Positions 1 through 64,000 of a stretch of DNA of 64,000 nucleotides are shown piece by piece. The stretch spans positions 1,488,001-1,552,000 of the forward strand of contig NZ_PHQX01000001.1 in NCBI RefSeq assembly GCF_002803515.1. Reading direction: 5' to 3'. The position numbers were made by a program, and so were the translations under genes. The notes below the pieces were generated by a model. That model saw nothing but the letters and a program-made list of their open reading frames with translations. It ran no database searches and was not told the DNA's origin. This DNA comes from Stenotrophomonas lactitubi (GTDB taxonomy: Bacteria > Pseudomonadota > Gammaproteobacteria > Xanthomonadales > Xanthomonadaceae). Position 1 is the first letter of the stretch. Every line of letters begins with the position of its first letter.

Positions 1-77
1 TTCAGGTCGGGCAGTGGAGTGTCGTCGTTGATGGGCTCAACAACGGTGTACGAGGAGAAGGTGTCGGATTCGTTCAT
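1..77 (-). CDS. 5' end of an unidentified gene, cut by the window edge
   Basis: Only the first 25 codons are present, beginning MNESDTFSSYTVVEPINDD on the minus strand. The ATG is preceded by AAGGA about 9 nt upstream, which supports this start. The fragment is acidic and shows no recognisable domain. The leader upstream contains strong hairpins (see 78-632), so the gene may have a structured 5' untranslated region. I do not recognise the product. Confidence 0.6.
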   Translation of the reverse strand, partial: MNESDTFSSYTVVEPINDDTPLPDL

Positions 78-632
78 GGCGTCGGTTTCCTTGGCTGTGC
101 TTAACAGCGCCACCGCGCAAGCGGGGTGGCGGACGATGCGTGGCTGCAAACCGGGACGAAGTAGTGCCATGACCGGTGGGCCCGAAGACCCCCACGCACC
201 GCCCGCCATAAAGGCCGACGGATTGCCCGCCGGCGCCGGTTAAGGACGGCGCCGACGGGCAAGCGTAAACAACAGGCACATCGAACGTCTCGGGTTTGCA
301 GACCCGGTGCCACCCGTTGTCGGTGGCGCGCCATGGTGTTTACGCTGCCGCTTCGAATGCAAATTCAAATTCGCGAAGAAATCGCGGAATTTGAGAGCGA
401 GTATCTATTGTTGCATGCACCCGCCGTGCAGCACGCGACGCCACAAGACGCATTCGTGCAGATGCTCTGCTGATTACGAATCAAAGTGCCGCAATCGCCC
501 ATGCCGCAAGCGGATAGCGCGACGGCCTTCTTTACAACAGTTCTTAGTAAGCTTCGGCAGACAACGGCGCCCGATCAGCCGTACACCCCGAAAATCGGTT
601 CAAACACGACACCGCCAACGAGCTTCGCAGCC
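78..632. other. Gene-free stretch with strong hairpins
   Basis: No convincing gene was found in these 555 bases. Two stable inverted repeats stand out. One is at 109-130, with arms of about 10 bp and a 2-nt loop. The other is at 223-262, a 16-bp stem (one mismatch) around an 8-nt loop. Neither is followed by a T-run on either strand, so they are not ordinary terminators. Both lie in what would be the leader of the minus-strand gene that starts at 77. GCGTAAAC at 263-270 is repeated inverted at 335-342. The remainder (about 390-632) shows nothing recognisable. Confidence 0.45.
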
Positions 633-1556
633 TCAACCAACGCTGTCCTCAACCACCACCGCATTCCCCACCAACAACTCAATCATCGCCCTTGCAGCCG
701 CCGACTGCCGCCGATGCGGCGCATAGATCACCGAGAACAGCCGCGATCTTCCCCGCAGCTGCGGCAACACCTCCACCAGCTGCCCACGTTGCATCCGCTC
801 GCGCACGATGAACTCGTAGCTCTGGCAGATGCCGATGCCCTGTTCGGCCAGCGACACCACGCCCAGCACATCGTCGGAGGTCTCGATGGACGAACTCGGC
901 AGCCAGTCTACGTCGCGCCCGTCGTCGCGGAAGATCCATGGTGCCAGCCGCCCAGTGCGCGGCATCACGAACGGCAGGCACAGGTGCTGCTGCAGGTCGT
1001 CCAGCGTCTGCGGCGTACCGCGCCGTTGCAGGTAGTCTGGCGCGGCCACCAGCAGCAGCGGCGCGTCTTCCAGCTTGCGCGCTACCAGCCCGCTGTCCGG
1101 CAGCTGGCCCAGGCGGATGGCCAGGTCGAAGCCTTCGGCCACCAGGTCCACGTTGCGGTTGGTGATGTTCAGTTCCACCTGCACCTGCGGGAACTGCTGC
1201 GCAAAGCGCGCCAGCACGGGCGGCAGCCGGTAATGGCCATAGGTGGTGGGCACGCTCAGGCGCACGCGGCCGGCCAGCGCACCATCCTGGGCCAGTACGT
1301 CGCGCTCGGCGTCGTCCAGCAGGCCGAAGGCGGTGCGCACCTGTTCCAGATAGAGCCGCCCGGCGTCGGTCAGGCCCATGCGGCGGGTGGTTCGCTGCAG
1401 CAACTGCCGGCCCAGCCGCGCTTCCAGGCGGGTGACCGCGCGGCTCAGCACCGAGGGCGTAGTGGACAGCGCCACCGCGCCGGCGGTGAACGAGCCGTGC
1501 TCGACCACCGCCAGGAACACCTCCACATCGCCCAGGTAGACGAACTTGCGGCTCAT
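633..1556 (-). CDS. LysR-family transcriptional regulator
   Basis: A 307-residue LysR-type regulator of usual length. The N-terminal winged helix-turn-helix covers about residues 5-62 (GSFTAGAVALSTTPSVLSRA in the recognition region), followed by a periplasmic-binding-like effector domain of the LTTR type. The start at 1556 is chosen because GGAGAG lies 5 nt upstream; an upstream in-frame start at 1595 lacks this. It is divergent from the DJ-1/PfpI gene across 97 bp, the usual LysR arrangement, so that gene is the likely target. GCGAT/ATCGC half-sites alternate at 1583-1615 in the shared promoter. The effector is unknown. Confidence 0.93.
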   Translation of the reverse strand: MSRKFVYLGDVEVFLAVVEHGSFTAGAVALSTTPSVLSRAVTRLEARLGRQLLQRTTRRMGLTDAGRLYLEQVRTAFGLLDDAERDVLAQDGALAGRVRLSVPTTYGHYRLPPVLARFAQQFPQVQVELNITNRNVDLVAEGFDLAIRLGQLPDSGLVARKLEDAPLLLVAAPDYLQRRGTPQTLDDLQQHLCLPFVMPRTGRLAPWIFRDDGRDVDWLPSSSIETSDDVLGVVSLAEQGIGICQSYEFIVRERMQRGQLVEVLPQLRGRSRLFSVIYAPHRRQSAAARAMIELLVGNAVVVEDSVG

Positions 1557-1598
1557 TTGGCTCTCCGGGGAACAGATGTTTTGCGATGGGGCCAATTT

Positions 1599-1615
1599 AT
1601 CGCCGCCGAAGCGAT
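1599..1615. promoter_or_regulatory. Possible LysR binding dyad
   Basis: ATCGC at 1599-1603 and GCGAT at 1611-1615 form an interrupted dyad in the intergenic region between the LysR gene and the divergent DJ-1/PfpI gene. A further GCGAT lies at 1583-1587. The position suits a LysR site, but the spacing is not the classical T-N11-A, so this is only a candidate. Confidence 0.3.
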
Positions 1616-1643
1616 GAATAAAGTGGCGGCCATTCCCCGATAG

Positions 1644-2493
<850 letters not shown>

Positions 2494-2535
2494 GGCGGGC
2501 CTGCAACGCATGCGGTGCCGTGGCACCATGATGGG

Positions 2536-2567
2536 CTGGCCTCGTCCCTTTGGGCGAGGCCAGTTTT
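2536..2567 (+). terminator. Rho-independent terminator after the DJ-1/PfpI gene
   Basis: CTGGCCTCG at 2536-2544 pairs with CGAGGCCAG at 2555-2563, and an inner CCC/GGG extends the stem. The hairpin is followed directly by TTTT. It lies 43 bp after the stop codon and just before the next, independently transcribed lipoprotein gene. Confidence 0.85.
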
Positions 2568-2590
2568 CCAGGGTAGCCAATCACCACGAC

Positions 2591-3328
2591 ATGCGTACGT
2601 CCGTCCTCTTTATTCTCTCCGCCCTCTGCCTGACCCTTCTGTCTGGCTGCGCCAGTGGGCCGGACTACCACCATTCCAGTCGCGAGATTACCGGCGCGTT
2701 CGTGGCCGACGACGGCAAGCTGTACCTGCTGCCGGTCTATGACGAGCCGATGCGCTTCGATGCAGCCCCGTTCCGTGATTACCGCGCCCTGATGGACAGC
2801 CCGCTGCGCGAGGCGGTGGTCTGCGCGCAGCTGTACTTCCGTGAGGACTGGCGCGTGCCGGCCGACAGGACCAAGGTGCATGGCAGCTACGCGCTGCTGC
2901 TGCGGCCGGAGCAGGTGACGCCGGAACAGGCGGCGCAGTTCAAGCTGGAGCGGTTGGAGATCAGCCCGCGGGTGGCCAAGGCCATCAATGGGTTGACGCG
3001 CCGGCCGTACATTCTTGAAGCCCGGACCCGTTACGAGCTGGCGGCCAACCCGGACTGCAATCTTTCCAGGCAGGGCGGCAGCTATTACAGCGCGCTGTTC
3101 GAGAGTGATGGCGAGCGGGTGACGTTGCCGGACGCTGCGGCGCTGGCCGCGAAGGCGAAGCTGGCGCAGTCGATTACCGCGCGGGCTGAGCGGATTCGGC
3201 CGGAGGATACGGACAAGCCGGGGGTTGGGACGACGGCCGGGAAGGTGCTGGGCGCGGCGTTGGTGCCTGTGGCCGTTCCGGTGTTTGTGTTGAGCCTGCC
3301 GTTTTTGGGGCCGGATCATTGGAAGTGA
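2591..3328 (+). CDS. Uncharacterised outer-membrane-type lipoprotein
   Basis: A 245-residue protein. The N-terminus MRTSVLFILSALCLTLLSGC is a lipoprotein signal with a clear lipobox (LLSGC, lipidated Cys20). The following serine-like residues (ASG) carry no aspartate at +2, consistent with outer-membrane sorting. I recognise no enzymatic domain. The C-terminal 25 residues are hydrophobic (VLGAALVPVAVPVFVLSLPF), which could be a membrane anchor or hairpin. The start at 2591 is chosen because it opens the lipoprotein signal. It is transcribed after a terminator and followed by a REP palindrome at 3348. Confidence 0.8.
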   Translation: MRTSVLFILSALCLTLLSGCASGPDYHHSSREITGAFVADDGKLYLLPVYDEPMRFDAAPFRDYRALMDSPLREAVVCAQLYFREDWRVPADRTKVHGSYALLLRPEQVTPEQAAQFKLERLEISPRVAKAINGLTRRPYILEARTRYELAANPDCNLSRQGGSYYSALFESDGERVTLPDAAALAAKAKLAQSITARAERIRPEDTDKPGVGTTAGKVLGAALVPVAVPVFVLSLPFLGPDHWK

Positions 3329-3347
3329 TGGGGGGTTGAAGCCGAAG

Positions 3348-3371
3348 CATCCACGCGTGGCGTGGATCTAC
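3348..3371. repeat. REP palindrome (GTAG-headed, 'ATCCACGC' class)
   Basis: The palindrome CATCCACGC...GCGTGGATCTAC ends in CTAC, the complement of the GTAG head of SMAG repeats. The same class is found twice more as an inverted pair at 44716-44739 and 44782-44805. It lies between two unrelated genes. Confidence 0.8.
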
Positions 3372-3413
3372 TTGGGCGTCGCCAATGCCTGAAAGTTCAT
3401 CGTGGAGATCTGT

Positions 3414-3893
3414 GTGGCAAGCGCATTGGAAGGTGTTTTGAAGACCGTGGGCTTCATTGTCCTTGCGGCGCTTCCGTTGGTGATCCTTTGGTTCATCCTT
3501 CGGCGAATGTCAGCGACTGCCCGTTCTGCGTTGGGATCAGGGCTGCGATTGAATTCCCCTCGCCGGATTTCCGGTACGTCCATGACCTTGGTGATGGTGG
3601 ATGGGAAAGAGGATCGGGAGCACTACTTCTTTGATGCGGAGTCCTTCTACCTGCGGCGCGGCCCGGTGCCCACGGCCGTTCCGCTCTCGCAGATCACCTC
3701 CGTCACCCGAACCTCCGATGTCATCTACGGGCGCTATGTCTGGCAGGTGTGCTTCAGCAAAGCAGCGGGCAGAAAGAGCGTAACGTTCACCAACAACCTG
3801 ACGCTGTTCAACCGCGATTTTCTGCTTTTCCTGGAGGCGGTGCGGAAGGCCAATCCCCTGGCGACCGTTGAGCGAGCGGGCGTCATCTTCTAA
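3414..3893 (+). CDS. Small membrane-anchored protein of unknown function
   Basis: A 159-residue protein with one N-terminal transmembrane segment (about residues 8-29, VGFIVLAALPLVILWFILRR) and a soluble C-terminal domain. That domain is rich in beta-strand-like alternation (SMTLVMVDGKEDREHYFFDA, SQITSVTRTSDVIYGRYVW), and may be a PH-like or beta-barrel fold by appearance only. The GTG at 3414 is chosen because GGAGA lies 5 nt upstream; a GTG at 3402 is possible. I do not recognise a family. Confidence 0.65.
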   Translation: MASALEGVLKTVGFIVLAALPLVILWFILRRMSATARSALGSGLRLNSPRRISGTSMTLVMVDGKEDREHYFFDAESFYLRRGPVPTAVPLSQITSVTRTSDVIYGRYVWQVCFSKAAGRKSVTFTNNLTLFNRDFLLFLEAVRKANPLATVERAGVIF

Positions 3894-3979
3894 CCGTGGT
3901 CCGCGACATGGGTAGCGCCATTCAAGGGGGCGGGCCCGTGAGGCTACACTGGCCACATACGCCCGATGGAAGCTCGCCC

Positions 3980-4762
3980 ATGTTCAACGGAAAGGTTGCG
4001 GTAGTCACCGGCTCCACCAGCGGTATCGGTCTTGGCATTGCCAGCGCGCTGGCGCGGCAGGGCGCCAACATCGTGCTGAATGGATTTGGCGATGCGGCGG
4101 AGATCGAACGCATCCGTTCCAGCCTGGAGGCCGAGTTCGGTGTACGGGTGGCGCATGATGGTGCCGACCTTTCGCGTGGCGATGCGGTGCGGGATATGAT
4201 CGCCAACGCCGTTGCGACGATGGGGCGCATCGATATTCTGGTGAACAACGCGGGCATCCAGCACACCGCGTCGATCGAGGAGTTTCCCGTAGCGAAGTGG
4301 GATGCAATCCTCGCACTGAATCTCTCGGCGGTGTTCCACTCAACGGCGGCGGCCTTGCCTTACATGAAACAGCAGGGATCCGGTCGCATCATCAACATCG
4401 CGTCGGTGCATGGGCTGGTTGGGTCGGTGAACAAGTCGGCCTATGTGGCGGCGAAGCACGGCGTGGTGGGGTTCACCAAGGTGACCGCGCTGGAGAACGC
4501 GGGCACGGGCATCACCGCCAACGCGATTTGCCCGGGTTGGGTGCGAACGGCGCTGGTCGAGCAGCAGATCACGGCATTGGCCGAGAAGGACGGCACGGAT
4601 CAGGAGTCCGCGGCTCGCGCGCTGCTGGCCGAGAAACAGCCCTCGTTGCACTTCGTGACACCCGAGCAGCTGGGGGAGATGGTGGTGTTCCTGGCATCCC
4701 ATGCTGCGGCACAGATCACCGGCACGGCGCTGCCGGTGGATGGCGGCTGGACGGCGCGCTAG
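3980..4762 (+). CDS. bdhA: 3-hydroxybutyrate dehydrogenase (SDR family)
   Basis: This 260-residue classical short-chain dehydrogenase should oxidise D-3-hydroxybutyrate to acetoacetate with NAD+ in the cytoplasm, a step in ketone body/PHB use. It has the TGSTSGIG cofactor loop at residues 10-17, NNAG at 89-92, catalytic Ser142, Tyr155 and Lys159 (SAYVAAK), and the C-terminal pattern typical of bacterial BDH (ICPGWVRTALVEQQI, ending LPVDGGWTAR). The length matches the family. The start at 3980 opens the Rossmann fold directly; the upstream extension of the frame is not SDR-like. No PHB genes lie beside it. Confidence 0.88.
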   Translation: MFNGKVAVVTGSTSGIGLGIASALARQGANIVLNGFGDAAEIERIRSSLEAEFGVRVAHDGADLSRGDAVRDMIANAVATMGRIDILVNNAGIQHTASIEEFPVAKWDAILALNLSAVFHSTAAALPYMKQQGSGRIINIASVHGLVGSVNKSAYVAAKHGVVGFTKVTALENAGTGITANAICPGWVRTALVEQQITALAEKDGTDQESAARALLAEKQPSLHFVTPEQLGEMVVFLASHAAAQITGTALPVDGGWTAR

Positions 4763-4776
4763 CTGGTCGGCTGCCC

Positions 4777-4798
4777 GCCGGGCATGGCCCGGCGCTAC
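4777..4798. repeat. SMAG repeat (single)
   Basis: The palindromic core GCCGGGCATGGCCCGGC is followed by GCTAC, i.e. a GTAG-headed element in reverse orientation. It lies between the convergent bdhA and CheW-like genes, where it may protect or terminate 3' ends. Confidence 0.9.
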
Positions 4799-4853
4799 CG
4801 GGAGATCGGTGTGGGGTCCGGTGTTATCGGGAGGTTGGCGCGGTGGTTCGGCG

Positions 4854-5294
4854 TTACCGAAGGCGGGTGGGATCGATCAGGGGAATCTCGCCGAGGGCGC
4901 CCAACGCGATGCGATGGCTGCAGAACCCCAACGAGGTATCCGCGGCGGGCTGCACCTTGTGGCGCGGCACGCTTTCGATTTCCCGTACCTCATCGACGGC
5001 CAGAGCGAGCGTTTCCGCGCCGGCCTGCATCAGCAGCATGGCCGGGCAGCCATGGGCGAAGGCGGCCAAGCCAGTGGCCTGGCGCAGATCGACCACCGGC
5101 AGGGCGTGGCCGCGCACGGTGAGGTGCGGGCACGTACCACTGCCGGGGCGATCAAAGGTTTCCGGGCCGCGGATTTCAATCGCGGCTTCGACATCGATGG
5201 CAAACAGGTGGGTACCGGCCCGCACAACAACAACTTCAATGAAGGCCGGCGACGACGGGGCCGGTTCACCGGCCGAAGGGGAAGAGGGCTGCAA
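4854..5294 (-). CDS. CheW-like domain protein
   Basis: A 146-residue protein whose sequence from residue 18 on reads as a single CheW-like module: FIEVVVVRAGTHLFAIDVE, then VRGHALPVVDLRQATGL, then LALAVDEVREIESV. CheW domains couple chemoreceptors to CheA, or serve as adaptors in related signalling arrays. No other chemotaxis gene is nearby, so it is an orphan. The start is a TTG at 5294 with AGG about 6 nt upstream, and an in-frame TAA precedes it. A shorter start within the domain would break the fold. Confidence 0.72.
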   Translation of the reverse strand: MQPSSPSAGEPAPSSPAFIEVVVVRAGTHLFAIDVEAAIEIRGPETFDRPGSGTCPHLTVRGHALPVVDLRQATGLAAFAHGCPAMLLMQAGAETLALAVDEVREIESVPRHKVQPAADTSLGFCSHRIALGALGEIPLIDPTRLR

Positions 5295-5465
5295 GAGGAA
5301 CCTGTGGAAGGGTATTTAGACTGCGTCGCAATGATGCCGTGTTGACGTGGTGTAACGCGTGCTTGACGGGTGAGCGGCCAACACGCGTTGCATGCGTCGT
5401 TCAGCGGAATCAAGGTGCCTTCACGGGTTGGCTTGGGCCGGGGGATTGCCAGCCATGGGCTGGCA

Positions 5466-5930
5466 TTACTGGGGTTTGGCGAAGACGTCCAGGCCTTTGC
5501 CGGTTTCCAGCAGCGACTTCAGGCTCGACAGCACGATCGGCCAGCCCTGACGGATGCCGGTATCCATGCCGCTACCCGGTTCCAGCTCGTCATGGGTCAC
5601 CGTCAGCTTGACCATGTCCTCATAGGGCACGATCTCGAACGTCACCCGGCTGTAGGCCTTCGGGTTGTCTGCCTGCGAGGCGGCTGCCCAGGTGATCACC
5701 AGCCGCGAGGGTGGGGTGTTTTCCACCACTTCGCCCACCAGCTCGACCTTGCGTTCGTCGTTGGCGCGCACGTGTTGCCAGCGCGACCCGGGCTTCCAGT
5801 CCGATACGTTTTCATGGCCCCAGTAGGTGCGGGCAATCTCCGGTCGGGTGATGGCCTCGAACACCTTCTGCGGCGTGGAGGCGATATAGATCACGTGGAT
5901 GAAACGGGTGGATTCAGCGCTCATCGTCAT
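5466..5930 (-). CDS. SRPBCC (AHSA1/Aha1-type) domain protein
   Basis: A 154-residue START-like SRPBCC protein. It begins with the family hallmark IASTPQKVFEAITRPEIARTYW, contains KPGSRW and LVGEVVENTPPSRLVITW, and ends with GWPIVLSSLKSLLETGKGL. Such proteins have a hydrophobic ligand pocket, and their function is usually unknown. It is the last gene of a three-gene minus-strand operon. Its ATG at 5930 overlaps the stop of the ArsR gene (ATGA), which argues for translational coupling. It resembles the first gene of the same operon (6250-6705), suggesting duplication. Confidence 0.85.
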   Translation of the reverse strand: MTMSAESTRFIHVIYIASTPQKVFEAITRPEIARTYWGHENVSDWKPGSRWQHVRANDERKVELVGEVVENTPPSRLVITWAAASQADNPKAYSRVTFEIVPYEDMVKLTVTHDELEPGSGMDTGIRQGWPIVLSSLKSLLETGKGLDVFAKPQ

Positions 5931-6241
5931 TCTCCTTCCAGTTCCTGTTTGAGGTCATGCAGCAGGCTCAGGCGCTGCTGCTCGAACTTGCTTACCCAGC
6001 GCGTATAGACGTCGTGCAGCGGCACTGGGTTGATGAAGTGCAGCTTCTCGCGGCCGCGCCTGACGGTGCTGATCAGGTTGGCGTCTTCCAGCAGGCCAAG
6101 GTGCTGGGTGACCGATTGCCGGGCCATCTGCAGGTGCTCGCAGAGCTGCCCGAGCGTCTGCCCGTTGCGCTCGCACAGCAGGTCCAGCAGCGTGCGGCGC
6201 GTGGGGTCGGCCAGTACCTTGAACACCTTGTCTGCATCCAT
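5927..6241 (-). CDS. ArsR-family helix-turn-helix regulator
   Basis: A 104-residue winged-helix repressor of ArsR type: MDADKVFKVLADPTRRTLLD, then the recognition helix region QMARQSVTQHLGLLEDANLI and the wing RRGREKLHF. It lacks the ELCVCD metal-binding motif, so it is probably not metal responsive; ArsR proteins next to SRPBCC genes commonly lack it. The start at 6241 gives the canonical N-terminus; the longer open frame upstream is a shadow of the preceding gene. It sits between two SRPBCC genes. A 16-bp palindrome in the operon promoter (6757-6772) is its likely autoregulatory operator. Confidence 0.92.
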   Translation of the reverse strand: MDADKVFKVLADPTRRTLLDLLCERNGQTLGQLCEHLQMARQSVTQHLGLLEDANLISTVRRGREKLHFINPVPLHDVYTRWVSKFEQQRLSLLHDLKQELEGE

Positions 6242-6249
6242 GGGGGCCT

Positions 6250-6705
6250 TCAGTTCCAGTTGTCGATCTTGATGTCGTGCGGGCTGGGCTGGCCGTGGCC
6301 GGTTTCCAACAGGGATTTCAGGCTCATCAGGAAGATGGCCCACTTGGTGCTGCAGTGGTGCATGAATTCCACGCGTTCTTTCCAGCCTTCGTGAGTGAAC
6401 AGCACGATGCAGTAGTCGCCGTCCTGGTGCAGGGCGAAACGCGCGGTGGTGCCGATCCATTCCGGCGGGCCGTCGATGAATTCCCACAGCACCCGCTCGT
6501 TTGGCTGCAGTTGCAGCAGCTTCATCTGCATGGCGCCGATTTCCTGGCCGTTGGCGGTGAAGCGGGCGGTCACGGTGCCGCCGGGGTGGCGGTCGCCGGT
6601 GGTGTCTTCGGCCCACCAGGCGGCGATGCCTTCGGGGGTGGCCAGAGCCTGGTAGACCTGGGCCAATGGGGCGTTGATGCCGACTCTGTGTGCGATATCC
6701 ACCAT
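6250..6705 (-). CDS. SRPBCC (AHSA1/Aha1-type) domain protein, first gene of ArsR operon
   Basis: A 151-residue START-like protein: VGINAPLAQVYQALATPEGI, AAWWAEDTTGD, then RVLWEFIDGPPEWIGTTARF and a C-terminal helix MSLKSLLETGHGQPSPHD shared with the other SRPBCC gene of this operon. The ligand is unknown. It is first in the operon, 8 bp before the ArsR gene. The start at 6705 follows a promoter with a TTGACA box and an embedded palindrome about 50 bp upstream. Confidence 0.85.
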   Translation of the reverse strand: MVDIAHRVGINAPLAQVYQALATPEGIAAWWAEDTTGDRHPGGTVTARFTANGQEIGAMQMKLLQLQPNERVLWEFIDGPPEWIGTTARFALHQDGDYCIVLFTHEGWKERVEFMHHCSTKWAIFLMSLKSLLETGHGQPSPHDIKIDNWN

Positions 6706-6749
6706 GATTGCGGCTCCACGGTGGGCGGCGGGGTGCCGTCCGTGGGATC

Positions 6750-6779
6750 ACAATAGGCAGGTAAATACCTGCATGTCAA
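6750..6779 (-). promoter_or_regulatory. Promoter with embedded operator for the SRPBCC-ArsR operon
   Basis: Read on the minus strand, TTGACA (6779-6774) and TATTGT (6755-6750) are separated by 18 bp. That spacer is almost filled by the perfect palindrome GCAGGTA-AA-TACCTGC (6757-6772). A repressor bound there would block RNA polymerase. The ArsR protein encoded downstream is the obvious candidate; that assignment is inference. Confidence 0.75.
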
Positions 6780-6919
6780 CTGCGCTGCCGTGAACGCACT
6801 ACCGGTCAGCGGCGCGCAATGGACTTTTGGCCGTGGTGATGCCTGGTGCGGGGCGGCATTCTGGGCGGAGCTGGGCGATTGCAGTCGTTCGGGTTTGTTG
6901 AATGAAAGGAGCACTACGC

Positions 6920-7444
6920 GTGAGTGATGCAGGAAAAGAGGCGCTGACGATCCGTCGCGCCAGTGTGGCCGATGCGCCTGCGGTGCTGGGCTTGTTCGAT
7001 GAGGTGATTGCGTGGTTCGTGGCCATCGGCAACCCGCAGCAGTGGGGCACCGAGGCGTGGTCGTCCATTCCGCGCCGTATCACCCAGGTGACCGATGCCT
7101 GCGGACTGCCCGGTGCGTGGGTGGCGGACACCGCGCAGGGCGAGGTGCGTGCGTTCCTGGCGTTGGGTGAGGCGATGCCGTATGTGCCTGCGGCAACCGA
7201 GCCAGAGCTGTACGTGCGCGTGCTGATTGCTTCGCGCGATGCGCTGGTGCGTGGTATCGGCCGTCGTTTGATGGCGTTCTCCGACGAGCAGGCACGCGCG
7301 GCGGGATTGGATTACCTGCGCGTGGATTGCTATGGCGGTGGTAGTGGCGAGCTGGTGCGCTTCTACGAATCGTGCGGTTACGAGCGGCTGTCGACCTTCA
7401 ACGTGGATGGCTGGCCGGGACAGGTGTTGGGCCGTCGTCTGTGA
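6920..7444 (+). CDS. GNAT-family N-acetyltransferase
   Basis: A 174-residue single-domain GNAT: LTIRRASVADAPAVLGLFDE at the start, a mid-domain strand LYVRVLIASRDALVRGIGRRL (the acetyl-CoA pyrophosphate loop, R/Q-x-x-G-x-G/A like), and LVRFYESCGYERL near the end. The acceptor substrate is not known. The GTG start at 6920 is preferred because AGGAG (6907-6911) lies 8 nt upstream; the in-frame ATG at 6902 would place that ribosome site inside the gene. It converges on the MarR gene with only 12 bp between stops. Confidence 0.85.
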   Translation: MSDAGKEALTIRRASVADAPAVLGLFDEVIAWFVAIGNPQQWGTEAWSSIPRRITQVTDACGLPGAWVADTAQGEVRAFLALGEAMPYVPAATEPELYVRVLIASRDALVRGIGRRLMAFSDEQARAAGLDYLRVDCYGGGSGELVRFYESCGYERLSTFNVDGWPGQVLGRRL

Positions 7445-7456
7445 GCTGACGGCGTC

Positions 7457-7912
7457 TCAGTTCTCTGCGTCCTGCAGCGCCGCATGCAGTTTGTCGGTGA
7501 TCTGCTGCAGCGCGGCCAGGTCATCGGCTGAGAGGTGGTCGAGGAAATTCCGGCGCACGCTGGTGACATGGACCGGCCTTGCTGCGCCAAGCTGGGTGCG
7601 GCCTTCTGCGGTCATGCGGATCACCACCACATTCTCGCTGTCGGTGTCGCGCTCGATCAGGCCGCGGCCGGCCATGCGGGTGAGCTGGTGCGAGAGCCGG
7701 GTCTTGTCCCATTCCAGGTAGTCCAGCAGTTCGCGCTGGCGGCGGCAGCGATCCTTTGCCTTGCTCAGTTCCATCAGCACGACGAAGTCCGCACTGGAGA
7801 GCCCGGTGCTGCGGGTGATGTCGTGGACGATGCGGCCGGAGGTGATTTCGGCCATGCGTCGGAAGCCGCGCCAGGCGGCCCACTCGTCGGGGGTGATGGT
7901 GGGTGGGGTCAT
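7457..7912 (-). CDS. MarR-family transcriptional regulator
   Basis: A 151-residue MarR-type winged-helix protein. The DNA-binding part spans about residues 55-95 (QRELLDYLEWDKTRLSHQLTRM, then the wing RGLIERDTDSENVVVIRMT). It is divergent from a TetX-like flavin monooxygenase. Two related palindromes (7932-7951 and 7962-7977) fill the 70-bp gap between the two start codons, so MarR most likely represses both genes and is released by a substrate of the monooxygenase. ATG 7912 is chosen over a GTG at 7927. Confidence 0.9.
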   Translation of the reverse strand: MTPPTITPDEWAAWRGFRRMAEITSGRIVHDITRSTGLSSADFVVLMELSKAKDRCRRQRELLDYLEWDKTRLSHQLTRMAGRGLIERDTDSENVVVIRMTAEGRTQLGAARPVHVTSVRRNFLDHLSADDLAALQQITDKLHAALQDAEN

Positions 7913-7931
7913 GCGCTCACGTTGCACGTGT

Positions 7932-7977
7932 CCGGTTGACGTGTCAACCGGAACGTTCTACGGTTGATATATCAACC
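7932..7977. promoter_or_regulatory. Paired MarR-type operators in a divergent promoter
   Basis: Site 1 (7932-7951) is CCGGTTGA-CGTG-TCAACCGG. Site 2 (7962-7977) is GGTTGATATATCAACC, a perfect palindrome. They share the arms GGTTGA/TCAACC and their centres are 28 bp apart. Site 1 contains TTGACG on the plus strand and TTGACA on the minus strand, so the operator overlaps plausible -35 boxes for both directions. Site 2 ends 5 bp before the monooxygenase ATG. Confidence 0.8.
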
Positions 7978-7982
7978 ATTCC

Positions 7983-9089
7983 ATGGGCCGCCTCATGCTG
8001 CAGCATCCGCGTATCGCCATCATCGGCGGAGGCCCCGCCGGCCTGACCGCCGCCCTCATCCTGCATCGCGGCGGCCACCGCGTGTGCGTGTACGAGGGCG
8101 AGTCGTCGGGGCAGCAGCGCACCCAGGGCGGCACGCTGGATCTGCACGAGGATTCCGGCCAGCTGGCGCTGCAGCGCGCCGGTCTGCTGGACGCGTTCCG
8201 GGCCGTGGCGCGCCACGAGGGACAGGAACAGCGGACAGGCGATCCGTGGACCGGAGAGATTGTCGCCGGTGGATTCGGGCCGGAGGGGAGCATGGACAAG
8301 CCGGAGATCGACCGCGGCGACCTGCGCCAGTTGCTGCTGGATGCGCTGCCGGCCGACACGGTGCAGTGGGGCCATGGCCTGACCGAGCTGGTGCTTGCAC
8401 AGGCAGGCCACCACAGCCTGCGCTTTGCCAACGGTGTGCAGGCCGGGGCGGACATCGTGATCGGTGCCGATGGTGCGTGGTCGAAAGTGCGCGCAGCGCT
8501 GAGTGCCTGCCAGCCGTTGCCGACCGGTATTACCTTCTTCGAAGGCTGGATCGCACAGCCTGCGGCGGATATCGCGGCCATGGTGGGGCAGGGCAGCCTG
8601 TTCTGCTTTGGCGGCGAGGAGGCGATGTTCGTGCAGCGCAACAGCGGCGATCGGTTCTGCGTGTATGCGGCGCTGAAGCGGCCTTCTGATTGGCTTGATG
8701 CGCAGATCGCGCAGAAAGGCATGCGCGCGCTGGTGACAGGCAGCTATACGGGTTGGGCCCCGAACCTGCGAAGGCTGCTGGACGCGTGCACCGACTTCGT
8801 GCGACGGCCGATCTACAGCCTGCCGGCGGATTTCCGTTGGGCACCGCGCAAGGGCGTGACGCTGATCGGCGATGCTGCCCATCTGATGCCGCCGGTGGGC
8901 GTGGGCGTGAACCTGGCGATGCTGGATGCCTCGGATGTGGCGATGGCCCTGTGCACGCAGCCGGATGCAGTGAGTGCCATCCGTCAGGCCGAAGCGGTGG
9001 TCTGCGAGCGCGCCAGTGCGCTGATGCCGGAAGCCATCGACGGGTTCCAGCGCTGGTTCACTACCGAGGCGAATGCTGACGGCGGTTGA
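7983..9089 (+). CDS. TetX-like FAD-dependent monooxygenase
   Basis: A 368-residue class A flavoprotein monooxygenase. It has the Rossmann GGGPAGL motif at about residues 16-22, GGTLDLHEDSGQLALQRAGL (very like the TetX active-site segment), EIDRGDLRQLLLDAL, the DG-type motif IGADGAWSKVR, and GDAAHLMPPVGVGVN for FAD binding. The family hydroxylates aromatic compounds, and TetX members inactivate tetracyclines; whether this one does cannot be decided from sequence. The ATG at 7983 follows operator 2 by 5 bp with no ribosome site, implying a very short or leaderless transcript; ATG 7995 is an alternative. Confidence 0.88.
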   Translation: MGRLMLQHPRIAIIGGGPAGLTAALILHRGGHRVCVYEGESSGQQRTQGGTLDLHEDSGQLALQRAGLLDAFRAVARHEGQEQRTGDPWTGEIVAGGFGPEGSMDKPEIDRGDLRQLLLDALPADTVQWGHGLTELVLAQAGHHSLRFANGVQAGADIVIGADGAWSKVRAALSACQPLPTGITFFEGWIAQPAADIAAMVGQGSLFCFGGEEAMFVQRNSGDRFCVYAALKRPSDWLDAQIAQKGMRALVTGSYTGWAPNLRRLLDACTDFVRRPIYSLPADFRWAPRKGVTLIGDAAHLMPPVGVGVNLAMLDASDVAMALCTQPDAVSAIRQAEAVVCERASALMPEAIDGFQRWFTTEANADGG

Positions 9090-9196
9090 GGCCGCTTGCA
9101 TCGCGGCATGCGTCACTGCGTCGCAGTCTCTCTGCAGGATGCGGTACATCGGTTCAGCGCTAGAGTGGGCTCACCCCATCCAGGAAGGAGACGCGC

Positions 9197-10966
9197 ATGT
9201 ACTACAGCAGTGGCAACTACGAGGCCTTCGCACGCCCGCGCAAGCCGGCGGGCGTGGACAACAAGACGGCGTGGTTCGTCGGCTCGGGCCTGGCCTCGTT
9301 GGCCGGTGCGGCGTTCCTGGTGCGCGATGGGCGCATGCCCGGCGAGCGCATCACCATCCTGGAGCAGCAGCAGATTGCCGGTGGCGCGCTGGATGGCCTG
9401 AAGGTGCCGGAGAAGGGTTTCGTGATCCGCGGCGGCCGCGAGATGGAAGACCATTTCGAGTGCCTGTGGGATCTGTTCCGCTCGATTCCGTCGCTGGAGA
9501 TCGACGATGCCAGTGTGCTGGACGAGTTCTACTGGCTGAACAAGGACGACCCGAACTATTCGCTGCAGCGTGCCACGATCAACCGGGGCGAGGACGCGCA
9601 TACCGATGGCCTGTTCACCCTGAGCGAGCAGGCACAGAAGGACATCATCGCGCTGTTCCTGGCCACCCGCCAGGAGATGGAAAACAAGCGCATCAACGAG
9701 GTGCTGGGCCGCGATTTCCTGGACAGCAATTTCTGGCTTTACTGGCGCACGATGTTCGCGTTCGAGGAATGGCACTCGGCGCTGGAGATGAAGCTGTACC
9801 TGCATCGCTTCATCCACCATATCGGCGGGCTGCCGGACTTCTCCGCGCTGAAGTTCACCAAGTACAACCAGTACGAATCGCTGGTGCTGCCGTTGGTGAA
9901 GTGGCTGCAGGAGCGCGGCGTGCGGTTCCAGTACGGCACCGAGGTGACCGATGTGGACTTCGCGCTGCAGGAAGGGCGCAAGCAGGCCACGCGCATCCAC
10001 TGGACGCGGGATGGCCAGGCCGGCGGCATGGACCTGGGCGCGGACGATCTGCTGTTCATGACGATCGGCTCGCTCACCGAGAATTCCGACAACGGCGACC
10101 ACCACACCGCTGCGCGCTTGAATGAAGGCCCGGCACCGGCGTGGGACCTGTGGCGGCGCATCGCGGCCAAGGATGCGGCGTTCGGGCGCCCGGACGTGTT
10201 CGGTGCGCATATAGCGGAAACCAAGTGGGAATCGGCAACGGTGACCACATTGGACGCGCGCATTCCGGCGTACATCGAAAAGATTGCCAAGCGCGATCCG
10301 TTCAGTGGCAGGGTGGTGACCGGCGGCATCGTGAGCGTGCGCGATTCACGCTGGCTGATGAGCTGGACGGTGAACCGCCAGCCGCACTTCAAGAACCAGC
10401 CGAAGGACCAGATCGTGGTGTGGGTGTATTCGCTGTTCGTGGATACGCCGGGCGATTACGTGAACAAGCCGATGCAGGATTGCACGGGCGAGGAGATCAC
10501 CCGCGAGTGGCTGTATCACCTGGGCGTGCCGGTGGAGGAGATCGACGAACTGGCGGCGACCGGGGCGAAGACGGTGCCGGTGATGATGCCGTACATCACC
10601 GCGTTCTTTATGCCGCGCCAGGCCGGTGACCGCCCGGACGTGGTGCCGGAGGGCGCGGTGAACTTTGCCTTCATCGGCCAGTTTGCCGAATCGAAGCAGC
10701 GCGATTGCATCTTCACCACCGAGTATTCGGTGCGCACGCCGATGGAAGCGGTGTATACGCTGCTGGGCATCGAGCGCGGCGTGCCGGAGGTGTTCAATTC
10801 CACCTACGACGTGCGCACGCTGCTGGCGGCGACCGGCCGCCTGCGCGATGGCAAGGAACTGGACATTCCGGGACCGGCGTTCCTGCGCAACCTGCTGATG
10901 AACAAGCTGGACAAGACCCAGATTGGTGGGCTGCTGCGTGAGTTCAAGCTGGTGCAGGACGACTGA
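9197..10966 (+). CDS. ohyA: Oleate hydratase (10-hydroxystearate forming)
   Basis: This 589-residue enzyme is of the 'myosin-cross-reactive antigen' family and adds water to the cis-9 double bond of oleic acid, with FAD as a structural/stabilising cofactor. Seen in it: the dinucleotide motif GSGLASLAGAAF (29-40), GGREMEDHFECLWDLFRSIP (from about 79) containing the acidic catalytic residue, TKYNQYESLV (221-230) containing the active-site tyrosine, and the C-terminal FAD segment FIGQFAESKQRDCIFTTEYS. An excellent ribosome site (GGAAGGAG) precedes ATG 9197. Activity has been documented for Stenotrophomonas oleate hydratases. It is followed by a SMAG pair. Confidence 0.96.
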   Translation: MYYSSGNYEAFARPRKPAGVDNKTAWFVGSGLASLAGAAFLVRDGRMPGERITILEQQQIAGGALDGLKVPEKGFVIRGGREMEDHFECLWDLFRSIPSLEIDDASVLDEFYWLNKDDPNYSLQRATINRGEDAHTDGLFTLSEQAQKDIIALFLATRQEMENKRINEVLGRDFLDSNFWLYWRTMFAFEEWHSALEMKLYLHRFIHHIGGLPDFSALKFTKYNQYESLVLPLVKWLQERGVRFQYGTEVTDVDFALQEGRKQATRIHWTRDGQAGGMDLGADDLLFMTIGSLTENSDNGDHHTAARLNEGPAPAWDLWRRIAAKDAAFGRPDVFGAHIAETKWESATVTTLDARIPAYIEKIAKRDPFSGRVVTGGIVSVRDSRWLMSWTVNRQPHFKNQPKDQIVVWVYSLFVDTPGDYVNKPMQDCTGEEITREWLYHLGVPVEEIDELAATGAKTVPVMMPYITAFFMPRQAGDRPDVVPEGAVNFAFIGQFAESKQRDCIFTTEYSVRTPMEAVYTLLGIERGVPEVFNSTYDVRTLLAATGRLRDGKELDIPGPAFLRNLLMNKLDKTQIGGLLREFKLVQDD

Positions 10967-10981
10967 GCGAGCGCGCTATAG

Positions 10982-11050
10982 GTAGCGCCGGGCCATGCCC
11001 GGCGGCTTCTTTCGGCACCGCTTCGCTCGCCGGGCATGGCCCGGCGCTAC
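10982..11050. repeat. Inverted pair of SMAG repeats
   Basis: A GTAG-headed element (10982-11003, core GCCGGGCCATGCCCGGC) and its reverse complement (11029-11050) form one large hairpin between ohyA and the convergent SDR gene. The TAG stop codon of the SDR gene (11049-11047, minus strand) is part of the GTAG head of the second element. Confidence 0.93.
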
Positions 11051-11892
11051 CGTAACGCTGCGCCATCGGTTGAGCGGCTGAGGTATTCCCAGGTATCGAT
11101 GCTGTCAGTCATGGCAGCCAGCTTGCCGCGTACCAGTTGCAGGGCATCGCTGCCCAGCAGCAGGTGTGTCGGTGGGTTGGGGTTGTCGATCACCTGCAGC
11201 ATGGCCTGCGCGGCCTTGATCGGGTCGCCCAGCTGATGGCCGCTCTTTTCCTCGCGTGCGCGGCGGATCGGGTCGAACAGCGCGTCGTAGTCGCCGATGC
11301 TGCGCGAGGCCCGCACCATCGAACGACCGGCCCAATCGGTGCGGAACGAACCCGGCGCGATAGCGGTCACGTGGATGCCGAACGGCGCGACTTCCTTGCC
11401 CAGCACTTCGCTGATGCCTTCCAGCGCGAACTTGCTGCCGCAGTACCAGGCGATGCCGGGCAGGGTGATGAAGCCGCCCATGGAGGTGATGTTGAGGATG
11501 TGGCCGCGACGGCGCGCGCGCATGTGCGGCAGCACGGCCTTGATCAGCGCGGCAGGACCGAACACATTCACTTCGAACTGATGGCGCAGTTCGTCCAGCG
11601 TGGATTCTTCGAGGATGCCTTCGTGGCCGTAGCCGGCGTTGTTGACCAGCACGTCGATGGCGCCGATGTCGGCTTCGACGCTGGCCACCAATGCATCGAT
11701 GGCGGCGGCGTCGGTGACGTCCAACAGGCGGCCGAAGGCGTGACCCGGCGCGAGGGCTTCGAAATCCTGACGGGCGGTTTCGCTGCGCACGGTGCCGACC
11801 ACGCGATGGCCGGCCAGCAGCGCCTGCTGTGCGAGGGCGCGGCCGAAGCCGCTGCTGACGCCGGTGATGAGGAGGAGGCGGGATACGGTCAT
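11047..11892 (-). CDS. Short-chain dehydrogenase/reductase
   Basis: A 281-residue classical SDR with TGVSSGFG cofactor loop near the N-terminus, NNAGYGHEG, the serine in ITSMGG, and the catalytic WYCGSKFALEG (Tyr-x-x-x-Lys). The pattern is of the oxidoreductase group often annotated as 'SDR family, oxidoreductase' beside AraC regulators; the substrate is unknown. ATG 11892 opens the Rossmann fold; a GTG at 11922 is the longer alternative. It is divergent from the AraC gene at 11994, its probable regulator. Its stop codon lies within a SMAG repeat. Confidence 0.9.
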   Translation of the reverse strand: MTVSRLLLITGVSSGFGRALAQQALLAGHRVVGTVRSETARQDFEALAPGHAFGRLLDVTDAAAIDALVASVEADIGAIDVLVNNAGYGHEGILEESTLDELRHQFEVNVFGPAALIKAVLPHMRARRRGHILNITSMGGFITLPGIAWYCGSKFALEGISEVLGKEVAPFGIHVTAIAPGSFRTDWAGRSMVRASRSIGDYDALFDPIRRAREEKSGHQLGDPIKAAQAMLQVIDNPNPPTHLLLGSDALQLVRGKLAAMTDSIDTWEYLSRSTDGAALR

Positions 11893-11993
11893 GGGCGAGG
11901 GCTCGTGGCTGGGGTCTTGCACGTTAGTGGTTGAGTGCGGGGCAGCCCAGGCCTAGGATTCGGTCGTTCTTGCCTATTCCTATGGGGCGCCCG

Positions 11994-12947
11994 ATGCGAT
12001 TGACCGATGATCCGCTGCAGCATCCCGCACAGGAGCGCATGGTCGGCCTGTTGCAGGCGCTGGCGGTGGACGAGGGCTACACGCTGACGGCAGTACCCGG
12101 TGTGCGGCTGCTGCGCTCGAACCGGCCACTGGCGCGCACGCCGGTGCTGTACGACCCGGGCATCGTGATCGTCTGCCAGGGCGTGAAGCGCGGGTATCTG
12201 GGCGGGCAGGTCTACCAGTACGACGCGCAGCACTACCTGGCGGTGTCGGTGCCGGTACCATTCACCATGGAAACCGAGGCCACGGCGGAGGCGCCGCTGC
12301 TGGCGATCTACCTGCATCTGGACCTGCAGCTGGCGGCGGATCTGCTGATCGAACTGGGCGAGCGCGCCGCCAGCACTGAAGTGCCCGCACAGAGCATGAT
12401 GTCCAGCCCGATGCAGGGCGCGATGCAGGCCACCGTGCTGCGCTTGCTGGAAGCGCTGGCTGATCCGTTGGAGGCAGACGTGCTGGGCCCCTCGCTGGTG
12501 CGCGAGCTGTATTTCCGGGTGCTGACCGGTGCACAGGGCGGGGCGATGCGCGAGGCGCTGGCCATGCGTGGGCGCTTCGGCCGCATCGGCAAGGTACTGC
12601 GGCATATCCATGCGGCCTATTCGACGACGCTGGATGTTGAGGCGTTGGCGGCGCAGGCGGAGATGAGCGTGGCCACGTTCCATGATCACTTCCGCAGCAT
12701 TACCGGCACCTCGCCGATGCAGTACGTGAAGTCCACGCGGCTGCACCAGGCGCGGCTGCTGATGTTGCGGCAGGGCATGACGGCCGAGGCAGCATCGTTG
12801 GCGGTGGGGTACGCCAGCCCGTCGCAGTTCACTCGGGAGTTCAAGCGCTTGTTCGGGTTGCCGCCGGCGGCCGAGGTGGCGCGCATGCGGCGAAGTTTTG
12901 CGTTGCCGCCGGCGCCGGCCGATGCGGTGTATGTGTCTTCGCATTGA
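11994..12947 (+). CDS. AraC-family regulator with AraC_N cupin-like domain
   Basis: A 317-residue regulator. The N-terminal half (about 10-160: GVRLLRSNRPLARTPVLYDP, VCQGVKRGYLGGQVYQYD) is the AraC_N type ligand domain. The C-terminal about 100 residues hold two HTH motifs (DVEALAAQAEMSVATFHDHF and AASLAVGYASPSQFTREFKR). Members of this family usually control the adjacent SDR or aldo-keto gene, which fits the divergent SDR at 11892. ATG 11994 is used; ATG 11982 is possible. A SMAG pair follows. Confidence 0.92.
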   Translation: MRLTDDPLQHPAQERMVGLLQALAVDEGYTLTAVPGVRLLRSNRPLARTPVLYDPGIVIVCQGVKRGYLGGQVYQYDAQHYLAVSVPVPFTMETEATAEAPLLAIYLHLDLQLAADLLIELGERAASTEVPAQSMMSSPMQGAMQATVLRLLEALADPLEADVLGPSLVRELYFRVLTGAQGGAMREALAMRGRFGRIGKVLRHIHAAYSTTLDVEALAAQAEMSVATFHDHFRSITGTSPMQYVKSTRLHQARLLMLRQGMTAEAASLAVGYASPSQFTREFKRLFGLPPAAEVARMRRSFALPPAPADAVYVSSH

Positions 12948-12958
12948 TTGCGGCATTC

Positions 12959-13020
12959 GCCGGGCATGGCCTGGCGCTACCAGGGAAGCCCGTGTCAGGT
13001 AGCGCCGGGCCATGCCCGGC
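12959..13020. repeat. Inverted pair of SMAG repeats
   Basis: Element 12959-12980 (GCCGGGCATGGCCTGGCGCTAC, one core mismatch) faces element 12999-13020 (GTAGCGCCGGGCCATGCCCGGC). The pair lies between the AraC gene and the TetR promoter and can fold into one hairpin. Confidence 0.92.
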
Positions 13021-13031
13021 GAACGAGGCGG

Positions 13032-13060
13032 TTGACAGGACGTCTACCTACTAGTAGGTT
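13032..13060 (+). promoter_or_regulatory. TetR gene promoter with palindromic operator
   Basis: TTGACA (13032-13037) is followed after 17 bp by TAGGTT (13055-13060). The perfect palindrome ACCTACTAGTAGGT (13046-13059) overlaps the spacer and the -10 box. The identical palindrome occurs in front of the downstream membrane-protein gene (13709-13722). This indicates that the TetR protein represses itself and that gene. Confidence 0.82.
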
Positions 13061-13067
13061 TGCACCC

Positions 13068-13655
13068 ATGAAAGAGACACTCTCCCCCAAGGCCCACGAG
13101 ATCCTGGCCCAGGCCCGTTCGCTGCTGGAGGCCGGTGGCTACAACGGTTTCAGCTATGCCGATGTGTCCGCGCGGGTGAACATCAGCAAGGCCAGCATCC
13201 ACCACCATTTCCCCAGCAAGGCCGACCTGGTGCGCACGGTCGTGGAGTTGTACCGCGCCGAAGCCCGCGAGGGCCTGGCGCTGCTGGACCGGCAGCTGGG
13301 AGACCCGTTGCAGGAGCTCAATGCGTACGTGGACTACTGGTCGACCTGCATTGCCGGTGGCACGGCGTCGTTCTGCATCTGCGCGATGCTGGCTGCCGAG
13401 ATACCGATGATTCCGCTGGAAGTTGCCGACGAAGTGCGCGGGCACTTCGAGGATCTGACCAGCTGGCTGACCGTGACGCTGGAGAAGGGTGTAGCCAGCG
13501 GCCAGCTGCGCCTGCAGGGCACGCCTGCCGACGAGGCCAAGGCCTTCATGGCGTCGGTGCATGGCGCGATGCTGGCGGCGCGCGGTTTTGGTGATGCAGC
13601 GACGTTCGCGGCGCTGGCACGGTTGTCGATTGCCCGGGTGAGCGCGGCGGTCTGA
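13068..13655 (+). CDS. TetR/AcrR-family regulator
   Basis: A 195-residue TetR repressor. The N-terminal HTH covers residues 10-56 (GGYNGFSYADVSARVNISKA, SIHHHFPSKADLVRTVVELY), followed by an all-helical ligand domain with an SFCICAMLAAEIPMI segment typical of the TetR_C group found near quinone or aldehyde genes. ATG 13068 is the only start that excludes the repeat-derived upstream codons. The same 14-bp palindrome lies before this gene and before the next one, so its target is visible. Confidence 0.93.
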   Translation: MKETLSPKAHEILAQARSLLEAGGYNGFSYADVSARVNISKASIHHHFPSKADLVRTVVELYRAEAREGLALLDRQLGDPLQELNAYVDYWSTCIAGGTASFCICAMLAAEIPMIPLEVADEVRGHFEDLTSWLTVTLEKGVASGQLRLQGTPADEAKAFMASVHGAMLAARGFGDAATFAALARLSIARVSAAV

Positions 13656-13665
13656 GTGATTCCCG

Positions 13666-13695
13666 GAAGGCCTGCGCGAAGCGGGTCTTCTTTTT
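13666..13695 (+). terminator. Rho-independent terminator after the TetR gene
   Basis: GAAGGCCTGC (from 13666) pairs with GCGGGTCTTC (to 13690) through ten base pairs including two G-T pairs, with a GCGAA loop and a following TTTTT. It separates the TetR transcript from the next promoter, whose -35 region begins in the T-run. Confidence 0.8.
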
Positions 13696-13723
13696 GTCCA
13701 TCGAATCTACCTACTAGTAGGTT
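13694..13723 (+). promoter_or_regulatory. Promoter with the second TetR operator
   Basis: TTGTCC (13694-13699) and TAGGTT (13718-13723) are 18 bp apart. ACCTACTAGTAGGT (13709-13722) is identical to the palindrome in the TetR promoter 663 bp upstream. Repression of the downstream membrane protein by this TetR is the simplest reading. Confidence 0.78.
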
Positions 13724-13745
13724 CATAACTCCAGCTGAGGTTGCC

Positions 13746-14246
13746 ATGAGTCATCCGCTTTCTCCCTTGGGCGTCGTACACACCGCGATCAGCCTGATTC
13801 CCATCGTCGCCGGCGTTTACGGATTCATCCGCCATCGCGCTATTGATCCGGCTACGCGCGCCGGCAAGCTCTACCTGCTGGGATTGGTGCTGTCGGTGGT
13901 GACGTCGTTCACCGTCTCCAGCACCGGGGGCCTCAATCCAGGCCATGCGTTTGGTGTGGTGATCCTGCTGATTGCATTCGGTGGCGTGCTGGCGGCGCGG
14001 CTGCGGTTCCTTGGTCGGTTGGCGCCCTATCTGTCGACATTCGCGCTGTCTTTCAGCTTCCTGCTGTCGCTGGTGCCGGGCGTGAATGAAACGCTGACGC
14101 GACTGCCGGTGGCGCATCCGATTGCGGCCGCGCCGCTGGCGCCGGTGATCCTGCAGACGCTGCTGGGGTGTGCGGCGGTGTTTGCGATCGGCTTCGTGGC
14201 GCAGTGCTGGCGGATACATGCGCGCAACACACGCGCACGCGGCTGA
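13746..14246 (+). CDS. Small integral membrane protein, TetR-controlled
   Basis: A 166-residue, very hydrophobic protein with four or five predicted transmembrane segments (VVHTAISLIPIVAGVYGFI, LYLLGLVLSVVTSFTV, GVVILLIAFGGVLAARLRFL, LSTFALSFSFLLSLVPG, VILQTLLGCAAVFAIGFVAQ). No catalytic motif or known transporter signature is visible. It carries the same promoter operator as the TetR gene upstream, so the two form a regulator/target pair. The ATG at 13746 has a nearby AGG. I do not recognise its function. Confidence 0.78.
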   Translation: MSHPLSPLGVVHTAISLIPIVAGVYGFIRHRAIDPATRAGKLYLLGLVLSVVTSFTVSSTGGLNPGHAFGVVILLIAFGGVLAARLRFLGRLAPYLSTFALSFSFLLSLVPGVNETLTRLPVAHPIAAAPLAPVILQTLLGCAAVFAIGFVAQCWRIHARNTRARG

Positions 14247-14270
14247 CGCTGCGCGGGACCGTCCGGGTGA

Positions 14271-15512
14271 TCAGTCTGCCAGCGGTGCTGGTGCGTGTTC
14301 GCCGTAAGTGGCGTTGGCGCTGCCGCAGGTCGCGTACGCCGCCGCGTTGGCAGGCAGGCCGGTGGCTTTGACGCCACGCCGCGAATCGCCCGCGAGCACT
14401 TCCACGTAGCGCTCTGCTGCCAGCGTGTCGTCGGGCAGAACGTAAAGCAGCACGCGCTGCAGGGTGGATTGGCCGTCCAATGGCTGTGGCTGGCGGAATG
14501 CAGGAACCTGCACGCGCGCGCTGTGCCATTCCTGCGGTGCGGCGGCAGTCTGCCAGCGAACCCGCAACGGCTGCTCGAGATTCAACAGCGCGACACCGGT
14601 GGTGTGGTTGGACGCCGTGCACGCAGCGGGGGGCGCAGCAATGGGCAAGATGGCCTCGTCGCCGATGTCCAGCGTCGCGCCGTTGATTTCCAGGCGCACG
14701 ATCGGCGCGGCGCCGTAGTTGTGCGTCCTGAACTGCACCAGCCCTTCCACGCGGCTGCGCTCGAGCTCGTATTCGGTAGCGCCGGCCAGACGCGCCAGCG
14801 CGGGGGTAACCTCGACGTGGTCGGCATAGTGGTAGTAGAGGTGGACGATGTCTGGCCCCCCCGATGTGCCCCACACGGGGGTGAGCGCTGTGGTATCCGG
14901 ATAGGACTGGCGATGCAGTGGCAGGCGGGTGCCGGTGCCCCCGGGCGGGGCGCCGTAATGGTAGTGCTCGATGCCTGGTTTCAGTCGTGCGTTGTCGTAG
15001 GGGAAGGCGCTGTCTGCATCGGACTGTGCGTTCGGGTAGCGGTGGAAGGCAACGAAGCGCTCGGGACTATCGCCTTGCATCGGCAGGTCGGGCCCGGCAC
15101 CGGAATAGGTGGAGGCATAGGGTGAGGTGTCCAGCCACAGTGCATTGCCACTGAGGTTGATGTGCGTTTCTGCGATGGCTGCGCGTGAGCCGCCGGTGGT
15201 GGTGTCCACGGTACTGTGCAGCGCGTGCCCCAGCGGAACGATGAGCAGGGCGAGGACAGTGGGCAGGAACATCAGGGCATGCACGCCGCCCGGCACGTGT
15301 CCGCGCTCGCGCACCATGTAACGGACCCAGGCCAGCAGGAGCATCACCAGCAGCGGCACGCCAACCCACAGCGCGAGGGTGACCAACGCCACTACGCCCC
15401 AGCCGAGATTCGGGGTGCAGACTGCGATCAGGCCGAGCGCGGCGAGGAAACTGGCCAGTACCAGCGAAACGCCGATACCGAAGCGGTAGTTCCTGTACGG
15501 GGTAGCAGTCAT
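14271..15512 (-). CDS. Uncharacterised membrane-anchored protein
   Basis: A 413-residue protein with three N-terminal transmembrane segments (SLVLASFLAALGLIAVC, WGVVALVTLALWVGVPLLVM, ALMFLPTVLALLIVPLGHAL) and a large, probably periplasmic C-terminal region of about 300 residues. That region contains few cysteines, several Tyr/His-rich stretches (IEHYHYGAPPGG, IVHLYYHYADHVEV) and beta-rich sequence. I recognise no family. ATG 15512 is chosen; a GTG sits directly before it at 15515. It converges on the small membrane protein at 14246 with 24 bp between. Confidence 0.7.
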   Translation of the reverse strand: MTATPYRNYRFGIGVSLVLASFLAALGLIAVCTPNLGWGVVALVTLALWVGVPLLVMLLLAWVRYMVRERGHVPGGVHALMFLPTVLALLIVPLGHALHSTVDTTTGGSRAAIAETHINLSGNALWLDTSPYASTYSGAGPDLPMQGDSPERFVAFHRYPNAQSDADSAFPYDNARLKPGIEHYHYGAPPGGTGTRLPLHRQSYPDTTALTPVWGTSGGPDIVHLYYHYADHVEVTPALARLAGATEYELERSRVEGLVQFRTHNYGAAPIVRLEINGATLDIGDEAILPIAAPPAACTASNHTTGVALLNLEQPLRVRWQTAAAPQEWHSARVQVPAFRQPQPLDGQSTLQRVLLYVLPDDTLAAERYVEVLAGDSRRGVKATGLPANAAAYATCGSANATYGEHAPAPLAD

Positions 15513-15587
15513 CACCGTTCCATCGGCAGGCCGGGGCGTGCCTGCATCTTGCCGGGTGGATGGCTGCGTGGAAAGACCGGGCGGCTG

Positions 15588-16589
15588 TCAGCAGCCCACC
15601 AGCCGGTCGGCGCTGATGCCACTGCGATGCTGGTTGCGGTATTCGATGGGGCTGGCGTCGACCATGCCGCGGAAGTGCCGACGGAACGATTCCTGCGAAC
15701 CAAAGCCCGCCTGTTCGGCCACCCATTGCAGTGGGCGGTCGGTGGTTTCCAGCAGTTCACGTGCGTAGGCCACGCGCTCGCGGATGAGCCAGTCGATGGG
15801 CGACAGGCCGGTGGCTTCGAGGAACTGGCGCTGCAGGGTGCGCTGGCTCAGCGCGGCCTGTTCGGCGAGGCTGCCCAGCGAATGCGGTTCGCGCAGATTG
15901 CGCCGCATCCATTCCATCAGTTTCGCCAGCCGCGTGGGCTCGCCCAGCGGGATCGCGCGGCTGACGCGCTGGCTGCGTTCGGCATCGCGCCACGGCGCCA
16001 GCACCAGCCGCTCCGCTACGAGGTTGGCCACGCGTGCACCGTAATCCTTGCGCACCATGTGCAGCATCATGTCCATGCCGGTGGCCGACCCGGCCGAGGT
16101 GATGATGCTGCCGGCGTCCACATACAGCACGTCGTCGCGTACGTGGATGCGCGGGAACTCGCGGGCCAGTGTTTCGGTGAGCCGCCAGTGGGTGGTGGCC
16201 TGGCGGCCATCGAGCAGGCCGGCCCAGGCGAGCACGAACGCGCCTGAGCAGATGGAGGTGATGCGGGCGCCGCGCGCATGGGCGCGGGTGAGGGCATCGA
16301 GCAGGGCCTGCGGTGGGCGCTCGCTGGGTTCGCGCCAGCCGGGAATGACGATGATGTCGGCGTCGTCGACCGCACTCAGATCGTAGGGCAGCTGTACCTG
16401 TGCGCTGCCGAGCATGCGCAGTGCACCGGGCTCGCCAGCGCAGAGCTGGGTGCGGTACCAGGCCACGCCCAGTTCGGGGCGGATGGGTGCGAACAGGCCG
16501 ACCGCGCAGCCGAATTCGAACAGGCCCTGGCCGTGGCAGGCCACGATGGCGACGGTGGGCGCGTTCGGTTCGGCAGGCAGGGTGGGCAT
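15588..16589 (-). CDS. GlxA/FtrA-like AraC regulator with DJ-1/PfpI domain
   Basis: A 333-residue regulator with two parts. Residues about 10-185 form a DJ-1/PfpI-like sensor (VAIVACHGQGLFEFGCAVGL, the elbow ITSICSGAFVLAWAGLL). The C-terminus is an AraC DNA-binding domain (SLGSLAEQAALSQRTLQRQF, then VAEQAGFGSQESFRRHF). GlxA-type proteins respond to small nitrogenous or oxidised metabolites; the effector and targets here are not evident. It is separated from the TonB receptor cluster by a SMAG pair, so control of that cluster is possible but unsupported. Confidence 0.9.
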   Translation of the reverse strand: MPTLPAEPNAPTVAIVACHGQGLFEFGCAVGLFAPIRPELGVAWYRTQLCAGEPGALRMLGSAQVQLPYDLSAVDDADIIVIPGWREPSERPPQALLDALTRAHARGARITSICSGAFVLAWAGLLDGRQATTHWRLTETLAREFPRIHVRDDVLYVDAGSIITSAGSATGMDMMLHMVRKDYGARVANLVAERLVLAPWRDAERSQRVSRAIPLGEPTRLAKLMEWMRRNLREPHSLGSLAEQAALSQRTLQRQFLEATGLSPIDWLIRERVAYARELLETTDRPLQWVAEQAGFGSQESFRRHFRGMVDASPIEYRNQHRSGISADRLVGC

Positions 16590-16682
16590 GGCTTGATGCT
16601 ACCGACGCAGGCACGTGCCGCTGAGTGGCGCGCGGGCATGAGGTGATGCCCGCGGGGTATATGGAGCAGTCGCTCCCTTCTT

Positions 16683-16774
16683 GTAGAGCCGAGCCCACGC
16701 TCGGCTCAATACCGGAAGGGGGGATGCATTCTGACGCGGTCGCGAAGAGCAGCCGAGCGTGGGCTCGGCTCTAC
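16683..16774. repeat. Inverted pair of SMAG-type repeats ('GAGCC' class)
   Basis: GTAGAGCCGAGCC...GGCT (16683-16706) and its reverse complement ending in CTAC (16751-16774) form a pair with a 44-bp spacer. The same class recurs at 19522 and 49199-49287. Confidence 0.9.
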
Positions 16775-16835
16775 AGACAGTAGTGCACCGGCGCGGCCGC
16801 CTAACCTCATTACCAGCGGTCATGTGGCTGGCGCG

Positions 16836-16850
16836 ATGTGACGGTCACAT
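16836..16850. promoter_or_regulatory. Palindrome upstream of the TonB receptor gene
   Basis: ATGTGAC-G-GTCACAT is a perfect 7-bp dyad around one central base, ending 78 bp before the receptor ATG. It is the only clear palindrome near the start of the ten-gene cluster and is therefore its best operator candidate. The regulator is not identified. The 3-bp spacing between TGTGA and TCACA does not fit CRP. Confidence 0.5.
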
Positions 16851-16928
16851 GACGCGATATCCGCTGTTGCGCGTTGGGCGCGGGCCCTTGAATGGAGGTG
16901 TGTCTCCGGCCCACCCCCACGAGCCCCC

Positions 16929-19505
16929 ATGCCTGCTGCCCATATTCCTGCGCTGTCCACGCTCTCCCTTCTGATTGCGGCCGCCCTGGCCGCTGCCCCG
17001 GCGTATGCGGCTGATGCCGATGCGCCGTCGGCGACCACTGCCACTTCTGCGAACCTTGCCGCGTCCACGCTGGATGCGGTGGTGGTGACCGGCTCGCGTA
17101 CCAGTACGCGCACGGTGAAGAACAGCTCGACACCGATCGACGTGATTTCCGCCGAGGACCTGGCGGCTACCGGCCAGGCCAACCTGCTCGAAGCCCTGCA
17201 GCGCAGCCTGCCGTCGCTGAGCCAGATTGGCGGTTACCAGAGCGACCAGGAAAGCCTGATCCGCGGCTACCAACTGCGCAACCTGTCGCCGGGTTACACG
17301 CTGGTGCTGGTGAACGGCAAGCGCCGCAACGCCAGTGCGTACGTCAGTGGCGCCAACGGCGGTGGCTATCCGGGCCACGCCTGGGCCGATCTGGCGCTGA
17401 TTCCGGTATCGGCCATCGACCACGTAGAGGTGCTGCGTGATGGCGCATCGGCCATCTACGGTTCGGACGCGATCACCGGGGTGATCAACGTGATCCTGAA
17501 ATCGCAGGCGCACGGTGGCGATGTGTCGGTGGAGAGCGGGCAGAGCACCGATGGCGACGGCAGCCGCACCAGCGTGCGCGCCAACATCGGTCTGCCATGG
17601 GGCGAGGATGGCTTCATCAACCTGTCCGGTGAGAGCACGCGCCAGCACCATGCGATACGCACGCGTCGCTACATCGATGGCTACCTGAGCTATCCGGCGG
17701 TGGATGGCAACGGCAACCTGGTGGCGCTGCGGCCGAACAACCGGCTGCCGGCCGGGGCGTCGCCGAACCCGGCCGAGGCCGGACGCGATGCGGAGGCCAA
17801 CATCATCCTCAGCTCGCCGTCGTATGCGTTGAAGGCCTTCGCGGTGAACGTGGGCCATGGGCTGGGTGAGAACGCGCAGTTCTACGCCAATGCGACGGCC
17901 AGTGACCGTACCGCGCAGGCGATCCAGAACTTCCGGCTGCCGGCGACGATCTTCACCACCTACAGGGCGCCGGGCGTGCTGAGCGTGTTTCCCGACGGCT
18001 TCCTGCCGGTGCTGGAAACCAAGGAGAAGCAGTACACCGGCACGGCCGGGGTGAAGGGCCAGGTTGCGGGCTGGGACTACGACGTCAGCCTCACCAGCAA
18101 CCGCAATACGGTGCGCACCTACACCCGCAATTCGGTGAACTATTCGCTGCCATATCCCGGCTCGCCCACCGACTTCTACGACGGCAAGCTGGACTACCAG
18201 CAGGGCATCGCCAACCTCGACCTGCGTCGTGGCTTCGAGGTGGCCGCCTTCGCCTCGCCGCTGGAAGTAAGTGCGGGTGCCGAGTACCAGCACGAGCAGT
18301 ACGAGCGCGGGGCAGGGCAGTGGGAGTCGTACACCGGCTTCGGTGCGGCCGCCTTCGTGGGCTATTCCACCGCCGATGCGGTGAAGGCCACCCGCAACAG
18401 CAAGGCGGTGTACGCCGGTGCGGCGACCAACATCACCTCGCGCTGGTACCTGGATGCGGCCGCGCGCTGGGAAGACCATTCCGACTTCGGCACGGTGTCG
18501 ACCGGTCGGTTGACCACGCGCTTCGACTTCACCGATGCGCTGGGTGTGCGTGCCACGGTCAGCAATGGCTTCCATGCGCCGAGCTTGGGGGCGCAGTTCT
18601 ACCAGGCCACTGGCAGCTGCCCGTGCGGCACCACGCTGGTGGCGCAGGTCGCTTCGCCGGCAGCGGTGGCGCTGGGCGCTACGCCGCTGAAGCCGGAGAA
18701 GGCCACCAACTACAGCCTCGGCGTGACCTGGGACCCGAGCCCGGCCTTCCATCTGGCGGTGGATGCGTACCAGATCGACATTCGCGGCCAACTCGGCCAG
18801 TCCAGCCAGATCGGCTACAACGCGCAGGACCCGGCGCGGGTGACCGACAACAGCGGCACCGTGCTGACCGCCGCGCAGAAAAATACGATTGATGCGCTGC
18901 TGGGTACGGCCGGCATCAGCATCCTGCCCGGTGATGCGTTCTACGCCAGCTATTTCACCAACGTGGGCGACACCCGCACGCGCGGTGTGGAGCTGACCCT
19001 GGAAGCGAACCAGGAAACACAGTGGGGCAAGCTGCGCTGGACCTACGCGGCCAACGTGGGCCGCACCACCATCCAGAAGGTGAGCGCGATTCCGCAGGCG
19101 CTGCAGGGGCTGCCGAACATCAACCTGCTGACCAAGTCGAGTGAGTACGCGCTGCGCTTCCGCACGCCGTCGTACACGCAGGTGGCGGGGCTGGGCTGGC
19201 AGAACGGGCGCTGGCGCTCGAACGTGGACTTCACCTACTACGGCCCGATCAAGCGCCTGAACAACGGCGTGGAGTACAAGCAGCCGCCGGTGCTGGTGAC
19301 CAACCTGTCCGGTGGGGTGGAGCTGGGCGCGGGCTGGAGCGCGGCGCTGGGCATCAACAACCTGTTCGACAAGCGCACCCGCAAGGTGCCCGCGTACGCA
19401 CGCAGCGCCACCGATGTGGCCAGCATCGAGACCACCTGGGACAGCGGTGATGTGCTGAGCAACGTCGGGACGTTCTGGTACGGGCGCGTCAACTACCGGT
19501 TCTGA
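16929..19505 (+). CDS. TonB-dependent outer membrane receptor
   Basis: An 858-residue TonB-dependent transporter with signal peptide (cleavage after AYA, about residue 27) and a TonB-box-like segment LDAVVVTGSR (about 48-57). A plug domain follows (IRGYQLRNLSPGYTLVLVNG, VEVLRDGASAIYGSDAITGV), then a 22-strand barrel ending in an aromatic C-terminus (VNYRF). It moves a substrate across the outer membrane with energy from TonB-ExbBD. It leads a co-directional cluster of flavin monooxygenases, an M20 hydrolase, a GNAT and an ABC importer, so its cargo is probably the organosulfur compound processed by those genes. That link is inference from context. Confidence 0.92.
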   Translation: MPAAHIPALSTLSLLIAAALAAAPAYAADADAPSATTATSANLAASTLDAVVVTGSRTSTRTVKNSSTPIDVISAEDLAATGQANLLEALQRSLPSLSQIGGYQSDQESLIRGYQLRNLSPGYTLVLVNGKRRNASAYVSGANGGGYPGHAWADLALIPVSAIDHVEVLRDGASAIYGSDAITGVINVILKSQAHGGDVSVESGQSTDGDGSRTSVRANIGLPWGEDGFINLSGESTRQHHAIRTRRYIDGYLSYPAVDGNGNLVALRPNNRLPAGASPNPAEAGRDAEANIILSSPSYALKAFAVNVGHGLGENAQFYANATASDRTAQAIQNFRLPATIFTTYRAPGVLSVFPDGFLPVLETKEKQYTGTAGVKGQVAGWDYDVSLTSNRNTVRTYTRNSVNYSLPYPGSPTDFYDGKLDYQQGIANLDLRRGFEVAAFASPLEVSAGAEYQHEQYERGAGQWESYTGFGAAAFVGYSTADAVKATRNSKAVYAGAATNITSRWYLDAAARWEDHSDFGTVSTGRLTTRFDFTDALGVRATVSNGFHAPSLGAQFYQATGSCPCGTTLVAQVASPAAVALGATPLKPEKATNYSLGVTWDPSPAFHLAVDAYQIDIRGQLGQSSQIGYNAQDPARVTDNSGTVLTAAQKNTIDALLGTAGISILPGDAFYASYFTNVGDTRTRGVELTLEANQETQWGKLRWTYAANVGRTTIQKVSAIPQALQGLPNINLLTKSSEYALRFRTPSYTQVAGLGWQNGRWRSNVDFTYYGPIKRLNNGVEYKQPPVLVTNLSGGVELGAGWSAALGINNLFDKRTRKVPAYARSATDVASIETTWDSGDVLSNVGTFWYGRVNYRF

Positions 19506-19521
19506 GGTTCATGCCACACGC

Positions 19522-19544
19522 AGCCGAGCGTGGCTCGGCGCTAC
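19522..19544. repeat. Single SMAG-type repeat
   Basis: AGCCGAGCGTGGCTCGGCGCTAC, of the same class as 16683-16774, lies in the 52-bp gap between the TonB receptor and the FMN reductase gene. It could lower or separate transcription between the receptor and the enzymes. Confidence 0.85.
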
Positions 19545-19557
19545 ATGGGAGCGTTTC

Positions 19558-20139
19558 ATGTCATCTGCATTGAATGTGGTTGCGTTGATTGGTTCGCCGA
19601 CGGCATCGGCCAACTCGCGCACGTTGCTGCTGGTGCGGCATCTGCTGGAAGAGCTGCGCGAGCGGGTCAACATCAGCGTGGAGCTGGTCGAGCTGGCGCC
19701 GATCGCGCGCTCGCTGGGGCAGGCGCTGCAGCGCAGTGAAGTGGAGCCGCAGGTGGAGCGCGCGCTGGCCACGATTGAATCGGCGCAGCTGCTGGTAGCG
19801 GCCACGCCGGTGTATCGCGGGTCCTATCCGGGCCTGTTCAAGCACCTGATCGACTTCATCGAACTGGACGCGCTGGTGGATACGCCGGTGCTGCTGGCCG
19901 CCACCGGTGGCAGCGAGCGCCACGCGCTGGTGATCGACCATCAGCTGCGGCCGCTTTTCAGCTTCCTGCAAGCGCATACGTTGCCGATCGGGGTGTATGC
20001 CACGCCGGCCGACTTCGACGGCGACTGCATCAACAGCGCTGCACTGCAGGCGCGCATCCAGCTGGCGGCCGAGCGTGCAGCGGGACACGTGGCGCCTCGG
20101 GCGGCGGCGCTGCCGGCGCCGCTGCGCAGGATCGCCTAG
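19558..20139 (+). CDS. NADPH-dependent FMN reductase (SsuE/MsuE type)
   Basis: A 193-residue flavodoxin-fold reductase that should supply FMNH2 to the luciferase-like monooxygenases encoded next to it. Seen: the FMN phosphate loop IGSPTASANSRT (11-22) and the family motif ATPVYRGSYPGLFKHLIDFI (about 82-101), then LLAATGGSERHAL. SsuE/MsuE proteins serve two-component sulfonate or organosulfur monooxygenases. GGGAG lies 7 nt before the ATG. It is the second gene of the cluster, followed closely by three monooxygenase genes. Confidence 0.93.
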   Translation: MSSALNVVALIGSPTASANSRTLLLVRHLLEELRERVNISVELVELAPIARSLGQALQRSEVEPQVERALATIESAQLLVAATPVYRGSYPGLFKHLIDFIELDALVDTPVLLAATGGSERHALVIDHQLRPLFSFLQAHTLPIGVYATPADFDGDCINSAALQARIQLAAERAAGHVAPRAAALPAPLRRIA

Positions 20140-20148
20140 GACGTGGCG

Positions 20149-21168
20149 GTGCAGCTGCGGCACTTGGCGTTCCTCACGCCCGGAAGCTATCTACCGGAAC
20201 AACCCCGCGCGGGCCTGGACGCGACGCTGGCGTTGATCGCGTTTGCCGAACAGCTGGGCTATGACGGCGCGTGGGTGCGCCACCGCCACCTGGAGCCGGG
20301 CATCAGCTCGGCAGCGGTGTTCCTGGCGGCGGCCAGCCAGCACACCACCCGCATCGAGCTGGGCAGTGCGGTGATCCAGCTGGGCTATGAAACACCGTTC
20401 CGTCTGGCCGAGGATCTGTCGTTGCTGGACGCGCTGGCCGGTGGCCGGCTGCAGGTGGGCGTCAGTACCGGCGCGCCGCCACACGGGGAATTGGTTGGGC
20501 CACTGCTGTACGACAGCGACCCTGCGCACATCGACTTTTCCCATGGCCGGGTGGCGCGCTTGCTGGAGGCGCTGCGTGGTGAGCCGTTGGGTGCCGCAGA
20601 TGCCGAAGTCGGCAACGCCGCCACGCGCTATCGCCCGCGACTGCAGCCGCATGCGCCGGGGCTGGTGGACCGGGTCTGGTATGGCGCTGGCTCTCTGCAG
20701 TCGGCGCGTTCGGCGGGGGAGCAGGGCCTGCATCTGCTGCTGGGCAACGTCAACCGCGCCGAGCTGAGTGATGACTTCTTCGGTGCCCAGCTGCAGCACC
20801 TGCAGGCCTATCGCGCGGCATTGCCGTTGGACAGCCCGCGCCGCGTGGCGGTGGGGCGGGTGCTGGTGCCCACCGATGGTGTGGATGCGGCCACGCGGCA
20901 GAGGATCGAGGCCTTCAGTGCGCAGCGGCATGCGCGCACCCTGGCGCCGCAAGGGCCTCGCCGCACCATGTTCGCGCCCGACGTGGTCGGCAGCACGGCG
21001 CAGATCATTGCGCGGTTGCAGAGCGATCCGCTGCTGCAGCAGGTGGACGAGCTGCGGGTTGAGCTGCCCTATGAGCTGCCCGAGCAGGACTACCGGCGCA
21101 TCCTCACCACGGTGATCGAGGACATCGCGCCGGCGCTGGGTTGGCGCGCGCCCGCGCAAGCGGCGTGA
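20149..21168 (+). CDS. Luciferase-like flavin monooxygenase (LLM), first of three
   Basis: A 339-residue TIM-barrel LLM enzyme that uses FMNH2 and O2. Landmarks are LRHLAFLTPGSYLPE, LIAFAEQLGYDGAWVRHRHL (20-50), IELGSAVIQLGYETPFRLAEDLS split over the second barrel segment, and LDALAGGRLQVGVSTG. The substrate is unknown; context points to sulfur-containing compounds. GTG 20149 is preferred because AGGA (20138-20141) lies 7 nt upstream; a GTG at 20143 is too close to it. It follows the FMN reductase directly. Confidence 0.88.
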   Translation: MQLRHLAFLTPGSYLPEQPRAGLDATLALIAFAEQLGYDGAWVRHRHLEPGISSAAVFLAAASQHTTRIELGSAVIQLGYETPFRLAEDLSLLDALAGGRLQVGVSTGAPPHGELVGPLLYDSDPAHIDFSHGRVARLLEALRGEPLGAADAEVGNAATRYRPRLQPHAPGLVDRVWYGAGSLQSARSAGEQGLHLLLGNVNRAELSDDFFGAQLQHLQAYRAALPLDSPRRVAVGRVLVPTDGVDAATRQRIEAFSAQRHARTLAPQGPRRTMFAPDVVGSTAQIIARLQSDPLLQQVDELRVELPYELPEQDYRRILTTVIEDIAPALGWRAPAQAA

Positions 21169-21334
21169 CGTTACCAGCGTCCATAACGGCCAGCAGTCTG
21201 CTTATTGCCAACCTGCATCTGCATGGCCGGATCCGACCGTGGATTGTCGAGTTCTGGCGCTGGCATGCAGCCTTCCTTCTCTAGCATCGATATCGAAGCG
21301 GCAGTGCATTGCCGGCCCCTACGAGGACGATTCC

Positions 21335-21697
21335 GTGGCTGTAGACGCAACCCACAAACCCATCCTGTTCCTGCTGGACCGCGAGTTCGAGGACGGCCAG
21401 TTGCCCGGACAACGCTTCTTCTGCCGGCACAGCCTGCTGCTGGAAGGTGCGCTGTCGAGCATCGACGGCCTCGACGCGCAACTGGATGTGCGCCGCATCG
21501 GTTTCAGCCGGCCGCGCCGCGAGGTGATCGCCGAGATCGGCGAGCAGGACCAGTCGCTGCCGAAGCTGGTGCTGCCGCAGGGTGTGGTCAATGAACACGC
21601 AAGTGGTGAGTACCAGCAGCGCCAGTACATCTCCGGTGCCGAACCGATCCTGGCGGCATTGAATGGCCTGCTCGGCATTCCCGTGGCCCATCCCTGA
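21335..21697 (+). CDS. DUF3088 protein, probable thioredoxin-like fold
   Basis: A 120-residue protein matching the DUF3088 pattern (KPILFLLDREFEDGQLPGQR, FFCRHSLLLEG, RRIGFSRPRREVIAEIGEQD, QSLPKLVLPQG). By inspection it has thioredoxin/GST-like features: a beta strand followed by a cysteine at a helix start (Cys-x-x-Ser) and a later SLP that could be the cis-proline. That fold assignment is my inference. GTG 21335 is chosen because AGGA lies 7 nt upstream; the longer frame starts in noncoding sequence. It sits between two LLM monooxygenase genes, suggesting a redox or thiol role in their pathway. Confidence 0.78.
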   Translation: MAVDATHKPILFLLDREFEDGQLPGQRFFCRHSLLLEGALSSIDGLDAQLDVRRIGFSRPRREVIAEIGEQDQSLPKLVLPQGVVNEHASGEYQQRQYISGAEPILAALNGLLGIPVAHP

Positions 21698-21711
21698 GCG
21701 AGGACGTGACC

Positions 21712-22689
21712 ATGAGCTACCTCACCAGCGTGTTGGACAAGAGCCCGGTGGCCGACGGCAGCACGCCGGAACAGGCGCTGCGCAACAGCCTTCAACTGGC
21801 GCAGCGCGCCGAGCAGCTGGGCTATCACCGTTACTGGTTTGCCGAGCACCACGCGGCGCCGACGCTGGCCAGCCCGGCACCGGAAGTGCTGGCGGCGTGG
21901 GTGCTGGCGCAGACCCGGCGCATCCGCATCGGCAGTGGCGGGGTGATGCTGCGCCACTACGCACCGTACAAGGTGGCCGAGAACTTCAACCTGCTGGCGG
22001 CACTGGCGCCGGGGCGCGTGGATCTGGGCGTGGGCAAGGCACCGGGCGGTCTGCCGGCATCGACTGCCGCATTGGCCGCCGGTCGCCCGGCATTCGCCGA
22101 TTTCGACCAGCAGCTGCGCGACCTGGAAGGATATCTGTCCGATGCGCAGGCTGATGCGCAGGCGCGGCCGATTCCACAGACGTCGCCGGAGCGCTTCCTG
22201 CTTGGCGCCAGCCCGCAGAGCGCGCGGCAGGCGGCCGAACTGGGCTGGCGCTTCGTGTATGCCGCGCATTTCGACGGTGACCCGAAGCACATCGAGGCCG
22301 CCTTCGAGGCGTATCGCACGGTGTCCGCGCACGTCCCGTTGCTGGCAACGGTGGCCTTCGCCGCGCCCACCAGCGAGGCCGCTGCGCGCCATATCGGCGC
22401 GTTGCGGGTCTACAAGCTGCACCTGGGCCCCGGACAGACGGTGAACCTGCCCAGCCCCGAGGCCGCTGCCGAGTACGCACGGCAGGTGGGTGTCAATGAT
22501 TTCCGCGTCGAAGAAACACGCCCCAGCGTGCTCTCTGGCGACGCGCAGCACGTACGCAGCGAGCTGGATGCGCTGCATCGACGCTTCGGCGTGGGTGAAT
22601 TCATCCTCGACGCGCCGGTGGCCGACCTCGACGCACGCCTGACGTCCCTTGAACTGCTGTCGCCCGCTCCCCGCGCGGCGGTGGCCTGA
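21712..22689 (+). CDS. LLM-class flavin monooxygenase, MsnO8-like
   Basis: A 325-residue luciferase-like protein resembling the MsnO8 group: [37 protein letters not shown] (about 26-48), [35 protein letters not shown]. It would need FMNH2 from the reductase at 19558. AGGA (21701-21704) is 7 nt before ATG 21712, which is chosen over the GTG at 21706. It is 14 bp after the DUF3088 gene and 16 bp before the next monooxygenase gene. Confidence 0.9.
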
Positions 22690-22705
22690 CTGCTGGAGCG
22701 ACCCC

Positions 22706-24049
22706 ATGAGCACGACCCCGCGTCCCATCCCGTTCGGCATCATGCTGCAGGGCCCCGGCAGCCACATGCATGCCTGGAAGCATCCGTCCAACGTGCCCGA
22801 TGCCAGCGTCAACCTGGGCTATTACATCGACATCGCGCGTACCGCCGAGGACAACGGCATCGCTTTCGGCTTCGTTGCTGACGGCCTGTACATCAACGAG
22901 AAGTCGATCCCGCATTTCCTCAACCGCTTCGAGCCGATCTCGCTGCTGTCCGCACTGGCGACGGCAACGAAGAAGATCGGCCTGGCCGGCACGCTTTCCA
23001 CCTCGTACAGCGATCCATTCACCGTAGCCCGCCAGTTCGCCTCGCTGGACCTGCTCAGCGGTGGCCGTGCCGGCTGGAACGTGGTGACCTCGCCGCTGGA
23101 AGGTTCGGGCCGCAACTACGGCCGCCCGCATCCGGAACACGCGCTGCGCTACCAGATTGCCGATGAGTACCTTGAGGTGGTGCAGGGCCTGTGGGATTCG
23201 TGGGATGACGATGCGTTCGTGCGCGACCGCGACAGCGGCACGTTCTTCGCACCGGAGAAGTTCCGTCGCCTCGACCACAAGGGCCGCTTCTTCCAGGTTG
23301 AAGGCCCGCTCAACATCCAGCGCTCGCCGCAGGGGCAGCCGGTGATCTTCCAGGCCGGTTCGTCCGACGATGGCATTGCGCTGGCAGGCAAGTATGCCGA
23401 TGCGGTGTTCACCCACGCGCCGTCGCTGGAGGAGACCCGTGCATTCACCCAGAAGGTGAAGAACTCGGCGATCGCCCATGGCCGCAGTGCCGGTGACGTC
23501 AAGATCTTCCCGGGCATCGGCCCGATCGTTGGCCGTACGGCGGAAGAAGCCGAAGCCAAGTACCAGGCGATTGCCGCGCTGGCCGGGCTGGACGATGCAC
23601 TGGCGTATCTCGGCCGCTTCTTCGACCACCATGATTTCAGCCAGTACGACCCGGATGCGCCGTTCCCGGAGCTGGGCGATATCGGTTCCAATTCCTTCCG
23701 CTCCACCACCGACCGCATCAAGCAGGACGCGCGTGAGCAGGGCCTGAGCCTGCGCCAGGTGGCACTGCAGGCGGTCAGCCCGCGGCCGAATTTCATCGGC
23801 ACGCCGGAGCATGTGGCCGATGAGCTGATCCGGTGGTTCGACGCCGGTGCCAGCGATGGCTTCATCCTCGGCTTCGCTGCGCAGCGCGAAGGCCTGGATG
23901 ATTTCGTGACCCTTGTGCTGCCCTTGCTGGAAGCGCGCGGCTACCACCGCAGTGAGCTCGAAGGAGAGACTCTGCGCGACCACCTGGGCCTGCCACGCAA
24001 GGCGAGCCGTTATGCGACCGACGCCGAGCCGGCGCGGAAGGTGGGATAA
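22706..24049 (+). CDS. NtaA/SnaA/DszA-type FMN-dependent monooxygenase (YxeK/YtnJ-like)
   Basis: A 447-residue LLM enzyme of the NtaA/SnaA/DszA/SoxA group: [96 protein letters not shown]. In Bacillus, relatives YtnJ and YxeK cleave the C-S bond of N-acetylated S-alkyl or S-succino cysteines. The neighbours here (M20 hydrolase, GNAT, ABC importer) match that operon, so the same reaction is the best hypothesis. The ATG at 22706 opens the conserved sequence; upstream codons belong to the previous gene. Confidence 0.92.
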
Positions 24050-24053
24050 GGCG

Positions 24054-25274
24054 ATGAGCGGAGATACCTCGGTAGCGCCGGGCCATGCCCGGCGGAATTC
24101 GCCGGCAACGGGCGTACTGCCCGAGATCGCGGCACGTGCCGACGAGGCCATCGCGATCCGCCATGACCTGCACCAGCACCCGGAACTGGCCTTCGAAGAA
24201 CACCGCACCAGTGCCCGCGTGGCGGAACTGCTGCAGCAATGGGGCTACGCGGTCAGCACCGGCATCGGTGGCACCGGCGTGGTCGGTACGCTGCAGCGCG
24301 GGCAGGGCAGTCGCCGGTTGGGCCTGCGCGCCGACATCGATGCGCTGCCGATCCATGAAGAATCCGGGTTGGCCTATGCCAGCCAGCGCGAAGGCCTGAT
24401 GCACGCCTGCGGCCACGATGGCCACACCGCCATCCTGCTCTCGGCCGCCCACTACCTGGCACACCACGGCCGATTCGATGGCACGTTGCAGCTGGTGTTC
24501 CAGCCGGCCGAGGAAACCGGGTCAGGTGCTTCGAAGATGATCGCCGATGGCCTGTTCGAGCGCTTCCCGGTCGATGCCATCTATGGCCTGCACAACTGGC
24601 CGGGCGTTCCAGTAGGGCACTTCGGCTTCGTCGACGGACCGGCGATGGCTTCGGTGGACTGGGCGCGGCTGCGGGTGATCGGCAAGGGTGGCCACGGCGC
24701 CGAGCCGCAGGGCAGCGTCGACCCGATCCTGGCCGCTGCACACATCATCACCGCGCTGCAGAGCGTGGTGTCGCGCAATGTCGATCCGCGGCAGATGGGC
24801 GTGGTCACCGTCGGTTCGATCCATGGTGGGCAGGCCGCCAACGTGATTCCCGATGTGGTCGAGCTGAAGTTGACCGTGCGTGCGTACCTGCCGGAGGTGC
24901 GCGATACCCTGCGCCGACGGGTCACCGACATTGCCGAGCAGACCGCCGCTGCGTTTGGCGCGCGTGCCGAGATCGAATTCCCGCGCGGCTTCCCCAGCGT
25001 AATCAATCATCCGGAGCAGACGGCTTACATCCGCGAGGTGGCGGTGCAGGGCTTCGGCGCCGGGCAGGTGGTGGAGGCCTTCGCACCGCGTACCGCCAGT
25101 GAGGACTTCGCCTTCCTGCTGCAGGCGCGGCCGGGCAGTTTCGTGTTCGTCGGTAACGGCGACAGCGCGCCGCTGCACAGCCCGCGCTATGTGTTCAATG
25201 ATGCGGCCATCGCCCCCGCGGCCAGTCTGTGGGCGCGTTTGGCCGAGCACTACCTGGTGGAGGACGTGGCATGA
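24054..25274 (+). CDS. M20-family amidohydrolase (hippurate hydrolase/N-deacetylase type)
   Basis: A 406-residue metal-dependent amidohydrolase. Metal-ligand motifs are HACGHDGHT (117-125) and PAEE (151-154), with GLHNWP (178-183) and RADIDALP (92-99). It is closest in type to Bacillus YtnL/YxeP, which remove the acetyl group in S-alkyl-cysteine salvage. The first 16 or so codons include a SMAG repeat (24072-24093 encodes residues 7-14), so the N-terminal tail is repeat-derived; conserved sequence begins near residue 24. It starts 4 bp after the previous gene and overlaps the GNAT gene by 4 bp. Confidence 0.92.
   Translation: MSGDTSVAPGHARRNSPATGVLPEIAARADEAIAIRHDLHQHPELAFEEHRTSARVAELLQQWGYAVSTGIGGTGVVGTLQRGQGSRRLGLRADIDALPIHEESGLAYASQREGLMHACGHDGHTAILLSAAHYLAHHGRFDGTLQLVFQPAEETGSGASKMIADGLFERFPVDAIYGLHNWPGVPVGHFGFVDGPAMASVDWARLRVIGKGGHGAEPQGSVDPILAAAHIITALQSVVSRNVDPRQMGVVTVGSIHGGQAANVIPDVVELKLTVRAYLPEVRDTLRRRVTDIAEQTAAAFGARAEIEFPRGFPSVINHPEQTAYIREVAVQGFGAGQVVEAFAPRTASEDFAFLLQARPGSFVFVGNGDSAPLHSPRYVFNDAAIAPAASLWARLAEHYLVEDVA
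24072..24093. repeat. SMAG repeat inside the M20 hydrolase coding sequence
   Basis: GTAGCGCCGGGCCATGCCCGGC, a perfect GTAG-headed element, lies 18 nt inside the open reading frame and is translated as VAPGHARR. No stop or frameshift results. A start codon downstream of the element that preserves the enzyme is not apparent, since conserved residues begin soon after. Confidence 0.92.
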
Positions 25275-25831
25275 GCGTGCGGTACGACAACGATCGCTTC
25301 CTGTACACCGCGGTGGATGACCCGCTGGCGCGGCCGTTGTTTGATGGTCTGGAACAGGAATACGACAACCGCTATGCAGACGTGCGCCGGCGCATTGGTG
25401 GCAGCGCCCGAGAAGAGCTGCAGCGCTATCCTGCGGAGGCCTTCGCGGCCCCGGTGGGTGCGTTCGTGCTGCTGCTGCGCGACGGCGTGGCAATCTCCGG
25501 CGGCGCGTTCATGCCGCATCGCGATGAGGATACCGCCGAATTCAAACGCATCTGGACGCTGCCCGGTCTGCGCCGGCAGGGCATCGCCCGCCGCGTACTG
25601 CAGGAACTGGAAGACCAGGCTGCGCGGCAGGGCTATCGACGCGTGTTCCTGACCACCGGCTTCCGCCAGCCGGAGGCGGTCGGCCTGTACCTCAGTCATG
25701 GCTACACCGCGCTGTTCGATCTGGATGCGGATCCGGAAACCATCGCGCATCTGCCGTTCGAAAAACAGCTGGTGCCGCAGCCGCAGCTGGACGTCGCGCC
25801 CGCCATCGCACTGCACGGAGCGGTGGCATGA
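25271..25831 (+). CDS. GNAT-family N-acetyltransferase (candidate S-alkyl-cysteine N-acetyltransferase)
   Basis: A 186-residue GNAT. The acetyl-CoA site is WTLPGLRRQGIARRVLQELE (around residues 98-117), and the C-terminal part GFRQPEAVGLYLSHGYTAL is typical. The order hydrolase-GNAT-ABC importer matches Bacillus ytm/yxe operons, where the GNAT (YtmI/YxeL) acetylates the amino group of the S-modified cysteine before the monooxygenase acts. Its ATG overlaps the M20 stop (ATGA) and its own stop overlaps the ABC gene start, indicating strict co-translation. Confidence 0.88.
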   Translation: MSVRYDNDRFLYTAVDDPLARPLFDGLEQEYDNRYADVRRRIGGSAREELQRYPAEAFAAPVGAFVLLLRDGVAISGGAFMPHRDEDTAEFKRIWTLPGLRRQGIARRVLQELEDQAARQGYRRVFLTTGFRQPEAVGLYLSHGYTALFDLDADPETIAHLPFEKQLVPQPQLDVAPAIALHGAVA

Positions 25832-27570
25832 GCACACCGTCCACCGCTATCGAGGGCATTCCCCGCCAGCCGGCCACGGCGCTGAAGATCGTGCCGGCGC
25901 GGCACCCGCTGCAGGTGATCGGTACGGTGCTGGCACTGGCGCTGATCCTGATCGGGCTGCAGTCGGTGCTGGGCAATCCGCGCTGGGGCTGGGGCACGTT
26001 CGCCGAATGGTTCTTCGCCCGCCCGATACTGGCAGGGCTGGGGCGCACGTTGCTGCTGACCGCGCTCGGTACCGGCCTCGGCTTCGCGCTGGGCACACTG
26101 TTGGCCTTGGCCCGCGTCTCCGGCTCACCGCTGCTGTCGGCGGTGTCGTGGGGCTACGTGTGGCTGTTCCGTTCGATTCCGCTGCTGGTGCTGTTGCTGC
26201 TGCTGAACAACCTGGGCTACCTGTACAGCACCATCGAACTGGGCGTGCCGTTCACCGGCATCAGCCTGTTCTCGTACCCGACCACGCAGTTGATCGGCGT
26301 GTTCACTGCGGCGGTACTCGGCCTCACCTTGAACCAGGCGGCGTTCTCGGCGGAGGTGATCCGTGGCGGCATCCTGTCGGTCGACCACGGCCAGTACGAA
26401 GCGGCCGCAGCGTTGGGCCTGCCGCGCGGCCGACAGGTGCGCCGCATCATCCTGCCGCAGGCGATGCGTTCGATCCTGCCGGCGGCGTTCAACGATGTGA
26501 TCGGGCTGGCCAAGAGCACCTCGGTGGTCTATGTGCTGGCGCTGCCGGAGCTGTTCTACACCGTGCAGGTGATCTACCGCCGCAACCTGGAGGTGGTGCC
26601 GCTGCTGATGGTGGCCACGGTCTGGTACCTGGTGATCCTGACGGTGCTGTCGCTGCTGCAGCGGCGGGTGGAGCAGCGTTTCGCGCGTGGCCAGCTGCAG
26701 CATGAGCGCAACGTGTCGCGGGTACCGTCGACGCCACCGCGCCCGGTGGTGCCGGCCATTGCACGCGTACCCAGCCGAGCGGCTTTTGCCGTGCCGATCG
26801 AGGCGGGCACGGGCGCCGCCGTTTCATTGCAGGGTGTGGGCAAGGCCTTCGGCGAGCAGACGGTGCTGGATGACGTGCACCTGGAACTGAAGGCGGGCAG
26901 CGTGACCGTGCTGATCGGTCCGTCCGGTGCCGGCAAGTCCACGCTGCTGCGGCTGATCAATCATCTTGAACGCGCTGACAGTGGCTTCGTAACGGTGGGC
27001 GGCCAGCTGATCGGCTACCGCCGAGACGGCGACACCTTGTACGAGCTGCCGGAAGGCGAGATCCGCCGTCGCCGCGCCGAAGTCGGCATGGTGTTCCAGG
27101 GCTTCAACCTGTTCCCGCACATGACCGCGCTGGAGAACATCATCGAAGCGCCCATCGCCGTGCGCGGCATTTCGCGTGCACAGGCCGAGCAGCAGGCGCG
27201 CACCCTGCTGGAGCGGGTGGGGTTGGCCGACAAGGCCGATGCCTTCCCGCGCCAGCTGTCCGGTGGCCAGCAGCAGCGCGTGGCCATTGCCCGCGCGCTG
27301 GCGCTGCAGCCGAAGGTGCTGCTGTTCGACGAGCCGACCTCCGCGCTGGACCCGGAGCTGGTGTCGGAGGTGCTGAGCGTGATCGAGGAGCTGGCCAGTT
27401 CCGGCACCACGTTGGTGATCGTCACCCACGAACTGGGCTTCGCCCGGCGTGTGGCCGACCACGTGGTGATGATGGACCAGGGTCGGGTGATCGAGCAGGG
27501 CACGCCGGACGCGCTGTTTGAAAACCCGCGCCAGCAACGCACCGCCGATTTCCTGGCCAAGACCCTGTAA
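25828..27570 (+). CDS. Fused ABC transporter permease-ATPase, polar amino acid type
   Basis: A 580-residue fusion. Residues 25-280 form a HisM-type permease (about five or six membrane segments, with EAA loop EAAAALGLPRGRQVRRIILP from 191). A linker of about 45 residues rich in Pro/Arg follows. Residues 330-580 form the ATPase: Walker A GPSGAGKST (364-372), signature LSGGQQQR (477-484), Walker B LLFDEP (498-503), and THE for the switch histidine. Normally two proteins, these functions are joined, so each transporter would contain two fused chains. With the binding protein at 27589 it should import an amino-acid-like substrate, by context an S-modified cysteine. Confidence 0.93.
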   Translation: MSTPSTAIEGIPRQPATALKIVPARHPLQVIGTVLALALILIGLQSVLGNPRWGWGTFAEWFFARPILAGLGRTLLLTALGTGLGFALGTLLALARVSGSPLLSAVSWGYVWLFRSIPLLVLLLLLNNLGYLYSTIELGVPFTGISLFSYPTTQLIGVFTAAVLGLTLNQAAFSAEVIRGGILSVDHGQYEAAAALGLPRGRQVRRIILPQAMRSILPAAFNDVIGLAKSTSVVYVLALPELFYTVQVIYRRNLEVVPLLMVATVWYLVILTVLSLLQRRVEQRFARGQLQHERNVSRVPSTPPRPVVPAIARVPSRAAFAVPIEAGTGAAVSLQGVGKAFGEQTVLDDVHLELKAGSVTVLIGPSGAGKSTLLRLINHLERADSGFVTVGGQLIGYRRDGDTLYELPEGEIRRRRAEVGMVFQGFNLFPHMTALENIIEAPIAVRGISRAQAEQQARTLLERVGLADKADAFPRQLSGGQQQRVAIARALALQPKVLLFDEPTSALDPELVSEVLSVIEELASSGTTLVIVTHELGFARRVADHVVMMDQGRVIEQGTPDALFENPRQQRTADFLAKTL

Positions 27571-27588
27571 CCCCTTTCGAGAAACCCC

Positions 27589-28563
27589 ATGAGCCCAGCA
27601 TCGCAGCGACGTCCCGCACGCAGCACCCTGTTGATCGTCGGTGTGCTGGTCATCGGCATCGCCGGCATCGTCTACTCACGCGTACGCCAGGGCCCCGATG
27701 GCGTGCCTGTTGCGGCGACATCGCTGGCAGCCAGCAACGCGGAGATACTGAAGGGCACGCCCGATCCGAAGGCGCAGGCACTGATTCCGGCCGGCTACCG
27801 TTTCGTCACCCCGGGTGCCTTCACCATCGCCACCCATCCCGGCCAGCTGCCGTTGGCCGACTACGGTGCCGACAGCAAGGAAGTGGTGGGCGTGGAGCCC
27901 GATATCGCACGATTGATCGCAGACGGCCTCGGCCTGAAGCTGGTGGTGGTGCCGGTGGCCTGGGCCGACTGGCCGCTGGGGCTGGAATCGGGCAAGTACG
28001 ATGCGGTGCTGTCGAACGTGACGGTCACCGAAGAGCGCAAGAAGAAGTTCGATTTCTCCAGCTACCGTTTCGACCTGCTGGGCATCTACACCCGCACCGA
28101 TGGACCGATCCAGAAGATCGCCACGCCCGCCGACGTGGCCGGGCTGAAAGTGGTTGTGGGCGCCAGCACCAACCAGGACCAGATCCTGCGCCAATGGGAC
28201 AAGCAGAACATCGCCGCGGGCCTGAAACCGGTGGAGTACCAGTACTTCGATGACGCAGTGATCGGGCGGCTGGCGGTGATCACCGGTCGCGCGGATGTAT
28301 CGTTCGAGCCGAATGCCACCGGTGCCTATTCGGCACGCGATGGCAAGGTGCGCCGGGTCGGCCTGTTCCCGGGCGGCTGGCCGGATGCGGCGGCGATCTC
28401 GGTGACCACCCGCAAGGGCAGCGGTCTGGCCGATGCAGTGACCCAGGCCCTGAACACGCAGATCAGCAGCGGTACCTACGCGAAGGTGTTGGCACGCTGG
28501 AACGTGGCCGAAGAAGCGGTGCCGCAGTCGCAGACCAATCCGCCGGGGCTGCCGGGGTTCTAG
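27589..28563 (+). CDS. Amino-acid ABC transporter substrate-binding protein, membrane-anchored
   Basis: A 324-residue family 3 type solute-binding protein: FTIATHPGQLPLADYGADSK, VGVEPDIARLIADGLGLKLV, WPLGLESGKYDAVLSNVTVT, then TPADVAGLKVVVGASTNQDQ. The N-terminus (STLLIVGVLVIGIAGIVYSR) is a hydrophobic helix without a clear cleavage site or lipobox. The protein is therefore probably tethered to the inner membrane with its domain in the periplasm. It follows the fused ABC gene by 18 bp and ends the cluster; a run of REP repeats follows. Confidence 0.92.
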   Translation: MSPASQRRPARSTLLIVGVLVIGIAGIVYSRVRQGPDGVPVAATSLAASNAEILKGTPDPKAQALIPAGYRFVTPGAFTIATHPGQLPLADYGADSKEVVGVEPDIARLIADGLGLKLVVVPVAWADWPLGLESGKYDAVLSNVTVTEERKKKFDFSSYRFDLLGIYTRTDGPIQKIATPADVAGLKVVVGASTNQDQILRQWDKQNIAAGLKPVEYQYFDDAVIGRLAVITGRADVSFEPNATGAYSARDGKVRRVGLFPGGWPDAAAISVTTRKGSGLADAVTQALNTQISSGTYAKVLARWNVAEEAVPQSQTNPPGLPGF

Positions 28564-28575
28564 CGATGCCGCTTG

Positions 28576-28703
28576 GTAGGCGTCGAGCTTGCTCGACGGA
28601 AGGCATGCCGACCAAGGTCGGCCTCTACCGGAGGGCGTGCCAACCAACGGTTGGCACCCACCGGAATGCGAGGCGGGACATGCCGACCAAGGTCGGCCTC
28701 TAC
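28576..28703. repeat. Cluster of four REP palindromes of different classes
   Basis: Four hairpin elements lie in a row: GTAGGCGTCGAGC...GACGG (28576-28599), GCCGACCAAGGTCGGCCTCTAC (28607-28628), GTGCCAACCAACGG...CAC (28637-28661), and a second copy of the 28607 element (28682-28703). They separate the end of the transport cluster from the convergent Imm1-like gene. Confidence 0.88.
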
Positions 28704-28708
28704 CGGGG

Positions 28709-29080
28709 TCAGGACTGCCAATCAATGTGTTCCGGACGGGCGCCTGCATTGCCGTGAAAGAAACTGATCGCGGCAAAGCACGCTTCGACGTCGATGCACC
28801 ATGCCAGCGGATATCCATCCACCTGGCCGTTGTCGAGCCGGAAATAGGCGTTGCCGGCGCGATGTTCGTTTCCGCAGGAATGGAAGCCGCCGTCGCCCGG
28901 CTCGTGCAGGTACATCAGCCACGCGTGTTCCGCATTGCGCAGCATGCGCAGCGTTGGCCCATCGGGCACCGATGCCCACAGCTCGAACTGGGGCATCGAT
29001 GCGGCCAGCGCCAGTGCGCTGGCCAGCTGTTCGTCGGTCGTGGCGGCAACCGGGCCGCCATTGAGTAGAAGTTCGATCAC
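28709..29080 (-). CDS. Imm1-like immunity protein
   Basis: A 123-residue acidic protein whose end pattern (AISFFHGNAGARPEHIDWQS), central LWASVPDGPTLRMLRNAEHA and QVDGYPLAWCIDVEACFAAI resemble the Imm1 family of immunity proteins, which neutralise secreted toxins of polymorphic toxin systems. No cognate toxin gene is visible beside it. The GTG at 29080 is chosen because AGGA lies 6 nt upstream; the long frame beyond it is the shadow of the glycosidase. It is 22 bp downstream of the glycosidase stop and could be co-transcribed with it. Confidence 0.6.
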   Translation of the reverse strand: MIELLLNGGPVAATTDEQLASALALAASMPQFELWASVPDGPTLRMLRNAEHAWLMYLHEPGDGGFHSCGNEHRAGNAYFRLDNGQVDGYPLAWCIDVEACFAAISFFHGNAGARPEHIDWQS

Positions 29081-29102
29081 TTCGGTTCCTGCAGGGGCGT
29101 CA

Positions 29103-32100
29103 TTACCAGCGTGCCTCAAGCATACGGAACGGGCCATCGAGCAGCACCCCGTCCTTGTCGAAGTTCTGTACCGATCGCCCATCGACGCGCACGTCCTTCG
29201 GCAGGGTGCGGCTCGGCCACCACACACGTACCGGGCTGCCCTTGCGCAGTCCCTTGCCGAGCGAGACCTGCAGCGTTCCATCGCGTTGGCGCGCCTGCAT
29301 CTGCAGGGTGCCATAGGCAGTGGGCAGGCGGTCCACGGCCAGGCCTTCACCGGCCACCCAGGAAGGCGGCGTGCCCGGCAGCAGCGACAGCGCATCATCG
29401 TCCTCGCGCATCAGCATGCCGAACAGGGTGCGGCCGTATTCGGCGCCGATCCAGGTGTGCGGCATGTCGCCCAGATAGCGTGGGAAACGCAACCGCGAAT
29501 GCACGACCTCGGCCAGCACCTGCCACTCCAGCGGCCTGCGATCGTGCAGCAGGCCCTGCAGCAGTTCGTCGGCCGCTTCAGGCTGGCCCAGGTGCACGTA
29601 GCTCAGCACGTTGCGGATTTCATACGGCGTGTAGGCATACAGCGCACCGGGCTGGTTGCGCTTGCGCACATCGTCCAGGTAGCGGGCGAAGGTGGTGCGC
29701 AGGGCCTCGGCGGGCAGCACGCTCTGCGCACCGGTCGGGTCGAGTGCGATCGACACACCGGTCGGGTCGCCGTCGCCCAGGTCGGCCGATGATGGAATGA
29801 AGTCGATGCCCTTCCATGCCATGGTTGCGCGGATCGACGCATGCAGTGCGTCATACAACGCCTTGTACTGTTCGCGCGCCCACTTCGCGGTTTCGTGGTC
29901 GCCCAGTGACTCGGCCAGCCACGCGCCGTCATGCCAGCCCTTCAGACCCCAGTAGTCGTCCCAGTAGCTGTGGGTGGGCGAGGGGTAGCCCTCGTGGCTG
30001 ATCGACGGCGCAAGAATGCCGGCGAAGCGCTCCGGTGCAGGCTGGTCGGCCATGTAACCCGGCACCAGCGTGCGTTCGCGCAGTTCCTGCAGGAAGCGCA
30101 GCGCGGCCTTCACCTTGGGCAGATAGGCACGTACGCTTTCGGGCCCGCCATCCAGCCGTGCGACGTCGGCCACCAGGGTGACGTACTGGCCTTGGCTGTC
30201 GTACTCGATGTCCGAGCCGAAGCCGGTATTGACGCTGCCATCGTCGTTGAGGATGGGCGACACCAGGCCGTTGCCGTGCACGCCATGTTCGCTGTACCAG
30301 GCCAGGTAGTCGCGCGCGACCTTGGCTTCGCCCATGCGCAGCAGCACGGCCGAGGTGGCCATGCCGTCGCGGATGAAGGAACGGTTGTAGTTGCGTGGGC
30401 CGGGCTGCATCGCCGGGCCGGTCTGGTTGATCAGCATGTACGCGGCCTGCGCGCGCAGCATGTCCACCAGCGACGGATCGGGCAGGCGCAGGCCGACCTG
30501 GCCCAGGCGTGCCTGCCAATCGGCGGAGGCACGGCTGGCCAGCGTGTCGAAGGCCTTGTCGCCATCGCGCGGCAACGATGTGAGGTCGAGGGTCGGTGCT
30601 TGCGGCAGCACGCCATTGGCATCGGCGGTGGCGGTGCCAAGTGGGAAGGCCACCACCACCGCATCGCTGGCACCGGGGGCCAGGCTGACGCGATAGCTCA
30701 ACGCCGCCGCTGCCAGGCCTGCGCCGTCGCTTGCCTGCTGTGCGGCAGGCAGTTGCCCGCTGGCGATGGCCGACGTGATCTCGGTGTCGCCTTCGTTGCC
30801 GAAGGGCGCGGCGCCGGCGGCATCCACCGCAGTGAGTGACTGCAGCAGCGTGCGGCCATTGACGCGCACGGCGTTGCCTGCAACGGCCACCTCGCGGATC
30901 GGCGACAGCCCGCCGTTCTGCCACGGCGGGTTCATCTGCATCGGTCGCACTGCGAGGGTCAGCGTGCCTTCGATCGCCGTGCTGCCGGTGTTGCGCAGGC
31001 GATGGCGCACGAAGGTGACCGGTTGCCCGTCGCGCTCGATGGCGAAGGCTTCGCTGCGTAGTTCCAGCCCCGGTTGCGGCGACCAGGTGGCCGATGGCAT
31101 CGGCTTCCAGCCATCGCGAAGGGCGTGCTGCACGGGGTGTTCGGCGGCACCCGCCGCGCGGCCATCGGCACTGCGCCAGATCGGCTGCACCAGCGGCGCA
31201 CCCTTGTAGGCCTCGATGTTGCCGTACTCGTCGAAGATCGATTTCTGCCGGCCCGCGTGCACACCCACCGCGGTCCAGTAGGTCTGCTGCATGTGCAGCG
31301 ACGCGGGGAACAAGGCGCGCTGCGCGCCGCTGGCGGCGATCTGGTAGCGCTTCATCGGCGTCATCACCGCCTTCGGGCCGAGCAGGCGGAGGCGCTTGAT
31401 CTGCGGTGCATCGCCTTCCACGGTCAGCCGCAGCGCCTGCAGATCGAGCGGGGCGTCGGCCGCCAGCCAACTCTGCTGCCGGCTCGCTGCCTGCGCATCG
31501 CGCGCCAGTTCGTGCCAGTGGCCCTTCGCATCCTGTGCCTGCAGGCGTGCAGCGCCGTGCACGTTGGCCCAGTCCACCGCCAGCCCGGTGCTCGGCTGCG
31601 CACGGGGCAGGGTGATGTCGAGCATGTGGATGCCGCCCTTGCCAGCGGGGATGGCAACCGAGCCGCCGCCCTGCCACAACGCAGCAGACTGGGCGGCATC
31701 CAGCCCGGTTATCCGTGCAGTGAGCGCGGTGTCGAGCGGTTCCATTTCGAAGATGGAGACGCCCCAGTCGGAGGTGCGCTGCGGGCTGGCCAGGCGCAGG
31801 TAGCGGGCCTGGCGCGGTGCAAAGTACAGGGTCTCGATACCGCCCAGTGAATCGGCCATGACGTAGGCGGTCTGCCACTGCTTGCCATCGAGGGAGGTCT
31901 GCAGTGAATAGCCTTCGGGGTTGGAAACGTCCCAGGTGAGGCGGGTACCGGCCAGCATTGCCGGTTTGCCGAGATCGATCTGGAACCAGTGGCCGGGACT
32001 GAACGCGCCACCGGTCACCGTCTTCGGATCGTTGTCGATCAGGTGGCTGATCGCCATCGCCGGAACCTGCTGCGATGACGCGCTGGCCTGCCATTGCGCA

Positions 32101-32222
32101 CGAGGTGGCAGGTTCTGTGCGCTTACGGCTGCAGCCAGTGCGAGGGTCGGCAGCAGCAGGGCCAGGGCAAGGCGCCGGTTCGGCGGGCAGGGAGCGGTCC
32201 AGCGGTCGGCGCACAACGTCAT
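29103..32222 (-). CDS. Secreted glycosidase-like protein with F5/8 type C (discoidin) domain
   Basis: A 1,039-residue exported protein with signal peptide (cleavage after VSA, near residue 35). An F5/8C-type carbohydrate-binding domain follows at about 40-165 (ISHLIDNDPKTVTGGAFSPG, WFQIDLGKPAMLAGTRLTWD). A C-terminal alpha/alpha six-hairpin barrel is recognisable by NYNRSFIRDGMATSAVLLRM, SYWDDYWGLKGWHDGAWLAE and MPHTWIGAEYGRTLFG. The fold fits a glycoside hydrolase, but the substrate is not identifiable. GAGG lies 8 nt before the ATG. A perfect LacI-type palindrome 57 bp upstream suggests sugar-responsive repression. No LacI gene or transporter is adjacent. Confidence 0.85.
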   Translation of the reverse strand: MTLCADRWTAPCPPNRRLALALLLPTLALAAAVSAQNLPPRAQWQASASSQQVPAMAISHLIDNDPKTVTGGAFSPGHWFQIDLGKPAMLAGTRLTWDVSNPEGYSLQTSLDGKQWQTAYVMADSLGGIETLYFAPRQARYLRLASPQRTSDWGVSIFEMEPLDTALTARITGLDAAQSAALWQGGGSVAIPAGKGGIHMLDITLPRAQPSTGLAVDWANVHGAARLQAQDAKGHWHELARDAQAASRQQSWLAADAPLDLQALRLTVEGDAPQIKRLRLLGPKAVMTPMKRYQIAASGAQRALFPASLHMQQTYWTAVGVHAGRQKSIFDEYGNIEAYKGAPLVQPIWRSADGRAAGAAEHPVQHALRDGWKPMPSATWSPQPGLELRSEAFAIERDGQPVTFVRHRLRNTGSTAIEGTLTLAVRPMQMNPPWQNGGLSPIREVAVAGNAVRVNGRTLLQSLTAVDAAGAAPFGNEGDTEITSAIASGQLPAAQQASDGAGLAAAALSYRVSLAPGASDAVVVAFPLGTATADANGVLPQAPTLDLTSLPRDGDKAFDTLASRASADWQARLGQVGLRLPDPSLVDMLRAQAAYMLINQTGPAMQPGPRNYNRSFIRDGMATSAVLLRMGEAKVARDYLAWYSEHGVHGNGLVSPILNDDGSVNTGFGSDIEYDSQGQYVTLVADVARLDGGPESVRAYLPKVKAALRFLQELRERTLVPGYMADQPAPERFAGILAPSISHEGYPSPTHSYWDDYWGLKGWHDGAWLAESLGDHETAKWAREQYKALYDALHASIRATMAWKGIDFIPSSADLGDGDPTGVSIALDPTGAQSVLPAEALRTTFARYLDDVRKRNQPGALYAYTPYEIRNVLSYVHLGQPEAADELLQGLLHDRRPLEWQVLAEVVHSRLRFPRYLGDMPHTWIGAEYGRTLFGMLMREDDDALSLLPGTPPSWVAGEGLAVDRLPTAYGTLQMQARQRDGTLQVSLGKGLRKGSPVRVWWPSRTLPKDVRVDGRSVQNFDKDGVLLDGPFRMLEARW

Positions 32223-32278
32223 TGCGAAGGCCTCACATCAGCAGGGCCCGGGAACGGGCGGGCCTACGCTAGCAAGGG

Positions 32279-32294
32279 ATGTAACCGGTTACAT
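32279..32294. promoter_or_regulatory. LacI-type operator upstream of the glycosidase
   Basis: ATGTAACCGGTTACAT is a perfect 16-bp palindrome with the central CG typical of LacI/GalR sites. It lies between the LysR stop (32337) and the glycosidase start (32222). The regulator is not encoded in this window. Confidence 0.72.
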
Positions 32295-32336
32295 GACGCG
32301 TCGCAATATTTCCCGGACATGCTCCAGCCCGACGTT

Positions 32337-33233
32337 TCATGAATGCGCACAGATCCGCTCGCGCAACCAGCGATGCGCCGGATCGCGATGCACGCGCTCA
32401 TGCCAGAGCATCACCATCTCGAACCCCGGCACATCGAGGGGTGCTTCAACCGCCTTCAAGGCCGGATCCTGCGCGACCAGGCGCGACGGCATCATCGCCA
32501 CCAGATCCGTGCGCAGCAGCACGCTGCGCAGGAACAGGAAGTGCGGCACCGACAGCACCACGTTGCGACGCGCGCCGGCATGCGCCAACGCGCTGTCGGT
32601 GCCGCCATGGAAGCCGCCGCCATCCGGTGACACGATCACATGGTCCAGTGCGCAGAACTGCTTCAGCGTCGGCCGCCGCTTGAGTCGTGGATGATCGCGG
32701 CGCCCGGCCAGTACGTAGCGCTCCTGGAACAGCGGGCGATGATGCAGCGAGGGAGGCGCGTCGGAGGTGATGTGGAGCGCGAGATCGATCTCGCCGCGTT
32801 CGCTCTGCGCCACCATCTGGGCTGGTGCCAGGCTGACGACCGCAATGCGGGTGCCGGGTGCACGCTGGCGCAGGTCGGCCATCGCCGGCAGGACGATCGT
32901 GGTTTCGCCGAAGTCCGACGCCATGATCCGCCATGTCTGCGTGGCCTGGGCAGGATCGAACGCCTGTACCGGCGCGACCGCGCGCTGCACTGCGGCCAGT
33001 GCCTCGGCCAACGGCTCGCGCAGCGCATCGGCCCGCGCGGTGGCACGCATGCCGCGTGGCCCCGGCAGCAGCAGTGGATCATCGAACAGGTCTCGCAGGC
33101 GCGCCAGCTGCACGCTGACGGTGGGCTGGGCCAGATGCAGGCGCTCGGCGGCGCGGGTGACGTTCTGCTCTTCCAGCAAGGCCTGCAGGGTCACCAGCAG
33201 GTTGAGGTCGATACGACGCAGGGTATTGTCCAT
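32337..33233 (-). CDS. LysR-family transcriptional regulator
   Basis: A 298-residue LTTR of the NodD/LinR-like type: LRRIDLNLLVTLQALLEEQN at the N-terminus, then HTH RAAERLHLAQPTVSVQLARL, then the effector domain (WRIMASDFGETTIVLPAMAD). It is divergent from an NQO1-like quinone reductase gene across 84 bp, its probable target. The effector is unknown. ATG 33233 gives the standard N-terminus. Confidence 0.93.
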   Translation of the reverse strand: MDNTLRRIDLNLLVTLQALLEEQNVTRAAERLHLAQPTVSVQLARLRDLFDDPLLLPGPRGMRATARADALREPLAEALAAVQRAVAPVQAFDPAQATQTWRIMASDFGETTIVLPAMADLRQRAPGTRIAVVSLAPAQMVAQSERGEIDLALHITSDAPPSLHHRPLFQERYVLAGRRDHPRLKRRPTLKQFCALDHVIVSPDGGGFHGGTDSALAHAGARRNVVLSVPHFLFLRSVLLRTDLVAMMPSRLVAQDPALKAVEAPLDVPGFEMVMLWHERVHRDPAHRWLRERICAHS

Positions 33234-33317
33234 GGCAATGCCGGGGATTGCAGGAATTCATTTCAACTATAGCGCGGCGACGCCTAACGTGGCCGGCATC
33301 CCCTCCTTGGTGCCACC

Positions 33318-34097
33318 ATGAACGTTCTGCTTGTCTACGCCCACCCCGAACCCACTTCGCTCAACGGCACCCTGAAGGCCTTCACGGTCGAGCGCCTGCA
33401 ACGTGCCGGCCACACCGTGCAGGTGTCCGATCTGCATGCCATGCAATGGAAGGCGCAGATCGACGCCGACGATCACATCGGGCGGGATCCTTCGCTGCCG
33501 TTCCACGCTTCACTGGATTCTCGCGAAGCCTTCAAGACCGGCCGTCAGAGTGCAGACATCGCTGCCGAACAGGAAAAACTGCGCTGGGCCGACGCGGTGA
33601 TCCTGCAGTTTCCGCTGTGGTGGTTCTCGATGCCGGCCATCCTCAAGGGGTGGGTGGACCGCGTGTACGCCTATGGTTTTGCGTATGGCGTCGGCGAGCA
33701 TTCCGATCGGCACTGGGGCGACCGCTATGGCGAGGGCGCGATGTCCGGCAAGCGCGCGATGCTGGTGGTGACCACCGGCGGCTGGGAGTCGCACTACGGT
33801 CCGCGCGGCATCAATGGGCCGATCGACGATGTGCTGTTCCCGATCCAGCACGGCATCCTGTTCTATCCCGGCTTTGACGTGCTGCCCGCGCATGTGATCT
33901 ACCGCAGCAGTCGTATCGATGACGCGTCGCTGCCTGCCGTGCTGGAGGGTCTGGGTGCGCGGCTGGATGGGCTGGCGAGCGATCCGGTGATTGCCTACCG
34001 GCGGCAGAACGGCGGTGATTACCTGATCCCGTCGCTGGAGCTGCGGCCGGAGTTGGCTGAGGGAGAGGCAGGGTTGCGAGTTCACCTCGAACCGTGA
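33318..34097 (+). CDS. NAD(P)H dehydrogenase (quinone), flavodoxin-like fold
   Basis: A 259-residue flavoprotein of the NQO1/YwrO-type flavodoxin-2 family: MNVLLVYAHPEPTSLNGTLK at the N-terminus, the FMN/FAD-binding segment ILQFPLWWFSMPAILKGWVD (about 95-114), and VVTTGGWESHYGPRGING. Such enzymes carry out two-electron reduction of quinones or related electrophiles with NAD(P)H. It is divergent from the LysR gene at 33233. The start at 33318 is the only one that keeps the first beta strand. Confidence 0.92.
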   Translation: MNVLLVYAHPEPTSLNGTLKAFTVERLQRAGHTVQVSDLHAMQWKAQIDADDHIGRDPSLPFHASLDSREAFKTGRQSADIAAEQEKLRWADAVILQFPLWWFSMPAILKGWVDRVYAYGFAYGVGEHSDRHWGDRYGEGAMSGKRAMLVVTTGGWESHYGPRGINGPIDDVLFPIQHGILFYPGFDVLPAHVIYRSSRIDDASLPAVLEGLGARLDGLASDPVIAYRRQNGGDYLIPSLELRPELAEGEAGLRVHLEP

Positions 34098-34201
34098 GTG
34101 GCGCATTCGCCTCTGGAAACGCGACGGAGATTCTGTAGGTTAGGCAGTCCAGCGGCGCTCGCTGTAGCCGCCCTCAGTGAACTCAAGGATACGCAGGTCC
34201 A

Positions 34202-34708
34202 TTGAAGACGGAATTCAACTTCACCCTCAGATACCACTTGCCTGATACCTCGATTGATCAAGGTGTCCTCGAGCGGCGCCTGCTCGATGCTGGATGTGGA
34301 GATGCACTGCCGGGCATAGGGAGCGTGGCGAGGCTGGCGCTGGAATTCTGTCGTGAGGCGAGCAGTGCCGCTGAGGCGATGCGCTCCGCGCTGGCAGACG
34401 TCCAGCGTGCCGTACCCGATGCAGAGCTGATCGAAGTCAGTCCCGATCTGGTAGGGCTGACGGATTTCGCTGATCTGCTGGGCATGTCACGGCAGAACAT
34501 GCGCAAGTTGCTGCTCGCGCACCCGCAGACGTTTCCGGCACCGGTGCACGAAGGCAGCGCGTCGATCTGGCACCTGGCCGATATTCTTTCGTGGATGCAG
34601 GCGCGCGGCAGCCAGAAGGTCAGCAGCGAGCTGGCGGAGCTCGCTGCTGCGGCGCTTCAGATCAATGTGGCGAAGGAGCAGGAACGGCTGGTTAGCCATC
34701 CCGGCTGA
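34202..34708 (+). CDS. Small helix-turn-helix DNA-binding protein
   Basis: A 168-residue protein. The N-terminal half (EFNFTLRYHLPDTSIDQGVL, DALPGIGSVARLALEFCREA) resembles an alpha/beta ferredoxin-like unit. The C-terminal half holds a MerR/AlpA-like HTH (LVGLTDFADLLGMSRQNMRK, FPAPVHEGSASIWHLADILS). Similar stand-alone proteins occur in many proteobacteria with no known role. The start is a TTG at 34202 with AGG close upstream. It stands alone, with no partner toxin or phage gene visible. Confidence 0.72.
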   Translation: MKTEFNFTLRYHLPDTSIDQGVLERRLLDAGCGDALPGIGSVARLALEFCREASSAAEAMRSALADVQRAVPDAELIEVSPDLVGLTDFADLLGMSRQNMRKLLLAHPQTFPAPVHEGSASIWHLADILSWMQARGSQKVSSELAELAAAALQINVAKEQERLVSHPG

Positions 34709-34729
34709 GGGTCGCTGCGCGACAGGCCA

Positions 34730-35806
34730 TTACAGTTCCACCCGCTCCCACCAGCGCGTTCCCGCGGTCGGTGCCTGCATGTCCAGTGCCTCGCCCATCA
34801 TCGGCGTGGCCACCGGCACGTTCTTCGCCGCAGCCAATGCGCTGATGCGTTCGAACGGCTGCTGCCATTCGTGCAGGGCCAGGTCGAAGGTGCCGTTGTG
34901 GATCGGCAGCAGCCACTTGCCGCGCAGGTCCAGGTGCGCCTGCAGGGTCTGTTCGGGCTGCATGTGCACGAACGCCCAGCGCTGATCGTAGGCGCCGGTT
35001 TCGATCATCGTCAGGTCGAACGGGCCGTACTTCTCGCCGATGGCCTTGAAGCCATCGAAGTAGCCGGTATCGCCGCTGAAGAAGATGCGGAAGTCGCCGT
35101 CCTGGATCACCCACGAGGCCCACAGGCTGCGATCGCTGTCACCCAGGCCGCGGCCGGAGAAATGCTGGCCGGGCGTGGCGGTCAGGCGCAGGCCAGCGGC
35201 TTCGGTGGACTGCCACCAGTCCAGCTGTTCGACCTTGGCCGCATCCACGCCCCAGGCAATCAGCTGGTCGCCTACACCCAGCGGCGCGATGAAGCGCGCG
35301 GTCTTGCCGGCCAGCTTCATCACGGCCGCGTGGTCTAGGTGGTCGTAGTGGTTGTGCGAGAGGATCACGCCGGCAATCGGCGGCAGTTCGTCGATGCTGA
35401 TCGGCGGTGCATGGAAGCGCGCCGGTCCCATCCATTGCACCGGTGAGGCGCGTTCGGAGAACACCGGATCGGTCAGCCAGTACTGGCCGCGCAGCTTCAG
35501 CAGGATCGTCGAATGGCCGAGCCGGAACAGGCTGCGGTCAGGCGCTGCGTCCAGCGTGGCGCGGTCCAGCGTCTGCACCGGAATGGGGTGGTTGGGCACG
35601 GTGCCCTTGGGCTTGTTGAACAGGAAGGTCCACCAGATCTCCAGGCCATCGCGCAGGCCCATTGCCGGCTTCGGCAGGGCGTTGCGGAACTTGCCTTCGC
35701 GGTACTGCGGCGAATCGGGGAAGTCGGGGAGGGACCAGGATTTGCAGAAGGTATAGGTGGTCACGGCGAGGATTCCGAGCAGGAGGACAAGGAGCAGGCG
35801 CTTCAT
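34730..35806 (-). CDS. Metallo-beta-lactamase-fold hydrolase (UlaG/NAPE-PLD-like), membrane-anchored
   Basis: A 358-residue protein with one N-terminal membrane segment (LLLVLLLGILAVTTYTF) and an MBL-fold domain: FRLGHSTILLKLRGQYWLTD, the zinc motif HNHYDHLDH (151-159), ATPGQHFSGRG, FSGDTGYFDGF. This subgroup includes NAPE-PLD-like and UlaG-like hydrolases, so a phosphodiester or lactone substrate is possible. It is divergent from a TetR gene, with two matching palindromes in the 103-bp gap, which predicts repression by that TetR. The start at 35806 places the membrane segment at the N-terminus. Confidence 0.9.
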   Translation of the reverse strand: MKRLLLVLLLGILAVTTYTFCKSWSLPDFPDSPQYREGKFRNALPKPAMGLRDGLEIWWTFLFNKPKGTVPNHPIPVQTLDRATLDAAPDRSLFRLGHSTILLKLRGQYWLTDPVFSERASPVQWMGPARFHAPPISIDELPPIAGVILSHNHYDHLDHAAVMKLAGKTARFIAPLGVGDQLIAWGVDAAKVEQLDWWQSTEAAGLRLTATPGQHFSGRGLGDSDRSLWASWVIQDGDFRIFFSGDTGYFDGFKAIGEKYGPFDLTMIETGAYDQRWAFVHMQPEQTLQAHLDLRGKWLLPIHNGTFDLALHEWQQPFERISALAAAKNVPVATPMMGEALDMQAPTAGTRWWERVEL

Positions 35807-35823
35807 GGGTGACGTCCGCAGGG

Positions 35824-35874
35824 TACACTGCACAGTGTAGTTTCCGATTTCCGGAAAGTACACTGGCGGGTGTA
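35824..35874. promoter_or_regulatory. Two TetR-type operator sites in a divergent promoter
   Basis: TACACTG-CA-CAGTGTA (35824-35839) is a perfect dyad. TACACTG-GC-GGGTGTA (35859-35874) is a second, slightly imperfect copy, with centres 35 bp apart. Both lie between the MBL-fold gene and the divergent TetR gene, so the TetR protein is the likely ligand. Confidence 0.75.
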
Positions 35875-35909
35875 AAATGGGTGCGTTCGTTCAGCTATCT
35901 GGTCCCGCC

Positions 35910-36521
35910 ATGTCCCGTTCCCCGCAACGCCTTACCGACCGCAAACGCGAGGCCATCGTCCGCGCGGCGGTGGAGGAGTTCCGGTCGGCCGGCTACGAGG
36001 CGACCAGCATGGATCGCATCGCGGCGGTGGCTGGCGTCTCCAAGCGCACCGTCTACAACCACTTCCCGAGCAAGGAAGAACTGTTCGCGCTGATCCTGGA
36101 AGAGCTGTGGCACAGCAGCGTGGCCAGCGTCGAGTTGCCGTACCGTGCCGACCAGCCGCTGGAGGTGCAGCTGCTGCAGCTGCTGCGGCAGAAACTGGAC
36201 CTGCTGGGCGATGCCAACTTCATTGATCTGGCGCGGGTGGCGATGGCCGAGATCATCCATTCGCCGGAGCGTGCGCAGGCGATCGTCTGCCGCATGGGCG
36301 AGAAGGAGAGTGGCGTCAGCGCGTGGATCCGTGCGGCGATTGCCGATGGGCGGCTGCGCGAGGTCGATCCGGAGTTCGCCGGCCATCAGCTGCAGGGCCT
36401 GGTGAAGAGCTTCGCGTTCTGGCCGCAGGTGACGATGGGCCAGGCGCCGCTGGCACCAGCCGAACGTACGCGCGTGGCCGAGTCGGCGGTGGCCATGTTC
36501 CTCGGCTTCTACGCGGTGTAG
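35910..36521 (+). CDS. TetR/AcrR-family regulator
   Basis: A 203-residue TetR repressor. Its HTH is EFRSAGYEATSMDRIAAVAG, VSKRTVYNHFPSKEELFALI (about 20-58), with a C-terminal domain of the AcrR_C type (RVAESAVAMFLGFYAV). It is divergent from the MBL-fold hydrolase, and two palindromes between them are the probable operators. ATG 35910 gives the usual short basic N-terminus (MSRSPQRLTDRKRE). Confidence 0.92.
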   Translation: MSRSPQRLTDRKREAIVRAAVEEFRSAGYEATSMDRIAAVAGVSKRTVYNHFPSKEELFALILEELWHSSVASVELPYRADQPLEVQLLQLLRQKLDLLGDANFIDLARVAMAEIIHSPERAQAIVCRMGEKESGVSAWIRAAIADGRLREVDPEFAGHQLQGLVKSFAFWPQVTMGQAPLAPAERTRVAESAVAMFLGFYAV

Positions 36522-36537
36522 AGCCCGGCCTGCGCGA

Positions 36538-37170
36538 TCAGTGCGCGCCCAGATGCCTGAGGTAAGCGCAGAACATGTCGGCCACCGCATCGGCATAAGT
36601 GCGCATCTGCGCTGCGGTGCGCGGTTCACTGGAGAATTCGCGGCCGGTGGCACCCAGCGTGGTGTCGATCAGATCGACCGCCAGCTGGCGCGTGCCCACC
36701 GAGGCCTGCGGCAGCACTTCGGCCATGAACGCGAGCATCGCATCGTCGGACTCGCTGCGTGCTTCCTGCGCTTCCGGCGCATCGCGGTACAGCGGCGCGG
36801 CATCGTTCAACGCGCCACGGGTCTGCGCTTCCTCGCATTCCGACACGATGAAGGCATGCACCAACGTGCGCAGGCGCTGCAGGTGCGGTTGCCGTGTGTC
36901 CTGCAGGATGTCGCGCAGCATCGCGCCGGTCTGCTGCCACTCATCGCGCTGCAGACGGAACAGGATTGCTGCCTTGTTGGGAAAGTACTGGTACAGCGAA
37001 CCGACGCTGACGCCGGCGCGTTCGGCCACCCGCGCGGTGGTGAACCGAGGGGCGCCTTCATGCTTCAAAACCTGAGCAGCGGCTTCGAGGATGGCCGCGA
37101 CCAGGTCGTTCGATCGTGACTGGCGAGGCTGTTTTCTCGAGGAAATCTGCGGCGGGCGGCGCTCGGACAT
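36538..37170 (-). CDS. TetR-family regulator
   Basis: A 210-residue TetR protein. A basic N-terminal tail (SSRKQPRQSRSND) precedes the HTH (RFTTARVAERAGVSVGSLYQ, YFPNKAAILFRLQRDEW). The C-terminal domain is of a group often next to SAM-dependent methyltransferase or oxidoreductase genes. It is divergent from the O-methyltransferase gene at 37274. Inverted AATGCGAAT/ATTCGCATT copies in that gap are candidate binding sites. Confidence 0.92.
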   Translation of the reverse strand: MSERRPPQISSRKQPRQSRSNDLVAAILEAAAQVLKHEGAPRFTTARVAERAGVSVGSLYQYFPNKAAILFRLQRDEWQQTGAMLRDILQDTRQPHLQRLRTLVHAFIVSECEEAQTRGALNDAAPLYRDAPEAQEARSESDDAMLAFMAEVLPQASVGTRQLAVDLIDTTLGATGREFSSEPRTAAQMRTYADAVADMFCAYLRHLGAH

Positions 37171-37181
37171 GGCGGTTTTCC

Positions 37182-37242
37182 AATGCGAATAGGCGGAACG
37201 GGGGATCGTCCGTATTCTTGATTGCGACGAATCATTCGCATT
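37182..37242. promoter_or_regulatory. Inverted repeats between TetR and O-methyltransferase genes
   Basis: AATGCGAAT (37182-37190) is repeated inverted as ATTCGCATT (37234-37242). The latter overlaps CGAAT-C-ATTCG (37228-37238), a local dyad. The sites flank the shared promoter region of the TetR gene and the O-methyltransferase gene and are plausible TetR operators. Confidence 0.5.
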
Positions 37243-37273
37243 CTAACTCCGCCACCGAGAGGAACCTCCGCCC

Positions 37274-37933
37274 ATGTCCACCCTGATCTCCACCCCGGTT
37301 GCGCCCCTCCTGGCGCGCCTGTTCACCGAAGCCGACAGCGCGCTCAGCCCGGCCTTGACCGCTGTTTCCGCCGAAGAGCGGCAGCGACTGCTCGGCAGCC
37401 GTACCGAATACCGGCGCCTGTACGGCGAGCTGCTGAAGGACCTGTGGCTGCCGGTGTCGCCGGAAACCGGCAGCCTGCTGTACCTGCTGGCGCGCAGCAG
37501 CGGTGCCCGTACCATCGTCGAGTTCGGTACGTCGTTCGGCATCTCCAGCATCCATCTGGCCGCTGCGTTGCGTGACAACGGCGGCGGTCGCCTGATCACC
37601 ACCGAATTCGAGCCGGAGAAGGCGCGCCGTGCCGCCGGCCACCTGCGTGAAGCAGGCCTGGACGACCTGGTGGAGATCCGCGTAGGCGATGCACTGGAGA
37701 CGCTGGCAGTGGACCTGCCCGATACCATCGATCTGGTGCTGCTCGATGGCGCCAAGGTGCTGTACGACGATGTGCTGGACCTGCTGCAGGAGCGCCTGCG
37801 CCCGGGCGCGCTGGTGGTGGCCGACAATGCTGACGACAGCCCGCGCTACCAGCAGCGCATGCGCTCGGGCAGCGCCGGCTATCTGTCGGTCCCGTTCGCC
37901 GAGGATGTCGAACTGTCGATGCGCCTCGCCTGA
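37274..37933 (+). CDS. SAM-dependent O-methyltransferase (family 3 type)
   Basis: A 219-residue class I methyltransferase. Motif I is VEFGTSFGISSIHLA (about 82-96), the acidic residue for the ribose is in TTEFEPEKA, and IDLVLLDGAKVLYDDVLDLL carries the catalytic/metal region. It resembles catechol or caffeoyl-CoA-type O-methyltransferases; the acceptor is unknown. It is divergent from a TetR gene and convergent with the EAL gene 7 bp away. Confidence 0.9.
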   Translation: MSTLISTPVAPLLARLFTEADSALSPALTAVSAEERQRLLGSRTEYRRLYGELLKDLWLPVSPETGSLLYLLARSSGARTIVEFGTSFGISSIHLAAALRDNGGGRLITTEFEPEKARRAAGHLREAGLDDLVEIRVGDALETLAVDLPDTIDLVLLDGAKVLYDDVLDLLQERLRPGALVVADNADDSPRYQQRMRSGSAGYLSVPFAEDVELSMRLA

Positions 37934-37940
37934 AAGACGC

Positions 37941-39887
37941 TCATGCCAGCTGCCGGAACTGTTCCGGCGGCAGGGCGTGTGCATACAGATAGCCCTGGCC
38001 GACATCCACTCCCAGCGCACGCAGCAGTTGTTCCTGTGCCGTGGTTTCGGTGCCTTCAGCGACGACGATGGCACCGCAGCGGTGCGCCACCTCCACGATG
38101 AAACGGACGATGGACTGCGACTTGGCATCGGCCAACGTGGCGATCAGCGCCCGTTCGATCTTGACCTCGGCCACCGACAGCTGCGACAGCAGGATCAGCG
38201 TCGAGTAGCCGGCGCCGAAATCGTCCAGTGACAGGCTCATGCCGGCGGCCAATAGAACCACGACGTTGGCGTCGACGACGTCGCGCTCGACGATCTCGGT
38301 CCACTCGACGATCTCCAGCCGCAACATTGCGCCGGGTATGCGTTGCTGCTCCAGCAAGGTGCACAGCCGCACGCCGAAGCCGGGTTGGCGCAGCGATTCG
38401 GCGGACACGTTTACCGCGATCGTCAGCGTGTGCCCGTCATCCCGGCAGTGGCCAAGGAAGGCGGTGGCCGCCTGCAGCGTGGCCCATTCCAGTTCGGCCA
38501 GACGGCCGCGGCGGCGCAGCAGTGAAACCACCCGCATCGGCGCAATCAGGTGACCATCGCCATCGCGCATCCGCAACAGCGCTTCGGCGCCGACCAGGTG
38601 GCGGTCATGCAGGCGGAACTTGGGCTGGTAATACAGCGGTGCATCGGCGTGCCGCAGCCAGTGGTCAAGCGCGGTCTCGATCAGTGCATCCACCTCGCTG
38701 TCGCGCTGGATGGGATCGTCGAAGAACACCACGCCGGATTCGATCGTGTTCAAGGCCAGGGTGACGGCGCGGAACGGGATGGAGTTGTCGTCGTGCATGG
38801 GTGGGGTCAGCTCGACCACCGCACAGCGGAACACCGGGCGGAAGCCCGGCCAGTCATCGCCGATCACCGTGGACAGGCGGTCGGCCAACGCAGGCAGCTC
38901 GGCATCCGCGCGGAGATCGGCAAGGCTTGCGTCGAACAGCAGGATCGCCAGCGCGTTGTCTCCGAACTGATAGACCTCCATCGTGCCGGCCGGCCTTGCA
39001 TGCAGCAGGGTACGGCGCACGGCTTCGGCAGTGTGTGGGTTCCACAGGCCGCTGTCATTCAGGGAGCCATAGCGCAGCAGCAGATCCTGCAGGTTGCCCA
39101 TCTCGGTCACGATCAGGCACGCGTTGCCACGGTCTTCGCTGCTGCGCCAGTGGCGTTGCAGACGCTCGTCGAGGGCGCGCAGGTTGGGTAGGCCACTGAT
39201 CGGATCGATGCGCATCCAGGCATGTTCACGTTGGCGCTGGGCATCGATCTGCGCGTCGTTGTAGACCAGTGCGAATACCGCCGCCAGCACCAGCAGCGAC
39301 ACCGGCAGGGCCAGCACCCGCTGGGTGGCCAGCTCCAGCAAGGGCAGCTGCGCGCTGCCGATGATCGCCACGCCCAGCGCCAGGCCAAGCAGGGTCACCG
39401 CAATGCGCACCCCCCAGGCCTGCAGGATCAACCGCAGCGAGAGGTGGGTGAGCATATGCGGGTACATCCGCCCACGCAGCCAGATGCCTGCAAGCACCTG
39501 CAGCGCCGCTTCCAGGCCGGCGGGCAGGAAATACTGGGTGCCGGAGAACTGATAGCGCGCCAGCAGGCTGGCCAGCAGGCAGGTGACGCCGCCCCGCCAG
39601 CCGCCCAGCAGGCCGCTGATCAGCAGGATGTCGATGCCGAGGTTGAGCTTGACCACGCCTTGCGCGTAGCCGGCCACGAACCAGGAGTTGAACAGATAGA
39701 TCAGGCCAAGAATCGCGCCGATGTAGACGCGGCGCCCTTCGATGGCTTGACCTTGGCGGCGGGTGGCGATCAGGAACACGCCGATCATGCCGATCACTGC
39801 GGTGGCCTGCAGCAGGTACAGCGGCAGGCTGGGCAGGGCGCTGTCCAGGATCCGGGTCGAAACCCTTGATAGCGCATCCATAGCCAT
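37941..39887 (-). CDS. Membrane-bound EAL phosphodiesterase with degenerate GGDEF domain
   Basis: A 648-residue c-di-GMP signalling protein. Residues about 10-220 carry several membrane segments of the 5TM/LytS-like sensor type (GAILGLIYLFNSWFVAGYAQ, LLISGLLGGWRGGVTCLLAS). A degenerate GGDEF domain follows (signature reads FGDNA). The EAL domain has GAEALLR, VNVSAESL, LEIVEWTE, DDFGAGYS, KIER, EGTET and QGY, so the residues for hydrolysis appear present. Predicted activity is c-di-GMP breakdown at the inner membrane. ATG 39887 is chosen because AGGA lies 6 nt upstream; upstream ATGs lack a site. Confidence 0.92.
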   Translation of the reverse strand: MAMDALSRVSTRILDSALPSLPLYLLQATAVIGMIGVFLIATRRQGQAIEGRRVYIGAILGLIYLFNSWFVAGYAQGVVKLNLGIDILLISGLLGGWRGGVTCLLASLLARYQFSGTQYFLPAGLEAALQVLAGIWLRGRMYPHMLTHLSLRLILQAWGVRIAVTLLGLALGVAIIGSAQLPLLELATQRVLALPVSLLVLAAVFALVYNDAQIDAQRQREHAWMRIDPISGLPNLRALDERLQRHWRSSEDRGNACLIVTEMGNLQDLLLRYGSLNDSGLWNPHTAEAVRRTLLHARPAGTMEVYQFGDNALAILLFDASLADLRADAELPALADRLSTVIGDDWPGFRPVFRCAVVELTPPMHDDNSIPFRAVTLALNTIESGVVFFDDPIQRDSEVDALIETALDHWLRHADAPLYYQPKFRLHDRHLVGAEALLRMRDGDGHLIAPMRVVSLLRRRGRLAELEWATLQAATAFLGHCRDDGHTLTIAVNVSAESLRQPGFGVRLCTLLEQQRIPGAMLRLEIVEWTEIVERDVVDANVVVLLAAGMSLSLDDFGAGYSTLILLSQLSVAEVKIERALIATLADAKSQSIVRFIVEVAHRCGAIVVAEGTETTAQEQLLRALGVDVGQGYLYAHALPPEQFRQLA

Positions 39888-39980
39888 AGCCGGTCCTGTG
39901 TGCGGCCAACTGCCAGTAGCCGCAGGGTAAACCACGGCCGCGTGTGCGGCCAAACCGGGGTTGCCAGCCTGTGCTGAGCG

Positions 39981-40697
39981 TTAGTAACGCGGATCGGCGA
40001 TCGCAGGCAGCACCAGCTCACGGACGAAACTGGAGGGCGAGAGCTGCAGCAGAGCGCGCACCATCGCCACCACGTCGTGCACCGGCACGTACTCGCCATT
40101 GCCGCGTGCGGCGGCCTGCTGCAGGGGCACCGACAGTGCATCGTCGGTATTGAGGTAGCCCAGCTGCAGCGTCGTCACGGCCAGCCGCTGCTGGCGGAAG
40201 CCTTCGCGCAGGGCATCGGCGACGCCGTTGAGCGCGAACTTGGACGCGCCAAAGGCCACCTCGGGGCGGCCACTGCGCGGCAGCGCCGAGGTTGAGCCGG
40301 TCAACACCAGCTGCGGGCGGCGTCCGCCGAGCACGCGCGGCAGCAACTGCTTGAGCAGCAGCAGGGTGGCGGTGATGTTGACGTCCACCAGCTGCGCCAG
40401 CGCGCTGTCACTTTCGTTGAGGAAATCGTAGTCGTCACTGAATGCGGTCTCCTCCCAGATGCCGAGATTGTGGATGAGCACATCGAGATCCGGCGGCGAC
40501 TGCGCTGCGATGCTGGCGGCCGCCCGTGCCGGCTGGCTCAGGTCTGCTTCTATCCAGTGCAGGTCGACGCCCCCGCCGCAGTCCAGCTGCGTGGGGCGTG
40601 TACGCGACACACCGATGACGGTATCGCCGGGCTGGCAGAGGCCTTCCACGAAGGCGCGGCCGAGGCCTTTGCTGGCGCCGATGACCATGAGTTTCAT
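39981..40697 (-). CDS. SDR-family protein lacking the catalytic tyrosine
   Basis: A 238-residue short-chain dehydrogenase-like protein with GASKGLGRAF at the cofactor loop, IHNLG in place of NNAG, and GSTSAL with the catalytic serine. The expected Tyr-x-x-x-Lys reads F-G-A-S-K (codon TTT), so the general acid/base tyrosine is replaced by phenylalanine. It may be inactive as a dehydrogenase, or act by another residue or as a binding protein. It is divergent from the aminoglycoside kinase gene with 71 bp between. Confidence 0.85.
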   Translation of the reverse strand: MKLMVIGASKGLGRAFVEGLCQPGDTVIGVSRTRPTQLDCGGGVDLHWIEADLSQPARAAASIAAQSPPDLDVLIHNLGIWEETAFSDDYDFLNESDSALAQLVDVNITATLLLLKQLLPRVLGGRRPQLVLTGSTSALPRSGRPEVAFGASKFALNGVADALREGFRQQRLAVTTLQLGYLNTDDALSVPLQQAAARGNGEYVPVHDVVAMVRALLQLSPSSFVRELVLPAIADPRY

Positions 40698-40768
40698 GCG
40701 ATGTCCTTTGCTGTGAAGTGTCCGCTTCGGAGAGAATCCAGGCTGTGACCGGGGCCGGAGCGGTGGAG

Positions 40769-41572
40769 ATGGAAGCAGGATCGAGCGATGGCGGTGTCAT
40801 GCCCTTGCCGTCGCAGTGGTGCAGCGCGCTGCGCGATGCAGAGATCGAGATGCAGAGCATCGGCGTGTCGCGCGCTGATGTAGCGCGGGTGCGACGCCCG
40901 GGGTTGCCGGATGCGTTCCTGAAATCGGAAGTGATCGATGCCTTCAGCGAGCTGGATGGCGAGATCCTTCGTCTGCGCTGGTTGCGGGCACAGGGACAGC
41001 CGGCGCCCAAGGTGCTGGATACGGCGGAGGAGGGGGGGCGGCGCTGGCTGCTGATGAGCGCGTTGCCCGGCCATGACCTGGCATCGTCGCCGACGCTGCA
41101 GCCCACCCAGGTGGTCGTGCTGCTGGCCGATGCGCTGCGCGATCTGCATGCGCTGCCGGTCGCCGCTTGCCCGTTCGATCATCGCCTCGCTTCGCGCCTG
41201 CCAGCGGTAGCCGCGCGCGTTGCCGCGGGGCAGATCGATGCGGATGATTTCGACGATGAGCGCCTGGGCAAGAGCGCGGAACAGGTCTATGCCGAACTGC
41301 TGGCAACCCGTCCGGCGGATGAGGATCTGGTGGTAGCGCACGGCGATGCGTGCCTGCCGAATCTGCTGGCGGTCGACGGCCGCTTCAGCGGCTTCATCGA
41401 TTGCGGCCGGCTGGGCGTGGCTGATCGTTGCCAGGACCTGGCGTTGGCCGCTCGCAGCCTGGTCCACAACTACGGCGACACCCGCTGGGTCGCGCCACTG
41501 CTTGCCCGTTATGGCATCCGTGCCGATGAGGATCGGCTGGCCTATTACCGCCTGCTGGACGAGTTTTTCTAG
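40769..41572 (+). CDS. aph(3')-IIc: Aminoglycoside 3'-phosphotransferase, APH(3')-II type
   Basis: A 267-residue kinase that should phosphorylate the 3'-OH of kanamycin/neomycin-type aminoglycosides. The catalytic loop is HGDACLPN (191-198, Asp193), the metal-binding segment is FIDCGRLGVADR (209-220), and the C-terminus YRLLDEFF is identical to that of the Tn5 enzyme. Similarity to APH(3')-II is clear along the whole length (SRLPAVAARVAAGQIDADDF aligns with the Tn5 enzyme). S. maltophilia carries a chromosomal aph(3')-IIc; the symbol is given on that basis. GGAG lies about 8 nt before ATG 40769; longer starts (GTG 40718) are possible. Confidence 0.92.
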   Translation: MEAGSSDGGVMPLPSQWCSALRDAEIEMQSIGVSRADVARVRRPGLPDAFLKSEVIDAFSELDGEILRLRWLRAQGQPAPKVLDTAEEGGRRWLLMSALPGHDLASSPTLQPTQVVVLLADALRDLHALPVAACPFDHRLASRLPAVAARVAAGQIDADDFDDERLGKSAEQVYAELLATRPADEDLVVAHGDACLPNLLAVDGRFSGFIDCGRLGVADRCQDLALAARSLVHNYGDTRWVAPLLARYGIRADEDRLAYYRLLDEFF

Positions 41573-41693
41573 GAGCATGCGCAGTCCGCTGGTGTTGCAT
41601 GGCGCGTCAGGATCGGCCCTCAACAGCGGTTGAGGTCAAGCGCAGCGGCCTGAACGGCGACTGGCCGATAGCCTCGGTGGATCTTTTAAAAGG

Positions 41694-41705
41694 ACGAACG
41701 TTCGT
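41694..41705. promoter_or_regulatory. TetR operator palindrome
   Basis: ACGAACGTTCGT is a perfect 12-bp palindrome 14 bp before the TetR ATG at 41720, in an AT-rich promoter patch (TCTTTTAAAAGG). Autoregulation by that TetR is the likely role. Confidence 0.7.
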
Positions 41706-41719
41706 TCATTGTTTGCCGC

Positions 41720-42310
41720 ATGAACCGTACCGACCGCAACGAACAGCGTGCCTCGCAGATCCTGCAGGCTGCCCTGCAGTGTTTTCTGGTGAAAGGCTTC
41801 CACCAGACCAGCATGCGCGACATCGCGCAGGCGGCCGGCGTCAGTCTGGGCAATCTCTACAACCACTTTCCCGGCAAGGAGGCGCTGATCCTGGCCACGG
41901 CCGAAGTCGAACAGGATGAGCTGCAGCCCCTGTTGCAACGCTTGACGGACTGCAATGGCGAACGTGCGCAGGTGCAGGTGTTCCTGCAGGATTTCCATGC
42001 CCTGTGCCGGCAGCCGGAATGGGCGCTGCTGAGTGTGGAAGTGCTGGCCGAGAGCGCGCGCAATCCGGCGGTGGCGGCGGCATTTGCGGGCAACCGCGCG
42101 CAGTTGCAGCGCGGTCTGGCCGAGGCCCTGCAGGAGGTTGCGCGGCGTGAGCGCCGGCGCCCGGCACTGGCGGCCGCGCTGCAGGCACAGGTATTGCTGG
42201 ATGCGATTGAAAGCGATGCGCTGCGGCAGGGGTTGGGCGAGGGGCGCGAGGCGGATGCCGACGTGCTTGATCCCGGCCTGCTGGCAGCGCTGCTTGGGGG
42301 GCGTTCGTGA
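41720..42310 (+). CDS. TetR/AcrR-family regulator
   Basis: A 196-residue TetR protein with HTH CFLVKGFHQTSMRDIAQAAG, VSLGNLYNHFPGKEALILAT (about 21-60). It is first in a two-gene unit: its stop overlaps the GTG start of the following membrane protein (GTGA), so the two are co-translated and probably co-regulated through the palindrome at 41694. Confidence 0.92.
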   Translation: MNRTDRNEQRASQILQAALQCFLVKGFHQTSMRDIAQAAGVSLGNLYNHFPGKEALILATAEVEQDELQPLLQRLTDCNGERAQVQVFLQDFHALCRQPEWALLSVEVLAESARNPAVAAAFAGNRAQLQRGLAEALQEVARRERRRPALAAALQAQVLLDAIESDALRQGLGEGREADADVLDPGLLAALLGGRS

Positions 42311-43341
42311 GCAGCGACGATCGACGGTTGCATGGGCTGGACCTCGCACGCTATCTCGCGCTGGCCGGCATGGTGCTGGTCAACTTCCGTCTGGCGATGG
42401 CCGTTGAAGCCGACGGTGGCGGGGTGCTTGCTGGATTTTTCCATCTGCTGGAAGGCAAGGCCTCGGCAACCTTCGTGACGCTGGCCGGGGTGGGGTTGAT
42501 GCTGGCCACGCAGCGACAAGCGTGGTGGCAGGCGAGCATGCAGACCTGGCGGCGGGCAGTGTTCCTGGCCGTACTCGGTCTGCTCAACCTGACCGTGTTT
42601 CCCGCCGATATCCTGCACTACTACGCGGTGTACTTCGCGGTGGCGGTGCTGTGGCTGCGCGCCTCGCCTCGTGTTCTGCTCGGCAGCATGGTTGCTCTGG
42701 CGACGGTCTCGTTCTGGGCCCTGCTGCGCTGGGACTACAGCCAGGGATGGAACTGGCAGACGCTGGCTTACGAAGGTCTGTGGCAATGGCCGGGTGCGAT
42801 GCGCAACCTGCTGTTCAACGGTTTCCATCCCGTGTTGCCGTGGCTGTGCTTCTTCCTGCTCGGCATGCTGCTGGCGCGGCTGCCGCTGTCGCAGCCACGG
42901 GTGCAGCGCGCCCTGCTGCTGCTCGGCCTGTTGTTGATGGGCGCCGGCCAGGCGTTGCAGCAGTGGGGCCACGGCACGGCGTGGCAGCTGTGGCTGGCGA
43001 CGCAGCCGATGCCGCCCGGTCCGGCGTATCTGCTGACCGGCGCAGGCGCGGCGTGTGCACTGATCGCCGCGTGCCTGTGGCTGGTGCGCCTGCATCCCGG
43101 CGATTGGCTGGAGCCGTTCACTGCGGCCGGACGGATGACGCTGAGCCTGTACGTGGCGCACATCCTGATTGGCATGGGCGTGCTGGAATCGCTCGGCCTG
43201 CTGGACGGAAGCGCCAGCCTGTCGTGGGTGTTGATGGCCGCGTTGCTGTTCGTGATGCTGGCTACCGCAGCAGCCTGGTTGTGGTCGTGGCAGTTCGCAC
43301 GTGGTCCGCTGGAAGCGGTCATGCGACGCGTCGCCGGCTAG
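42307..43341 (+). CDS. DUF418/HGSNAT-like membrane protein
   Basis: A 344-residue polytopic protein with about eight to ten membrane helices. The N-terminus RRLHGLDLARYLALAGMVLV, VNFRLAM and the long C-terminal half (WLEPFTAAGRMTLSLYVAHI) fit the DUF418/heparan-alpha-glucosaminide acetyltransferase-like families, which are proposed membrane acyl- or acetyl-transferases. The substrate is unknown. The GTG start overlaps the TetR stop. By context it is the target of that TetR. Confidence 0.82.
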   Translation: MSSDDRRLHGLDLARYLALAGMVLVNFRLAMAVEADGGGVLAGFFHLLEGKASATFVTLAGVGLMLATQRQAWWQASMQTWRRAVFLAVLGLLNLTVFPADILHYYAVYFAVAVLWLRASPRVLLGSMVALATVSFWALLRWDYSQGWNWQTLAYEGLWQWPGAMRNLLFNGFHPVLPWLCFFLLGMLLARLPLSQPRVQRALLLLGLLLMGAGQALQQWGHGTAWQLWLATQPMPPGPAYLLTGAGAACALIAACLWLVRLHPGDWLEPFTAAGRMTLSLYVAHILIGMGVLESLGLLDGSASLSWVLMAALLFVMLATAAAWLWSWQFARGPLEAVMRRVAG

Positions 43342-43440
43342 TTCTTTTGTCGCAGGACACCGATGTTGTGACCCGTTAGCCTGTGCGGATGCAGGGTCAT
43401 CTGCGATAGTAGGTGTCGTCACCAAAGCACGCCTGCATCC

Positions 43441-44448
43441 ATGTCATTCGCTTCGGCGCAGCAGATCGTTGAGGTCCTGCAGCAGTCCTACGACATCAAC
43501 GCGACAGCGGTGGTGCCGCGTCCGGTGGGTGCCGACGCCAACGCGTGCGTCTTCCGCATCGATGCCCGCCACGACCACTGGTGGTTGAAGTGCCGCAACT
43601 ATCAGGTTGCCCCAGCGGTCTGGGACAGCCTGCATTGGCTGCGTGGCACGTTGGGCATCGAAGAGATCGTTGCGCCCTGGCCGGCATTGACCGGCGGTGC
43701 CTCGGTGCAGCGCTGGGGCCTGCAGTTCACGTTGTTCCCCTATATCGAAGGGCAATCGGGCTTTGAGGCCCCGCTGAGCCGTGCGCAATGGCGCCGACTG
43801 GGCGAGGTGCTGCGGCGCCTGCATGAGGCGGAGATTCCGACGGCGCTGCGCCAGGCTTTGCCGACGCTGCGGCTTGAAACCGCGGCCGTCGATACGGTGG
43901 GGACGTGGTTGCAGGATCCCGCAACGCTGGCGCAGGCGCAGGATCGATCCGGCAGTGCATTCCTGGCGCTGTGGCAGCAGCAGCAGCCGCGCATCGCCGA
44001 ACTGCACCAGCGTGCCGAAGCGCTGCGTCGTGCGTTGCAGGACGAAGCACCCGCGCTGTGCCTGTGCCACGCCGATCTGCACGCCGGCAATCTGCTGATG
44101 GGACAGGACGACGCGCTGCACCTGATCGACTGGGACGGCCTGGCGCTGGCCCCGCGCGAGCGCGACCTGATGTTTGTTGGCGCTGCGGTGGGTGGCCGCT
44201 GGGGGCGTGAGCATCCGCTGGGCTTCGCCGAGGGATATGGCGACGACCTCGGCGATCCGCGCTGGATTGCGTGGTACCGGCATTGGCGCATCCTGCAGGA
44301 CCTGATCGAGTTCGAGCAGATGCTGCTGGGGCCCAGCGCGGCGCAACGCTCGCTGCAGCAGCACCGGCAGTCGCTGCATTACCTGGGCGAGCAGTTCGCG
44401 CCGGGCAATGTATTCGATGCGGCCGAGCGCGCGTATCGGGTGCTGTAG
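43441..44448 (+). CDS. APH(9)-like (spectinomycin phosphotransferase-type) kinase
   Basis: A 335-residue aminoglycoside/choline kinase-fold protein. It matches the APH(9) pattern along its length: VGADANACVFRIDARHDHWW, WRRLGEVLRRLHEAEIPTAL, CHADLHAGN (209-217), LIDWDG (228-233), APRERDLMFVGAAVGGRWG and EQFAPGNVFDAAERAY. APH(9) enzymes phosphorylate spectinomycin, but related chromosomal kinases may have other substrates, so resistance is not assured. The stop codon TAG is formed by the GTAG head of the repeat cluster that follows. Confidence 0.86.
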   Translation: MSFASAQQIVEVLQQSYDINATAVVPRPVGADANACVFRIDARHDHWWLKCRNYQVAPAVWDSLHWLRGTLGIEEIVAPWPALTGGASVQRWGLQFTLFPYIEGQSGFEAPLSRAQWRRLGEVLRRLHEAEIPTALRQALPTLRLETAAVDTVGTWLQDPATLAQAQDRSGSAFLALWQQQQPRIAELHQRAEALRRALQDEAPALCLCHADLHAGNLLMGQDDALHLIDWDGLALAPRERDLMFVGAAVGGRWGREHPLGFAEGYGDDLGDPRWIAWYRHWRILQDLIEFEQMLLGPSAAQRSLQQHRQSLHYLGEQFAPGNVFDAAERAYRVL

Positions 44449-44540
44449 GGGGTGCGGCCGGGCTGCGCCCGGCACCCGCAGAGGCCGAAGCCGAAGCAAC
44501 AGCAACTGCCGAAGCAACAGCAACCGCGGGCATTCCTTGG

Positions 44541-44648
44541 GAGGGCGGGGTGGGTCCGGTTGCGGGGGACGGCGCAAGTACGTCCATGTAGCCTCGGTCG
44601 CGCCATCCATGGCGCTCACGCCCCCGCAACCGGACCCACCCCGCCCTC
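44541..44648 (-). repeat. Structured repeat element, copy A
   Basis: Perfect 28-bp inverted arms (44541-44568, 44621-44648) enclose a 52-nt loop. Read on the minus strand, the loop contains the small hairpin GCGCCATGGATGGCGC and the conserved string CTACATGGACGTA, followed by CGTCC pairing back. It shares 38 of 52 loop positions with copy B by hand alignment. Confidence 0.85.
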
Positions 44649-44830
44649 GACAGATCTCCGCAATCTGTTGGGATGGCATGACTTGCTCTTGGTGGGTGTC
44701 GACCTTGGTCGACACGTAGATCCACGCCATGCGTGGATGTTTTTCGATCAATTGTCGAAATGTTCGATTTCGATGGAGATTCATCCACGCATGGCGTGGA
44801 TCTACCAGACACCCGGAAACTGTCAGAGGT

Positions 44831-44926
44831 GGGGTGGTGTCGGATTGCGGGGTGTCAGCCGCATGGATGCGGCTGCCAAGCCTACAGGGACGTATTTACG
44901 GCGTCCCCGCAATCCGACACCACCCC
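44831..44926 (+). repeat. Structured repeat element, copy B
   Basis: Perfect 22-bp arms (44831-44852, 44905-44926) enclose a 52-nt loop, the same loop length as copy A. The loop has an inner hairpin AGCCGCATGGATGCGGCT and the string CTACAGGGACGTA. Where arms and inner stems differ from copy A, both strands of each stem have changed together, so pairing is kept. Confidence 0.85.
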
Positions 44927-45005
44927 GCCATCCCGCGGAATGTCGCTGTTGAAGTTGCTTCGGCTCCGGCCTCTGCGGGTGCCGGGCGCAGCCCGGCCAG
45001 ACCCC

Positions 45006-45929
45006 TTACTCTGCCGGCTTGGCTGCCGCGCTCGCGGCGACGCTCGCTGCACGCCGTGACAGCACCGCTTCGCGATGGGCGATGTAGGCGTTGGCGCCTA
45101 GGATGATGCCGGCGCCAATGATCGTCCAGCGATCAACCGTCTCGGCGAACAGCAGCCAGCCGCACAAGGTCACCAGCGGCAGCTGCAGGAAGCTGATCGG
45201 GGTCAGCGCGGAAACCTCGCCCAGGCGCAATGCGCGCGTCCACAGCAACTGGCCGATGGTACCCAGCACGCCGGTGGCCAGCAGCCAGACCCAGGCGATG
45301 CCGGCGGGCCAGATCCAGACGAACAATGCTGGAATCAGTGACAGCGGCACCCAGAACACGTAGGTGTAGAGCACCACAGTGTCGGCGCTGTCGATGCGGG
45401 TGAGCTGCTTGATCTGGATCGCCACCAGCGAGCTGAGCACGGCGGCGGCCACGGCGATCAGGCTGCCGGACGTGAAGCCGGCGGTGCCCGGCCGCACGAT
45501 GACCAGCACGCCGATGAAACCGACCACCACCGCCGCCCAGCGCCGCACGCGTACCTTTTCGCCCAGCCACAGTACCGCGGCGATGGTGACGAACAACGGG
45601 GTGGAGTAGGACAGCGAAACGGCCTGCGCCAGCGGCAGGTGCCCCAGTGCCCAGAACGCGCACAGCATCGACCCCAGGCCGATCGCGCTGCGGACGAAAT
45701 AGCGCGGCAGCTGCTGGGTCTTCAATGGCGCATGGCCCGGGCGCAGCAGCATCGGCAGCAGCGCAAGCAGGCCGAAGGCATTGCGGAAGAACGCCACTTC
45801 CTGGGTCGGCACGTAGCGGGTGGCATAGCGGATCGCCACCGCCATCAGGCCGAACGCCATGGTGCTGCCGAGCATCAGCAGCGCCGCCCGCAACGGGGTG
45901 GCGCTGGCGGGTAGGGCCGGTGTGCTCAC
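45006..45929 (-). CDS. EamA/DMT-family transporter (RhaT/RarD-like)
   Basis: A 307-residue inner-membrane protein with ten predicted helices in two EamA repeats (first about 18-140, second 155-290; [40 protein letters not shown] are typical). Such proteins export or import small metabolites, often amino acids or nucleotides; the substrate is unknown. The GTG at 45929 overlaps the murB stop (GTGA). It is the last gene of a minus-strand run. Its TAA stop is part of the repeat cluster. Confidence 0.9.
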
Positions 45930-47002
45930 CACTGTGCGCCGAGCAGGCGGGGCTCCGGTTCGATCGGCACGCCGAATTTCTCCAGTACCGAGGCGGAGAT
46001 CCGCCGCGCCAGTGCCAGTAGTTCGGTGCCGCTGGCGTTGCCGTGGTTGACCAGTACCAGCGCATGGCTGGCGGCAACGCCGGCATCACCCTCGCGGAAG
46101 CCCTTCCAGCCGCAGGATTCGATCATCCATGCGGCCGAGACCTTGCGGCGGTCGTCACGGTCTGCGGGGAACACCGGCAGCTCGGGGAAGTGCTGCAGCA
46201 GCACTTCCACCTGTTCCAGCGGCAGCACCGGGTTCTTGAAGAAGCTGCCTGCATTGCCCAGCACATCCGGGTCGGGCAACTTGCGGCGACGGATCGCGAT
46301 CACCGCATTGGCGACGTCCACAGCGCTGGGCAGTTCCACGCCCTGTGCCTGCAGTTCTTCGCGGATGCCGGCGTAGCCCATGCGCAGGTCATGCAGCAGA
46401 GGCAGCTTCAGTTCAATGGCGGTGATCAGGTAGCGGTCCGGCTGCTGCTTGAACACGCTGTCGCGGTAGGCGAAGCCACACTGTTCGTTGTCCAGCCGTA
46501 CCCAGGTCTTTTCCTGGCAGTCCCAGGCCTCTACGGTCTGGATGAATTCGCCGACCTGGGCACCATAGGCGCCGATGTTCTGGATCGGCGATGCACCGGC
46601 CGTGCCGGGAATCAGCGCCAGGTTTTCCAGCCCGGACAGGCCTTCCTGCAGCGACCACATCACCAGCCCGTGCCAGGACACGCCGGCTCCGGCGCGGATC
46701 ACGGCGTGGTCCGCACGGTGTTCAAGGAAAGTGATTTCGCGGTTGCCGAACACCAGCACGGTGCCGGGCAGGTCGTCGGCGATCAGCACGTTGCTGCCGC
46801 TGCCGAGCACCAGCAGCGGGCCGTCGGCCACGTCCGGCAGGGCCAGGACCTCCGGCAGCAGCGCGGCATCGTGCAGTTCCAGCAACTGCGCGGCGCTGGC
46901 CTGTACGTGGAAGGTGTTCAGGGCCTGCAGCGGTGCGTTGCGGGTGAGGGTCCAGCGCAGCGGTGCTGCAGTGTTGTTGGTGTCGTCCATGGGGGTACTC
47001 AC
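45926..47002 (-). CDS. murB: UDP-N-acetylenolpyruvoylglucosamine reductase
   Basis: This 358-residue type I MurB reduces UDP-GlcNAc-enolpyruvate to UDP-MurNAc with NADPH and FAD, in cytoplasmic peptidoglycan precursor synthesis. Seen: [15 protein letters not shown], the FAD site [48 protein letters not shown], and the catalytic-serine motif NAGSFFKNP. The GTG at 47002 overlaps the pyrD stop (GTGA), consistent with the other overlaps in this operon; ATG 46990 is an alternative. Confidence 0.95.
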
Positions 47003-48054
47003 AGCGGTGCCACCGCGCCGCGGCTGGGCGCCTCGCGTCGGCGCCGGATCGCCTCCACACAATCGGCAACCAGCGCCGGGCCCTTGAAGATCAGACCGCT
47101 GTAGCACTGCACCAGCGCCGCACCGGCCGCCATCTTGGCCACGGCGTCGGCACCGGACAGGATGCCGCCGACACCGACCAGCGGCACCGATTCGGGCAGG
47201 CGCGCGCGCAGGCGGCGCAGCACCAGAGTGGACTGCTCCAGCACCGGTGCACCGGAAAGCCCGCCGGCTTCATTGGCCAGCGGATCGCCGGCAACCCGGC
47301 TGTGGTCGATGGTGGTGTTGGTGGCGATCACACCGTCCACCTGCAGTTCGCCCAGTACACGTGCGGCGGCGTCGATGTCGCGCTCGTTGAGGTCAGGGGC
47401 CACCTTGACCAGCATCGGCACGCGCCGGCCATGCTGCGCGGCCAGCGCTTCCTGGCGCTCACGCAGCTGGCTGACCAGCTGCCGCAGTGCGGTCTCTTCC
47501 TGCAGTTCGCGCAGGCCGGCGGTATTGGGCGAGGAAATGTTGACGGTGATGTAGTCGGCCAGCGGGTACACCTTGTCCATGCAGGCGATGTAATCATCGG
47601 CGGCCTGTTCGTTGGGGGTGTCCTTGTTCTTGCCGATGTTGATGCCGAGCAGGCCGCGCCGGTTGCGCGCGCGTTCGACGTTGCGCACCAGCGCATCCAC
47701 GCCTGCATTGTTGAAGCCCATGCGGTTGATGATCGCGTTGTGCGCCGGCAGCCGGAACAGGCGCGGCTTCGGGTTGCCGGCCTGCGGCCGCGGCGTGATC
47801 GTGCCGATCTCCACGAAGCCGAAACCCAGCGCGAACAGCGCATCGATGTGCTCGCCATTCTTGTCCAGGCCAGCAGCAAGGCCGACCGGATTGGGGAACG
47901 TCAGCCCGAACACCGTGCTGGGCATCGGCGCGATGCGTGCGGCCACCAGCGGCGTGGTGCCGGTGCGATAGGCCAGGTCCAGAGCGGACAGGCCGAGACC
48001 GTGGGCGCGTTCGGCGTCGAGCGAGAACAGGAAGGGGCGGGCAAGCGAATACAT
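46999..48054 (-). CDS. pyrD: Dihydroorotate dehydrogenase (quinone), class 2
   Basis: This 351-residue enzyme oxidises dihydroorotate to orotate in pyrimidine synthesis, passing electrons to quinone at the inner membrane. The N-terminal helix of class 2 enzymes ([20 protein letters not shown]) is present, with [33 protein letters not shown], and the catalytic-serine motif [30 protein letters not shown] and [14 protein letters not shown] bind FMN. It follows the methyltransferase gene by 9 bp and overlaps murB. Confidence 0.97.
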
Positions 48055-48063
48055 GCGTAGATT

Positions 48064-48834
48064 TCAGTCCAGCGTGCCGAGGAAGGCTCGGGTTCGATAT
48101 TCAAAAGCGACCTGGCCGTCGACCGCGTGGTCGGCGAACAGGTCCTGCAGCGCAGCCAGCATCGGCGCGTGGCGCGGATGGCCGGGCTGCGGCGCATAGG
48201 AAGAAGACAGCAGGCGCCCACTCAGGGCGTCCAGGTCCAAGTGCTGCACGTTCGGCAGCTGCACCATGCCGCGCAGGCCGGAGCCGAACCAGGCCTGCAT
48301 GGTGGCGTCGTCCTGATAGCGTTCGGCCACCGCGGTGTAGTCGGTGCCGTAGTCCAGCAGCAGTTGTTCGTAGCCGACCAGGAACGGACTGGCATCGAGC
48401 AGGCGCGAATTCCAGTAGATCAGCGCCAGCCCGCCCGGGCGCAGGATGCGCTGCCACTCGGCGCGCACGGCCACGGTGTCGAACCAGTGAAAGGCCTGCG
48501 CGGCACTGACCAGGTCAACGCTGGCATCGGCCAGGCCGGTGGCCTCGGCGCGGCCATCGACGGCGGAGAAGTGCGGATACTGCGGCGCCAGCCATTGCTC
48601 GGCGGCGGCGCGCATCGCCGCGTTGGGTTCGACGGCGACCAGTGGATGGCCGGCGGCCAGGAACTGCCGGCTGGAGATGCCGGTGCCTGCGCCGATGTCA
48701 GCAACCAGCGCGCTGGTTGCTACGGCCATGGGGCCATGCAGCCAGTCCATCAGCGCGACCGGATAGTCGGGGCGGTAGCGGACATAGTCCGCAACGCGGC
48801 TGCTGAAGCGTTCAGTGCTGTCCGGGGAGGTCAT
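48064..48834 (-). CDS. Class I SAM-dependent methyltransferase
   Basis: A 256-residue methyltransferase of the type-11/UbiE-like group: ERFSSRVADYVRYRPDYPVA at the N-terminus, motif I LVADIGAGTGISSRQFLAAG, PNAAMRAAAEQWLAPQYPHF, and ASVDLVSAAQAFHWFD. It resembles small-molecule methyltransferases of the trans-aconitate/YcgJ type; the substrate is unknown. It starts at 48834, just after the DUF4190 gene, and is co-directional with pyrD. Confidence 0.9.
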   Translation of the reverse strand: MTSPDSTERFSSRVADYVRYRPDYPVALMDWLHGPMAVATSALVADIGAGTGISSRQFLAAGHPLVAVEPNAAMRAAAEQWLAPQYPHFSAVDGRAEATGLADASVDLVSAAQAFHWFDTVAVRAEWQRILRPGGLALIYWNSRLLDASPFLVGYEQLLLDYGTDYTAVAERYQDDATMQAWFGSGLRGMVQLPNVQHLDLDALSGRLLSSSYAPQPGHPRHAPMLAALQDLFADHAVDGQVAFEYRTRAFLGTLD

Positions 48835-48841
48835 CGTGCTT

Positions 48842-49132
48842 TCACCAGCGCAGTCCAGGTTTGGCGTCGGCACCGGCCGCCACCATCGCGAAGATCAGGA
48901 TGGCCACCAGGCCCACCGCAGCGAGGATGTTGAGCCAGCCCATGATCAGCCCGGCCAGGGCCATGCCATCGCCGTCCTGTTCGCCAGCACGGCGGCGGAT
49001 CTCGGCGCGGGCCAGGTGCCCGGTGATGATCGCAACGAGGGCGGCGACACCCGGCAGCACGGTCCAGCTGCAGATGCCCGCGATCAGGCTGACCACGGCC
49101 AGGGCGTTGCTCTGTCGGGGTGGCACGCTCAT
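48842..49132 (-). CDS. DUF4190 small membrane protein
   Basis: A 96-residue protein with two hydrophobic segments (LAVVSLIAGICSWTVLPGVA ALVAII and MGWLNILAAVGLVAILIFAM) around GHLARAEIRRRAGEQDGDGM ALAGL, the pattern of DUF4190. Function is unknown. A near-perfect ribosome site (GGAGGA) lies 5 nt before the ATG at 49132. It is first in the run leading through the methyltransferase, pyrD, murB and the EamA gene. Confidence 0.88.
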   Translation of the reverse strand: MSVPPRQSNALAVVSLIAGICSWTVLPGVAALVAIITGHLARAEIRRRAGEQDGDGMALAGLIMGWLNILAAVGLVAILIFAMVAAGADAKPGLRW

Positions 49133-49198
49133 CGAGTCCTCCGTGGCAGTGCCGACATGATAGTGCCTCTGCTCCGGCAATCCCATGGGCAGTGCCCT

Positions 49199-49287
49199 GT
49201 AGAGCCGAGCCCGTGCTCGGCTGAAGCTTCGGCTGGTACGGCATCGCCCGCGCTGCGCGCGCAAGCCGAGCGTGGGCTCGGCTCTAC
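49199..49287. repeat. Inverted pair of SMAG-type repeats ('GAGCC' class)
   Basis: GTAGAGCCGAGCCCGTGC...GGCT (49199-49222) and a reverse copy ending in CTAC (49264-49287) are of the same class as 16683-16774. They lie between the SDR stop (49292) and the DUF4190 promoter region. Confidence 0.9.
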
Positions 49288-49291
49288 AGAT

Positions 49292-50143
49292 TCAGCCCAT
49301 CAACACCTGGCCGCCATCGACGTTGAGCACGTGGCCGGTGATCCAGCGCGCCAGCGGCGAGCACAGGAACAACGCGGCGTCGGCGATCTCGCGCGGCTGC
49401 CCGAAGCGGCCGAACGGAATCTTCGCCAGGGTGCCGTGGTACAGGGCGGGATCTTCGACACGACGTCGATCCCAGAGACCATCGGCGAATTCGATCGAGC
49501 CCGGTGCAATGGCGTTGACCCGGATCCGATCCGGGGCCAGTGCCAGCGCCTGCGAGGTGGTGTAGTGCGAGAGCGCGGCCTTGGCCGCCGCATACGGTGC
49601 ACCGCCGGGACGCGGCTGCTGCGCGGCGATCGAAGAAAGATTGAGGATGCAGGCATCGGACGAGGCGCGCAGCCACGGCAACGCAAGGCGCGATGCGCGG
49701 ACAGCGGCCATCAGGTCGATCTGCAGGCTGGCGGCCCAGCCGTCTTCGTCATCGGCCATGCCATAGCCGGTGGCGTTGTTGACCAGCACATCGATGCCGC
49801 CGAGCGTGTCGGCAGCGGCCTGCAGCCAGGCGCTGATCCGGGCAGGATCACCCAGATCGGCGGAGAAGGTGTGCAGTTGCGTGCGCTGTGCCTGCGCATC
49901 GGCCTGCAGGGCGTCGAGGCCGGCCTGGCCGCGCGCGCACGCCGAAACCTGCGCACCGGCGCCGGCAAACGCCAGCGCCAGTTCGCGGCCAATGCCCTTG
50001 CTGCCACCGGCGATCAACACCCGGCGGCCGGTGAAATCGAGGGTCGGAGCCCCTGTGGGGATCCGACCCTGAGTGGTCGGCACGGCGTGGGTCGGATCCC
50101 CGGAGGGGCTCTGACCCATGTGCATGGCCGGACCGTTTGTCAT
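49292..50143 (-). CDS. SDR-family oxidoreductase with repeat-derived N-terminal tail
   Basis: A 283-residue classical SDR: VLIAGGSKGIGRELALAFAG, VNNATGYGM, NLSSIAAQQ with the serine, and APYAAAKAALSHY (Tyr-x-x-x-Lys). The end WITGHVLNVDGGQVLMG is typical. The start at 50143 overlaps the stop of the aldehyde dehydrogenase gene (TGATG), so the two are co-translated. Residues about 9-35 are encoded by a hairpin repeat (50041-50117). The SDR fold begins only at about residue 36 (LDFTGRRV), with no alternative start between. Confidence 0.88.
   Translation of the reverse strand: MTNGPAMHMGQSPSGDPTHAVPTTQGRIPTGAPTLDFTGRRVLIAGGSKGIGRELALAFAGAGAQVSACARGQAGLDALQADAQAQRTQLHTFSADLGDPARISAWLQAAADTLGGIDVLVNNATGYGMADDEDGWAASLQIDLMAAVRASRLALPWLRASSDACILNLSSIAAQQPRPGGAPYAAAKAALSHYTTSQALALAPDRIRVNAIAPGSIEFADGLWDRRRVEDPALYHGTLAKIPFGRFGQPREIADAALFLCSPLARWITGHVLNVDGGQVLMG
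50041..50117. repeat. Hairpin repeat pair inside the SDR coding sequence
   Basis: Two REP-like hairpins of one class, GGGTCGGAGCCCC...TCCGACCC (50041-50069) and GGGTCGGATCCCC...CTGACCC (50089-50117), are translated as part of the SDR N-terminus without breaking the frame. Confidence 0.85.
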
Positions 50144-51675
50144 CACAGGTCGAACTTGATGCCCTGGGCCAGCGGCAGCGAATCCGAATAGTTGATGGTG
50201 TTGGTCTGGCGGCGCATGTAGACCTTCCATGCATCCGAGCCAGATTCGCGACCACCGCCGGTGTCCTTCTCGCCACCGAAGGCGCCACCGATTTCCGCGC
50301 CAGAGGTACCGATGTTGACGTTGGCGATGCCGCAATCCGAACCGGCCGCCGACAGGAAGCGCTCGGCAGTCTTCAGGTTGGTGGTGAAGATCGAGGAGGA
50401 CAGGCCCTGCGGCACGCCGTTCTGCATGTCGATGGCTTCGTCCAGCGTGCTGTACTTCATCACGTACAGGATCGGCGCGAAGGTCTCGTGCTGCACCACT
50501 TCATCGCTGTTCTTCAGGCCGGTGACAATGGCCGGCAGCACGAAGTTGCCGGCGCGGTCGATGCGCGTACCGCCGGTTTCGATGGTGCCGCCGCTGGCCT
50601 TGGCCTTTTCGATGGACGCCAGGAACTGCTGCACAGCACCGTCGCTGTTCAGCGGGCCCATCAGGTTGGCCGGGTCGGTCGGATCGCCGATCTTGCCTTC
50701 CACCTGCTTGTAGGCCTTGACCAGCGTGGCCAGCACGTCGTCATGGATGGATTCGTGCACGATCAGGCGGCGGGTGGTGGTGCAGCGCTGGCCGGCGGTG
50801 CCGACCGCACCGAACACGATGCCGGGGATCGCCAGCTTCAGGTCGGCGGTTTCGTCGAGGATGATCGCGTTGTTGCCGCCCAGTTCCAGCAGGCAACGGC
50901 CGAGGCGATGCGCAACCTTCTCGGCGACCGTGCGGCCGACCTGGGTGGAACCGGTGAAGCTGATCAGCGGCACGCGCTTGTCGGCCACCATCTTTTCCGA
51001 CAGTGCGGTGCCGGCGTCGTTGATCAGGAAGAACAGGTCCGGGAAACCGGCATCGCGCAGCGCTTCATTGCAGATGCGCATCGAGGCGATGGCGGTCAGC
51101 GGGGTCTTGTTGGACGGCTTCCACAGGCAGATGTCGCCGCAGATGGTGGCCAGGAACGAGTTCCATGCCCACACCGCGACCGGGAAGTTGAACGCGCTGA
51201 TGATGCCGACCAGGCCGAGCGGCTGGTACTGCTCGTACATGCGGTGGCCGGGGCGCTCGGAATGCATGGTGTAGCCGTACAGCATGCGGCTCTGGCCCAC
51301 GGCGAAGTCGGCGATGTCGATCATCTCCTGCACTTCACCATCGCCTTCTGGCTTGCTCTTGCCCATTTCCAGCGCGACGAGCGAACCGAGGGCATCCTTG
51401 TGCTTGCGCAGCGCTTCGCCGCACAGGCGCACGGCTTCACCACGACGCGGGGCCGGCGTGGTGCGCCAGACCTTGAAGGCTTCCTGCGCACGCGCGATGA
51501 CGGTTTCGTACTCGTCTTCGGTGGTGGCGCGGACCTGCGCGATCGGCTCGCCGGTGGTCGGGTTGATCGGGGTGATCAGCTCACCGCCGGTAGCGCTCGA
51601 CCACTCCCCGTTGCCCAGGTAGGTGCCAGCGTTGATCGCGTCCAGACCAAGGGACTTGAGCAGCTCGGAAGACAT
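50143..51675 (-). CDS. amaB: ALDH7-family L-aminoadipate-semialdehyde (piperideine-6-carboxylate) dehydrogenase
   Basis: This 510-residue aldehyde dehydrogenase is of the antiquitin type and oxidises alpha-aminoadipate semialdehyde to aminoadipate with NAD(P)+ in lysine breakdown. Landmarks are [46 protein letters not shown], the general base glutamate in LELGGNN and the catalytic cysteine in GQRCTTTRR. The C-terminal [20 protein letters not shown] is distinctive for ALDH7. AGGAG lies 7 nt before the ATG. It is translationally coupled to the downstream SDR. Confidence 0.92.
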
Positions 51676-51834
51676 GCAGACTCCTGTGTTTCGTTACGTT
51701 GTGTTTGGTGCCGTCGCGGGCAGGTGGGGGCGCGACGAACTGAGCCGACGATGGTAGCAGAGGGGCAAGGAGGGGCTTTGATGCGCTGCGGGGTTGACGG
51801 TCGCCGTGCAGTGGGTCAGGCGCGAAGCGCCTGT

Positions 51835-52869
51835 TCAGGCAGGCAGGGCTTCGTCCATCCCGCGGGCAGCTTTGCGGGCGACCGGTTGCGGCGACCATGC
51901 GGGCGGGCTGCGATGCCACTGCCAGGCGCTTTCGATGATGGGCGCCAGTTCGGTCCACTTGGGTTGCCAGCCCAGGATCTCGCGGGCGCGGGTGGAAGAG
52001 GCAACCAGACTGGCTGGATCGCCCGGACGGCGCTCGGCCATTTCAAATGGAATCTCGCGCCCGGTCACCGCTGCGGCAGCGGTGATCACCTCGCGGACCG
52101 AGAATCCGTGACCGTTGCCGAGATTGAAGGCGTGCGCGCCGGGGGTGTGTTCCATGTACTCAAGGGCAAGCGCATGGGCCTGGGCCAGGTCCTGCACATG
52201 CACGTAGTCGCGCACGCAGGTCCCATCGGGCGTTGCATAGTCTTCACCGAACACTTTCATGGCTGCGCCAATGCCCAGCGCGGCACGCAGGACATTGGGA
52301 ATCAGGTGGGTTTCGCAGGCATGCGCCTCGCCGATGCCGTGGTCGGGCAGAGCGCCAGCAGCATTGAAGTAGCGCAGGCAGGTCGAGCGCAGGCCGTAGG
52401 CCGTCGCTGCATCCGCGAGGATCCGCTCTGCCATCAGTTTGCTGGCGCCGTAGGGGTTGATGGGCGCCTTGGGATGGTCCTCATCGATTACATCTGCCTG
52501 TGGATTGCCGAAGACGGCGGCTGTGGACGAGAACACGATCCGGTCGACGCCATGGCGGCGCATGGCCTCCAGCAGGTTGAGGGTGCCGGTGACGTTGTTG
52601 GCGTAGTACGCGTAAGGATCGATAACGGATTCGCCCACCAGCGAGCGCGCGGCGAAGTGCATTACAGCGTCGAAGTGGCGACCCTGAAACGCGCGCTTCA
52701 GTGCTTCGGCATCCAACAGGTCTGCCTCAAGCAGTTCACCCCAGCGGACGGCACCACGGTGGCCGGTGGAGAGGTTGTCGAGCACGGTTACGGTGTGGCC
52801 GGTTTCGGCGAGGTACTGGGCCATGTGGCTGCCGATGTAGCCGGCGCCGCCGCAGATGAGGATGTTCAT
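51835..52869 (-). CDS. galE: UDP-glucose 4-epimerase
   Basis: This 344-residue extended SDR interconverts UDP-glucose and UDP-galactose (or the N-acetyl forms) for surface polysaccharide synthesis. It has CGGAGYIGSHMAQYLAETGH at the N-terminus, STAAVFG with the serine, NPYGASKLMAE (Tyr-x-x-x-Lys), and VRDYVHVQDLAQAHALALEY. It is the last gene of the polysaccharide run, 24 bp after a glycosyltransferase gene. Its GC-rich codon use is like the core genome, unlike the genes upstream. ATG 52869 is used; ATG 52881 is possible. Confidence 0.95.
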   Translation of the reverse strand: MNILICGGAGYIGSHMAQYLAETGHTVTVLDNLSTGHRGAVRWGELLEADLLDAEALKRAFQGRHFDAVMHFAARSLVGESVIDPYAYYANNVTGTLNLLEAMRRHGVDRIVFSSTAAVFGNPQADVIDEDHPKAPINPYGASKLMAERILADAATAYGLRSTCLRYFNAAGALPDHGIGEAHACETHLIPNVLRAALGIGAAMKVFGEDYATPDGTCVRDYVHVQDLAQAHALALEYMEHTPGAHAFNLGNGHGFSVREVITAAAAVTGREIPFEMAERRPGDPASLVASSTRAREILGWQPKWTELAPIIESAWQWHRSPPAWSPQPVARKAARGMDEALPA

Positions 52870-52893
52870 GCGATTAACCATGAGCTAGGTGGT

Positions 52894-54003
52894 TCAGGCT
52901 TCTCTGCGGAGTTTTGCCTGGATGAAGGACGAGAGTTCTTCCCTGAATCGGTCGGGTGCGAACTGTTCAGCCCTTGCACGACATGCCTCTGCCGAGATGG
53001 GCTCTGAAAGCGACTCAAATCGAGCAACAGCCTCATTGATTGCATCAATGGATTGTTCGTGGAAGAACAATCCAGTTGCTGCGCTGGGGTCGTCACTCTC
53101 GATCACAGTCTCAAGCGCACCACCCTTGGCATATGCGATGACTGGAGTTCCGGAAGCCATTGCCTCAAGTGGAACAATGCCGAAGTCTTCCACGCCTGGG
53201 AAAACAAGGGCTTTCGCGTTGGCCAGATGTTCTTTCAACGCGGAGAACGGTTGCCGCCCAAGTACGACAACCCTTTCCGTCGCGCGCGCGCGCATGGCAG
53301 CGAGTTGTTCGCCCTCGCCAATGATGACCAACCGCTTCCCGCTGCGCAGAAATGCGTCCATCACAAGGTCTGCCTTCTTGTACGCGGTCAACTGACCGAG
53401 AAGAAGGTAGTAGTCCTGTTTCTCAGCGCGTGCTTCAAAGTCATCCACTTCCACAGGAGGGTGAATGACTTCTGCCTGCCGGCGATAGCACTTGTCTATC
53501 CTGCGCGCGATGAACTTCGAATTCGCGATGAAATGATCGACACGCGAAGCGGAGACAGAGTCGGTGAGGCGCATGTAATGCATCAACGGCCGCATCAGAA
53601 GCCGGGTAAGCCATCCAGCATCCGCAAGGTAGAGTGGATACATATCCCAGACATACCGCATTGGGCTATGGCAGTAACAGATGTGTAGTGCATCAGGATG
53701 CGTGATGACGTTCTTCGCCGGTCCAGACTCGCTCGAGATGACGAGGTCGTATCCGGTGAGGTCCAGTTGCTCCAAGGCGACGGGCATGAGCGGGAGATAT
53801 TTCTGATAGCGCTTCTGGGCACCCGGCAGCCTGGACACAAATGTGCGCTGCACGCGATGGCCTGCAAGCTTCGTGCGCTCTATCTCCGGCGTCGCCACAT
53901 GCGTGAAGACATCGGCGTCTGGATAGAGTTTGAGCAGTTGCTCAATGACCTTCTCGCCACCACGCCAGGTGACGAACCAGTAGTGGATGATCGCTACTTT
54001 CAT
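52894..54003 (-). CDS. GT4-family glycosyltransferase
   Basis: A 369-residue GT-B glycosyltransferase of family 4 (WbaZ/mannosyltransferase-like in pattern): HYWFVTWRGGEKVIEQLLKL, ISSESGPAKNVITHP, HICYCHSPMRYVWDMY, ANSKFIARRIDKCYRRQAEV, and the nucleotide-sugar site FPGVEDFGIVPLEAMASGTP. It should add a sugar to the lipid-linked repeat unit at the cytoplasmic face of the membrane. Its ATG overlaps the stop of the preceding GT4 gene (ATGA). Confidence 0.93.
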   Translation of the reverse strand: MKVAIIHYWFVTWRGGEKVIEQLLKLYPDADVFTHVATPEIERTKLAGHRVQRTFVSRLPGAQKRYQKYLPLMPVALEQLDLTGYDLVISSESGPAKNVITHPDALHICYCHSPMRYVWDMYPLYLADAGWLTRLLMRPLMHYMRLTDSVSASRVDHFIANSKFIARRIDKCYRRQAEVIHPPVEVDDFEARAEKQDYYLLLGQLTAYKKADLVMDAFLRSGKRLVIIGEGEQLAAMRARATERVVVLGRQPFSALKEHLANAKALVFPGVEDFGIVPLEAMASGTPVIAYAKGGALETVIESDDPSAATGLFFHEQSIDAINEAVARFESLSEPISAEACRARAEQFAPDRFREELSSFIQAKLRREA

Positions 54004-55100
54004 ACTTCCAGTACTTTCTTATAAATGGCGGCGGTCTCCATCGCGACGACCTTCGATGAGAATCTGTGCAGCTGCGAGTGAAGTGCCTGCTCCGACAGCG
54101 CCTTCTGAAGCGGCTTTTCGTATGCAACACGCAACAATGCAGCTGTGGCTGAGTCGATATCTCCCAGCGTGTAAAGAAGCCCGACGCCATGTGTACGTAC
54201 AAGCTCGACATGTCCAGTAACATTCGAGAGAACAGAAGGGATGCCAAGGGACATTGCCTCCAGTACAGCCAAGGGAAGGCCCTCCCAGCGCGAAGTCGAG
54301 AGATAGACGTCTGCGGCCGCCAAGTGGTCCAAGGGGTTATCAACCTGGCCGAGGAAGCTGATGTTGCTCACTCCCTCTGATGCAGCTCGCTCTGTCAGCG
54401 TCGGAGAGTCAGCACCGGTACCTATCCAGATGAAGTGCATGTCTGGCCGGGCCTTGGCTACGGCATAAGCCTCCAGCATGTTCTTCTGATAGTCGAATCG
54501 GCTGGCCGTGACAACGATAGGGACGCCTTCCCGGGCGCGCAGGTGTCGGCGCGCGCGGTCACGCATGGCATTGATTTCACTTGGTTCGTGGCTCGTCACG
54601 CCATTGGGGATTACGGTCGATGGCCGCTTTCGCCACAACCCGAGCATCTGTGCCTGCGATTTCTCTTCGTCTGATACGTGAACTACGTGATTCACCCAGA
54701 GTGAGCTCACATTCTCATAAAGGCTATAGAGCTTTCTGCCGATTCGACCGTACTCTCCGACGTGAATTCCGTGCGCCGTGTGAACGCCCGGAATCCCCGT
54801 TACCGCGGAAACGAAGCGGGCATACAATCCCGCGCCCTTTCCATGTGCGTGGACAATGTGAATTCCGTGGCGGCGCGCATACATGGCCAAGCGCCAAGCC
54901 TGACGAAAATCAAACTTCCTGTGGGGAATGCGGAACATTCGGCCGCCAGCAATTTCGTTGAATCGGGCCCAATAGGGCTTCTCATCAGGGCAGGCCACGT
55001 ATGGCACGATCCAGTCCGCGCCATCACGCATAAGCAATTCCAGATGTCGCGGCCCGCCGCCGTGGTCGGCGCGGGCTGTGATCATCAGAACCTTTGTCAT
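54000..55100 (-). CDS. GT4-family glycosyltransferase
   Basis: A 366-residue GT-B enzyme: VLMITARADHGGGPRHLELL, HIVHAHGKGAGLYARFVSAV, VIPNGV, VVTASRFDYQKNMLEAYAVA and the donor motif LSTSRWEGLPLAVLEAMSLG. It belongs to the EPS/O-polysaccharide set; linkage and sugar are not predictable. ATG 55100 gives the standard N-terminal strand; ATG 55124 is an alternative. Confidence 0.92.
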   Translation of the reverse strand: MTKVLMITARADHGGGPRHLELLMRDGADWIVPYVACPDEKPYWARFNEIAGGRMFRIPHRKFDFRQAWRLAMYARRHGIHIVHAHGKGAGLYARFVSAVTGIPGVHTAHGIHVGEYGRIGRKLYSLYENVSSLWVNHVVHVSDEEKSQAQMLGLWRKRPSTVIPNGVTSHEPSEINAMRDRARRHLRAREGVPIVVTASRFDYQKNMLEAYAVAKARPDMHFIWIGTGADSPTLTERAASEGVSNISFLGQVDNPLDHLAAADVYLSTSRWEGLPLAVLEAMSLGIPSVLSNVTGHVELVRTHGVGLLYTLGDIDSATAALLRVAYEKPLQKALSEQALHSQLHRFSSKVVAMETAAIYKKVLEV

Positions 55101-55173
55101 GCAGGTGGACTGCTGTGGTTTCATGTGCTGCCACTTCGGGTGCTTATGGAATGAGATTAATGAAGATCTTCTT

Positions 55174-56445
55174 TCACTTCCTCATCCGTGGGACCTTCTC
55201 TCTTTGTAGAGCAAGTCGGTCATAGGTTGCGATAACAATGCCCATTCCAATGAATACAATTATTTTGGAGTGTGCTATGAAGTTGTCGCCCATCCAGAAG
55301 AGAATGGAAAATGCAACCCATGGGTAAGTTAAAAGTCCAAGGGCTCGGCCAGAAGTCATGCTTTTCCATGCTCTCTGGGAAATCATGCCGATGATCAGGA
55401 AGTAGGCGATGGAGAAGATTCCAATGTCGGAATAGACATATCCGAATGCTGAAGACCAGATGTAACTTCCATCAAGTCCTGATTGCGCTACTGCTCCGAA
55501 TTCGCTGAGCCAGGCATCCTCCTTGGTGGGCATCCCAAAAAGTGCAGGGAAATCAATCCATCTATTTGCAATTGGAATGTATGTCAGGAACTTGAAGGCG
55601 TGTACGCCAGTATCAGAATATGGGAGTTTCATGGCGCCATCGAGTATCGCCGCAAGTCGGTTGTAACTGGCAGCCGTATAGCCTGCTACGTTCCTCCCTA
55701 GAATCGCTACTTCATCGCTTCCTCGAAGCCAGGCCATTGCAAGGAAAAGGCCTACGACAATCAAAGAAATTGCAGCAAATGATGTAAAGCTGCCGGATAG
55801 TTTGAGTTTCCCAATGCTGTACTTATGGGAAAGATAGACAATAGCCAGTCCAAACACGCATGGGAGCAGGTCGTATCTTGCTACTTTGACAAGCGCGCTG
55901 TAGATCGCAATCAAGGTGGCGATCAACAATATGGAACGTAGTGTCCATTGGCGTGTGCCGGTAATGTACTCCCTGTCCATGGTGCGCCACAGGCCCCACC
56001 AGCAGGTGGCATAAAGTGCCGGTAGCGCGTTTGTCATGGCGCCTGTTGCGTCAAGGTCCATTTTCGCACTTCGCCCATCGCTGACCCAGCCGGTAAGTAG
56101 ATTTGGGTTGTTCTCCAGCAGAAGTGCAATGGATATCAGATTAATCATCGACAATCCCACTATGGGGAGCGCAATGAAAGACGCCCGCATGGTTCGACGG
56201 TTGTCCAGTGGATCCGTTGGATTAGATGCCCTGGATCCCAGGACTGTCGCACCAAATATGAACGCGACAAGGCATCCGCCAACCAGGATGTGGGACGGAA
56301 GATGCATGAACATATAGTTGTTCTCATGCATGATGCCTTGATATGCAGACGGCGGAACCATGGTGCACGCCCAGAAGAATGCATAGGCGATCATGGCGAA
56401 GCCAACCGGCGAAATCAGTATGATTCGGGACGTGCGAATTTTCAC
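55174..56445 (-). CDS. Wzy-like polysaccharide polymerase (O-antigen polymerase type)
   Basis: A 423-residue very hydrophobic protein with about ten to twelve membrane helices and one long periplasmic loop near the middle-to-C-terminal part (VAGYTAASYNRLAAILDGAM, FPALFGMPTKEDAWLSEFGA). This fits Wzy polymerases, which join lipid-linked repeat units in the periplasm. Sequence motifs are weak, as usual for Wzy, so the call rests on topology and position between glycosyltransferase genes and a flippase. It is the most AT-rich gene of the window by inspection. Confidence 0.78.
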   Translation of the reverse strand: MKIRTSRIILISPVGFAMIAYAFFWACTMVPPSAYQGIMHENNYMFMHLPSHILVGGCLVAFIFGATVLGSRASNPTDPLDNRRTMRASFIALPIVGLSMINLISIALLLENNPNLLTGWVSDGRSAKMDLDATGAMTNALPALYATCWWGLWRTMDREYITGTRQWTLRSILLIATLIAIYSALVKVARYDLLPCVFGLAIVYLSHKYSIGKLKLSGSFTSFAAISLIVVGLFLAMAWLRGSDEVAILGRNVAGYTAASYNRLAAILDGAMKLPYSDTGVHAFKFLTYIPIANRWIDFPALFGMPTKEDAWLSEFGAVAQSGLDGSYIWSSAFGYVYSDIGIFSIAYFLIIGMISQRAWKSMTSGRALGLLTYPWVAFSILFWMGDNFIAHSKIIVFIGMGIVIATYDRLALQREKVPRMRK

Positions 56446-56487
56446 GATACAGTGACTATTGGGCGATGGTTGTGGGGCATGGATGGA

Positions 56488-57615
56488 CTAGGTGAGTGTG
56501 GATGCAGCAACTGGGTTGCCTGATTTCCCGCTTCCGGTAAGCAGCCTCGCTACGGGCTTTTCCACAAGCCAGTAGGCAGTAGAGGAGATCAGCAGAATGG
56601 CGACCGAGGCGACAGTAAGTACCAAACCTGCCGGGGCTCCTCCGAGACTGAGGCCGCCTTTCAGTAAGGTTCCAAGAGCCAAGGTGAAGAATCCATGCGT
56701 CAGATATATCGAATATGAGGCGTCGCCCAGCCAGCTTGCTCGACGCAACAATGGTGCGGAAGGAGCAAGCAGTGCAAGCGTTACCAGCACCGCACTGGGG
56801 AATCCATATATAACCAGCCTGTCAATGCCCGTTCCCTCAACCTCTCCTCGAAGAAAGGCGAACGCGAAGAGACCCGCTCCGATAGCCATTAAAGCCCACC
56901 GTATTGGTCGGAGGGATTGCGATGCCGGCTGATGTTTGGAGAGAGCCCATCCTATGCACACACCAAGGAGGAACTCCGCGACCAAGGGTGATGAAACCAC
57001 GCTGCGTATGCCGGAAGGAATGGCGGGAAGAAGTCCTGCGCAGGCAATCAGCAAGAAGGGGAGTGCGATCCATGCAAGGCCCTTCTTAAGCCAGCCTAAA
57101 AGGATGATGGAAGAGAAAACGAGGTAGAAGTACATTTCAAACGACAGCGTCCATCCTTGGTCGAGGACGGGGTGCAACGATCCATCCGCTCTGGTCACTG
57201 GTATAAGGAGATATGAGCCCGCTATGACGGAGAGGGAGTATTGATGGGATTTAAGCGCTAGTCCGCCAAGCCACATGAGAAGCAGCACTGAAGTCCATAT
57301 CCAGTAGGCAGGATAGATGCGAAGCACTCGCTTCCGCAGGAAGTTCCGTGCCGAAGAGAACCCTGACTCCAGCTTGGAAGTGCTTCTGAAGATAATGTAG
57401 CCACTTATGACGAAGAATAGGTCGACGCCCGCCGCCCCAAGCCCCGCCAGCAGGGCGAGCGTGGAGCTGAGAGAAGCAGAGTAGTAGCTGTCCAGGGTCA
57501 GTCCAACGTGATGAACTACCACTGCAAATGCTGCGACGGCCCTGAGTGCTTGAATGGAGTCAAGCTTTCCATGCCCGGTTTGGACGACGGGCTTCGGAGT
57601 GGCGAATTGGTTCAT
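56488..57615 (-). CDS. Acyltransferase family 3 membrane protein
   Basis: A 375-residue acyltransferase-3 protein (OafA/ExoZ-like): IQALRAVAAFAVVVHHVGLT at the N-terminus with the conserved His, AGVDLFFVISGYIIF, NFLRKRVLRIYPAYWIWT, then about ten helices and a C-terminal SYSIYLTHGFFTLALGTLL. Such proteins transfer acetyl or other acyl groups to sugars of surface polysaccharides. The ATG at 57615 overlaps the stop of the GT4 gene (ATGA). Confidence 0.93.
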   Translation of the reverse strand: MNQFATPKPVVQTGHGKLDSIQALRAVAAFAVVVHHVGLTLDSYYSASLSSTLALLAGLGAAGVDLFFVISGYIIFRSTSKLESGFSSARNFLRKRVLRIYPAYWIWTSVLLLMWLGGLALKSHQYSLSVIAGSYLLIPVTRADGSLHPVLDQGWTLSFEMYFYLVFSSIILLGWLKKGLAWIALPFLLIACAGLLPAIPSGIRSVVSSPLVAEFLLGVCIGWALSKHQPASQSLRPIRWALMAIGAGLFAFAFLRGEVEGTGIDRLVIYGFPSAVLVTLALLAPSAPLLRRASWLGDASYSIYLTHGFFTLALGTLLKGGLSLGGAPAGLVLTVASVAILLISSTAYWLVEKPVARLLTGSGKSGNPVAASTLT

Positions 57616-58811
57616 GCGGCACTTCCGAGTTGCGCGTATAGAGCGAGGTACTTGTTCAGCCACGCCTCGGTATCCATGAATGGGCGTGAAGATACCTTGG
57701 CTGCGGCTCCCATCGCCATGCGCTCTTCGGGGTTGCTTGCGACTTGATTCAGAAGGCTGAGAAGCTCGCCGTCGTTGTCTGGGTCAAAGAGGAAGCCATT
57801 CTGGCCGTGCTGGATCATTTCAGGTATCCCACCCCGGAGCGACCCCAGAACAGGCTTGCCGAAGGCGAGAGCCTCAAATACCACTCCCGGGAAGGTGTCA
57901 TTCCAGAGAGAGGGTACGACAACGGCATCGACTTCCGGGAAGAAGTCTCGCTGTTTGATTCTGCCCAGGAAGCTTACCCGGCCGTCCTTGGTTTGTTCTT
58001 TGAGAGATGCTACATACTTCTGGTCGCCATCGCCTGCGATCCAGAGTTGCGCGTCCTCGTGCTCGAAGCGTGAAAAGGCCTGAAGAAGGATCTCAACGCC
58101 TTTGCTTGGATCTAGACGGCCGATGAAGCCGAAGCGAGTGCCCTTGTGTTCAATCCCAAGGGCGCCGACTTCGAGAGATTTTGGATTCCGCGTATTGTTG
58201 ATGACCGCTTTGATGGGTACTTCCCGGAAGTAGCCGTGCTGAAGATGGCGATCGAGAATGAACTGGCTGACCCCGACCACGGCAGAGGGCGCGCTGCTCG
58301 CTTTTCGGTGGGGAAGGCGTAGCAACTTGCAGTCCGTACATTGAGTCTCGCAGTTGTGCTCATTGCGAAACATCGAGCTCCGGGCACAGATTGAGTACTG
58401 GTCATGCAAAACCTGTACGACGGGGATGCCCAATGATTTTATGGTCGCCCACGACGAGGCCGACCAGCCAGGCAGGCTGTGTACTGACACGACATCAGGT
58501 TTCTCCAGCTCGAGAACCTGTTTCAGGTGGCTCTGCATCAAGTGGCTGTAGCCATCCACCGTATGCCAAGCGAGTTTGGATAGCGAAGATGCGATCTTCT
58601 CCTTTGTTGGCCAGTACAAGTTGCGGATCCCTGCGCGCCAAATGCGCACGCCTTCGCGCTCGTGGAGGTCAAGCGTCCGCCCTGGCTGGGTGGAGACGAG
58701 AACACACTCGTGGCCTTTCTCCTTCAGGGCGCGGATCAGCGTCCAAACGGTAAGCTCTACGCCGCCGCCGTCTGCCGGGTCGTCATATGTGTTCAGGAAC
58801 AATATTTTCAT
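57612..58811 (-). CDS. GT4-family glycosyltransferase
   Basis: A 399-residue GT-B enzyme: MKILFLNTYDDPADGGGVEL at the N-terminus (GGVE donor-fold loop), VQVLHDQYSICARSS, VGVSQFILDRHLQHG, RFGFIGRLDPSKGVEILLQA, and VPSLWNDTFPGVVFEALAFG. A CX5C-type cysteine cluster (NCETQCTDCKLL) lies mid-protein, as in GT4 enzymes with a metal or structural site before the linker. It is coupled to the acyltransferase gene downstream. Confidence 0.94.
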   Translation of the reverse strand: MKILFLNTYDDPADGGGVELTVWTLIRALKEKGHECVLVSTQPGRTLDLHEREGVRIWRAGIRNLYWPTKEKIASSLSKLAWHTVDGYSHLMQSHLKQVLELEKPDVVSVHSLPGWSASSWATIKSLGIPVVQVLHDQYSICARSSMFRNEHNCETQCTDCKLLRLPHRKASSAPSAVVGVSQFILDRHLQHGYFREVPIKAVINNTRNPKSLEVGALGIEHKGTRFGFIGRLDPSKGVEILLQAFSRFEHEDAQLWIAGDGDQKYVASLKEQTKDGRVSFLGRIKQRDFFPEVDAVVVPSLWNDTFPGVVFEALAFGKPVLGSLRGGIPEMIQHGQNGFLFDPDNDGELLSLLNQVASNPEERMAMGAAAKVSSRPFMDTEAWLNKYLALYAQLGSAA

Positions 58812-58833
58812 GGGTGCATTGGTTTCGGACGAT

Positions 58834-59856
58834 TCAAAGCGGGAAGCTCTTGGAAATTCCCAGTCGAGAGTTCCTGCCGTCGCGGACTGCCCTGAGTAGC
58901 AGGCGATACCGCGGGAACCTCTGCGTCTTGATCGCAAAGAACGTCAAAAGTCCGAGGTAAATGCACTGGTTAATGTTGTACTCGATCCATGAGCTCATCC
59001 AGATTTTGCTGTCAAAGTAAGCTTGATTGCGCGCTGCGTAGAATGCGCGGAAATCTGACCCGCCCCTCAGCCAGCCTAGGAAGGTGTTGGAGTAGCTCTC
59101 CTTCAAATTCCAGGACTCCTCGAGATCTTCAAGTTCTGCGTCTGTAACAAGGCAGATCGCGCCGCCTCGAGCAGTTATGCGCCTTGTGTACTCGGTGTCA
59201 TCGGCATATAGAACGAAGTCGACGTTCGGGAGGCCAATGGCTTCAAAGAGCTTTCGTGAAGCCATTAGTCCGCCATAGGGTGCATATGGGATATGAACAG
59301 CAGAGGGCGCCGCGCCGGGCGGTGTCTTGGGTCCAATGCGACGCTTGATCTTGAAGAAGAGTTGCCGATAGTGGAATCCGAAGAAGCTTGAGCGCAGAGG
59401 GTAGGCACGTTCTGGATTCATGCCTTGTGCGATATCTGCCTGATGGCTCGGCCGAAACCCCAGTGCTGCCGACCTCTCAGTCCCGTAGTCTCTGGTGGTG
59501 ATCTGAAGCTGTGAATGAAGCTTCTTCAGCGCCCCCTTGCGTGGTGCGTTGTCATCGTCCATGAGCCAAATAAACTCAGCGTTGTCAGCGAGTGCTGCCT
59601 TGATTCCCACCGAGTATCCATTTGCAGATCCACTGTTACTGCTCAGGCGGACAACGCGAAGTTTATCCCCCCATTCATTCTCGATGATGCTGAGGTCGGA
59701 CGTCGATGCGTTGCTCACAACGATTGCCTGATTCACTCCCTCGGATTCGAAAGCGCGGCGAAGCAGTTCACGCAGATACCCGACGCGATCCGCATAGGTT
59801 ACCGTCACCAATGTGGTTGGTCGCGTAGTGGTGTCGATTTCTAGTGGCTCAATCAT
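58834..59856 (-). CDS. GT2-family glycosyltransferase
   Basis: A 340-residue GT-A enzyme of family 2: TLVTVTYADRVGYLRELLRR, SNASTSD, LSSNSGSANGYSVGIKAALA and the metal-binding IWLMDDDNAP (about 96-105). DFVLYADDTEYTRRITARGG is the acceptor/catalytic segment, like galactofuranosyl/rhamnosyl-type transferases. It should act on the growing lipid-linked repeat. It overlaps the flippase gene by 8 bp. Confidence 0.93.
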   Translation of the reverse strand: MIEPLEIDTTTRPTTLVTVTYADRVGYLRELLRRAFESEGVNQAIVVSNASTSDLSIIENEWGDKLRVVRLSSNSGSANGYSVGIKAALADNAEFIWLMDDDNAPRKGALKKLHSQLQITTRDYGTERSAALGFRPSHQADIAQGMNPERAYPLRSSFFGFHYRQLFFKIKRRIGPKTPPGAAPSAVHIPYAPYGGLMASRKLFEAIGLPNVDFVLYADDTEYTRRITARGGAICLVTDAELEDLEESWNLKESYSNTFLGWLRGGSDFRAFYAARNQAYFDSKIWMSSWIEYNINQCIYLGLLTFFAIKTQRFPRYRLLLRAVRDGRNSRLGISKSFPL

Positions 59857-61303
59857 TGTGACGTAAACGCAGAACGATAGGGGCTGCCAGGGTTATTCCC
59901 ACCAATCCGAGCGATATGGAAAGAACAAGCCTGAGCAAGGGGGATGGAATAAATGCTGCGGCTGCCATTACGGCAATTCCGATAATCACCGCTGTAAGCA
60001 TGAATACCGAGGGGCGGCGTAATTCTGGGATGGCTATGCTCGAACATGCGCTGAGGAGGAGATAGTCGAGTGCCATTCTTCCGGACCAAGCTATCGCTGC
60101 GCCAATGATGCCGAAATGGTTTAGCAGTTGCCACAGCGCGACTGCATAGACGGGGAGTTCTATAAGATGCAGCTTGGCGGTGATGCTTGGGCGGCCCGAC
60201 GCCTGCAGAAGTGCGTGCGGAATTCTGGCGATGGAGTTTAGGATCAGGCCGATGCAGAGCCAGTGCAACAGTGGCGTTGATTGCCGGGAGAACTCCTCAT
60301 TGATCCACAGCGAAAGTCCTTCGGGCGCTAGAGCATATATGCCTAGCGCAATCGGATAGACGGCGGAGAACATCAAAAAGGCCGCACTCGTGTAGAGCGA
60401 CTTCAGCTTGTTTGGCTCCCGCGCGCTCCAGCGTGCTGCGAATGCCGGGAAAAATACGCCTATGAGCGCGATTGGGATAAAGCTGAGACGATTGACCAGG
60501 TCGCCTGGCACTGCATAAAAAGGGAGCAGGTGGAGAGCGACCACGCTGCCGATCACAACCTTATCCAGTTGTGCCATTAGAGGGCTGATCAAGTTGCTCA
60601 ATGTGATCCAACTGCCAAATCCGAGAAGCTCCCTTAGATTGCTTCGGTTGAAGCGACCCGAGCTGACATCCAGTGCACCTGTGTGCGCGGAGATTCGAAA
60701 GTAGAATGCCGTGGTTGCGGCTCTGGCTACAGCAAGTGCAATCGTTGCTGGCACCAGGCTATGCGACCATGTAAGCATCAGCAAGGGAGCGCCGAAGTTA
60801 AGCATTCCCATCACGAGGCGAACCCGATTGATTGCGTGAAACTCTGCTCGCGCTTCCAGTAGTCCAATCAGACCGGCCGACAGGATTACGAAAGGGAGGC
60901 CGAGAGCAAGAATTCGAAGGCTGAGCACGCTCTCGTCCCGGAGCGTGGTATCCAGCTTGAGTATCTGGACAAGTAGCGGTGCTGCGACAATCAGCAAGGC
61001 GCACGCAACGAGGCCGAGGACGCCCATGGTCAATAAGGCTGTCTTTGTGACGTCGTGTATGTCTTCGGTGCTTTTGCTTCCAAGTCTGTCAGAGACGAGC
61101 TTCGTAAGTGCGCGTCCGATGCCAAAATCGAAGATGCTGAAGTAGCCAATCAGAGCCCAAATTATCGTCAATAGGCCAAAGCGTTCGTTGCCATAGCCGG
61201 CCAATAGGCTCGGTATGGCTAAGAAGGCGAAAGCGAGCGGAATCCCGGCACCAGCCAAGTTCCATGCGATGCTATGGGCAAAGGAGTGATTTTTCTTTCT
61301 CAT
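59849..61303 (-). CDS. Wzx-like polysaccharide flippase
   Basis: A 484-residue polytopic protein of the polysaccharide biosynthesis (PST/MOP) family with about 12 to 14 helices: SIAWNLAGAGIPLAFAFLAI, GNERFGLLTIIWALIGYFSI, FDFGIGRALTKLVSDRLG, and MAQLDKVVIGSVVALHLLPF. It should flip the lipid-linked repeat unit across the inner membrane. It lies 78 bp after the initiating transferase gene and overlaps the GT2 gene. Confidence 0.93.
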   Translation of the reverse strand: MRKKNHSFAHSIAWNLAGAGIPLAFAFLAIPSLLAGYGNERFGLLTIIWALIGYFSIFDFGIGRALTKLVSDRLGSKSTEDIHDVTKTALLTMGVLGLVACALLIVAAPLLVQILKLDTTLRDESVLSLRILALGLPFVILSAGLIGLLEARAEFHAINRVRLVMGMLNFGAPLLMLTWSHSLVPATIALAVARAATTAFYFRISAHTGALDVSSGRFNRSNLRELLGFGSWITLSNLISPLMAQLDKVVIGSVVALHLLPFYAVPGDLVNRLSFIPIALIGVFFPAFAARWSAREPNKLKSLYTSAAFLMFSAVYPIALGIYALAPEGLSLWINEEFSRQSTPLLHWLCIGLILNSIARIPHALLQASGRPSITAKLHLIELPVYAVALWQLLNHFGIIGAAIAWSGRMALDYLLLSACSSIAIPELRRPSVFMLTAVIIGIAVMAAAAFIPSPLLRLVLSISLGLVGITLAAPIVLRLRHND

Positions 61304-61381
61304 TGAGCCCGCATGCTGTTTGGAGCTGTTGTGCTGCGAAGGCGGGAAGCAAACTTGCTTGAATGCCAGCTTGTTCCTCGA

Positions 61382-62803
61382 TCAGTAGGCGTTTTTGTCT
61401 ATGAAACCCTTGAAAACCGTCATGACGACAATCTTCAGGTCAAACGAAAGTGACCAGTTTTCAATGTAAAAGAGATCACATTCAATGCGTTTGTGAAGAT
61501 CGGTAGAACCCCGCCAGCCGTTCACCTGGGCCCAACCGGTGATGCCTGCCTTGACCATGTGCTTCTTCATGTAGGACGGAATCTCGTGCTTGAACTTGTG
61601 CACGAATACCGGCCGTTCCGGCCTCGGGCCAACAATCGACATGTCGCCCAGCAGGACGTTGATGAACTGCGGTAGCTCATCAAGGCTGGTCCTGCGCAGG
61701 AAGCTTCCTACGCGAGTAGCGCGATTCTCGCCGGCCTTGGCCCAAACCGCCCCAGACGCGCCTTCTGCGTCAACTGGCATCGAGCGGAACTTCAGCATCC
61801 AGAACGTCTTGTTGTTCCAGCTCATCCGTTCCTGTCGATAGAAGACTGGACCTGGGGAGCTGAGCTTCACTGCGAAGGCAATCGCCAACATGATCGGGGA
61901 GATCATGAGCAGGATGAGGCCGGCAAGGATGCGGTCTTCCAGTGCCTTGATCAGACGGGCGCCGCCTTGAAGCGGGGTCTGCTGAAGATTGATGACGGGA
62001 AGGCCGGCAACTTGTTCGACAGAGTGATTCAGCAGGTGCAGTCCGAACATGTCGGGCACGAATTTGATGTCGGCCGTTGAGTGCTGCAGCTGATTCAGGG
62101 CAATCGCAATGTTGTCTTCATCGCGCATCGGGAGCGCAATCCAGACCTGATCGATGTGATTGGCCTCTACATAGGCGCCGAGCCCGTCCAGCTCTCCCAG
62201 TTTGCTTGCGTGCTGAACACTGCCGCGATCAGACGGTGTCGCAAACCAGCCGCGCACGTCGATGCCTGCCCAGGTGGCCGACCTCAGGGAGCTGACGATG
62301 TGCTGCGAGTCGGTGGTGGCACCCACGATGACCGCGCTGCGCAGGTCCGTGCCTCGGGCTCGGATCCAGCCGGCTATGGTGCGAACGCCAATTCGGAGGG
62401 CAAATGCGCCAGCCAGGCTCAATCCAAACCAGGCAGCAAGCCAGATCCGTGAAAGCTCATCGGTCACCTGGATGGCAGTGGAGTAGGCGAGAAGGCCGCC
62501 GAAGATCACGGCAAGCTTCATCAGGACCTGGCCAAACTCCGCGAGCAAGCTGCGCCCGCGCCAGCTCTCGTACAATGATGACGATCCAAGGACGAGAAGT
62601 GCGAAAAGCAGCGTGATGGCGACCAGCCGGACATAGTTCATCGGCATCTGCAGTTCGCCGAATCTCAGTGCATGGGCCGCCAGTGCGGCTGCTACCAGAA
62701 CGACGGGATCTCCGATCCTCAGGGCGAGACCCAGTGCGGGTCCAAACCTGCTTCCTGAAGCGTTCCAAAGTCCGGCATGGTGCCGGGCGGGCACGTAAGA
62801 CAT
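61382..62803 (-). CDS. Undecaprenyl-phosphate sugar-1-phosphate transferase (WcaJ/GumD-like)
   Basis: A 473-residue polyprenyl glycosylphosphotransferase that starts repeat-unit synthesis by loading a hexose-1-phosphate (usually glucose) on undecaprenyl phosphate. There are four N-terminal helices, a Rossmann-like middle domain ([20 protein letters not shown]) and a C-terminal catalytic domain with a reentrant helix ([20 protein letters not shown]). Catalytic motifs are [32 protein letters not shown] and [16 protein letters not shown] 62803 is chosen because AAGGAAG lies 8 nt upstream. It heads the minus-strand polysaccharide operon. Confidence 0.95.
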
Positions 62804-63103
62804 GTCGATTTCTTCCTTGTTGAGGATCTGTGCATCCAGCAATCGCCTCGCTGCCCGGGGGCTGGCGGCGCCGATCCGGCGGTCAGTCCAACCAGTTAGC
62901 TGTTACAATCGATCACACGATGATAACAGAACCTTCACCCTGTCGTGACACAGGTCCGGTTTTGGGAGTGTCAGGAGCTGGGGTGCGTCGCTCGGTTGAG
63001 CTGGGTGGCACGTTGATGCAGGTATACTGGTTGGCTAACTTTCGTATGCGAAGCGTGGGTGGCTGGCGTACGTACTTCATGTCGACCGCCAGAGGATTGG
63101 CTC
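62804..63103. promoter_or_regulatory. Divergent promoter region of the polysaccharide locus
   Basis: This 300-bp gap separates the two arms of the locus. A 26-bp imperfect dyad (GTTACAATCG at 62902-62911 against CGATGATAAC at 62918-62927, 8 of 10 pairs) is the clearest candidate operator. TATACT at 63023-63028 is a plausible -10 for the plus-strand genes, giving a leader of about 70 nt; no strong -35 is seen. No JUMPstart/ops element was recognised. Confidence 0.45.
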
Positions 63104-63544
63104 ATGTTCAACAAGGTGCTGTTGGTCTGCATCGGAAACATCTGCCGAAGCCCAACCGCAGAGATTCTCATGCGGCACCAGCTTCGGGATCGCGCTGGGG
63201 TGCATGTCTCCTCCGCAGGGCTTCAGGCATTGGTCGGTCGGCCGATAGATGAGACCGCAGGAGAGTTGCTTCGGGAGAAGGGGCATGATCCTGGCTCCCA
63301 TCGAGGGCGTCTGGCGACACCGTCTGTGTTGTCGGCGGCCGACCTGGTGCTGGTGATGGAGCAGTCCCATGTGGCGAGAATTGCCCGTGAGGTTCCCCAG
63401 GTGAGCGGCAAGACATTCCTGCTGGGCCATTGGGATGGGAAGGCAGAGATCCCCGACCCCTATCGCCAGCAGCGGATCGCGTTTGAACACGTCTACGGTT
63501 TGATCGAGCAGGGCGTCGCCCGCTGGGCAAGCCATATCAAGTAA
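63104..63544 (+). CDS. Low-molecular-weight protein tyrosine phosphatase (Wzb-like)
   Basis: A 146-residue LMW-PTP with the P-loop CIGNICRS (residues 9-16; nucleophile Cys9) and the C-terminal general acid in EIPDPYRQ. In capsule/EPS systems this enzyme dephosphorylates the Wzc tyrosine kinase encoded next to it and so controls chain length and export. AGAGGA lies 7 nt before ATG 63104. It is followed after 38 bp by the Wzc-like gene. Confidence 0.95.
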   Translation: MFNKVLLVCIGNICRSPTAEILMRHQLRDRAGVHVSSAGLQALVGRPIDETAGELLREKGHDPGSHRGRLATPSVLSAADLVLVMEQSHVARIAREVPQVSGKTFLLGHWDGKAEIPDPYRQQRIAFEHVYGLIEQGVARWASHIK

Positions 63545-63582
63545 TTGCCGCGCTGGTGCGGTGTTTTCAAGAAACGGATGCT

Positions 63583-64000
63583 ATGACCAAGGAAACCAGT
63601 GCGCGGCCCACCCGCGAAGACGACGAGATTGACCTGCGGGATCTGCTGGGCGTACTCATTGATCGCAAATGGTGGATTCTGGGCACGACCTTCCTGTTCG
63701 TGCTGGTTGGTGCTGCCTACGCCATCTTGACGCCACCGGTGTATCGGGCCGAGGCCACGGTGCAGGTCGAGTCGAAGATGCCCACCATTCCGGGTCTTTC
63801 GGATCTGACCTCTTTGGGGGGCGGTGGCAGCACTGCGTCCACTACGGAAGTTGCGCTGCTGACGTCGCGTACGATTGTCGGTACCGCGGTTGACAAGATG
63901 CAGCTCGAGACGGTCGTCGAGCCCGTGCGTTTCCCGTTGGTGGGTGGGCTGATTGCGCGCCGCTTCTCGGGTGAAGCTGAAAACGAGGTGGCGGCTCCCG
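63583..64000 (+). CDS. Wzc-like polysaccharide co-polymerase/tyrosine kinase, 5' part
   Basis: The first 139 codons are present and run off the window end without a stop. The sequence shows a Wzz-type chain-length domain: EDDEIDLRDLLGVLIDRKWW, a membrane helix ILGTTFLFVLVGAAYAIL (about 32-49), then PPVYRAEATVQVESKMPTIP and TEVALLTSRTIVGTAVDKM. The kinase domain would lie beyond the window. Its position after the LMW-PTP gene supports the Wzb-Wzc pairing. The ATG at 63583 overlaps a weak upstream GGA. Confidence 0.9.
   Translation, partial: MTKETSARPTREDDEIDLRDLLGVLIDRKWWILGTTFLFVLVGAAYAILTPPVYRAEATVQVESKMPTIPGLSDLTSLGGGGSTASTTEVALLTSRTIVGTAVDKMQLETVVEPVRFPLVGGLIARRFSGEAENEVAAP

Follow-up and report, generated by a model that had tools for sequence, protein, structure and literature searches.

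The closest described systems are two operons of Bacillus. The chemistry of CmoO and CmoJ, the monooxygenases of the cmo (ytm) pathway, is treated in a study (PMC10863075) whose available part names no enzyme for the reduction of N-acetylcysteine sulfenic acid. According to the available part of a second study (PMC12757645), YtnL deacetylates N-acetylcysteine, and the scm (yxe) pathway of B. subtilis likewise runs through acetylation, oxidative C-S cleavage, and deacetylation; the scm operon as described has a single monooxygenase, ScmK (YxeK), from another branch than the LLM3 enzyme discussed below, and no CmoO. We analyzed a 64,000-nucleotide stretch of a Stenotrophomonas genome (the window) and consider it likely that it carries a Gram-negative operon of the cmo type that salvages cysteine from S-alkyl-cysteines, a reading in which we infer all of the activities.

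Ten co-directional ORFs lie on the + strand at positions 16929–28563 and, by ORF and family scans, include every gene and domain named in a preliminary description of this DNA (we chose the start codons; the stretches given to the family scans began up to 66 bases further 5′). The start/stop overlaps that it had reported in the hydrolase-GNAT-ABC part are 4 bp each, between the M20 and GNAT genes and between the GNAT and ABC genes. Its span missed a divergent FtrA-type regulator (15588–16589, − strand), which belongs to the unit. The TonB receptor, FMN reductase, DUF3088 protein, luciferase-like monooxygenases LLM2 and LLM3, M20 enzyme, GNAT, ABC protein, and binding protein are clustered in all 48 relatives examined from the genus, some by partial matches (e.g., 73% coverage of the TonB receptor in locus L180), and the regulator is linked in 45 of them; in the remaining three a contig end cuts the stretch. 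Given this linkage and omega values of 0.02–0.24 in every comparison run (three relatives; only one for LLM1), the cluster is not a product of chance.

The CmoJ gene, the regulator, and DUF3088 occur in the identical 49 of 91 Stenotrophomonas genomes; the TonB receptor is present in those 49 and has a 53% homolog in one more (G347). By contrast, 18 genomes that lack the cluster still have a gene that flanks it. Gene content, fixed linkage, and co-occurrence are established as observations, but co-occurrence inside one genus may reflect a single gain passed down within one clade. The receptor, DUF3088, regulator, and CmoJ gene are found together in three more genomes, from other Xanthomonadaceae genera, and the enzyme-importer block is syntenic in such genera. 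The block is also syntenic in Comamonas, Agrobacterium, and one Mesorhizobium, and is present in a different gene order in six genomes of another gammaproteobacterial family (f9). Loci L211–L222 and L239–L248 were left out of separate analysis.

The core of the argument is the pair of monooxygenases. LLM3 (22706–24049, +), an NtaA/DmoA-family enzyme with a putative role in C-S cleavage, scores 515 bits against TIGR03860 and 520 bits against the YtnJ structures 1tvl and 6ask; its top structure match is 3sdo (625 bits), named nitrilotriacetate monooxygenase by its depositors, and other structures of the NtaA/DmoA type reach at most 285 bits. When the Bacillus inaquosorum genome was searched with LLM3, YtnJ came first (56% identity) and YxeK second (46%), and in a 50-row tree LLM3 falls into a 38-row clade that includes YtnJ (SH-aLRT 99) and leaves YxeK outside. 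LLM2 (21712–22689, +), a putative S-oxygenating enzyme of the MsnO8 family (TIGR03558, 334 bits; cut-off 167), is 41% identical to YtmO over its full length; among the five MsnO8 proteins of B. inaquosorum the ytm-operon YtmO scores highest by a moderate margin (222 versus 194 bits for the next), and in its own tree LLM2 falls into a 31-row clade with YtmO and other CmoJ-locus genes (SH-aLRT 85), the four other paralogs lying outside. Both are quick trees, with SH-aLRT values and no bootstrap, built from rows above 400 bits (NtaA type) or 60 bits (MsnO8/LLM1) on profiles made from these loci. Of the 80 Bacillota loci, 10 entered the trees (each third one between L070 and L097), together with L072, L074, L099, and L121.

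On these sequence comparisons, LLM3 is assigned as an ortholog of YtnJ/CmoJ, and LLM2 is probably, with moderate support, an ortholog of CmoO/YtmO and thus a relative of CmoO-type sulfoxidases. The preliminary description had named grouping with enzymes of another pathway among its refuting conditions; for the NtaA-type enzyme this did not come about, as it falls with YtnJ/CmoJ by tree, structure match, and identity. These assignments bear on whether the cluster instead breaks down S-(2-succino)cysteine in the scm manner, with LLM3 hydroxylating N-acetyl-2-succinocysteine as ScmK/YxeK does. The gene classes are the same (GNAT, NtaA-type LLM, M20, amino-acid ABC importer) and among solved structures the M20 enzyme is closest to YxeP/ScmP, but LLM3 lies closer to YtnJ than to YxeK and outside the YxeK branch, and the published scm route has no step for the neighboring LLM2 of the CmoO type. 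Because of the LLM3 tree and the CmoO relative, S-succino-cysteine, offered earlier as an alternative, is disfavored as the main substrate, and we regard the scm reading as distinctly improbable. Of the ytm/yxe chemistry originally proposed, the sequence of acetylation, oxidation, dealkylation, and deacetylation remains the best reading, with ytm/cmo rather than yxe/scm as the model.

The earlier suggestion that extra LLM enzymes widen the pathway applies to LLM1 alone, LLM2 being a second core enzyme of the CmoO type. LLM1 (20143–21168, +) is nearest to TIGR04027, far under cut-off (121.4 versus 412.9 bits), occupies the far end of the L051, L053, L054, L209, and L210 clusters, and is optional and dispensable, as it is present in only 6 of the 48 genus relatives. 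LLM1 may conceivably oxidize the aldehyde released by CmoJ, an attractive role because its best solved relative, 8k74, bears the name alkanal monooxygenase, but that match is weak (72 bits) and the name says little. The FMN reductase (19558–20139, +), a putative source of FMNH2, belongs to the MsuE equivalog TIGR03566 (225.1 bits; cut-off 212.5).

The M20 amidohydrolase (24054–25274, +) is 41% identical to YtnL over 372 residues, has YxeP (1ysj, 256 bits) as its best solved relative, and, by eye, shares with YtnL the motif HACGHD, which we take to be a metal site; in sequence it resembles N-acetylcysteine deacetylases of the YtnL type. The GNAT (25271–25831, +; PF00583) has no credible BLAST match to YtmI, and its profile matches to GNATs of Bacillota loci are mostly weak (YtmI, E = 2.3e-4), the only strong one being to Alicyclobacillus L144 (E = 4.5e-27); it can be aligned with GNATs from 14 other Gram-negative clusters, and no tie to YtmI or YxeL was found beyond weak profile matches. 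The ABC permease and ATPase form a single 580-residue ORF rather than two genes (25828–27570, +; PF00528 and PF00005), and identities to the Bacillus importer (TcyN 45%, TcyL/TcyM 30%, TcyJ 27%) match it to the amino-acid TcyJKLMN type. For the family 3 solute-binding protein (27589–28563, +; PF00497), the cystine-binding model tops the NCBIfam matches, far under cut-off (64.6 versus 312 bits).

The breadth of the GNAT and M20 families leaves room for salvage of a non-cysteine amine or N-acyl conjugate, in which the M20 enzyme would act as a broad aminoacylase, the GNAT would acetylate for detoxification, and the LLMs would oxidize another thioether or amine. The M20 enzyme also scores, under cut-off, on the DoeB2 and CpsA models, and in a locus from another family (L231) a TonB homolog adjoins ABC parts 59–63% identical to those of the window in a stretch with no CmoO or CmoJ matches; the pairing of receptor and importer at L231 also counts for the cmo-type reading. 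Against this, enzymes of the CmoO and CmoJ types accompany M20 and GNAT in 12 of the 14 phylum-sample genomes with an LLM3 homolog of at least 54% identity, as in the Bacillus operon, and we consider a non-cysteine substrate unlikely.

DUF3088 (about 21335–21697, +), a candidate sulfenate reductase, has a predicted thioredoxin/GST-N fold. All 50 fold matches listed are named as thioredoxin-fold families, led by GST theta and omega, dehydroascorbate reductase, and CLIC1, and in the available part of a published profile comparison DUF3088 falls into the thioredoxin-like clan, nearest to Grx2/GST_N (PMC3091736). With GST omega, dehydroascorbate reductase, and glutaredoxin it shares the predicted fold, a cysteine at the N-terminal end of helix 1, and a proline (Pro76) preceding strand 3; it differs in being a stand-alone 120-residue domain that lacks the GST helical domain and carries CxxS, and identities are at most 24% among the 50 matches. 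Cys30 is invariant in a 31-row alignment (the query and 30 of 53 proteins; P0041, which looks frame-broken, was dropped, and P0017, P0051, and P0053 were added), and the helix starts at residue 31. The window's protein has C30-x-x-S33 and no CxxC dithiol; at the cluster loci the second position varies (CxxS in 53 of 55, CxxC in L250, CxxG in L251), as it does in another set of 17 rows (CxxC 10, CxxS 4, CxxG 3).

DUF3088 adjoins the CmoO-CmoJ genes, where Bacillus has the glutaredoxin CmoI. Of the 19 Gram-negative loci searched, which include two without a cmo cluster (L061 and L062), 6 carry DUF3088; none of 80 Bacillota CmoJ loci does, so the sulfenate-reduction step does not always need it. 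YtnI, in turn, has no credible match among the window proteins compared and none in the 19 Gram-negative loci, and CmoI/YtnI is not a strict defining feature, since it is present in just 13 of the 80 Bacillota loci. In a phylum sample, 6 of 18 DUF3088 genes have an NtaA-type LLM within 5 kb, against a chance expectation of 0.059 of 18, which is a low estimate because at most five LLM candidates were scored per genome (Poisson values used larger guessed means, 0.16 and 0.26); four of the six belong to one orthologous cluster. DUF3088 as a general marker of cmo clusters was discarded: at 11 of the 18 loci the stretch lacks an NtaA-type LLM. From predicted fold and position, we propose that the best reading of DUF3088 is a thiol reductase of thioredoxin/GST-like type standing where CmoI would be, which corrects the earlier view that it widens or finishes the pathway.

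The regulator combines DJ-1/PfpI and AraC-type HTH domains (PF01965 and PF12833) and exceeds the cut-off of the FtrA model NF006902 by 0.3 bit (425.3 versus 425). In the intergenic region between regulator and receptor (16590–16928), an alignment of relatives points to a partly conserved element at about 16817–16860 as a candidate control site. A perfect dyad (16819–16826/16846–16853) was rejected as the operator because it is not conserved; its full pattern could be matched in 25 of 47 regions, and among these only the window has that second arm.

The TonB-dependent outer-membrane receptor (16929–19505, +; PF07715 and PF00593) would be an unusual means of taking up a molecule whose size lets it pass through porins. 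A TonB receptor with S-alkyl-cysteine or cysteine-conjugate cargo was not found in the literature searched, mostly without subscription papers. TonB receptors classically import chelates, and siderophore, heme, or vitamin B12 receptors account for many of the NCBIfam matches of this receptor, each far under cut-off; together with the family name NtaA, this recalls use of a siderophore or an NTA/EDTA-like metal chelate, imported by the receptor and degraded by the NtaA-type enzyme. However, LLM3 scores only 209 bits against the EDTA monooxygenase EmoA (5dqp) versus 520 bits against YtnJ, the importer belongs with those for amino acids, and we know of no place for N-acetylation and deacetylation in chelate breakdown. 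We judge a chelate to be very improbable as the substrate.

In the cmo-type salvage route that we favor, the substrate, or else a larger conjugate, would cross the outer membrane through the receptor, and the binding protein and fused ABC importer would carry the substrate into the cell, where the GNAT would N-acetylate it. LLM2 would then form the sulfoxide, and LLM3 would cleave the C-S bond to give N-acetylcysteine sulfenic acid plus an aldehyde, with FMNH2 for the two enzymes coming from the MsuE-type reductase; DUF3088, with its one conserved cysteine, would reduce the sulfenic acid, probably with glutathione, and the M20 enzyme would release cysteine from N-acetylcysteine. The FtrA-type regulator probably responds to the substrate, its target and signal being presumed. 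More tentatively, as a pair of proposals that we find plausible without counting them probable, DUF3088 may be a glutathione-linked N-acetylcysteine sulfenic acid reductase with a single essential cysteine, recruited to the site of the Bacillus glutaredoxin, and the receptor a dedicated importer of cysteine conjugates (e.g., plant S-alkyl-cysteine sulfoxides or bulkier conjugates of xenobiotics).

The favored reading would extend the Bacillus cysteine-salvage pathway to a Gram-negative family as a complete, regulated import-to-cysteine unit, propose an enzyme for sulfenic-acid reduction and thereby a testable role for a DUF family, and suggest what class of small-molecule cargo an otherwise anonymous TonB receptor may carry. 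If it is true, cysteine conjugates that remain from plant and xenobiotic detoxification could serve such bacteria as a source of sulfur.

Among Gram-negative relatives, the clusters of Comamonas (L209), Agrobacterium (L210), and Mesorhizobium (L053) have LLM2, LLM3, M20, GNAT, fused ABC, and binding protein in the same order at 49–72% identity; unlike Stenotrophomonas, they show no TonB receptor match in these stretches, and they have two binding proteins and LLM1 at the far end. DUF3088 is also carried by the cmo-type clusters L053 and L054. Relative to the Bacillus pathway, the outer-membrane receptor, the regulator, and the thioredoxin-like DUF3088 appear to be additions. Compared with cmo (ytm) as read in B. 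inaquosorum, Stenotrophomonas has the TonB receptor, the FtrA-type regulator, and the optional LLM1, an MsuE-type FMN reductase and no RibR match, DUF3088 where Bacillus has CmoI/YtnI, a fused permease-ATPase, and a GNAT apparently of another subfamily, whereas the two systems share enzymes of the CmoJ, CmoO, and YtnL types, a GNAT, an amino-acid ABC importer, and a small thioredoxin-fold protein.

The cluster at 16929-28563 (+) is real and conserved, and it is a new form of the CmoO/CmoJ salvage unit. The contig that carries it is 4.2 Mb long, in a genome of 4.87 Mb. ORF reading and domain scans bore out the ten genes and named domains of the preliminary description, which had proposed a salvage cluster: a TonB receptor, an FMN reductase, the accessory luciferase-like monooxygenase LLM1, DUF3088, the MsnO8 monooxygenase LLM2, the NtaA/DmoA monooxygenase LLM3, an M20 protein, a GNAT, an ABC transporter, and a binding protein. 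The ABC permease and ATPase form one fused ORF of 580 residues, and there are 4-bp overlaps at both the M20/GNAT and the GNAT/ABC junctions.

Among solved structures, LLM3 scores 625 bits against 3sdo and 520 bits against YtnJ (1tvl, 6ask), with other NtaA/DmoA-type entries reaching 285 bits at most. A CmoJ search returned the ytm operon of Bacillus inaquosorum (locus L070), which encodes a GNAT, two binding proteins, two permeases, and an ATPase, together with YtmO, a 93-residue CSYC glutaredoxin, YtnJ, RibR, YtnL, and YtnM (the yt- and Tcy- names are our own assignments from gene order, with PMC6323116 as reference). Against this operon, identities are 56% for LLM3 and YtnJ, 40.5% over the full length for LLM2 and YtmO, 41% for M20 and YtnL, and 45% for the ATPase half of the fused ABC protein and TcyN; no credible match to the window GNAT was found among the ytm operon proteins. 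In the whole B. inaquosorum genome, LLM3 finds YtnJ first (529 bits) and YxeK, identified as such by its neighbors in locus L261, second (423 bits), and LLM2 finds YtmO at 222 bits and four other MsnO8 proteins at 194 bits or less. Quick trees agree with these rankings: LLM3 falls in a 38-row clade with YtnJ (SH-aLRT 99), with YxeK outside, and LLM2 falls in a 31-row clade (SH-aLRT 85) with YtmO and further genes from CmoJ loci, with the four other MsnO8 paralogues outside. In both trees the window groups with other Xanthomonadaceae and next with Comamonas and Burkholderia rows.

Within the genus, LLM3 is found at 91% identity or more in 49 of 91 Stenotrophomonas genomes, one further genome (G343) having distant homologues only. 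Nine of the ten genes occur together in all 48 genus relatives examined (47 fetched stretches and locus L050), and LLM1 is present in six of the 48. CmoJ, DUF3088, and the FtrA-type regulator encoded divergently from the receptor gene, at 15588-16589 (-), mark an identical set of 49 of the 91 genomes; the TonB receptor occurs in the same 49 and, as a 53% homologue, in genome G347. As a control, a flanking gene of 1039 residues has close orthologues (at least 79%) in 62 genomes, 18 of which lack the cluster, and is absent from five genomes that have it. The receptor, DUF3088, and the regulator are thus parts of the cluster; the co-occurrence is strong evidence for linkage and weaker evidence for independent gains, because the 49 genomes may be one clade.

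Outside the genus, an LLM3 homologue with at least 54% identity was found in 14 of 299 Pseudomonadota genomes sampled, 12 of them with LLM2, GNAT, ABC parts, and M20 nearby and two (G286 and G130) with different neighbors. Six clusters in family f9, possibly Enterobacteriaceae or kin, have an M20 beside LLM3 that is 43-48% identical to YtnL and 38-41% identical to the window M20; because it is closer to YtnL, the Gram-negative clusters do not form a uniform group. A search across 247 genomes at family level found LLM3 at 82-84% in four genomes of other genera (one of them, G387, is Stenotrophomonas according to NCBI and another genus in the taxonomy used) and at 48% in one. Three of the four gave stretches of sufficient length for reading (G387, G538, and G578), and each contains the TonB receptor along with DUF3088 and the divergent regulator; only G387 has LLM1, and the G538 stretch gave no FMN reductase match. 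The fourth is represented by a 4-kb contig (L250) with DUF3088-LLM2-LLM3. The LLM3 distribution survey counted 282 plasmid records with hits at an E value of 1e-100 or below, and LLM3-type clusters lie on plasmids of Comamonas odontotermitis, Agrobacterium vitis, and Burkholderia cenocepacia. The conjugative B. cenocepacia plasmid (L208, 6330-12206) carries the GNAT, binding protein, LLM2, LLM3, and fused ABC genes, with no M20 match in that stretch.

The receptor and DUF3088 also occur in other settings. At locus L231, from another family, a TonB homologue is followed by a permease, an ATPase, and a binding protein that are 52-63% identical to the window importer (3423-10737), with no CmoO/CmoJ match in the stretch. 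The pairing of receptor and importer is supported by this adjacency to related ABC proteins, which share 59-63% identity with those of the window. Two more ORFs at L231 were read by eye as an amine oxidase and RidA, and L230 has similar ORFs. Within 10 kb, genome G249 has a TonB homologue together with DUF3088 and an LLM3 homologue of 44% identity. The other stretches with TonB homologues (L223-L229 and L232-L234) have no match to the cluster LLM genes, which counts against exclusivity of the receptor. At L063 (5390-12512) and L064 (8912-19296), DUF3088 adjoins other NtaA-type monooxygenases, 39-46% identical to LLM3 or YtnJ, suggesting a broader pairing of DUF3088 with monooxygenases; L064 has a TonB homologue too.

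CmoJ-clade monooxygenases 55-56% identical to YtnJ are found in different surroundings at L061 (9245-13851) and L062 (8380-11759), and they possibly serve a different thioether route. Both have an NMT1-type binding protein as neighbor, and L061 has in addition a protein with four rhodanese matches and a cysteine-dioxygenase-like protein. Among the Bacillota CmoJ loci (L070-L149), a CmoO match lies within the stretch in 70 of 80 and an M20 match in 57 of 80, so that the make-up of the cluster varies in Bacillota also; two Paenibacillus stretches, L076 and L097, have three and two CmoJ-clade genes, respectively.

In the cmo route as outlined in the main text of PMC10863075, S-alkyl-cysteine is N-acetylated and converted to the sulfoxide by CmoO, CmoJ splits the sulfoxide into a sulfenic acid and an aldehyde, and reduction and deacetylation follow; that main text mentions neither glutaredoxin, thioredoxin, nor CmoI. 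YtnL, ScmP, and YhaA are shown in PMC12757645 to deacetylate N-acetylcysteine. Yxe-type loci with another lyase are described for Enterococcus and Dickeya in PMC9706529, the main text of which mentions neither Stenotrophomonas nor TonB.

Between the regulator and receptor genes (16590-16928), positions 16817-16860 are partly conserved and make up a candidate control site. A perfect dyad of the window in this region was rejected as a control site, as relatives do not conserve it. Also between the two genes, at 16680-16780, a GTAGAGCCGAGC-type palindromic repeat occurs twice, with the copies facing each other; it resembles the Stenotrophomonas REP family. The regulator itself combines DJ-1/PfpI and AraC HTH domains in an FtrA-type architecture. 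CdhR and GbdR, which control carnitine and glycine betaine catabolism, are AraC regulators of the GATase-1-like kind and offer a precedent (PMC5806209): CdhR is encoded divergently from its own operon and binds direct repeats.
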